Positions 1-26,095 of a stretch of DNA of 26,095 bases are shown piece after piece (positions within the stretch are counted from its first letter, which is position 1; each line of letters begins with the position of its first letter). The notes under the pieces are model-generated. The model was not told where the DNA came from, ran no database searches, and saw nothing but the letters and a program-made list of their open reading frames with translations. The stretch is from Prasinococcaceae sp. CCMP 1430 (taxonomy: Eukaryota; Prasinodermophyta; Palmophyllophyceae; Prasinococcales; Prasinococcaceae), in NCBI GenBank assembly GCA_013416795.1, contig RQSC01000031.1, positions 254,091-280,185 of the forward strand. Direction: 5' to 3'. Position numbers and translations under genes: made by a program.

Positions 1-722
1 CGAGCGGCGCGCGAATTTTCTTCCGTGGTTTGCATCGGCAACACTTAGACCCCATCGCATGCGCGCGCGCGCGCGCGCGCGCGCGCGCGCGGCCCCCATC
101 AAAACGCACGCGCGCGCGCGCGTGGCACGCAATGCATTTTGATTTACAGTCTGCGGGCGCGGCGTGACGGCTGACCTATATCAAATCGAATGGCCGCGAT
201 TCCGCGCGCGCGGGCGCCCGCGGGCGCCCCGTTCGGGGCTTCCGGGCTTCGGGTTTCGAGTTGCGGTTTGGTCATAACCCTAGCCGTCGCAGATTAGAAG
301 TGACGTACCGCACGCGAATTTACGCGCCATTGAGGTAAGACCCTATCCGTATATCAAAACGAACGAGTTTGTTTTTTTAATGAACAGAGTTGGTAGAAAT
401 ATTCGCGTGTGCGTCGCGACCTCGGTCGCGCGCCCGCGCGGTTTTTGGGGTTCGCTCGCCGGCTGCCGCGGCGCAGCCGCCGGCCAGCCGTCGCCAGCGC
501 AGCGCGCGCGCGTGCGCGCGTGCGTGCGTGCGCGTGTGTGCGTGAGCGTGTGCGTGTGCGTGTGCGTGTGTGTGTGCGCGCGTGCGTGTGTGTGTGTGCG
601 TGTGTGCGTGTGCGTGTGTGTGTAGGGGTGGGTGTGGGTGCGGGTGCTGCATGCCACGGCGCCCACACCTTGCGCGACGGGCGCGACGGGCGCGCGCGCG
701 CGTGCGCTCGCTCGCTCGCTCG
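1..722 (+). repeat. Direct repeat copy 1 (NOP56 5' flank)
   Basis: First copy of a 722 bp segment that recurs at 1690-2411 with a constant offset of 1689. It runs from the left edge of the window (so it may extend further left) to a CTCG microsatellite at 705-727, 27 bp before the NOP56 start codon. Outside two internal blocks the copies differ only at 172 and 217. In blocks 65-158 and 218-277 this copy is the same-direction complement of copy 2. Copy 1 carries ATCAAAACGCA (98-108) and its near inverted partner TGCATTTTGAT (133-143), a motif found in correct form elsewhere in the window, so copy 1 is likely the true sequence. Confidence 0.95.
502..623. repeat. CG/GT-rich microsatellite
   Basis: Imperfect run of GCGC, GTGC and GTGT units just upstream of NOP56. 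Its copy lies at 2191-2312. It makes long His/Thr/Arg or Cys/Val open frames in several phases that are not genes. Confidence 0.9.
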
Positions 723-749
723 CTCGCCCGCCCCGCCCCGGCGCTCGCG

Positions 750-1281
750 ATGGCGGACCTCTTCGTGCTGTACGAGTCCTCGAGCGGCTACGCGCTGCTC
801 AAGACCAAGCCGCTCGACGGGCTCGGCATGAGCCAGGCGGAGCTCGCGGGCGCCGTCGGCGAGGTGCGACGCGCCGCGCGCGGTGGCAGCGGCGCGCGCG
901 CGCTTGTGTGTGTGCGTGTGTAGGCTGTGCGCGGGCGCGTGCACACGCGGCGCATGTGCGTGAGCGGAGCACGCGTGCGTGTGCGTGCGCGTGCGCGCTT
1001 GTGCGCGCGCGTGCGTGTGTGCTTGTGCGCGCGCGCGCGCGCGTCTTCGCGTGGCGGGTGGTGCCTCTCCTTCGCGCGTGCTCGCTCGCCCGCGCGCGGA
1101 CGCTCGCTGACACCCCCGTCGTCGCCGCCGCCGCCGCCGCCGCGCAGCTCGAGACCTTCTCCAAGGTGGCCACGCTGGCGGCGTTCAAGCCCTTCGTCAG
1201 CGCCGCCGACGCGCTCGAGCAAATCAACGCGCTCTCGGAGGGTGCGAGCGCGCTCGCTCGCTCGCTCGCTCGCTCCCTCTC

Positions 1282-1331
<50 letters not shown>

Positions 1332-4092
1332 GCGCGCGCGGCACGCGTGTGCTCGCGCGCCTGCGCCTGCGACCGCGCGCGCGGCGGGCGCTGACGCCAC
1401 CCTCGTCTGGCCGGCCGCCCCCCGCGCCCCCCGGGGGTGCGACGGCGGCGGCCCTCCCGGCCCCCGTCCGCGCATTCAAATTCGTATACCGTCGCAGCTT
1501 GGGCTTGCGCGCATGAGCGCAGCGCCACGCGAAAGCACACCATCGGAAGTCGTTTTCATTAGGATTGATATATTTTCCACCCCCCCCCTCGCGCGCGCGC
1601 GCGCGCGCACTACTTCGCGGCACTTCCGCGGTTGTGAATGATGGTGTGTCCGGCTTTTCCGTATATGCAGACGGTTCCGGACCGATGCTCGAGCGGCGCG
1701 CGAATTTTCTTCCGTGGTTTGCATCGGCAACACTTAGACCCCATCGCATGCGCCGCGCGCGCGCGCGCGCGCGCGCGCGCCGGGGGTAGTTTTGCGTGCG
1801 CGCGCGCGCGCACCGTGCGTTACGTAAAACTAAATGTCAGACGCCCGGCGGCGTGACGGCCGACCTATATCAAATCGAATGGCCGCGATTCCGCGCGCGC
1901 GGGCGTGGCGCCCGCGGGGCAAGCCCCGAAGGCCCGAAGCCCAAAGCTCAACGCCAAACCAGTATTCCCTAGCCGTCGCAGATTAGAAGTGACGTACCGC
2001 ACGCGAATTTACGCGCCATTGAGGTAAGACCCTATCCGTATATCAAAACGAACGAGTTTGTTTTTTTAATGAACAGAGTTGGTAGAAATATTCGCGTGTG
2101 CGTCGCGACCTCGGTCGCGCGCCCGCGCGGTTTTTGGGGTTCGCTCGCCGGCTGCCGCGGCGCAGCCGCCGGCCAGCCGTCGCCAGCGCAGCGCGCGCGC
2201 GTGCGCGCGTGCGTGCGTGCGCGTGTGTGCGTGAGCGTGTGCGTGTGCGTGTGCGTGTGTGTGTGCGCGCGTGCGTGTGTGTGTGTGCGTGTGTGCGTGT
2301 GCGTGTGTGTGTAGGGGTGGGTGTGGGTGCGGGTGCTGCATGCCACGGCGCCCACACCTTGCGCGACGGGCGCGACGGGCGCGCGCGCGCGTGCGCTCGC
2401 TCGCTCGCTCGTCGTGGCTTTTTGTGCGCTTGGCTGACTCGAAAGGCTNCGGATGGCGACGGCCGACGCAACGCGCTCACTTCAATCTACTGGATGCCCA
2501 CGCGAGCGTCTCCCAGGCTGCCGCTCGGTGTCAACCTCAGCGACCACGTCCACTACTATCACTGCGGCGCGCCGTTTGAGTACACCCTGTACGACCCCGC
2601 GACTGGCGAGATGCACGTCGAGGTCCTCGGCCCCGATGTGCTTGCCGGTCACAGGCTGCAGGTGTGCGTGAAAGGAGGCACGTGGAAGTGCGGCAGGCTG
2701 CTGTGCGGCGACGCTCCGGTGGGCGCCGCAGGTGGCGGCGGCGACCCGCGAGATCACTGCCTGCTCGGCGAGGCCGTCGCGCCGGCCTTGGCGGCGCCCG
2801 CGCCCGCGCCCGCGCCCGCGCCCACCTCAGGCGACATGACGGAGTCCCTTCAGGACTTCTTGGAGATGTCCCTGCCCAAGGTGAAGAAGGCGGGCAACGC
2901 CAAGAAGTGCGGCTTCGCCGTGGGCGTGGCGGACAGCAAGCTGGGCTCGGCGGTGCAGGACGCGACGGGCATCCCGTGCACGACGGGCGAGGACGTGCGC
3001 GAGATCCTGCGCGGCTGCCGCATGCACCTGGCGCGCTTCACCGACGGCCTGAGCGACGCGGACGTGTCGCGCGCGCAGCTGGGCCTGGCGCACTCGTACT
3101 CGCGCGCCAAGGTGAAGTTCAACGTGAACCGCTCGGACAACATGATCATCCAGGCGATCGCGCTGCTGGACACGCTCGACAAGGACGTGAACACGTTCGT
3201 GATGCGCGTGCGCGAGTGGTACGGCTGGCACTTCCCCGAGCTGGTCAAGGTGGTGAACGACAACTACGCGTACGCGCGCACGGCCATGTTCATCAAGGAC
3301 AAGGCCAAGGTGTCGGACGACATGCTCCCCGAGCTCGCGGAGATCGTGGGCAGCGAGGAGATCGCCAAGGAGGTGCTCGAGGCGGCGCGCGCGTCGATGG
3401 GCCAGGACATCTCCCCCATCGACCGCGTGAACATCGAGGCGTTCGCCGAGCGCGTCATCTCGCTCGCCGAGTACCGGCAGAAGCTCGCCGACTACCTCGT
3501 GGACAAGATGCACGCCGTGGCGCCCAACCTGAGCGCGCTCATCGGCGAGACGGTGGGCGCGCGCCTCATCTCGCACGCGGGCAGCCTCACAAACCTCGCC
3601 AAGTACCCCGCGAGCACGGTGCAGATCCTGGGCGCCGAGAAGGCGCTCTTCCGCGCGCTCAAGACCAAGGGCAACACCCCCAAGTACGGCCTCATCTACC
3701 ACTCGAGCTTCATCGGCCGCGCGCAGGCGCGCAACAAGGGGCGCATCTCGCGCTACCTCGCCAACAAGTGCTCCATTGCCACGCGCATCGACTGCTTCAC
3801 CGAGGGCGCCGGCACCTCTGCTTTCGGCGAGCGCCTCAAGGAGCAGGTGGAGGAGCGCCTCGCCTTCTACGACAAGGGCACCGCGCCGCGCAAGAACGTC
3901 GACGTCATGCGCGAGGCCATCGAGGCCGCGGGGGGCACCGTCGCGCCCGGCGAGGAGGGCGGCAAGAAGCGCAAGGCCGCCGCGGGCTCGTCTGACTCCG
4001 ACGGCATGGACGTCGACGAGGCCACGCCCAAGAAGGCCAAGAAGGACAAGAAGGAGAAGAAGGAGAAGAAGGCCAAGAAGGACAAGAAGTAG
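750..4092 (+). CDS. NOP56: NOP56, box C/D snoRNP core protein (3 exons)
   Basis: Core protein of box C/D snoRNPs, which guide 2'-O-methylation of rRNA in the nucleolus. Model: exons 750-863, 1148-1241 and 2831-4092, giving 489 codons plus stop. Exon 1 starts [17 protein letters not shown], the typical NOP56 N-terminal fold; exon 2 reads [16 protein letters not shown]. Exon 3 holds the coiled-coil and Nop domain, with near-invariant stretches [62 protein letters not shown] and [16 protein letters not shown], then a Lys-rich tail of KKxKK repeats typical of NOP56/NOP58. Donors are GTGCGAC and GTGCGAG; acceptors GCGCAG and CCTCAG; phases 0 and 1 fit. The N-terminus is nearer NOP56 than NOP58. 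Odd point: intron 2 is 1,589 bp and contains a repeat of the gene's own 5' flank, an N and a cupin fragment, so it may be an assembly product. Confidence 0.93.
1251..1329. repeat. GCTC and CT microsatellite
   Basis: About six CGCT/GCTC units followed by a nearly pure CT run from 1286 to 1329, inside NOP56 intron 2. Confidence 0.95.
1690..2411 (+). repeat. Direct repeat copy 2, with two non-reversed complement blocks
   Basis: Second copy of 1-722. It is identical over 278-722 (here 1967-2411) and over the first 64 bases. Blocks 1754-1847 (94 nt) and 1907-1966 (60 nt) pair position by position with copy 1 as A-T and G-C in the same direction, with no exceptions. The stretch between the blocks (1848-1906) is again identical apart from two transitions. 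The repeat ends inside a CTCG microsatellite, after which copy 2 runs into unrelated sequence where copy 1 runs into NOP56 exon 1. Confidence 0.95.
2449..2449. other. Single-N ambiguity or contig join
   Basis: One N lies 38 nt after the end of repeat copy 2 and directly before a cupin domain that lacks its N-terminal half, as expected if unrelated contigs were joined here. Confidence 0.7.
2450..2797 (+). pseudogene. DUF985 (cupin_5) domain fragment, 5'-truncated
   Basis: The frame reads [10 protein letters not shown], then [49 protein letters not shown] and LGEAVAP. This order is that of the DUF985 / cupin_5 family (YML079w-like): the S-T-x-I-Y-Y strand, the S-D-x-x-H-x-Y/F-H-x-G-x-P-x-E core, the LGPD..G.R.Q..V..G.W turn and the final VAP. 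The usual N-terminal part (L-x-P-H-P-E-G-G-Y) is missing because the fragment begins at the N at 2449. It is in frame with NOP56 exon 3 through an Ala-Pro repeat, so a fusion is formally possible, but a consensus acceptor at 2828-2830 joins NOP56 exon 2 to exon 3 exactly. I regard it as the tail of a separate gene. Cupin_5 proteins bind small ligands; the function is poorly known. Confidence 0.65.
2794..2823. repeat. GCGCCC x5 hexamer repeat
   Basis: Five perfect GCGCCC units between the cupin fragment and the NOP56 exon 3 acceptor. It encodes alternating Ala-Pro if read through and could be a mis-join point or the pyrimidine-rich tract of the acceptor. Confidence 0.9.
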
Positions 4093-4632
4093 GGGGGGAG
4101 GGGGAAAACGCGGCCGCGCGCGCGGGAACACAGGCCCGCGGCGCCCGTCTGCACCACACACACACCACACAACTCCTCCGCGCTGGCTCCGGGGGGCCTG
4201 TACACTAACAACGCCACGCTCTTGACACGCCCGCGACGCGACGCAACGCGCGCGTGCGCGCGTGTGCTCGCGCCTGTGTGCGCGTGTGTGTGCGTGCGCG
4301 CGCGCGCGCGCGCGTGCTCGTCTTTGTGTCTGTGTGTGTGTGCGTGTGCGTGCGCACGCGCGTGTGTGTGTGCCTGCCGCGGCGCGGGCGTGGCCCCAAC
4401 AGCCACCGCTCGCTCGCAAGTTTCGGGTTGGCAGCGCCCGCTCGCACGTTGACACCTCTTTTCCCTTCAATGCAACGCCCTTAAGGGTCCAAAAAAAAGG
4501 GTCCATAAATGTCATCAAAATGCACGTGCCCGCGCGTGGCGTTATGAGGGGGGGAAAAACCGCGCGCTGGCGCACAGTGCGCGGGCGCGCGGGCCGGGTC
4601 ACTCGCCGTCTCGGCGGCGCCGAAGACGAAGC
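4093..4632. other. Intergenic spacer, low complexity
   Basis: Between the NOP56 stop and the N at 4633. It holds a CA-rich patch (about 4154-4170), a CG/GT microsatellite (about 4249-4372), an A8 run (4491-4498) and the motif ATCAAAATGCA at 4514-4524. The last ~60 bases before the N could encode an Arg-rich stretch in frame with the next gene. No gene was recognised. Confidence 0.6.
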
Positions 4633-4633
4633 N
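4633..4633. other. Single-N ambiguity or contig join
   Basis: One N at the very 5' end of the BEACH reading frame, which has no ATG for over 370 bases downstream. The true first exon is probably missing or on the other side of this join. Confidence 0.6.
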
Positions 4634-4635
4634 CA

Positions 4636-7600
4636 GCTGCTGCCGCAGCCGCGGCTGATTTCGCCTTCGGCTTGACGGCGGCAGGTGCCGCCCGAACGGC
4701 CGCGTTTAGAGGAGGCGCCCCGTTGCTTGCCCGAGCGCCGCTCGCAGGTGCGCTCTTGGCAAGAGTAGCGGCGGCGGTAGCCGCCGCAGCCGCAGCCGCG
4801 GCGGCGGTCGCCCGCGGAGTCTTTTGCTTTGCCGCTGCAGAGCGCTGCAAGTTGACGGCGGCAGCAGCGGCCGCGGGCGACGCGGACGGCAGGCCCGAGG
4901 ACGCCGACGCCGCGCTGCGCGATGCGGCGGCGCTTGTTCGTGCCATCGGCGCGGCTGCGCGGTCGCCGCACTGCAGGGAGAGGCTCGCGAGGCGGAACGT
5001 GCTGCTGCCGATTGGGGTGCTCACGCGCCGAGGGCTGCGTTCTGTGAAGGGCATGGGGCGTGCGCGCGGCTCGCGCGGTGACTACGGCGCCGACGTGGCG
5101 CTCGTACGCTCGTGTGCGCTCGCCGCCGAGCAGTTTGCGCTCGCCGCCGCGGGCATAGCCGGCGTCGGCGCAGATGGCGGAGCGATTCCCGCGTACGACG
5201 CCGAGCGTTGTGCGGACTGCATCGTCGAGGCGGGCGCGTGCGGGACGTTTGTGGAGGCGCTCCGGGCCGCGCGCGCGGCAGGGGCGCGCGCGGGCGCGCT
5301 GCTGCTGCAGCGAGATGCGCTCCGCGCCGTGGACGCGCTGCTTCGCTGCGCGCGGCTGCGATCGGCGACGGCGACCGCAGGCGCTGAGGCTGTGCTGCTC
5401 GAAGGACTCGGGTGGACCAACGCAGCTGCCGCCGCGCCCGCTGCGCTCGGCAGCGCTGGCGCCGCAGGCGAGATGGGCGACGCGATTGGAGCACTCAGCA
5501 CCGGTGCCACCTCCCTCGCTCCTCCGGCGCCCTCCGACGACCTGTACGCGCTGCTCGATGTGCAGCTCGCTACGGTGGGCGCGCTCTCCGCGCGGCCGGA
5601 CGCGCTCGTGGGTGCCGCAGGCGTCGCCAAATTGGCCGAGGCGCTGCAGTGGGTGGCGTGGTCCTTCGGCGAGAGGCTCGCGTGTGGCAAAAAACGAGCG
5701 GGCGCACAGAGTGAGCAAAACAGTGGCGGTGAGGTGATGGCGGCGCCAGCTTCGTCGCCAGCGTCGCAGAGCGAGTCTCCGCGCACGGCAGGTGGCAGTC
5801 GCACACACGCCGGTACGATGGCGTCATCGCGCTCGCCGCTCGCACGCATGCGCGAGGCCATCAGCGGCTTGATAGGGCAACACGGCGGCAGCAGCGGCGG
5901 CACTAGCGGCGCGAGCGGTCGCGTCGCGAGCGTCGCGGCCGCGCCTCGCGTCGTGAGTGCCGCAATCAAGGCCGTGTCGCTACCCCTGTGGCCATGCATG
6001 GGCCGCCCGGCGGCGTTTCAGGGGCTGTTGGAGGAGGGATCGGTGGCGTTGCAGCGCGAGGTGGTGATGCTGCTGCGAGAGGCGATGCGGGACACGGCCA
6101 CTGGGGGCGCCACACGCGCAGCACTGCGGGCTCTCGGTGCATGGGGCACCCTTCTCGGGCACACCTGCTACGCCTTCGGGGTGCCCGGCGGAGAGACGCA
6201 AACAGAAGTCGCAGACCCGCGCGCGGGCAGCGCAGGAGCGCACGCGGACGGCCCCGGCACACTCACCCTTCCTGATGTGGTGGCGCTGCGGCAGGACGTG
6301 ATGCATCTGCTAGTTCTGGCGTGTACGGATAGCGACGACGTCGAGCACGAGGTCGGCGCGTTGCTGGGTTCGGTGGTTGGGGGCGACAACGCGGTCGAGC
6401 TGCCGCTCGAGCTCCGCGCAGAGCTTTCGGCGACGCTGCGCGAAGTTGTTGACAGTGCTGCCGACAATACTGCGGTGACACTCATCGGGGAAGAGCGCAT
6501 GCTCCCCGCTTTTGCCGAAGCAATCGACAGCACCCGAGCGATGTCCGCCTCGATGTACGGCATGCCATCAAGGACGAGCCAGCGCCGGCAATGGGCCGGC
6601 AGCGGCACTGGCGACGACCCTGCTCGGATTGCAGAGAGCATCGTTGCTGATATCATCGACACAGTAGCTGAGGGAGGCAACCCCTCGCTGCAAGGACAGT
6701 CCGCAGGGAGCGATGCGGTTGCAGATGAGGACGAGGCTCGCACGGACGAGCTGCGTCTCCAATTGCAGCGCTCGGTGATTCTTGCGCTACGTGCGGTGCT
6801 CGCCGCCGCTGGGCGCTGTGGTTGCAATGGATTCGCCGCAGCCGCAGGCTCGCCTCAACTCTCGGCCGCGCTCACGCAGTGCGCAAGCGAGCCCTCGAGC
6901 GCAGCGTTCGTGCTGCCACTTCTTTGCGATCTGCTCACCGCACCCTCGCAGAGCGACGCCGAGCTCCCCGCACGCGAGGCGTTGCTGCGGCAGACGCTAG
7001 AGTTGCTGCCGCGAGCCCAGCACCATGCACGCGACAGTACAGGCGGATGCCGTCATTTGCTGGAGCTGCTCTACTTGGTGAGGTCAGCGCTGCTTGCAAA
7101 TCGGGCTCTATTGCAGCCGCTTGTGTGTGCTGTCGATGGCTATGTACCAGTTGTGTCCGTGCTGAACGAGGAGTACGGATCTTCGAGCATGGAGCGCGAT
7201 CACGCCGATGTTGGCTCGGACGAGATGCCCATTCTGCGTTCGGAGGGCCTGGCCTCAGCGGTGTCAACGGCGGTGTTGTCCACGCTGGTCGCGGCCCTCC
7301 GCGAGTCCGAGGACAGCAAAGCGGCGTTTGCGCGCCTTGTCGGCTACGACACGCTTGAGAGCGCGGTGCTTCGTTGTCACGGCGGTCGGCCCACCAGGAC
7401 GTTGCTGCGGGGCTTGCTCGCGCTCGCCTGCGACGACATTGGTGCCGGCGACTTCAACATCGCTCTGGCAGCTGGGCAGGGTGCGAGTGCGCCTCTTGGC
7501 GCGGCCTCTGGCACGACTGCCGCATCGGGGGGAACGAGCGGCGGCCGCACATCAGCGCCGATGGTCGTCGCCAATGACGCGGCGCTGTGCGTACTGCTAC

Positions 7601-10600
7601 GCGTGGCCCGACGCGCGCCCGACGGTCTGCAAGGCGAGGCACTCGCTGCTGTGAGCGCGCTATTGCAGGACTCCACGACAAATCGACTTGCGGCAGAGCG
7701 AGCGGAGCTCGGCACGCTCCTGCTCGAGTGGCTACCGGAGGCGCGAGAGGACAGCATGGACGCTGGACCATCCATCCGGTCGAGAGTGTCTACGCTCCTG
7801 TGCGCAGCCGCGTCGGGTTCGTTTTCTGCTCGCGACGCTCGACGGGCAGTGGCGATGTTGCGCCCCGCCGACGATCCGCCCCCGCATGCCCTCGTGCTTA
7901 TTGAGTCACTCACGGCCATGGCGGAGCGCTCGAAGGTGCCGTCTGCATATTTTGATATGAACGGCAAGCGCTCTGGCTTGCAGCTGTCTAGTGGCATGCG
8001 CTGGCCGTCAAGCAAGGGCTACGCCTTCGCAACTTGGCTTCGACTGAATGAGCCAGCTGCGGGGGCTGCTGTGATGGATATGTTGCGCACCCCTGGCAAG
8101 ACTACTGCTGCATATATTCCCATGTCGCCGTCAGACGCGGATGTTGGACTGGATGAGCGTGGATTCTTTTCTTTCGCCGCCGGTGAGGGCAGCGGAGTTG
8201 TCGCCACTCTCATCCGTGGCGGGGACATCATGGTGCGCACGAGTGGGCGCAAGGACGACGGTGCCATATTCTCTACTGGCATCGGTCCAGGCAACTGGCA
8301 CCACGTGGTCGTCACACACGCGGCGAGCAGGGGACCGCTCGCATCCCCGGCGGTATGCAAAGTGTACGTTGACGGCACGCTGGTCGCTTCAACTCAGCTC
8401 AGATTTCCGAAAACACCCCCGGGGGATGGCGGGCTGAGCGCTGGTGGGATTGCGTGCGGTGGCGCTGGCGGCGTCGTTTGGAAGCACGCCGAGGCGGCAA
8501 AGGCGCAATCGCGGGCGAGCGCGCCGCAGGGCGATTCCGGCGTGCCACCTCCGTGGATGGGTGCGACGCCTCTGGGCGGACAGCTCGGGAGCGTGTACCT
8601 CTTTCACGATGCGCTCAGCGACCTGCAGGTGAAGGCGTTGCACTTGATGGGCTCCTCTTATCGACATACGTTTTTACCAACGGAGTGCGGCGTGGCTCCC
8701 GTGAGCCTTGAGAGTGTCAAGGCTGCGCTTGAGGGCAAGGACTCCTTGGCAAATCGGCTGGCCGCGTGTTTCGTCGCCACCGCTGCGGACGCGAGCGGTT
8801 CCGCATGCGTGAACACTGCCGTGGACGCGACGTCGTGCGAGGCTGGGTCGGCCCACGGCGCGCGCGTCATGCCAGGGACCCAACTACGTTCCACGCGTGG
8901 CCTGCGAGACGCAATGCATGCAATTGGTGGGGCATCGGTGTTCACTCCCTTGCTCACGTGCACGCCAAAAGCTCTGGCCTCACGCGATAGCAGAGCCATG
9001 GCCACGTCGGTGCACTCGGCGACTGTGCGGTTGATTGCATCCATGCTCGACGGTGCTGCAGGCTCGCGCTCTGCCTTCAACGCTTCTGATGGCACGGGCG
9101 TCATATCGCATCTTTTGTCACGACTCCCGCATGAGCTTCTTACTGCAGACCTGCTCCGTGCAACACAAGCTCTGGAGAGGTGCTGTATGGGTGCGACCCA
9201 GTTGCGTGTCGACGTCGTACGCAGGCTGGTGCTGAATTACGAGCTCTGGTGGCAAGCGCCTGACGAGACGAGGCTGCCACAGCTCGAGCTCTCAACAAGC
9301 ACGACTGCCGACATGTTCGCCGCTGCTGGCGGTTGCGGCGCCCTGATTGACGCAGCGGCCGGTGGCAGCGGGCGGCGCAGCACGAGTGCTCGCGATGCCG
9401 GCGTCATCGCAGCTCAGGACGGTGGAGGCGTGCGAAATTTGGAAGACACCGACGCGCAGTGGCATCGTGATGCCCAGGCTCGCAAGGCTGTCGTGTCGGC
9501 GCTCACGACCGTGCTCGCAGGTGATCTTGCGCCTCCGAAAGGTCTCAATGAAAAAGACGCGGCGCAGGCGAGAATGCCCTCGCGTGAGGACGTCTGCGCA
9601 TGTCTGGCGATTGCCCTCGACTCCGGTGGGGCGAGCAGGCCTGCTCCGCCGTCCGACCTCGCCTCGGGTGCGCTTTGCGCTATCGCGGCGGCCTTACTCA
9701 GGCCGAATCGTGGCCTTCGCGAAGTGGTGCTGGGGTGCGTGGGTGGGTACGGAGGCGCAGCGCTTGCCGGTGCTATGATGCGACCGCGCTCGGTCGCACA
9801 CGAGCCATCACTCCCAGACGAAACGGCGGCCGCCGATGGTCGAGGCGACGTGGGTCCGGTCGCGCTGGCTGGCCTGGCATTTCTTGTTGCAATCGTACAA
9901 GCTGTTTCAGATGAGATCGACATCGCCAGCACGGCTGGCACTTCAGTGCCTTCGTGGGTGCACCAAGCCATCAAGGGCCCCACGCAGAGACTGTCAGCCG
10001 GCGTCAATGTTGGCGCGCGCGAGTTTATATCAGAGGCGACAGCTGTGCTTATGTCGAATGGCCCCTTGCACGCGAGTGCGCTCATGGCGGTCACGTCAGC
10101 GCTGGCGCCGATACAGAAACAGACAGCAGCAGTTGAGGCCGTGCTTTCCCTGGCCTCGAAGTGCACAGACGTTGGCGCACGTGCGGCTGCAATCGACGCA
10201 GTTGCGAGCTGGCAGCTCGGAGAGACTCTGGCGCGCAGCAAGAGCTGGCAGGAGCTGCTACTGCCCACTGTCATCTGCGCGGCTAGTGCTGACAGTGCGG
10301 ATCGCTGCTCGGCTCTCAATCTCTTCGCTGCAGCGCACGCGCAGGCGATCGCGCACGTGCGAGGTGGCTGGCGCGTCGTGGAGCGCAGCGTCAGCTGTAT
10401 CCATGCGGCCGCCGCACGAGGCGAGTGCGATGGTTACTCGCTCTGCCATGAGATGTTGGCGCCGGTCCTGCGCGCTGCTGCGCGCACTCTCACACGTGCG
10501 TTGCACGATGTAGGCTCAGCCGACGAGAGCAGCCGTGCGTCTCTTGATTCTCTGCAAGTGGAGGACGCTTTGCACAACGCCGTCTGTGTTGTTGCTCTTG

Positions 10601-13600
10601 CTGATGAGCTAACGATGGGGGATGTCCAGATTGTGCTGGACTGTCTGACGACGTCTGGCGAGTCGCCTGTGGCCGCAACGACAGTGGGGGCTGGCGCGGT
10701 GTCCTCTGCTGCCGCTGCCGCCGCAGCGACGGCGGTGTCCATTGAGGTGCCTTCGCAGATCAGCGAGGACGGAGGACCCGCGCCAAGGCCATTGTCTCCG
10801 AGCGGTAGCATCGTCGCTGATGACGCTGAGTCGGAGGCAGCTGCTTCTGACAGCGGCTTCGAGATTGTGGACGGCGAGGAGGCCGCAGCCACTGCAGCGG
10901 CAGCGCACGCGCCGCGGCCTGCGGGGCAGTCGCGCCTGGTGTCGCTGCAGAGTCAAGTGGGGTCCGATGAGAGCAGCACGCACCGGTATGGACGCCTGAA
11001 GATACCGGTGGGTGCGAAGAAAGGTACTGCGCCAGAGCACGGCTGGGAGGTCTGCCGTCTTGCATGCGACGTGCTGTCGCTGTGGCACAGGTTGCACGCT
11101 GCTCTCCGCACGCGCTCGGCGTCCCAAAGTGCCTCATCTGGCGGCAGCGCGGCCCACGTCACAGTCCCCATCGATCTACGCACCAAGGCAAAGGACTTTG
11201 TGGGTGGGCTCTTTTCGTCAGCGACTGCTGCGGGCGCCGCAGCTCTCGACGCAGCCTCGCGCGGACGCAATGCCACAGACGCTTCAAAGAGCTCTGGGCT
11301 CCCTCCCGACGACTCGCCGCATGCGGATGCGGTTGTCCTCACGGGCGGCGCGGGTGCGCCTCTGAACGCAACTGGCGAGGGTCTGGCGGGTGCAGTGCTG
11401 CGCATCGTTGTCCTCTGTGCTGTCGCCGGCCCTGTCGAAGGCGCGGCCGCCGCCGCGGTGCAGGCACTTTCCGAGGGCGCCGCCGCTCCTGTGCGCCCGC
11501 CGCGTGGTGCCGACGCCAAGGCCGTCCGCAGGAGAGCAGATAGGGTGCAGCTCACGGTTTCTGTGCTCGAGGAGGCGCAGCGTCGCGTACCAAGTGGGTC
11601 TGCGCGGCACCAGATGCTCGGGCTGGCTGTGGAACTGCTGAAAGATAACACGCGCAATCTCGTTCGTGATGCGATTCTGCTCGAACGCGGTGGGATGAAC
11701 GTCCGGAGCAGTGGTGCGAACGATGCTGGCGGCGACGCCAGCACCGAAGAACTCGACGCTCTTGAGGCTGAGCTCAAGCCGGCGTGGGCGCGGCGTGGGC
11801 TTGCATCAGAAGCGCGCACACTCCTGCAGCTCGCGAAGGTCAGGCGTGACGCTGCAGGCGAGGCGATGTCCGAGTGGGCGAGCGTCGGCCAACGCTCTCA
11901 GCGTGCATACGAGGCAATCGCCGGTGCTCGCTCGGAGGCGATTGCGGCCGTCTTGGCGGGCGATGCCGAGCGGCGTGCCGCCGCCGCTGCTGCGCGTGAC
12001 GAGGCTGTGAGCGACGGGGCGATCCGCTGGCGCGAGCTGCAGCGTGAGTTCTACCAGGAACGGGGCCCTTGGGCTGCGATCGCTGCGGCGTCCAGCCTGG
12101 ATCCAACCGCGTCGCCCTCCCGCAAAGCCAACCACGAAAGCGACGCCGACGAGGGGCGCTCCCACAGCTTTGAATGGAGAATGGACAAGGTGGAGGACTC
12201 CTCGCGCCGACGGCTGCGCCTCAAGCTCACCACTGCCCTCTCGGCGGCCGGCGGCCGTAAAGTGGCGTCGAGTGGATCGAGCAGCCCTTCGCCGGGCAGT
12301 CTGGACGCGCGCAACCCAGGGAGCGCAGCTGGCACGCCTTCGAAGCCCTCGGGTGAGGACCTCGTCTCGACGGGAAAGGAATTCGCCGCAAACTGCTCGC
12401 TTGTGACAGTGAAGCGCGTGATCCACGGACGGCTGCGCGTGGATGCTCGGTCCGGTGACCTGGTGTTCAGGCCCCATGCGGATGCAGCAGATGTGGCTCG
12501 CGCGCCGTGGAACAGGACGAGGCGTTGGGCGCTCCGTCGGCTCGCGGAGGTGCGCATGATGCGCTATCAGCTGCGACCGTGCGCGTTCGAGATCTCCCTC
12601 GACGACAGGCGCACGGCCTTCTTCGCTTTCGACACGCGCATCACCTGCCGCGCCGCAGCCGAACGCGTCGCCAAGGCCAGGCCAGGCGGGAGTATCACTG
12701 TCACGGATAGGCGTCGCGCGCGCGAGGAGGCCGAGCGTGCGTGCGCGCGCTGGCGTTCGCAGCAGATATCGACGTTCGACTACCTGATGGCACTGAACAC
12801 GCTTGCCGGGCGCACCTTCAACGACGCGCAGCAATATCCTGTGTTCCCATGGGTCATTGCCGATTACACCTCCGACGAGCTCGATCTCAAGGCTCCCTCG
12901 ACCTTCCGAGACCTCTCCAAGCCGGTCGGCGCGATCAACCCAGACCGTCGGGACTTCGTGTTGGAGCGCTACAACTCGTTCGAAGACCCCGAGGGCATCG
13001 TGCCCAAGTTCCACTACGGCTCGCACTACTCGAGTGCCGGCGCCGTGCTGTACTACATGATTCGCCTTCAGCCGTTCCACTGGCTGCACCGCGAGCTGCA
13101 GGGGGGCAAGCTCGACCACGCAGATAGGCTCTTCCACTCAGTTGGCGCAACGTGGGACAACGTGCTTACCAACTCGTCTGACGTGAAGGAGGTCATCCCC
13201 GAGTGGTACTACCAGCCAGAGATGTTCCGCAACCTTGGAGGGTACGACCTGGGCACACGCCAGGATGGCGCCGTGCTGGGCGACGTGCTGCTGCCGCCAT
13301 GGGCCCACGGCTCGCCAGAGGAGCTGGTGCGCCTCAACCGCGAGGCGCTCGAGTCCGACTACGTGAGTGCCCGTATTCATGAGTGGGTCGACCTCATCTT
13401 TGGATTCAAGCAGACCGGCAAGGCAGCCGAGGAGGCGTGCAATGTGTTCTACTACCTGACGTACGAGGGGGCGGTGGACGTCGACGCAATCGAGGACGAG
13501 CGCGAGAGGGAGTCGATACTCGCTCAGGTTCGCGAGTTTGGCCAGACTCCCGCGCAGCTTTTCAAGCGAGCTCACGCCGCGCGCAGCACCGAGCGAACGC

Positions 13601-14859
13601 TCAGGCGGCCGCTGCGTGACGCCCCGCAGATGCTGGAGCCTGCCGGCGCCGCCCTTCCCGCGAAAAACTCCCGCGTGGCCTGGGCTCTCTCAACCATCGT
13701 CCTGTCGCCCGATGGGCGCGTGCTGTCCGTCGACACTAACGCGAGGTACGCCATGCACCGGTGGATCACGCCGCAGACGCTCTCATCGGGGGCGTTCTCA
13801 TTCGCGGCGGGCGGGCAGGCAGCGGCGTACTCAGCTGGTGGCGCGCGCTGCGCCCTCGAGCCCGACCCGCAGCCGCCGCGCACTCTGCGTGGTGGCGGCG
13901 TGGCGTGGTCGAGCGCCAACGGTAGCGCGGGCGTCTCCGAAGCGCGCGCTGTGCAGAGCGCACCTGCGATGCACTTCGCCGCGCCGCCCAGCCTGCGCTT
14001 CGTACTGAGCGCGGGCCATTGGGACAACGCCATTTGTGCGGTGTCCGCCGAGAATGGCCGGCTGCTCCAGAGAGTCGTCGCGCACAAGGACGCCGTCACG
14101 AGCCTCGCTATGAGCTCGGATGGGTCGGTCGCTGTGAGCGGCTCTGCTGACACGACCGTCATGCTGTGGGACACGCTGCACGCCGCGCGCGACGCCGACA
14201 AGGACGCGCTGCCGCTCGCCTCAACCCCGCGAGCGGTCCTCCGCGGTCACAAGGACGCCGTCGTGGCGCTCGCCGTGGACGCGGACCTCGACTTGGTGGC
14301 CTCGGGCGGCGCGGACGGCTGCTGCATCCTGCACGCGCTGCATTCGGGGCAGTACCTGCGCGCGTTGCACCCCGACACGGGCTTGAGCGCGGGCCCCGCT
14401 GCGCTGGTGGCCATCGCGGGAGGAGTGGTGCCGTGCGTTGTGGTGTACACCGCCAACGACCTGAGCGTGCGGAGCTACACGATCAACGGCCGCGCGCTCG
14501 CGCGCGGCGACGCGCGCGAGCGCCTGCACGCGCTGGCGGTGGCGCCCGAAGGGGACGTGTGCGTGGTCGGTGGCGACCGCGGCGTGGTGTGCGTGCGCCG
14601 CACGCACGACCTGGTGACCACGCGCACGCTCAAGCCTCCGCAAGCGAGCGCGGGCGTGATCACCGCGCTGCACGTCTCCAGGGAGGAGGCCGTGCTGGCG
14701 GGCACTGCCGGCGGGGCGCTGTGCGCGCTGGCGCTCGGTGTTCGCGCGAGCAAGCAAGCACGCGGCGGCGGAGAGGACGGCACCGCACCCTCGGCCGCAC
14801 ACCGCGCCGTTGCGGCGACCGGACTGCCTGGCCAGGACCTCCTCAGGGACCTCCTCTGA
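4636..14859 (+). CDS. BEACH/WD40 scaffold protein, neurobeachin/LRBA-like (5' partial)
   Basis: Very large cytosolic scaffold of the BEACH family, which acts in vesicle traffic and membrane dynamics. The frame is open from the N at 4633 to TGA at 14857, about 3,400 codons with no intron. Regions: Ala-rich start; alpha-helical solenoid (about 4900-7900); concanavalin-like domain (about 7942-8665) with GYAFATWLRL and GNWHHVVVTH; second solenoid with low-complexity linkers (about 8700-12150); PH-BEACH (about 12376-12640; CSLVTVKRVIHGRLRV); BEACH (about 12750-13590) with NPDRRDFVLERY, FHYGSHYSSAGAVLYYMIRL, PFHWLH, IPEWYYQPEMF, WVDLIFGFKQTG and NVFYYLTYEGAVD; then WD40 repeats to the end (for example HKDAVTSLAMSSDG, SGSADTTVMLWD). 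The order ConA-solenoid-PH-BEACH-WD40 is that of neurobeachin, LRBA and plant SPIRRIG. It belongs to that broad class; the exact orthologue is not resolved. The first in-frame ATG is at about 5053, so the start is unknown. Confidence 0.92.
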   Translation, partial: AAAAAAADFAFGLTAAGAARTAAFRGGAPLLARAPLAGALLARVAAAVAAAAAAAAAVARGVFCFAAAERCKLTAAAAAAGDADGRPEDADAALRDAAALVRAIGAAARSPHCRERLARRNVLLPIGVLTRRGLRSVKGMGRARGSRGDYGADVALVRSCALAAEQFALAAAGIAGVGADGGAIPAYDAERCADCIVEAGACGTFVEALRAARAAGARAGALLLQRDALRAVDALLRCARLRSATATAGAEAVLLEGLGWTNAAAAAPAALGSAGAAGEMGDAIGALSTGATSLAPPAPSDDLYALLDVQLATVGALSARPDALVGAAGVAKLAEALQWVAWSFGERLACGKKRAGAQSEQNSGGEVMAAPASSPASQSESPRTAGGSRTHAGTMASSRSPLARMREAISGLIGQHGGSSGGTSGASGRVASVAAAPRVVSAAIKAVSLPLWPCMGRPAAFQGLLEEGSVALQREVVMLLREAMRDTATGGATRAALRALGAWGTLLGHTCYAFGVPGGETQTEVADPRAGSAGAHADGPGTLTLPDVVALRQDVMHLLVLACTDSDDVEHEVGALLGSVVGGDNAVELPLELRAELSATLREVVDSAADNTAVTLIGEERMLPAFAEAIDSTRAMSASMYGMPSRTSQRRQWAGSGTGDDPARIAESIVADIIDTVAEGGNPSLQGQSAGSDAVADEDEARTDELRLQLQRSVILALRAVLAAAGRCGCNGFAAAAGSPQLSAALTQCASEPSSAAFVLPLLCDLLTAPSQSDAELPAREALLRQTLELLPRAQHHARDSTGGCRHLLELLYLVRSALLANRALLQPLVCAVDGYVPVVSVLNEEYGSSSMERDHADVGSDEMPILRSEGLASAVSTAVLSTLVAALRESEDSKAAFARLVGYDTLESAVLRCHGGRPTRTLLRGLLALACDDIGAGDFNIALAAGQGASAPLGAASGTTAASGGTSGGRTSAPMVVANDAALCVLLRVARRAPDGLQGEALAAVSALLQDSTTNRLAAERAELGTLLLEWLPEAREDSMDAGPSIRSRVSTLLCAAASGSFSARDARRAVAMLRPADDPPPHALVLIESLTAMAERSKVPSAYFDMNGKRSGLQLSSGMRWPSSKGYAFATWLRLNEPAAGAAVMDMLRTPGKTTAAYIPMSPSDADVGLDERGFFSFAAGEGSGVVATLIRGGDIMVRTSGRKDDGAIFSTGIGPGNWHHVVVTHAASRGPLASPAVCKVYVDGTLVASTQLRFPKTPPGDGGLSAGGIACGGAGGVVWKHAEAAKAQSRASAPQGDSGVPPPWMGATPLGGQLGSVYLFHDALSDLQVKALHLMGSSYRHTFLPTECGVAPVSLESVKAALEGKDSLANRLAACFVATAADASGSACVNTAVDATSCEAGSAHGARVMPGTQLRSTRGLRDAMHAIGGASVFTPLLTCTPKALASRDSRAMATSVHSATVRLIASMLDGAAGSRSAFNASDGTGVISHLLSRLPHELLTADLLRATQALERCCMGATQLRVDVVRRLVLNYELWWQAPDETRLPQLELSTSTTADMFAAAGGCGALIDAAAGGSGRRSTSARDAGVIAAQDGGGVRNLEDTDAQWHRDAQARKAVVSALTTVLAGDLAPPKGLNEKDAAQARMPSREDVCACLAIALDSGGASRPAPPSDLASGALCAIAAALLRPNRGLREVVLGCVGGYGGAALAGAMMRPRSVAHEPSLPDETAAADGRGDVGPVALAGLAFLVAIVQAVSDEIDIASTAGTSVPSWVHQAIKGPTQRLSAGVNVGAREFISEATAVLMSNGPLHASALMAVTSALAPIQKQTAAVEAVLSLASKCTDVGARAAAIDAVASWQLGETLARSKSWQELLLPTVICAASADSADRCSALNLFAAAHAQAIAHVRGGWRVVERSVSCIHAAAARGECDGYSLCHEMLAPVLRAAARTLTRALHDVGSADESSRASLDSLQVEDALHNAVCVVALADELTMGDVQIVLDCLTTSGESPVAATTVGAGAVSSAAAAAAATAVSIEVPSQISEDGGPAPRPLSPSGSIVADDAESEAAASDSGFEIVDGEEAAATAAAAHAPRPAGQSRLVSLQSQVGSDESSTHRYGRLKIPVGAKKGTAPEHGWEVCRLACDVLSLWHRLHAALRTRSASQSASSGGSAAHVTVPIDLRTKAKDFVGGLFSSATAAGAAALDAASRGRNATDASKSSGLPPDDSPHADAVVLTGGAGAPLNATGEGLAGAVLRIVVLCAVAGPVEGAAAAAVQALSEGAAAPVRPPRGADAKAVRRRADRVQLTVSVLEEAQRRVPSGSARHQMLGLAVELLKDNTRNLVRDAILLERGGMNVRSSGANDAGGDASTEELDALEAELKPAWARRGLASEARTLLQLAKVRRDAAGEAMSEWASVGQRSQRAYEAIAGARSEAIAAVLAGDAERRAAAAAARDEAVSDGAIRWRELQREFYQERGPWAAIAAASSLDPTASPSRKANHESDADEGRSHSFEWRMDKVEDSSRRRLRLKLTTALSAAGGRKVASSGSSSPSPGSLDARNPGSAAGTPSKPSGEDLVSTGKEFAANCSLVTVKRVIHGRLRVDARSGDLVFRPHADAADVARAPWNRTRRWALRRLAEVRMMRYQLRPCAFEISLDDRRTAFFAFDTRITCRAAAERVAKARPGGSITVTDRRRAREEAERACARWRSQQISTFDYLMALNTLAGRTFNDAQQYPVFPWVIADYTSDELDLKAPSTFRDLSKPVGAINPDRRDFVLERYNSFEDPEGIVPKFHYGSHYSSAGAVLYYMIRLQPFHWLHRELQGGKLDHADRLFHSVGATWDNVLTNSSDVKEVIPEWYYQPEMFRNLGGYDLGTRQDGAVLGDVLLPPWAHGSPEELVRLNREALESDYVSARIHEWVDLIFGFKQTGKAAEEACNVFYYLTYEGAVDVDAIEDERERESILAQVREFGQTPAQLFKRAHAARSTERTLRRPLRDAPQMLEPAGAALPAKNSRVAWALSTIVLSPDGRVLSVDTNARYAMHRWITPQTLSSGAFSFAAGGQAAAYSAGGARCALEPDPQPPRTLRGGGVAWSSANGSAGVSEARAVQSAPAMHFAAPPSLRFVLSAGHWDNAICAVSAENGRLLQRVVAHKDAVTSLAMSSDGSVAVSGSADTTVMLWDTLHAARDADKDALPLASTPRAVLRGHKDAVVALAVDADLDLVASGGADGCCILHALHSGQYLRALHPDTGLSAGPAALVAIAGGVVPCVVVYTANDLSVRSYTINGRALARGDARERLHALAVAPEGDVCVVGGDRGVVCVRRTHDLVTTRTLKPPQASAGVITALHVSREEAVLAGTAGGALCALALGVRASKQARGGGEDGTAPSAAHRAVAATGLPGQDLLRDLL

Positions 14860-14905
14860 CGCGGCGCGCGGAGACGTGCGCCCTGGGCGCTGCTGCTCCT
14901 GCCGC

Positions 14906-14910
14906 TGTAA
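14906..14910 (+). terminator. Putative TGTAA polyadenylation signal (BEACH gene)
   Basis: TGTAA followed by A, 46 nt after the BEACH stop codon. TGTAA is the known polyadenylation signal of green algae; the same motif follows three other genes here. Confidence 0.4.
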
Positions 14911-14992
14911 ACATATGTGTGGGATATGTGTGTACACGGCACTCCTCGAGCGCGCGCGCCCCGCGGTCGCGCGTGCGCGCTGCAGCCGCGCC

Positions 14993-15527
14993 TCACTCGC
15001 TAACGAATTCCTTGAGCGTCGCTCGCAGCACCTTCTCGGCGGCCTTGAGGCCCGGCGGCATCAGCCTCAGCTGAGGCGCCATGACCTCCTCGCCGCCGCG
15101 AAAGAGGCGAAACGCGGGCACCTCGCGCACGGTGAGCTCGGTGCACAGCGCGCGGAAGTCGTCGTTGTCGTCCGCGTTGATCTGCGCGCGGCAATGAGCG
15201 AAGGCGGGCGCGCGCGAAAGGGGCGAGGCGCGCGGCGCGTCCCGCGTCAGGGCGATTGACAGTGAAGGGCAGCACGGGGCACTGAGGCGGGTGGGTGCGC
15301 GCGAGCCGCAGCCCGCGCCCGTCACGCACCTTCGCGAAGAGTACGCCCGCGTTCGCCTCGGCGAAGAGCTCGAACGTCGGTCCGAACATCTTGCAAGGCC
15401 CGCACGACCTCGTGCAGCACATGAGCACCACTAGCCGGCCGGGGTTGCCCTCGCCAGCGAGCACCTCGCGAAGCGCGGCGATGTCCGGCGGGAGGCGCAC
15501 GAGCGGCGGCGGCCCGCCGTCGCCGCC
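14993..15527 (-). CDS. Thioredoxin-like protein (2 exons seen, 5' uncertain)
   Basis: Small redox protein, likely a dithiol-disulfide reductase. Exons on the minus strand: 15527-15330 and 15181-14993, about 128 residues, with a 148 bp intron (GTGCGTG donor, GCGCAG acceptor, phase 0). The first exon has a hydrophobic strand RLVVLMCC followed by the active-site CGPC in TRSCGPCKMFGP; the usual Trp before CGPC is Ser. The second exon reads INADDNDDF, then EVPAFRLFRGGEEV, which has the cis-Pro loop (VPAF) and the following strand, and ends KEFVSE. That is a whole thioredoxin fold of normal length. No ATG is present: the frame is closed by TAG at 15530-15528, which itself makes a good acceptor (CACCCTAG), so an upstream first exon, possibly with a targeting peptide, is likely. 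It faces the DnaJ gene head to head. Confidence 0.75.
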
Positions 15528-15761
15528 CTAGGGTGCGTGCCGGCGCGCCGATCGGCGCGGCAGCGCGCAGCGGTGCGCGGTGCGGCGCCCGGACGCGCGC
15601 GAGAGAGAGCGAGTGGGCGTGCGGCGCTGCCACTTCGCACGCACGCGAGCGTGCTCGAGCGCGAGCGCTGGTGCGAGCGCCCCGCGGAGATCTGGGTTCC
15701 ATGCGTACCCCCTGTCTGCGCCGCGCTCGGCGACGCGCGCTGACAGCGATCGCGCTCACAG
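15528..15761. other. Divergent 5' region between thioredoxin-like and DnaJ genes
   Basis: GC-rich stretch (234 bp) between the first supported exons of two head-to-head genes. Both genes lack a visible start codon, so first exons and a shared promoter must lie in or beyond this stretch. No TATA-like element was recognised. Confidence 0.4.
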
Positions 15762-16740
15762 GAAGGACTACTATTCCACGCTGGGAGTGTCGCGCGGCGC
15801 GTCGGACGCGCAGATCAAGCGCGCGTACCGCAAACTCGCGATGGAGCTCCACCCCGACAAGAATCCCGGCGACGAGAAGGCGGCCAACAAGTTCGCAGAT
15901 GTGAACCACGCGTACGAGGTGCTCAGCGACGGCGAGAAGCGCAAGGTGTACGACCGCCACGGTGAGGAGGGCCTCAAGCAGCACGATCAGCGGCAGCAGC
16001 AGCAGGGTGCCAACCCTTTCGGCGGCGACATCTTCTCGCAGTTCTTCGGCGGTGGCTTCGGCCAGCAGCGCGAGCCTGAGACGCCCAAGGGCGGCACGGT
16101 TGTGATCGACGTGCCGGTGACGCTCGAGGAGCTCTACCTGGGCGGCACCCGCTCGATCACGCGTGACAAGAACATCATCGTGCCCGCGCGCGGCACGCGC
16201 CAGTGCAACTGCCAGATGCGCATGGTCACCAAGCAGGTCGGGCCGGGCATGTTCCAGCAGTTCCAGAAGAAAGAGTGCGATGAGTGCCCCAACGTCAAGA
16301 TGCAGCGGGAGCAGGTGACGCTCACGCTCGAGGTCGAGCCCGGCACTCGCGACGGCCACAAGTTGCTCTTTTTCGAGGAGGGCGAGCCCATGGTCGACGG
16401 CGACCCGGGCGACCTCGAGGTGCGAGTGCTCACCGCGCCGCACCGGCGCTTCTCCCGCGACAAGTCCAAGCAGGAGGATCTGCACCACACCGCCAAGATC
16501 TCGCTGCTCGATGCGCTCACGGGCTTCGAGCTCGAGCTGGCCCACCTCGACGGCCACAAGGTAGCCATTGGCGCCACCGACGTCACGCGCCCCTTCCAGG
16601 TGCGCACGTTCAAGGGAAAGGGCATGCCGCTGTTCGAGAGCTACAACAATCACGGCGACCTGCACGTTACGTACGAGGTGGACTTCCCGAAGACGCTCAC
16701 CGCGCAACAGAAGGAGCAGCTCAGACAATTGCTCAAGTGA
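15762..16740 (+). CDS. DNAJB11: ERdj3/DNAJB11-like DnaJ co-chaperone (5' exon not found)
   Basis: Type II J-protein that delivers unfolded clients to BiP in the ER lumen. The J domain starts at KDYYSTLGVSRGASD with the HPD motif at 15850-15858 (LHPDKNPGD) and ends at KVYDRHGEEGL. A short Gly/Phe/Gln linker (FGGDIFSQFFGGG) follows, then the substrate-binding domains. ERdj3-specific cysteines are present: CNC near 16204 and CDEC in KKECDECPNVKM, around VGPGMFQQF, closely matching the family. It ends at DFPKTLTAQQKEQLRQLLK, as in ERdj3 just before the C-terminal tail. The exon starts after an acceptor (CTCACAG at 15755-15761), so the signal peptide must be on an upstream exon; upstream in-frame codons do not make a hydrophobic segment. 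The first exon was not found. Confidence 0.9.
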
Positions 16741-16841
16741 GCGCGGAGCTCAGCTGCGCGAGCCCGGTGCCGCGGGGGCTCCAGGACGCCAGCAGACGCG
16801 GGCGGGCACGCACGCATTGGTGCGCGCGCGCACGCGCGTCG

Positions 16842-16846
16842 TGTAA
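16842..16846 (+). terminator. Putative TGTAA polyadenylation signal (DnaJ gene)
   Basis: TGTAA followed by AA, about 100 nt after the DnaJ stop codon, in the 193 bp convergent spacer. Confidence 0.35.
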
Positions 16847-16900
16847 AACACTGTTCACCTACGGCACACGCGCGCTGCCGCGACCACGTACAAGCACATA

Positions 16901-16905
16901 TTACA
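16901..16905 (-). terminator. Putative TGTAA polyadenylation signal (minus strand)
   Basis: Minus-strand TGTAA 28 nt after the stop codon of the gene at 16934-17812. Confidence 0.4.
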
Positions 16906-16933
16906 ACAGACCGGCCGGGGCGCAGACGCGCCT

Positions 16934-17812
16934 TCAGATGAGCCCGGCGTCAGCGAACGCCGCGTCGGGCTGGCGATCGTGCACGCCAGCGATGCACATC
17001 CGCGCCTCTCGCTGCGCGGCGCCACCAGAGCGCCACGCGCGTGCGTCGGCGTGGTGCGAGGTGGCCAGTCGCTGCGCCCAGCCAGCACGGGCGCCACCTG
17101 GGGAACGGCCGTAGCGCGACACCGTCAGCGTCACGTTGGGCGCACCCGGATCGAGCTTGATGCCGCCCTGCTCGCACCCCCACAACTCGCTCCAGTGCGG
17201 CCTGCCATCATTCGGCACGCCCACCATCCTCTCGCCGATCACGCTCGCGTCAGACAGGTGCGCGCGCGCCCGAGGAAGCTGCTCGGCCGTCGCATGGTCC
17301 CGCAACACGGCGGTCGCGGCTGAGGCGACGTCCGCCCCCTCGAGGACCATCACTTCGAAGGCGTCGACCAGGGCGTTCGGGTCGAGAGCCGCGAGTCGCA
17401 TCCGCTCAAACTTGTCAGGCGCGCGCAGCGCAGGTGAGCTTGCGCCCTTGCCCCCGTGCTCGATGGCGCGCAGCGTGGTGGATGGGAGTTTCGAACGTCG
17501 AGAGGCGGCACGAGCGCCGGCGCGTGCGCGCTCGTGCGCCCTCCTCACCGCGAGCTCGTCACCCAGCGCAGCGACGTCCTCCGGCCTCCCATCGAGGCTG
17601 CGAAGCAAGGCGCCATTCAGGCCACCGTCGACGCCCGCTGCGCGCATGTGCTCGTCGAGAAGCAAGGCATAGTCCGCACCGAAGGCCGCCTCCAAGTTTC
17701 GCTCGAGACGTTTGAGGGCTCGCGCTGCTGTGCTACGCTCGTGGGCACGCGGCCTGCGCTCGCCCCCGTGGTGGGCGACGGCAGCTGACGGCGATGGCGA
17801 CGAAGGAGCCAT
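16934..17812 (-). CDS. Uncharacterised protein, about 292 residues
   Basis: One open exon on the minus strand from ATG at 17812 (MAPSSPSPSAAV) to TGA at 16936. I do not recognise the family. The N-terminus is Ser/Pro/Arg-rich with an alpha-helical stretch ALKRLERNLEAAFGADYALL. The middle is Ala/Arg-rich and helical (DKFERMRLAALDPNALVDAF, EVMVLEGADVASAATAVL). The C-terminal third looks more globular: HLSDASVIGERMVGVPNDG, then HWSELWGCEQGGIKLDPG and NVTLTVSRYG. No signal peptide or membrane segment is visible. GC-rich third positions and the TGTAA motif 28 nt past the stop support a real gene. The frame is open 26 codons further upstream but without an earlier ATG. It is convergent with the DnaJ gene. 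Confidence 0.6.
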   Translation of the reverse strand: MAPSSPSPSAAVAHHGGERRPRAHERSTAARALKRLERNLEAAFGADYALLLDEHMRAAGVDGGLNGALLRSLDGRPEDVAALGDELAVRRAHERARAGARAASRRSKLPSTTLRAIEHGGKGASSPALRAPDKFERMRLAALDPNALVDAFEVMVLEGADVASAATAVLRDHATAEQLPRARAHLSDASVIGERMVGVPNDGRPHWSELWGCEQGGIKLDPGAPNVTLTVSRYGRSPGGARAGWAQRLATSHHADARAWRSGGAAQREARMCIAGVHDRQPDAAFADAGLI

Positions 17813-18082
17813 TGCCAACGCCGACGCCGGCCGCGCGCCGCGGTGCTTGGATCGAACCCATGCGTAGTATCTGCTGCGCGAGAAGTCCACCCCGAGCGTG
17901 TCTGCTGCGTAGGGGCTGCGCCGAGCGCGTTGCGCGGCGACGCGCGCGGCGCACCGCTCGGAGGACGAAAGGGGGGGGGGAGGCGAGGGGGCGCGCGCGA
18001 TGTTAGGGTTGGAAATAGGGTTTAATTATGGCATCATATGGCATTTTGCGACGGGAACGGCGGGTACTCAGTGTCTAGCTAG
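17813..18082. other. Intergenic spacer
   Basis: Holds a G10 run (17971-17980), two telomere-like TTAGGG/TAGGGTTT fragments (about 18003-18022) and an AT-richer patch (18022-18048). It ends with the palindrome CTAGCTAG (18075-18082), right where the broken reading frame begins. No gene was seen. Confidence 0.5.
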
Positions 18083-18707
18083 ACGTGGCAGCAAGAATAC
18101 GCGGTGAGGCTCCGCGTCAAGCCGGGCACTTCTTGGATGCTGTGTACGGCTGGGATGAATCCCGGCTCGCACACAGCATGAAGAAACGCGGCAATGCCAA
18201 ACCATGATGCAGACCTTACCGCTCTGAACATGCTCGCGCGCAGCGACGAGGTGCGCGGCTTCCAGATGCCCCTCTCGCACATCCTGTGCATGGACTTGCC
18301 CGTCACTATTGGCCCCGACAAAGCGGAGATGCTGGGGTGTATGTCGCTGGTGAGCAAGGAGAACACGGTGGGCACGTATGAGCTGCTTGGCGCACCGCGC
18401 GAGGAGGTTCCATCTCATAGCGAAGCGCACGACGATGCAGTTCACTGGGAAGAGAGGCCGGCCGCTCTTGCTGTGCTTAGACCAGCAAAGCCTAATGCGC
18501 CACTTCGACATCGATTTTTCTCGATGCATGGAACGCCACGGGCGCGTACCTCCTACCGACTGCGTGTTGCTGACTGCGTTCGTGACCAACAAGAACCATG
18601 ACGACGCTTTGATGACCTGGGATGAGGTCATCAAAGGCACGGCTTCGCCGCCGCTCATCTTCGCAAATCGCACGTTGCACACGCGCCCGTCGCCGCTCGC
18701 CGCGTAG
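18083..18707 (+). pseudogene. Broken reading frame of unknown family
   Basis: Coding-like sequence with high third-position GC, broken twice. A first segment (18083-18178; VRLRVKPGTSWMLCTAGMNP) ends at an in-frame TGA at 18179-18181. The same frame goes on from ATG 18194 (MPNHDADLTALNMLARSDEV, QMPLSHILCMDLPVTIGPDK) to about 18408. There a one-base shift at the GAGGAGG run is needed to go on in the +1 frame (FHLIAKRTTMQFTGKRGRPL, MRHFDIDFSRCMERHGRV, NHDDALMTWDEVIKG) to TAG at 18705. I do not recognise the family. Either a decayed gene or sequencing indels; the right-hand part alone could be a short gene. It starts at the palindrome CTAGCTAG. Confidence 0.5.
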
Positions 18708-18816
18708 CGGCGGCTCGGCAACAAAACCATCAAAGCGGTGCGCGTCCGCGCGACCGCGAGGAGCCTTCCGATTTTCCGGCCGCCCGGCTTCCGCGCCGCG
18801 CCGCCGTCAACAGCCC

Positions 18817-18856
18817 TATCAAAACGCATTCGTCCGTATCAAAACGCATCCGCTGC
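18817..18856. repeat. Tandem 20-mer repeat with the ATCAAAACGCA motif
   Basis: Two adjacent 20 nt units, both starting TATCAAAACGCAT. The 11-mer ATCAAAACGCA also occurs at 98-108, with one-base variants at 4514-4524 and (inverted) 133-143. Confidence 0.8.
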
Positions 18857-18930
18857 TGCGCGCGCGGAATTACTCAGCGCCCGCCGATGCCGACAAGTCG
18901 CTCAATGCGGTCACCCGCCGCCGCCGCCAC

Positions 18931-18949
18931 ACTGCGCGCGCAGCGCAGC

Positions 18950-18996
<47 letters not shown>
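18931..18996. repeat. Hairpin flank plus C46 tract, copy 1
   Basis: ACTGCGCGCGCAGCGCAGCT (18931-18950) directly followed by 46 C residues (18951-18996) and an N. The flank contains CTGCGC and GCGCAG as inverted arms with a 5-nt loop. The same arrangement occurs at 24083-24148 with 18 of 20 flank bases identical and again exactly 46 Cs. Confidence 0.95.
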
Positions 18997-18997
18997 N
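18997..18997. other. Single-N ambiguity or contig join
   Basis: N directly after the C46 tract and three bases before the ATG of a small ORF. Confidence 0.6.
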
Positions 18998-18999
18998 GG

Positions 19000-19224
19000 A
19001 TGACACACATGAACTACGACAAGCCGCCGCCGGAGATGAAGCTGGAGCAGCCCTCCTTTGGAGAGGAGTACGCGCCGCTGACTGTGCACGGCTGGGGGGG
19101 GGAGAAGCGCTACGGCGACGACAAGATGCTCGCCAAGAGCTACTGGCCCAAGGGGAGCGCGATGTACGCCAAGGACGGCAAAGTGCGCAGGTGGCAGAAG
19201 GTCGAGGCCTGGAAGCCCAACTGA
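19000..19224 (+). CDS. Small protein of 74 residues, unknown (possibly 5' partial)
   Basis: Begins MTHMNYDKPPPEMKLEQPSF and ends RRWQKVEAWKPN. It is charged and aromatic-rich, with no membrane segment; GYW-type residues (VHGWGGEKRYG, KSYWPKGSAMY) suggest a compact or complex-bound small protein. Third positions are strongly G/C. Not recognised; similar small basic/acidic proteins occur as accessory subunits of mitochondrial complexes, but I have no motif to claim that. The ATG is three bases after the N at 18997, and the frame is open into the C46 tract, so upstream coding sequence may be missing. Confidence 0.55.
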   Translation: MTHMNYDKPPPEMKLEQPSFGEEYAPLTVHGWGGEKRYGDDKMLAKSYWPKGSAMYAKDGKVRRWQKVEAWKPN

Positions 19225-19494
19225 GCGTCGCCCTCGCGGAGGGCTGGTCGCCAGGCTGCGGCAGCGCCGGGAGGCGCGCTGAAGCGAGCGCGCGAGGGGC
19301 ACTCTTGCTGCGCGTATCGCCTCTTTTTTTTTTGGTATCGCGAACACATTTTTGACTCGGCAGCAATGGCGTCTGCGCGTGTGCGTCCGCACGAGCGCAA
19401 GCGCGCACTCGCTCGCTGTGCGTGCCATGAGGCATCCCGAAGCGCGCGCATTGTCTACACACAAAGAAGTATTACAAAGGATGGACGCGACGAC
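19225..19494. other. Convergent intergenic spacer
   Basis: 270 bp between the small ORF and the NMD3 stop. It has a T10 run at about 19322-19331 and a minus-strand TGTAA near the NMD3 end. No gene was seen. Confidence 0.6.
19472..19476 (-). terminator. Putative TGTAA polyadenylation signal (NMD3)
   Basis: Minus-strand TGTAA 19 nt after the NMD3 stop codon. Confidence 0.4.
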
Positions 19495-21282
19495 TCACAT
19501 GTCCATGTCACCAGGGCCTGCGCCACTAGGCGCAGGCCCACCCCCGCCTCCGCTTGCGTCGCTCACATTGAGCGCTGTGAGCGAGTCAAGCAGCTCCTCG
19601 AGCGGCACCTCGGGGACGCCATCGCCATCACTCTCATCGTCGTAGTCGTCGTCGTCGACTGCGCCGCCCGCACCGCTCGCGCCACCTGCGTGGCCCTCCG
19701 AGCGGCGGTACAGATTGATGCGGGAGCGCAACTCGGGGTCCTCCTCGAGCTCCTCCATGAAGCGCTCCATGTCGCGCTGCCGCTGCTCCTCCATCGCCGC
19801 CTCGGCAGCACCCTGCCGCCTGCTCGATTTCGACTTGTTCTTGGCGCCCTCAGCACCGTCACCATGTGCGTCCTCGTCGGTATCCATCTGCCCCTTGTTG
19901 CCCAGCTGCTTGAGCTGCCACGGCCTCGCCCTGTTCTTCCTCCGCCGCCTCTTCTCGGCGTAGCTCTTGCGCACGAGAACCACGTCAGGCAGGTCGATCG
20001 AGCCGCCGTACGAGTCGACCTCGGCGGTGTTGTAGTTCGCTGACTGCAGGTCATAACCAAGCGCCGTGTCGCCCGGCTTGAGCACTGAGCCCAGCAACGT
20101 GCGCACGTGCATGGTGCCGTCGGTGTGCCCGAACTCGCTCACCTACGCAACGCGTGGCGAAATGCAATTCTGTCAGCGTCGACACCGCGCGGTGGGGCAC
20201 GCAGGCGCGAGCCCGCGCGAGTGTGCTCGCGCGTGTGCGCTCGCGCGCGCGCGTTGCCCCCGCGCGCGCACCTTCACCACCTCCGCATCGGCGAGCACGT
20301 ACGGGCCGTTAGCGATGGGTCTGCCGTAGTCTCCGCGCACGCACTCGATGTCAAGCACGAGGTACTCAACGAGCTGCTTGGAATCCTGAATGACCGCGAT
20401 GGGCGAGCGCCAGTATTGAGTAGCGTCGAGCCACACCTGGCGCAGCGAGCTCGGGTCAGTGAAGAGCAGGTTGTTGGAAACGCGCGTGACGAGCGCGAGC
20501 GGCCCGAAGCCGCCCAGCGCGCGGCTCTGCCGTCGGTCGAAGACAACCAGGTCGTCCTTGCACGGGTGCGCAATTTCGCAGTAGAACGTGAACTTGTAGC
20601 GGTAGTTCGAGGTGTGCTCGTCGTGCGACACGAGCTCCTTGGAGTCCTTGCCCTGCTTGACGGGCGCGACTTGCGTGAGGAAGTCGACGAAGGAGAGCGC
20701 GTGCGACTTGGACTTGAAGAAGAAGTCTAGTCCATCGGCGTTGTCCTTGACGTTGATGGTGTGCTTGTCGGCGCCGTGCTTGAGGATGAGCTGCTCCAAG
20801 AACAGGAAGGTGCGCTTGTGGCTCACTTTCTGGCGCACCTGCACGCTCGCAACCCACTGGTCAGGGTTTGCGTTGGCACGGATGCACTCGCCGCACATGT
20901 TGTACACCACCGTGTAGTCCACCACGCAGCTCTGCTGCAGGATAGCTCCGTTGAGCACCTCGTCCTGCACGGTGACCTTCACCTTGAGCTGCTTGCTGTG
21001 CGGCTCAGTCCAGATGAAGCCCGCATCGACGAGCTTGACCTTGTTGAGGCCCTTCAGGCGCTTCACGCAAAACGTGAGCAGCTCCTTGGACTCGAGCTCT
21101 GCGCGCAGCCAATGCTTGGGCGGCTGCAGGTACTTGCCGCACGTCGAGCAGTAGATGACCGTGCAGCGACGTGGTATGTCCTTTGTGATATCCACCTGGG
21201 TGCGGACGCAGTTCACGCACATGTTGGTCGGGTTAGGCGGCATGCCTACGCCACAGATGCAGCACAGGATGGTGCCCGTAGT
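19495..21282 (-). CDS. NMD3: NMD3, 60S ribosomal export adaptor (first exon uncertain)
   Basis: Adaptor that loads the 60S subunit onto CRM1/exportin for nuclear export. Supported exons: 21282-20272 and 20142-19495, 552 residues, with a 129 bp intron (GTGCGCG donor, GCGTAG acceptor, phase 0). The N-terminal zinc-binding cysteines are clear: ILCCICGVGMPPNPTNMCVNC, then VIYCSTCGKY, then YNMCGEC. Highly conserved blocks follow: LVDAGFIWTEPHSKQLKVKV, NGAILQQSCVVDYTV, KRTFLFLEQLILKHGA and ADGLDFFFKSKSHA. Exon 2 has SVLKPGDTALGYDL and DVVLVRKSY, a basic nuclear-localisation-like run KRRRRKNRAR, acidic stretches, and PLEELLDSLTALNV, which resembles the C-terminal CRM1 export signal of human NMD3. 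No in-frame ATG lies before TTGTILCC; CCTCGCAG at 21290-21283 is a good acceptor. A candidate first exon starts at ATG 21482 (MAPALLRSKL) and would use a GTGCGAG donor with an intron of only about 50 bp; this is tentative. Confidence 0.92.
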
Positions 21283-21494
21283 CTGCGAGGCTTGGAATGT
21301 GCCCAGCGGCCCATGGCTGATCCCGCTCGCACTGGCACGCCCTGTCTCCCCCTCCCGCCCCTCCCCTCGGACGCGCGCGGGCAAAACGCGGCGGGCAGGG
21401 GCGGCCGGCGCGGGCGCGGGCGCGCTGCTGCAGTCCAGCGGAGCTCGGGCATCAATTTGCTGCGTAGGAGTGCTGGTGCCATCGCCGGTGGGCG
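21283..21494. promoter_or_regulatory. Divergent promoter region, NMD3 / membrane protein gene
   Basis: Only 212 bp separate the first supported NMD3 exon (minus) from the ATG of the plus-strand gene at 21495. The tentative NMD3 first exon lies inside it, so the two transcripts would start from one shared region. No core promoter motif was identified. Confidence 0.4.
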
Positions 21495-23760
21495 ATGTCG
21501 ACCCGGAGCGGCGGCCGCGATGGTGGCGGGGGCGTCGCCAGCGCGGTCGCGCGCGAGCTGCCAGCGGTCACGCGCCCGGGGTCCAAGGTGACGCACGCCT
21601 TTGACGCCAGGCCGCCGCCGCGCACGCCCGGGCACGCCGCGGCGTCGCGCTGCGTCGCCACTGCGCAGCACGCTCTGAGGCGGCGCGGTGCCACCAAGGG
21701 GAGGGTGCTCGCCGCTCTTGGAGGTGTGTGCGCGCGCGATGACGGAGCGCGTCGGCCCTCCGCGGGCGAAAGCACCCTGTCGCGGGCGCGCGAGCGCGTG
21801 CGCACGTCCTCACTGATACAAGAGGTAGTGCTCCTGGACGCGCGCCTGCCAATGCGTTCGTTCGTGCCAGTGACGTCACATCGTATCGTGCACTGTCTGA
21901 CACTATCATCGTCATGATATGCTGACTGTTGTGAACGACTGAACGGATGCGCGCACGACAGCCCTCATGCTCGTCGGGATGGGCGCGGTGGTGTTCTTCC
22001 TCCCGCCGGACGGTGCCGAAACAGGCGAGTCTGATGGTTTCCGCGCCGAGGCGCGCTCGTTGTCGGAGGAGGTCGTGCGTACAAAAAAGGTCGAAGACAT
22101 ATTCTCGCTGCCCGCGGGCTTCGACTGCGCGCGGGACATCGACTGGCCAGCCGCGCTGCGCCACACCGTTCGCGCCGTGCGCGATGCCCCCGTCCTCAGG
22201 CCAGATCCAAGGTCCGACTGCGAGAAGCGACTGCGCTCGACAGAGTGCCGCGCGCATGTCGTCATCGTCATGATAGCACACGGTTGCTGACCCGCCGCCT
22301 TGTCAACCCCTTCGTTCGCGCCGTACTCGCAGCGGCGGGAAAACCTTTGATTGCATCGACGTGGACAGCTTCTACGTTCCGCGGCTGTACGCGTGCCTCG
22401 TACGGCACTACCCCACGTGGGACGGCCCAGACTCCACGCGCGCACGCGCCCAGGCGGCGGCCGCCGCGGGCAAGCTGCCCGAAAGTTGGGAGGTAGCAAG
22501 CGACGTCCACGGCAGTGATGCACAAGGTGACAAGCGTAACCGCTTGAGGACGCTGCCTGGCGCAGAGGCTGGACGAATGGGCTTCATGGCCTTCAACGTG
22601 AGCGAGCCGACCATGGACAGGTGCGCGCATGACTATGATGACGCGGTGGTCGTTCCTAGTATCGTTTCTAGAAGTGTCTCGTGTGTGCGCCACCGCCACA
22701 TGGCATGCACGCGCGTCAGCATCCCAATTCTATCTATGCGCATTGTGCGCGGCCAGGTGCTGACAGGCAAGAGCCCGCATTGTATCATGCTCCGTGCCTG
22801 TCTTCGTTGACTCTCACTCAACACAGGTACGGCCTGATCGACGAGGACGCTGCCGCGTTCTGGCGTGCCTACCGCTCCCACTTCAGCGAGGGTCAGCTGC
22901 AGGTCGCTCTCGTAGACAAGTTCAACACTACCATCCGCAGGCGCTTCGAGCTCGTACGCAACGAGCACGCGCGGCTCGCGGGAACAGCTAGCGCGGAAGC
23001 TGAAATGGCGGCCAAAATGTATGGATACCATCGCGCGACCATCGAGCGCATGAGCGACCCCCAGGTGTCCCTCGAAGGCGCCGGCTCGCGCGTGACCCTT
23101 CGCGCGACTGGCGGCGGCCCGAACGGCTATCAGGGCTTCACGGGCGGCGTGCACGGCGAGGACGCCGACAGGATGATCACTGCCCTGTCCTACATTGCTG
23201 AGCGCTATGGGGAACCTTCCCATCTGGGCATGAGCGTGTGGCGCTTGAAGCCCGGAGCGCAGATGCTGAGCCGCGACCGCAATCGAGACTACAACCTCCT
23301 GTACGAGGGCCTGTGGCGCCCGAACTCGTTCTTCGCCTTCGCCGGGTGCCTTGACTCATGGCATTGTGGCACGTGGGACGCCAACCGTTGCGACGTCGAG
23401 ACCCGGCCCCCCCTTGTGCCCATCATCAATCGCGCGAAGGTCTGTTGAGCGCGCGGAGCGGACCTGCGCGCGCTTATGCTTATACTGCAACTTGTCCTCG
23501 GCTTCACGCGTACAGGGGCCGCGCACGCAAACCAGTGGATGCACGCGTGATCGGGCCTCCGTGCGTCTATCGCTGACACATCTCGCTGCTGCAACGCGCT
23601 GCCTCCGCCCGACCCGCGCCAACAGTGGGCGCTATCCAAGCGCAACATGCTCCAGACGCTGCTCAACACAGAGCTGTTGCCCAAGGATGAATGCATGGCG
23701 GAGAGCGGCCAAGCCCCGACCGGCAAGTCCGCAGCATCGTCGTCCGCGGCACGACGATGA
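21495..23760 (+). CDS. Uncharacterised type II membrane protein (5 exons)
   Basis: Five-exon model with consistent phases: 21495-21723, 21962-22244, 22333-22620, 22827-23439 and 23626-23760, 515 residues. Donors are GTGTGTG, GTGCCG, GTGCGCG and GTCTGTT. Joining exons 1 and 2 creates a hydrophobic helix LAALGALMLVGMGAVVFFL (about residues 71-89), preceded by basic residues (RRRGATKGR), the layout of a single-pass type II anchor. The rest would be lumenal: GKTFDCIDVDSFYVPRLYAC, then GFMAFNVSEPTMDRYGLIDE, LQVALVDKFNTTIRRRFELV, NGYQGFTGGVHGEDADRM and DSWHCGTWDANRCDV. Two N-glycosylation sequons (NVS, NTT) and several cysteines fit this. The anchor layout recalls Golgi glycosyltransferases, but I see no family motif and do not claim one. 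If the last intron is not spliced, the protein ends at TGA 23446-23448 instead of WALSKRNMLQTLLN..AARR. Divergent from NMD3. Confidence 0.65.
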
Positions 23761-24032
23761 TGGAAGATTGCCCTGCGATGCGCCATGTTCCTTAGAGCCC
23801 CCGACGTCGCGACAGCACATAGCCCGTGCATGCTTTTCTCGGTTGTCATCTGTACTAGTCTAGTGTACAACATGCGCAGCGCACGTGTGGGTAACACCTG
23901 CGCTTGATGCGCGGCGCGGTGCGGCGCGCAGGCGACAGGCCGCGGATCTGCGCATGCGTGGCCGCCGCTAGGCTGCCTGGCGCTGCCCCTTGCTCCGCCG
24001 CCGCGCCCCCACGTGGGGGGTTGTGTGCAACC
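23761..24032. other. Intergenic spacer
   Basis: 272 bp between the membrane protein gene and the RAD21-like gene (convergent). It has a short inverted repeat around 23846-23873 (GTTGT..ACTAGTCTAGT..ACAAC) and CCCCCACGTGGGGG at 24006-24019, a perfect 14-nt palindrome. No gene was seen. Confidence 0.5.
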
Positions 24033-24101
24033 CTAAAAATTGTGGAATTTTTCCACAATGTTCTGTGAGAGCAGACAGTCATACTGCGCGCTGAGCGCAG
24101 C

Positions 24102-24150
<49 letters not shown>

Positions 24151-25840
24151 AGGTCGGCCTCGCGGCGGGCGCGCGCGCGCAGGAACGCGAGCGCGTTGAC
24201 GGCCTGCGCGTCCATGGCGCGGCGCGCCAGCGCCTGCGACTCGAGCAGCTGCGTCTGCGTGAGGCTGCCGTCGCGGCCGTCGCGCGGCGCGCTCTCCTCG
24301 GCGAGCTGGTACTGGCTGAGCGGGCAGTCGGTCGGATTCTGGGTGACCCACGGCGCGGCCTCGTCGGATCCTCCTCCCTCTCCTCCCCCGAGGGAGAGGT
24401 CGCGCATCCCCACGGAGCGCCCCCGCTTGCCGCTGCCGGTGGTGGTGGCGCCGCGCGACCCCGCGGAGCCCTCCCGGAGCCCGCCGCCCACCGACCCCAT
24501 CATCTCGCCCGCCGCGTCGTCGAGCGGCAGGTGGCCGCTCGAGTTGGTGGCGTGCGTGCCGCCGCTGCTCGCGCGCCCGGCGGCCCCGAGGGGCTGCTGC
24601 GTGGCCATCGCGTCGCGCAGGCGCTCCGCCTCGAGGTCCTCGCCCTCGAGCGCGGCCAGGCCGTCGCCCGACGCGAGCTCGTCGGGAAAGTCGCCGCCGA
24701 AATCGGCACCCCCGAGCGCGCCGAGGTCGCCGAAATCGGCACCCCCGGAATCTGCGGCCGGAGCGACCGCGCCGGCGCCCGCCGACGGTGCGCCGGCGGC
24801 GGTCGCGCCCATGTACTCCGCGCGCACCCTCTCCAGCGCCTCCGCGCCCAACCTGTTGCCCTCGGCGGCCCGCTCGGCGAACAGCGCGTCGATCGCGTCG
24901 CACGCCCCCCCGCGCAGGCCCTCCGAGGACGGCGCCGCCAGCGCCGCGAGCGCGTCGTACGCCAGCACGCGCTTGGCGGGGCGGTCCACCGTGATGGCCT
25001 CCGTGTCCATCATCCAAGACTTCAGCGTGTCGGTCGACAGCACGGTCTCGGCGTCGCACACGAGCAGCGCGGACGCGCGCTTGCGCTTGGACCTGCGCCG
25101 CTGGCCGGCGGCGCCCGCCTCGCCCTCGCCGCCGTCCGCGGCACGCCCCCCGCGAGCGTGCCGCCGCCGCCGGGGGCGGGGCCCAGCGCGCCGGCCGCGC
25201 CCTCGTCGAACGCGCCGAGGTCTTGCAGCGTGATTGCCTCCTCGCTGCGCGCGAGCATGCCGCCGGTGTCGATGGAAGGCGCGGCGCCAGCGCCCCCGCC
25301 GCCCGCTTGAAGGTCCGCCGCGTCGAGGAAGAAGAACGAGGCCTGTCCCTCCTCCTCGATGGCCGCGAGGTCGGCGAGGAGCGTGGGATCCGCGGACAGC
25401 AGCGCCTGCGTCTCCGAGGCGGGCGCGCCGGTCGCCTCGTCGATGGGAAGGAGGTGATCGGCGCCGCGCTTGCGGCCGCGCCTGCCCTGGCGGGCGCGCC
25501 GCGCGCCGTCGTCGCCCCCGCCGCCGGCGCCATCGCCGTCGGCGAGGTCGATGTTGGAACGGCGGCGCGAGCGCATGTCCCCGAGGTCGCGAAAGAAGCT
25601 CAGGCTGTCCTTGTAGAGCAGCTCCGTCTTGCGCGAGTAGATGACGGTGATGCCGAAGCACAGGTGCGCGGCCATGCGCAAGGCGATCGGCCCGCCGCTG
25701 GGCTCGAGCACCTCCCTCACCGCCGAGGCCAGGTCGCAGCCCGAAATTTCGCGGCGGCCCGTCTTGCGCGCCGAGTGCGCCACCAGCCACACGAGGGCCA
25801 GAGGGCCCTTCTGCGAGAGCAGGCTGACGGAATAGAACAT
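24033..25840 (-). CDS. RAD21: RAD21/REC8-type cohesin kleisin subunit (frameshift, suspect 3' end)
   Basis: Kleisin subunit that closes the SMC1-SMC3 cohesin ring. It starts at ATG 25840 with MFYSVSLLSQKGPLALVWLV, then PIALRMAAHLCFGITVIYSR and KTELLYKD, the Rad21_Rec8 N-terminal domain. The acidic middle has DHLLPIDEATG. The frame then breaks: a run of six C at 25146-25151 needs one more base to continue into RRRSKRKRASALLVCDAETV, LSTDTLKSWMMDTEAITVDR and PAKRVLAY, the conserved central RAD21 segment. Toward the end SLTQTQLLESQALARR and NALAFLRARARREADL would be the C-terminal helix that meets the SMC1 head, but the match is weak. A G46 tract (24148-24103) then gives about 15 Gly before AQYDCLLSQNIVEKFHNF and TAG at 24035, so the true C-terminus is doubtful. 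The N-terminus looks more RAD21- than REC8-like; paralogue not certain. The missing base is likely a homopolymer error. Confidence 0.85.
24083..24148. repeat. Hairpin flank plus C46 tract, copy 2
   Basis: ACTGCGCGCTGAGCGCAGCT (24083-24102) followed by 46 C residues (24103-24148). The arms CTGCGC and GCGCAG can pair around GCTGA. See 18931-18996 for the other copy. Confidence 0.95.
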
Positions 25841-26095
25841 GGCGGCAGCTGCGCGGCGCGGCGAATCGCTTTAAGGTTCTGCCCGCCAAGAGGGGCGTGT
25901 GTGTGTGTGTGGATGTGGGGGAGGAGGCGTCGCGTCGACGCCCGCGCCACGCGGCGGTGCGGCGGGGCCGCGCGCCGAATTTGCGCGGGGCCGCAACAAT
26001 GTCAACAGCCGCCTCAGACAAAACATTGACCGGGAAGACGCACACCAGCCAGCGGCGCCTGCGCCGGCGCGCGGGCGCCGCCGCGGCTGCCGAGC
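25841..26095. other. 5' region of the RAD21-like gene
   Basis: Upstream of the kleisin start codon (minus strand). It holds a short GT microsatellite at 25897-25911 and GC-rich sequence. A long minus-strand frame crosses it, but the family-typical MFYS start at 25840 marks the real start. No other gene was seen. Confidence 0.5.

Follow-up and report, generated by a model that had tools for sequence, protein, structure and literature searches.

The NOP56 locus and its duplicated upstream region

The window, i.e. the whole 26,095-nt stretch of DNA analyzed, corresponds to positions 254091-280185 of contig C79 in a genome assembly of 24.5 Mb in 145 contigs; over the part compared (window 1-9910) its letters were those of the contig. 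It is preceded by 21,069 N and followed by 16,510 N, and the long N runs on C79 are located at 1-6756 (the contig start), 233022-254090 and 280186-296695.

The NOP56 gene lies near the left end of the window on the plus strand. Exon 1 (750-863) and exon 2 (1148-1241) were placed by inspection, with inferred splice sites. The frame of exon 2 runs on into exon 3 (2831-4092), the start of which was also placed by inspection and which matches the Pfam Nop domain PF01798. Among the best 120 of 6,072 matches listed for exon 3, the closest protein (86%) has no name and the top named matches are from green algae, at about 66-75%. Since exon 2 is in frame with exon 3, the stretch 1242-2830 reads as intron 2 of the gene, and this apparent intron holds the entire anomalous mosaic described below.

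The upstream region of NOP56 is present twice. Copy 1 (1-722) begins at the first base after the 21,069-N run, and copy 2 (1690-2411), in the same plus-strand orientation, lies wholly inside the apparent intron 2. The duplicate had been recognized in the earlier note, which missed its location in this intron and beside a chimeric single-N join.

The two copies were compared position by position at an offset of 1689. In two blocks they are complementary at every position while running in the same direction: block A, 65-158 in copy 1 versus 1754-1847 in copy 2 (94 of 94 nt), and block B, 218-277 versus 1907-1966 (60 of 60 nt). The systematic exchange is thus exact at 154 of 154 block positions when copy 1 is taken as a template. 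Outside the blocks the copies differ at two bases only, 172 (T in copy 1, C in copy 2) and 217 (C and T, respectively), both within the 59 unflipped nucleotides that separate the blocks and are otherwise the same. There are no insertions or deletions between the copies in the 722 nt, so the register is kept at all four block edges, and the edges between flipped and regular sequence are sharp in the sequence record. This bears out the description in the earlier note of a parallel complement with identical flanks save for 172 and 217; the strings given there as examples were correct, and its interval 1754-1966 takes in both blocks together with the 59 nt between them.

An in-place complement keeps the direction of the sequence and exchanges the strands. 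Elsewhere in the window the longest parallel-complement match was 15 nt (14-nt words, low-complexity words left out). For 171,532 non-N bases of C79, 16-mer matching was then carried out under each of the 24 possible permutations of the letters, read forward as well as reversed, again with low-complexity words left out. Long matches were obtained only under identity, reverse complement and this particular parallel complement; for every other permutation the best match in these bases was 20 nt.

If the region upstream of NOP56 had simply been duplicated in recent times, with local inversion or gene conversion, this would account for a direct duplicate of 722 nt in which two single bases differ. 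The explanation fails at the blocks: inversion would give a reverse complement, none of which was seen, and conversion cannot alter strand polarity. Inversion or conversion as the source of the blocks is thereby refuted, as had been argued before on the ground that neither process can give a parallel complement. We regard this explanation as a whole as having next to no chance of being right.

Dispersed relatives and the original state of the blocks

With copy 1 as a query, a small dispersed family was detected in the genome (9 of 9 candidates scored). One relative, at C105:33055-33306, matches copy 1 at 92% over positions 127-379 and a second, at C2:473205-473451, at 85% over positions 130-377; shorter relatives of copy 1 are present on C84, C64, C79, C101 and C46. 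The dispersed element is about 250 nt long (window 127-379), comprises two longer and five shorter loci and carries ATCAAAACG-type motifs. The genome contains the sequence ATATCAAAACGAA 12 times, and its backward reading not once.

When copy 2 was used as a query (1800-2300), the C105 and C2 loci were matched at 77% and 73%, respectively (40 of 117 candidates scored). In the columns of block B the C105 relative agreed with copy 1 at 60 of 60 positions and with copy 2 at none, and the C2 relative at 54 and 2 of 60. For block A, the upstream half of which is poorly alignable with both relatives, 67 of the 83 aligned columns of the C105 locus agreed with copy 1 and 5 with copy 2, the corresponding figures for the C2 locus being 61 and 8 of 93. 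In the middle 59 nt, 55 columns of the C105 locus agreed with copy 1 and 57 with copy 2, and 50 and 52 of the C2 locus. The two-column gain of copy 2 in this part is due to positions 172 and 217, at which both relatives carry the base of copy 2.

A query restricted to 1754-1966 (4 of 4 candidates scored) matched the C105 and C2 loci only over its positions 95-153, i.e. over the 59 unflipped nucleotides, at 97% and 88%. The query further matched its own source in copy 2, copy 1 (74% over query positions 1-165) and, in two places, GC runs.

As judged from these alignments, it is in copy 2 that the blocks are altered, and the copy 1 state is that of the family. The earlier note had preferred copy 1 because of motifs that it shares with other parts of the window; the preference was right, and it is the two relatives elsewhere in the genome, rather than the motifs, that bear it out. 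The same relatives reveal a point missed at that time. They carry the copy 2 base at 172 and 217, which makes copy 2 an independent reading of the locus, perhaps its other allele, and not simply a damaged duplicate of the copy 1 record.

A 19-nt sequence ahead of copy 2 (1553-1571, plus strand) recurs on C105, where it likewise precedes the element. This suggests that 1440-1689 naturally adjoins copy 2 on the left. In that case 1440-2411 would belong together as the genuine sequence to the left of NOP56, and would have come into the intron by misplacement.

Foreign fragments at single-N joins

The right end of copy 2 leads into sequence from other parts of the genome. Positions 2403-2448 are identical over 46 nt to C2:336318-336363 (minus strand), and the 9 nt at the breakpoint (2403-2411) are common to copy 1 and the C2 fragment. 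A single N follows at 2449, 38 nt beyond copy 2. On its other side, 2450-2789 matches C15:196970-197309 at 100%, with identity unbroken to 2785. On C15 the counterpart lies inside a reading frame that is free of interruptions and encodes an almost complete Cupin_5 domain, and C15 therefore looks like the native place of this fragment.

A second chimeric join occupies 4579-4876, where 54 nt to the left of the N at 4633 match C75 (98%) and 243 nt to the right match C90 (100%); in this search 40 of 286 candidates were scored. A stop-free frame of 3,468 codons (4453-14859, plus strand) spans this N and its foreign filler. The single N at 18997 is followed by some 2.33 kb (18998-21326) that match the minus strand of C84, at 99% over 18998-19150 and 100% over 19400-21326 where compared. 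To the left of 18997 there is a 63-nt match at 92%, which is largely poly-C.

We examined the nine single Ns present in the stretches of C79 that were analyzed for an N-touching piece of at least 46 nt with at least 98% identity to another locus. Such a piece was found at seven of the nine, and five of these are unambiguous: 2449 and 4633 (both sides), 18997 (right side, C84), C79:68217 (left side, 110 nt of C37 at 99%) and C79:119485 (right side, 150 nt of C62 at 100%). Two are ambiguous. At C79:104088 the 50 nt on the right match at 98%, with a second place on C14 matching 63-64 nt at 94%, and C79:59165 belongs to a multi-copy family. In the latter case (C79:58954-59400) the single N is flanked by inverted arms, each about 210 nt long, that differ from one another at 5 positions, and the stretch has matches on 11 other contigs, for the most part at 94-100%. 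No foreign piece was found at the other two of the nine joins, C79:29574 and C79:303979.

As a control, 9000-12900 (3,901 nt) gave an outside match of 31 nt only. A further stretch, 19400-23300, starts in the C84-matching piece; in its remainder (21327-23300) the matches were limited to one of 41 nt (90%) and one of 43 nt (93%). Taken on these matches, the insertion of foreign fragments at single-N joins is a recurring assembly fault in this genome. The locus also serves as a warning that promoters or introns annotated for NOP56 in this assembly cannot be relied on. The anomaly in copy 2 resembles assembly errors of this kind in that such fragments are present here, and differs from them in that they do not produce a parallel complement on their own, so that an error of strand handling is also needed.

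Origin of the exchanged blocks

The two blocks are very probably the product of an error in the sequence record, namely a reversal without complementing, whatever its trigger, and the feature is real in the record but almost surely absent from the cell. This reading is favoured because known recombination and copying processes preserve 5′-3′ polarity, so that a reverse complement is possible and parallel joining is not. The exactness of the in-place complement, the state of the relatives, the 19 nt shared with the C105 locus and the chimeric single-N setting also count for it. The exchange is in place, preserves length and follows the complement rule only, as a software error of this type requires. 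If it were biology, the antiparallel rule of copying would be overturned. A software origin had been proposed in the earlier note; reversal without complementing is by far the best account of the data, and what finds poor support is the further idea, plausible in kind, that a repeat mask defined the blocks.

According to this account, a contig or fragment from upstream of NOP56 (roughly 1440-2411, and perhaps from the other allele) would have been put into a gap in NOP56 intron 2 and would not have been joined to the sequence that it overlaps at window position 1. A routine turning the misplaced contig to the opposite strand would have reversed every character and complemented only part of them. 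Compared with the true sequence, the two skipped stretches would then appear as in-place complements with sharp edges and without insertions or deletions. The likeliest marker of the skipped letters would be lower case used for low-confidence consensus, which, given an error of this kind, we consider reasonably probable. A less likely variant of the same account, to which we give some weight, does without lower case: a minus-strand correction or gap patch may have been written reversed and uncomplemented. The sequence outcome would be the same, the locus is the neighbourhood of a gap with wrong filler, and the block edges fit no low-complexity interval. On the other hand, patches should change the length at times, and both blocks hold exact register.

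The exact edges and the kept register argue against jumps between overlapping reads, and a jump within the GC run is disfavoured because it would leave no CC break at 1753-1754. Soft-masking of simple repeats was rejected as the cause, since neither DUST-type nor TRF intervals fit the block edges; the proposal that the edges might match masked intervals thus failed for every low-complexity interval computed. In copy 1 the DUST-type criterion marks 53-114, 480-636, 676-722 and the single position 671. Of these, 53-114 takes in the first half of block A together with 12 unflipped bases ahead of it, the strongest low-complexity tract (480-636) is unflipped, and block B is not low-complexity. A hairpin or another structure that is hard to read was rejected as well: block A folds at -35.9 kcal/mol, but its unflipped neighbours reach -33.5 and -32.8 kcal/mol, and block B is ordinary at -9.3 kcal/mol. 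That the edges match neither low-complexity intervals nor special folding was counted against the explanation by incomplete complementing, as was the lack of a foreign piece at two of the nine single-N joins.

A decoding error in colour-space data (SOLiD-type two-base encoding) could also create such blocks. In dibase encoding a sequence and its parallel complement share identical colours, so that one wrong colour flips everything downstream and a second one restores it, and two colour errors would bound a flipped block of the kind seen here. In colour space only 7 of 721 steps separate the two copies, and the block edges are single colour changes, one of them merged with the base difference at 217. 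However, such errors should produce three types of exchange, and one type was found. All four edges are of the complement type, for which the chance is (1/3)^4 if the three types are equally likely, and the other two colour states gave no above-chance stretch in 171.5 kb. There is, moreover, no sign that data of this type were used. We therefore consider a colour-space error improbable, if somewhat less so than either explanation that invokes real DNA.

According to the remaining explanation the sequence is genuine nuclear DNA: two stretches of a promoter region that had been duplicated would have arisen by copying with a systematic A<->T and C<->G exchange, with exact switches into and out of this mode. 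The form fits published exchanges of this rule with sharp switches, as given in an excerpt of the literature on swinger DNA (PMC4942731). In that excerpt the 16S sequence of Kamimuria wangi, attributed to Seligmann, is such a case, with an in-place complement, sharp switches to regular flanks and the same rule as here; A<->T and C<->G is there the only exchange found in DNA, for reasons stated to be unknown, and the DNA cases it describes are database sequences (PMC4942731). The present locus differs in not being mitochondrial, in adjoining a demonstrably chimeric join, and in that the regular state is seen in another copy and in relatives of the family, and a mundane cause is favoured here. 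The family bases of copy 2 at both differences outside the blocks do speak for real copying in so far as they exclude a paste of copy 1. To our knowledge, swinger replication has no accepted mechanism. It would also call for trustworthy, join-free surroundings, and here a single-N join lies 38 nt beyond copy 2; because of this untrustworthy context we did not file the locus as swinger DNA. A true exchange in the cell is very unlikely, in our estimate.

The excerpted part of a paper on human EST swinger sequences argues that random artefacts cannot yield systematic exchanges and that systematic errors should hit all sequences (PMC7027195). As an artefact, the NOP56 locus is a clean case, in which the true state can be read from related loci, the wrong state is exactly bounded, and the error is systematic yet local. 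Reversal without complementing yields exactly the A<->T and C<->G rule, and does so locally; from this we infer a possible link to the published swinger records. A local, exact and rule-bound exchange can enter a record for ordinary reasons, as at this locus. A search of the literature by phrase for this exact artefact found no paper.

A scan for further pairs of non-reversed complements, proposed for the whole assembly, was made for 171.5 kb of the 24.5 Mb and found no second pair of flipped blocks in them, which we counted against the explanation by incomplete complementing. A 1,400-nt set composed of flank parts of six single-N sites and window 1440-1689 was complemented and compared with the genome in a search run without a positive control, and gave no match.

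Composition was also considered. Block A of copy 2 is odd in this respect, which we counted for an error in the record: 4 of 8,502 windows of comparison were as low or lower, one of them being block A itself. In a k-mer model applied to segments of the 171.5 kb, the segment 1592-1833, which includes most of block A, took rank 9 at order 3, rank 2 at order 4 and rank 6 at order 5. Comparable flip-like segments exist elsewhere, and a segment of copy 1 (203-645) ranked 6th at order 3. For block B, copy 1 scored slightly negative and copy 2 slightly positive, so that its flip is neither supported nor detectable in this way. Checks of stop codons in 18 other candidate segments gave mixed results, some frames losing stops upon flipping and others gaining them. 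The stretch 1592-1689, which adjoins copy 2 and has no second copy for comparison, also leans to the flipped state by composition and is possibly a third uncomplemented block.
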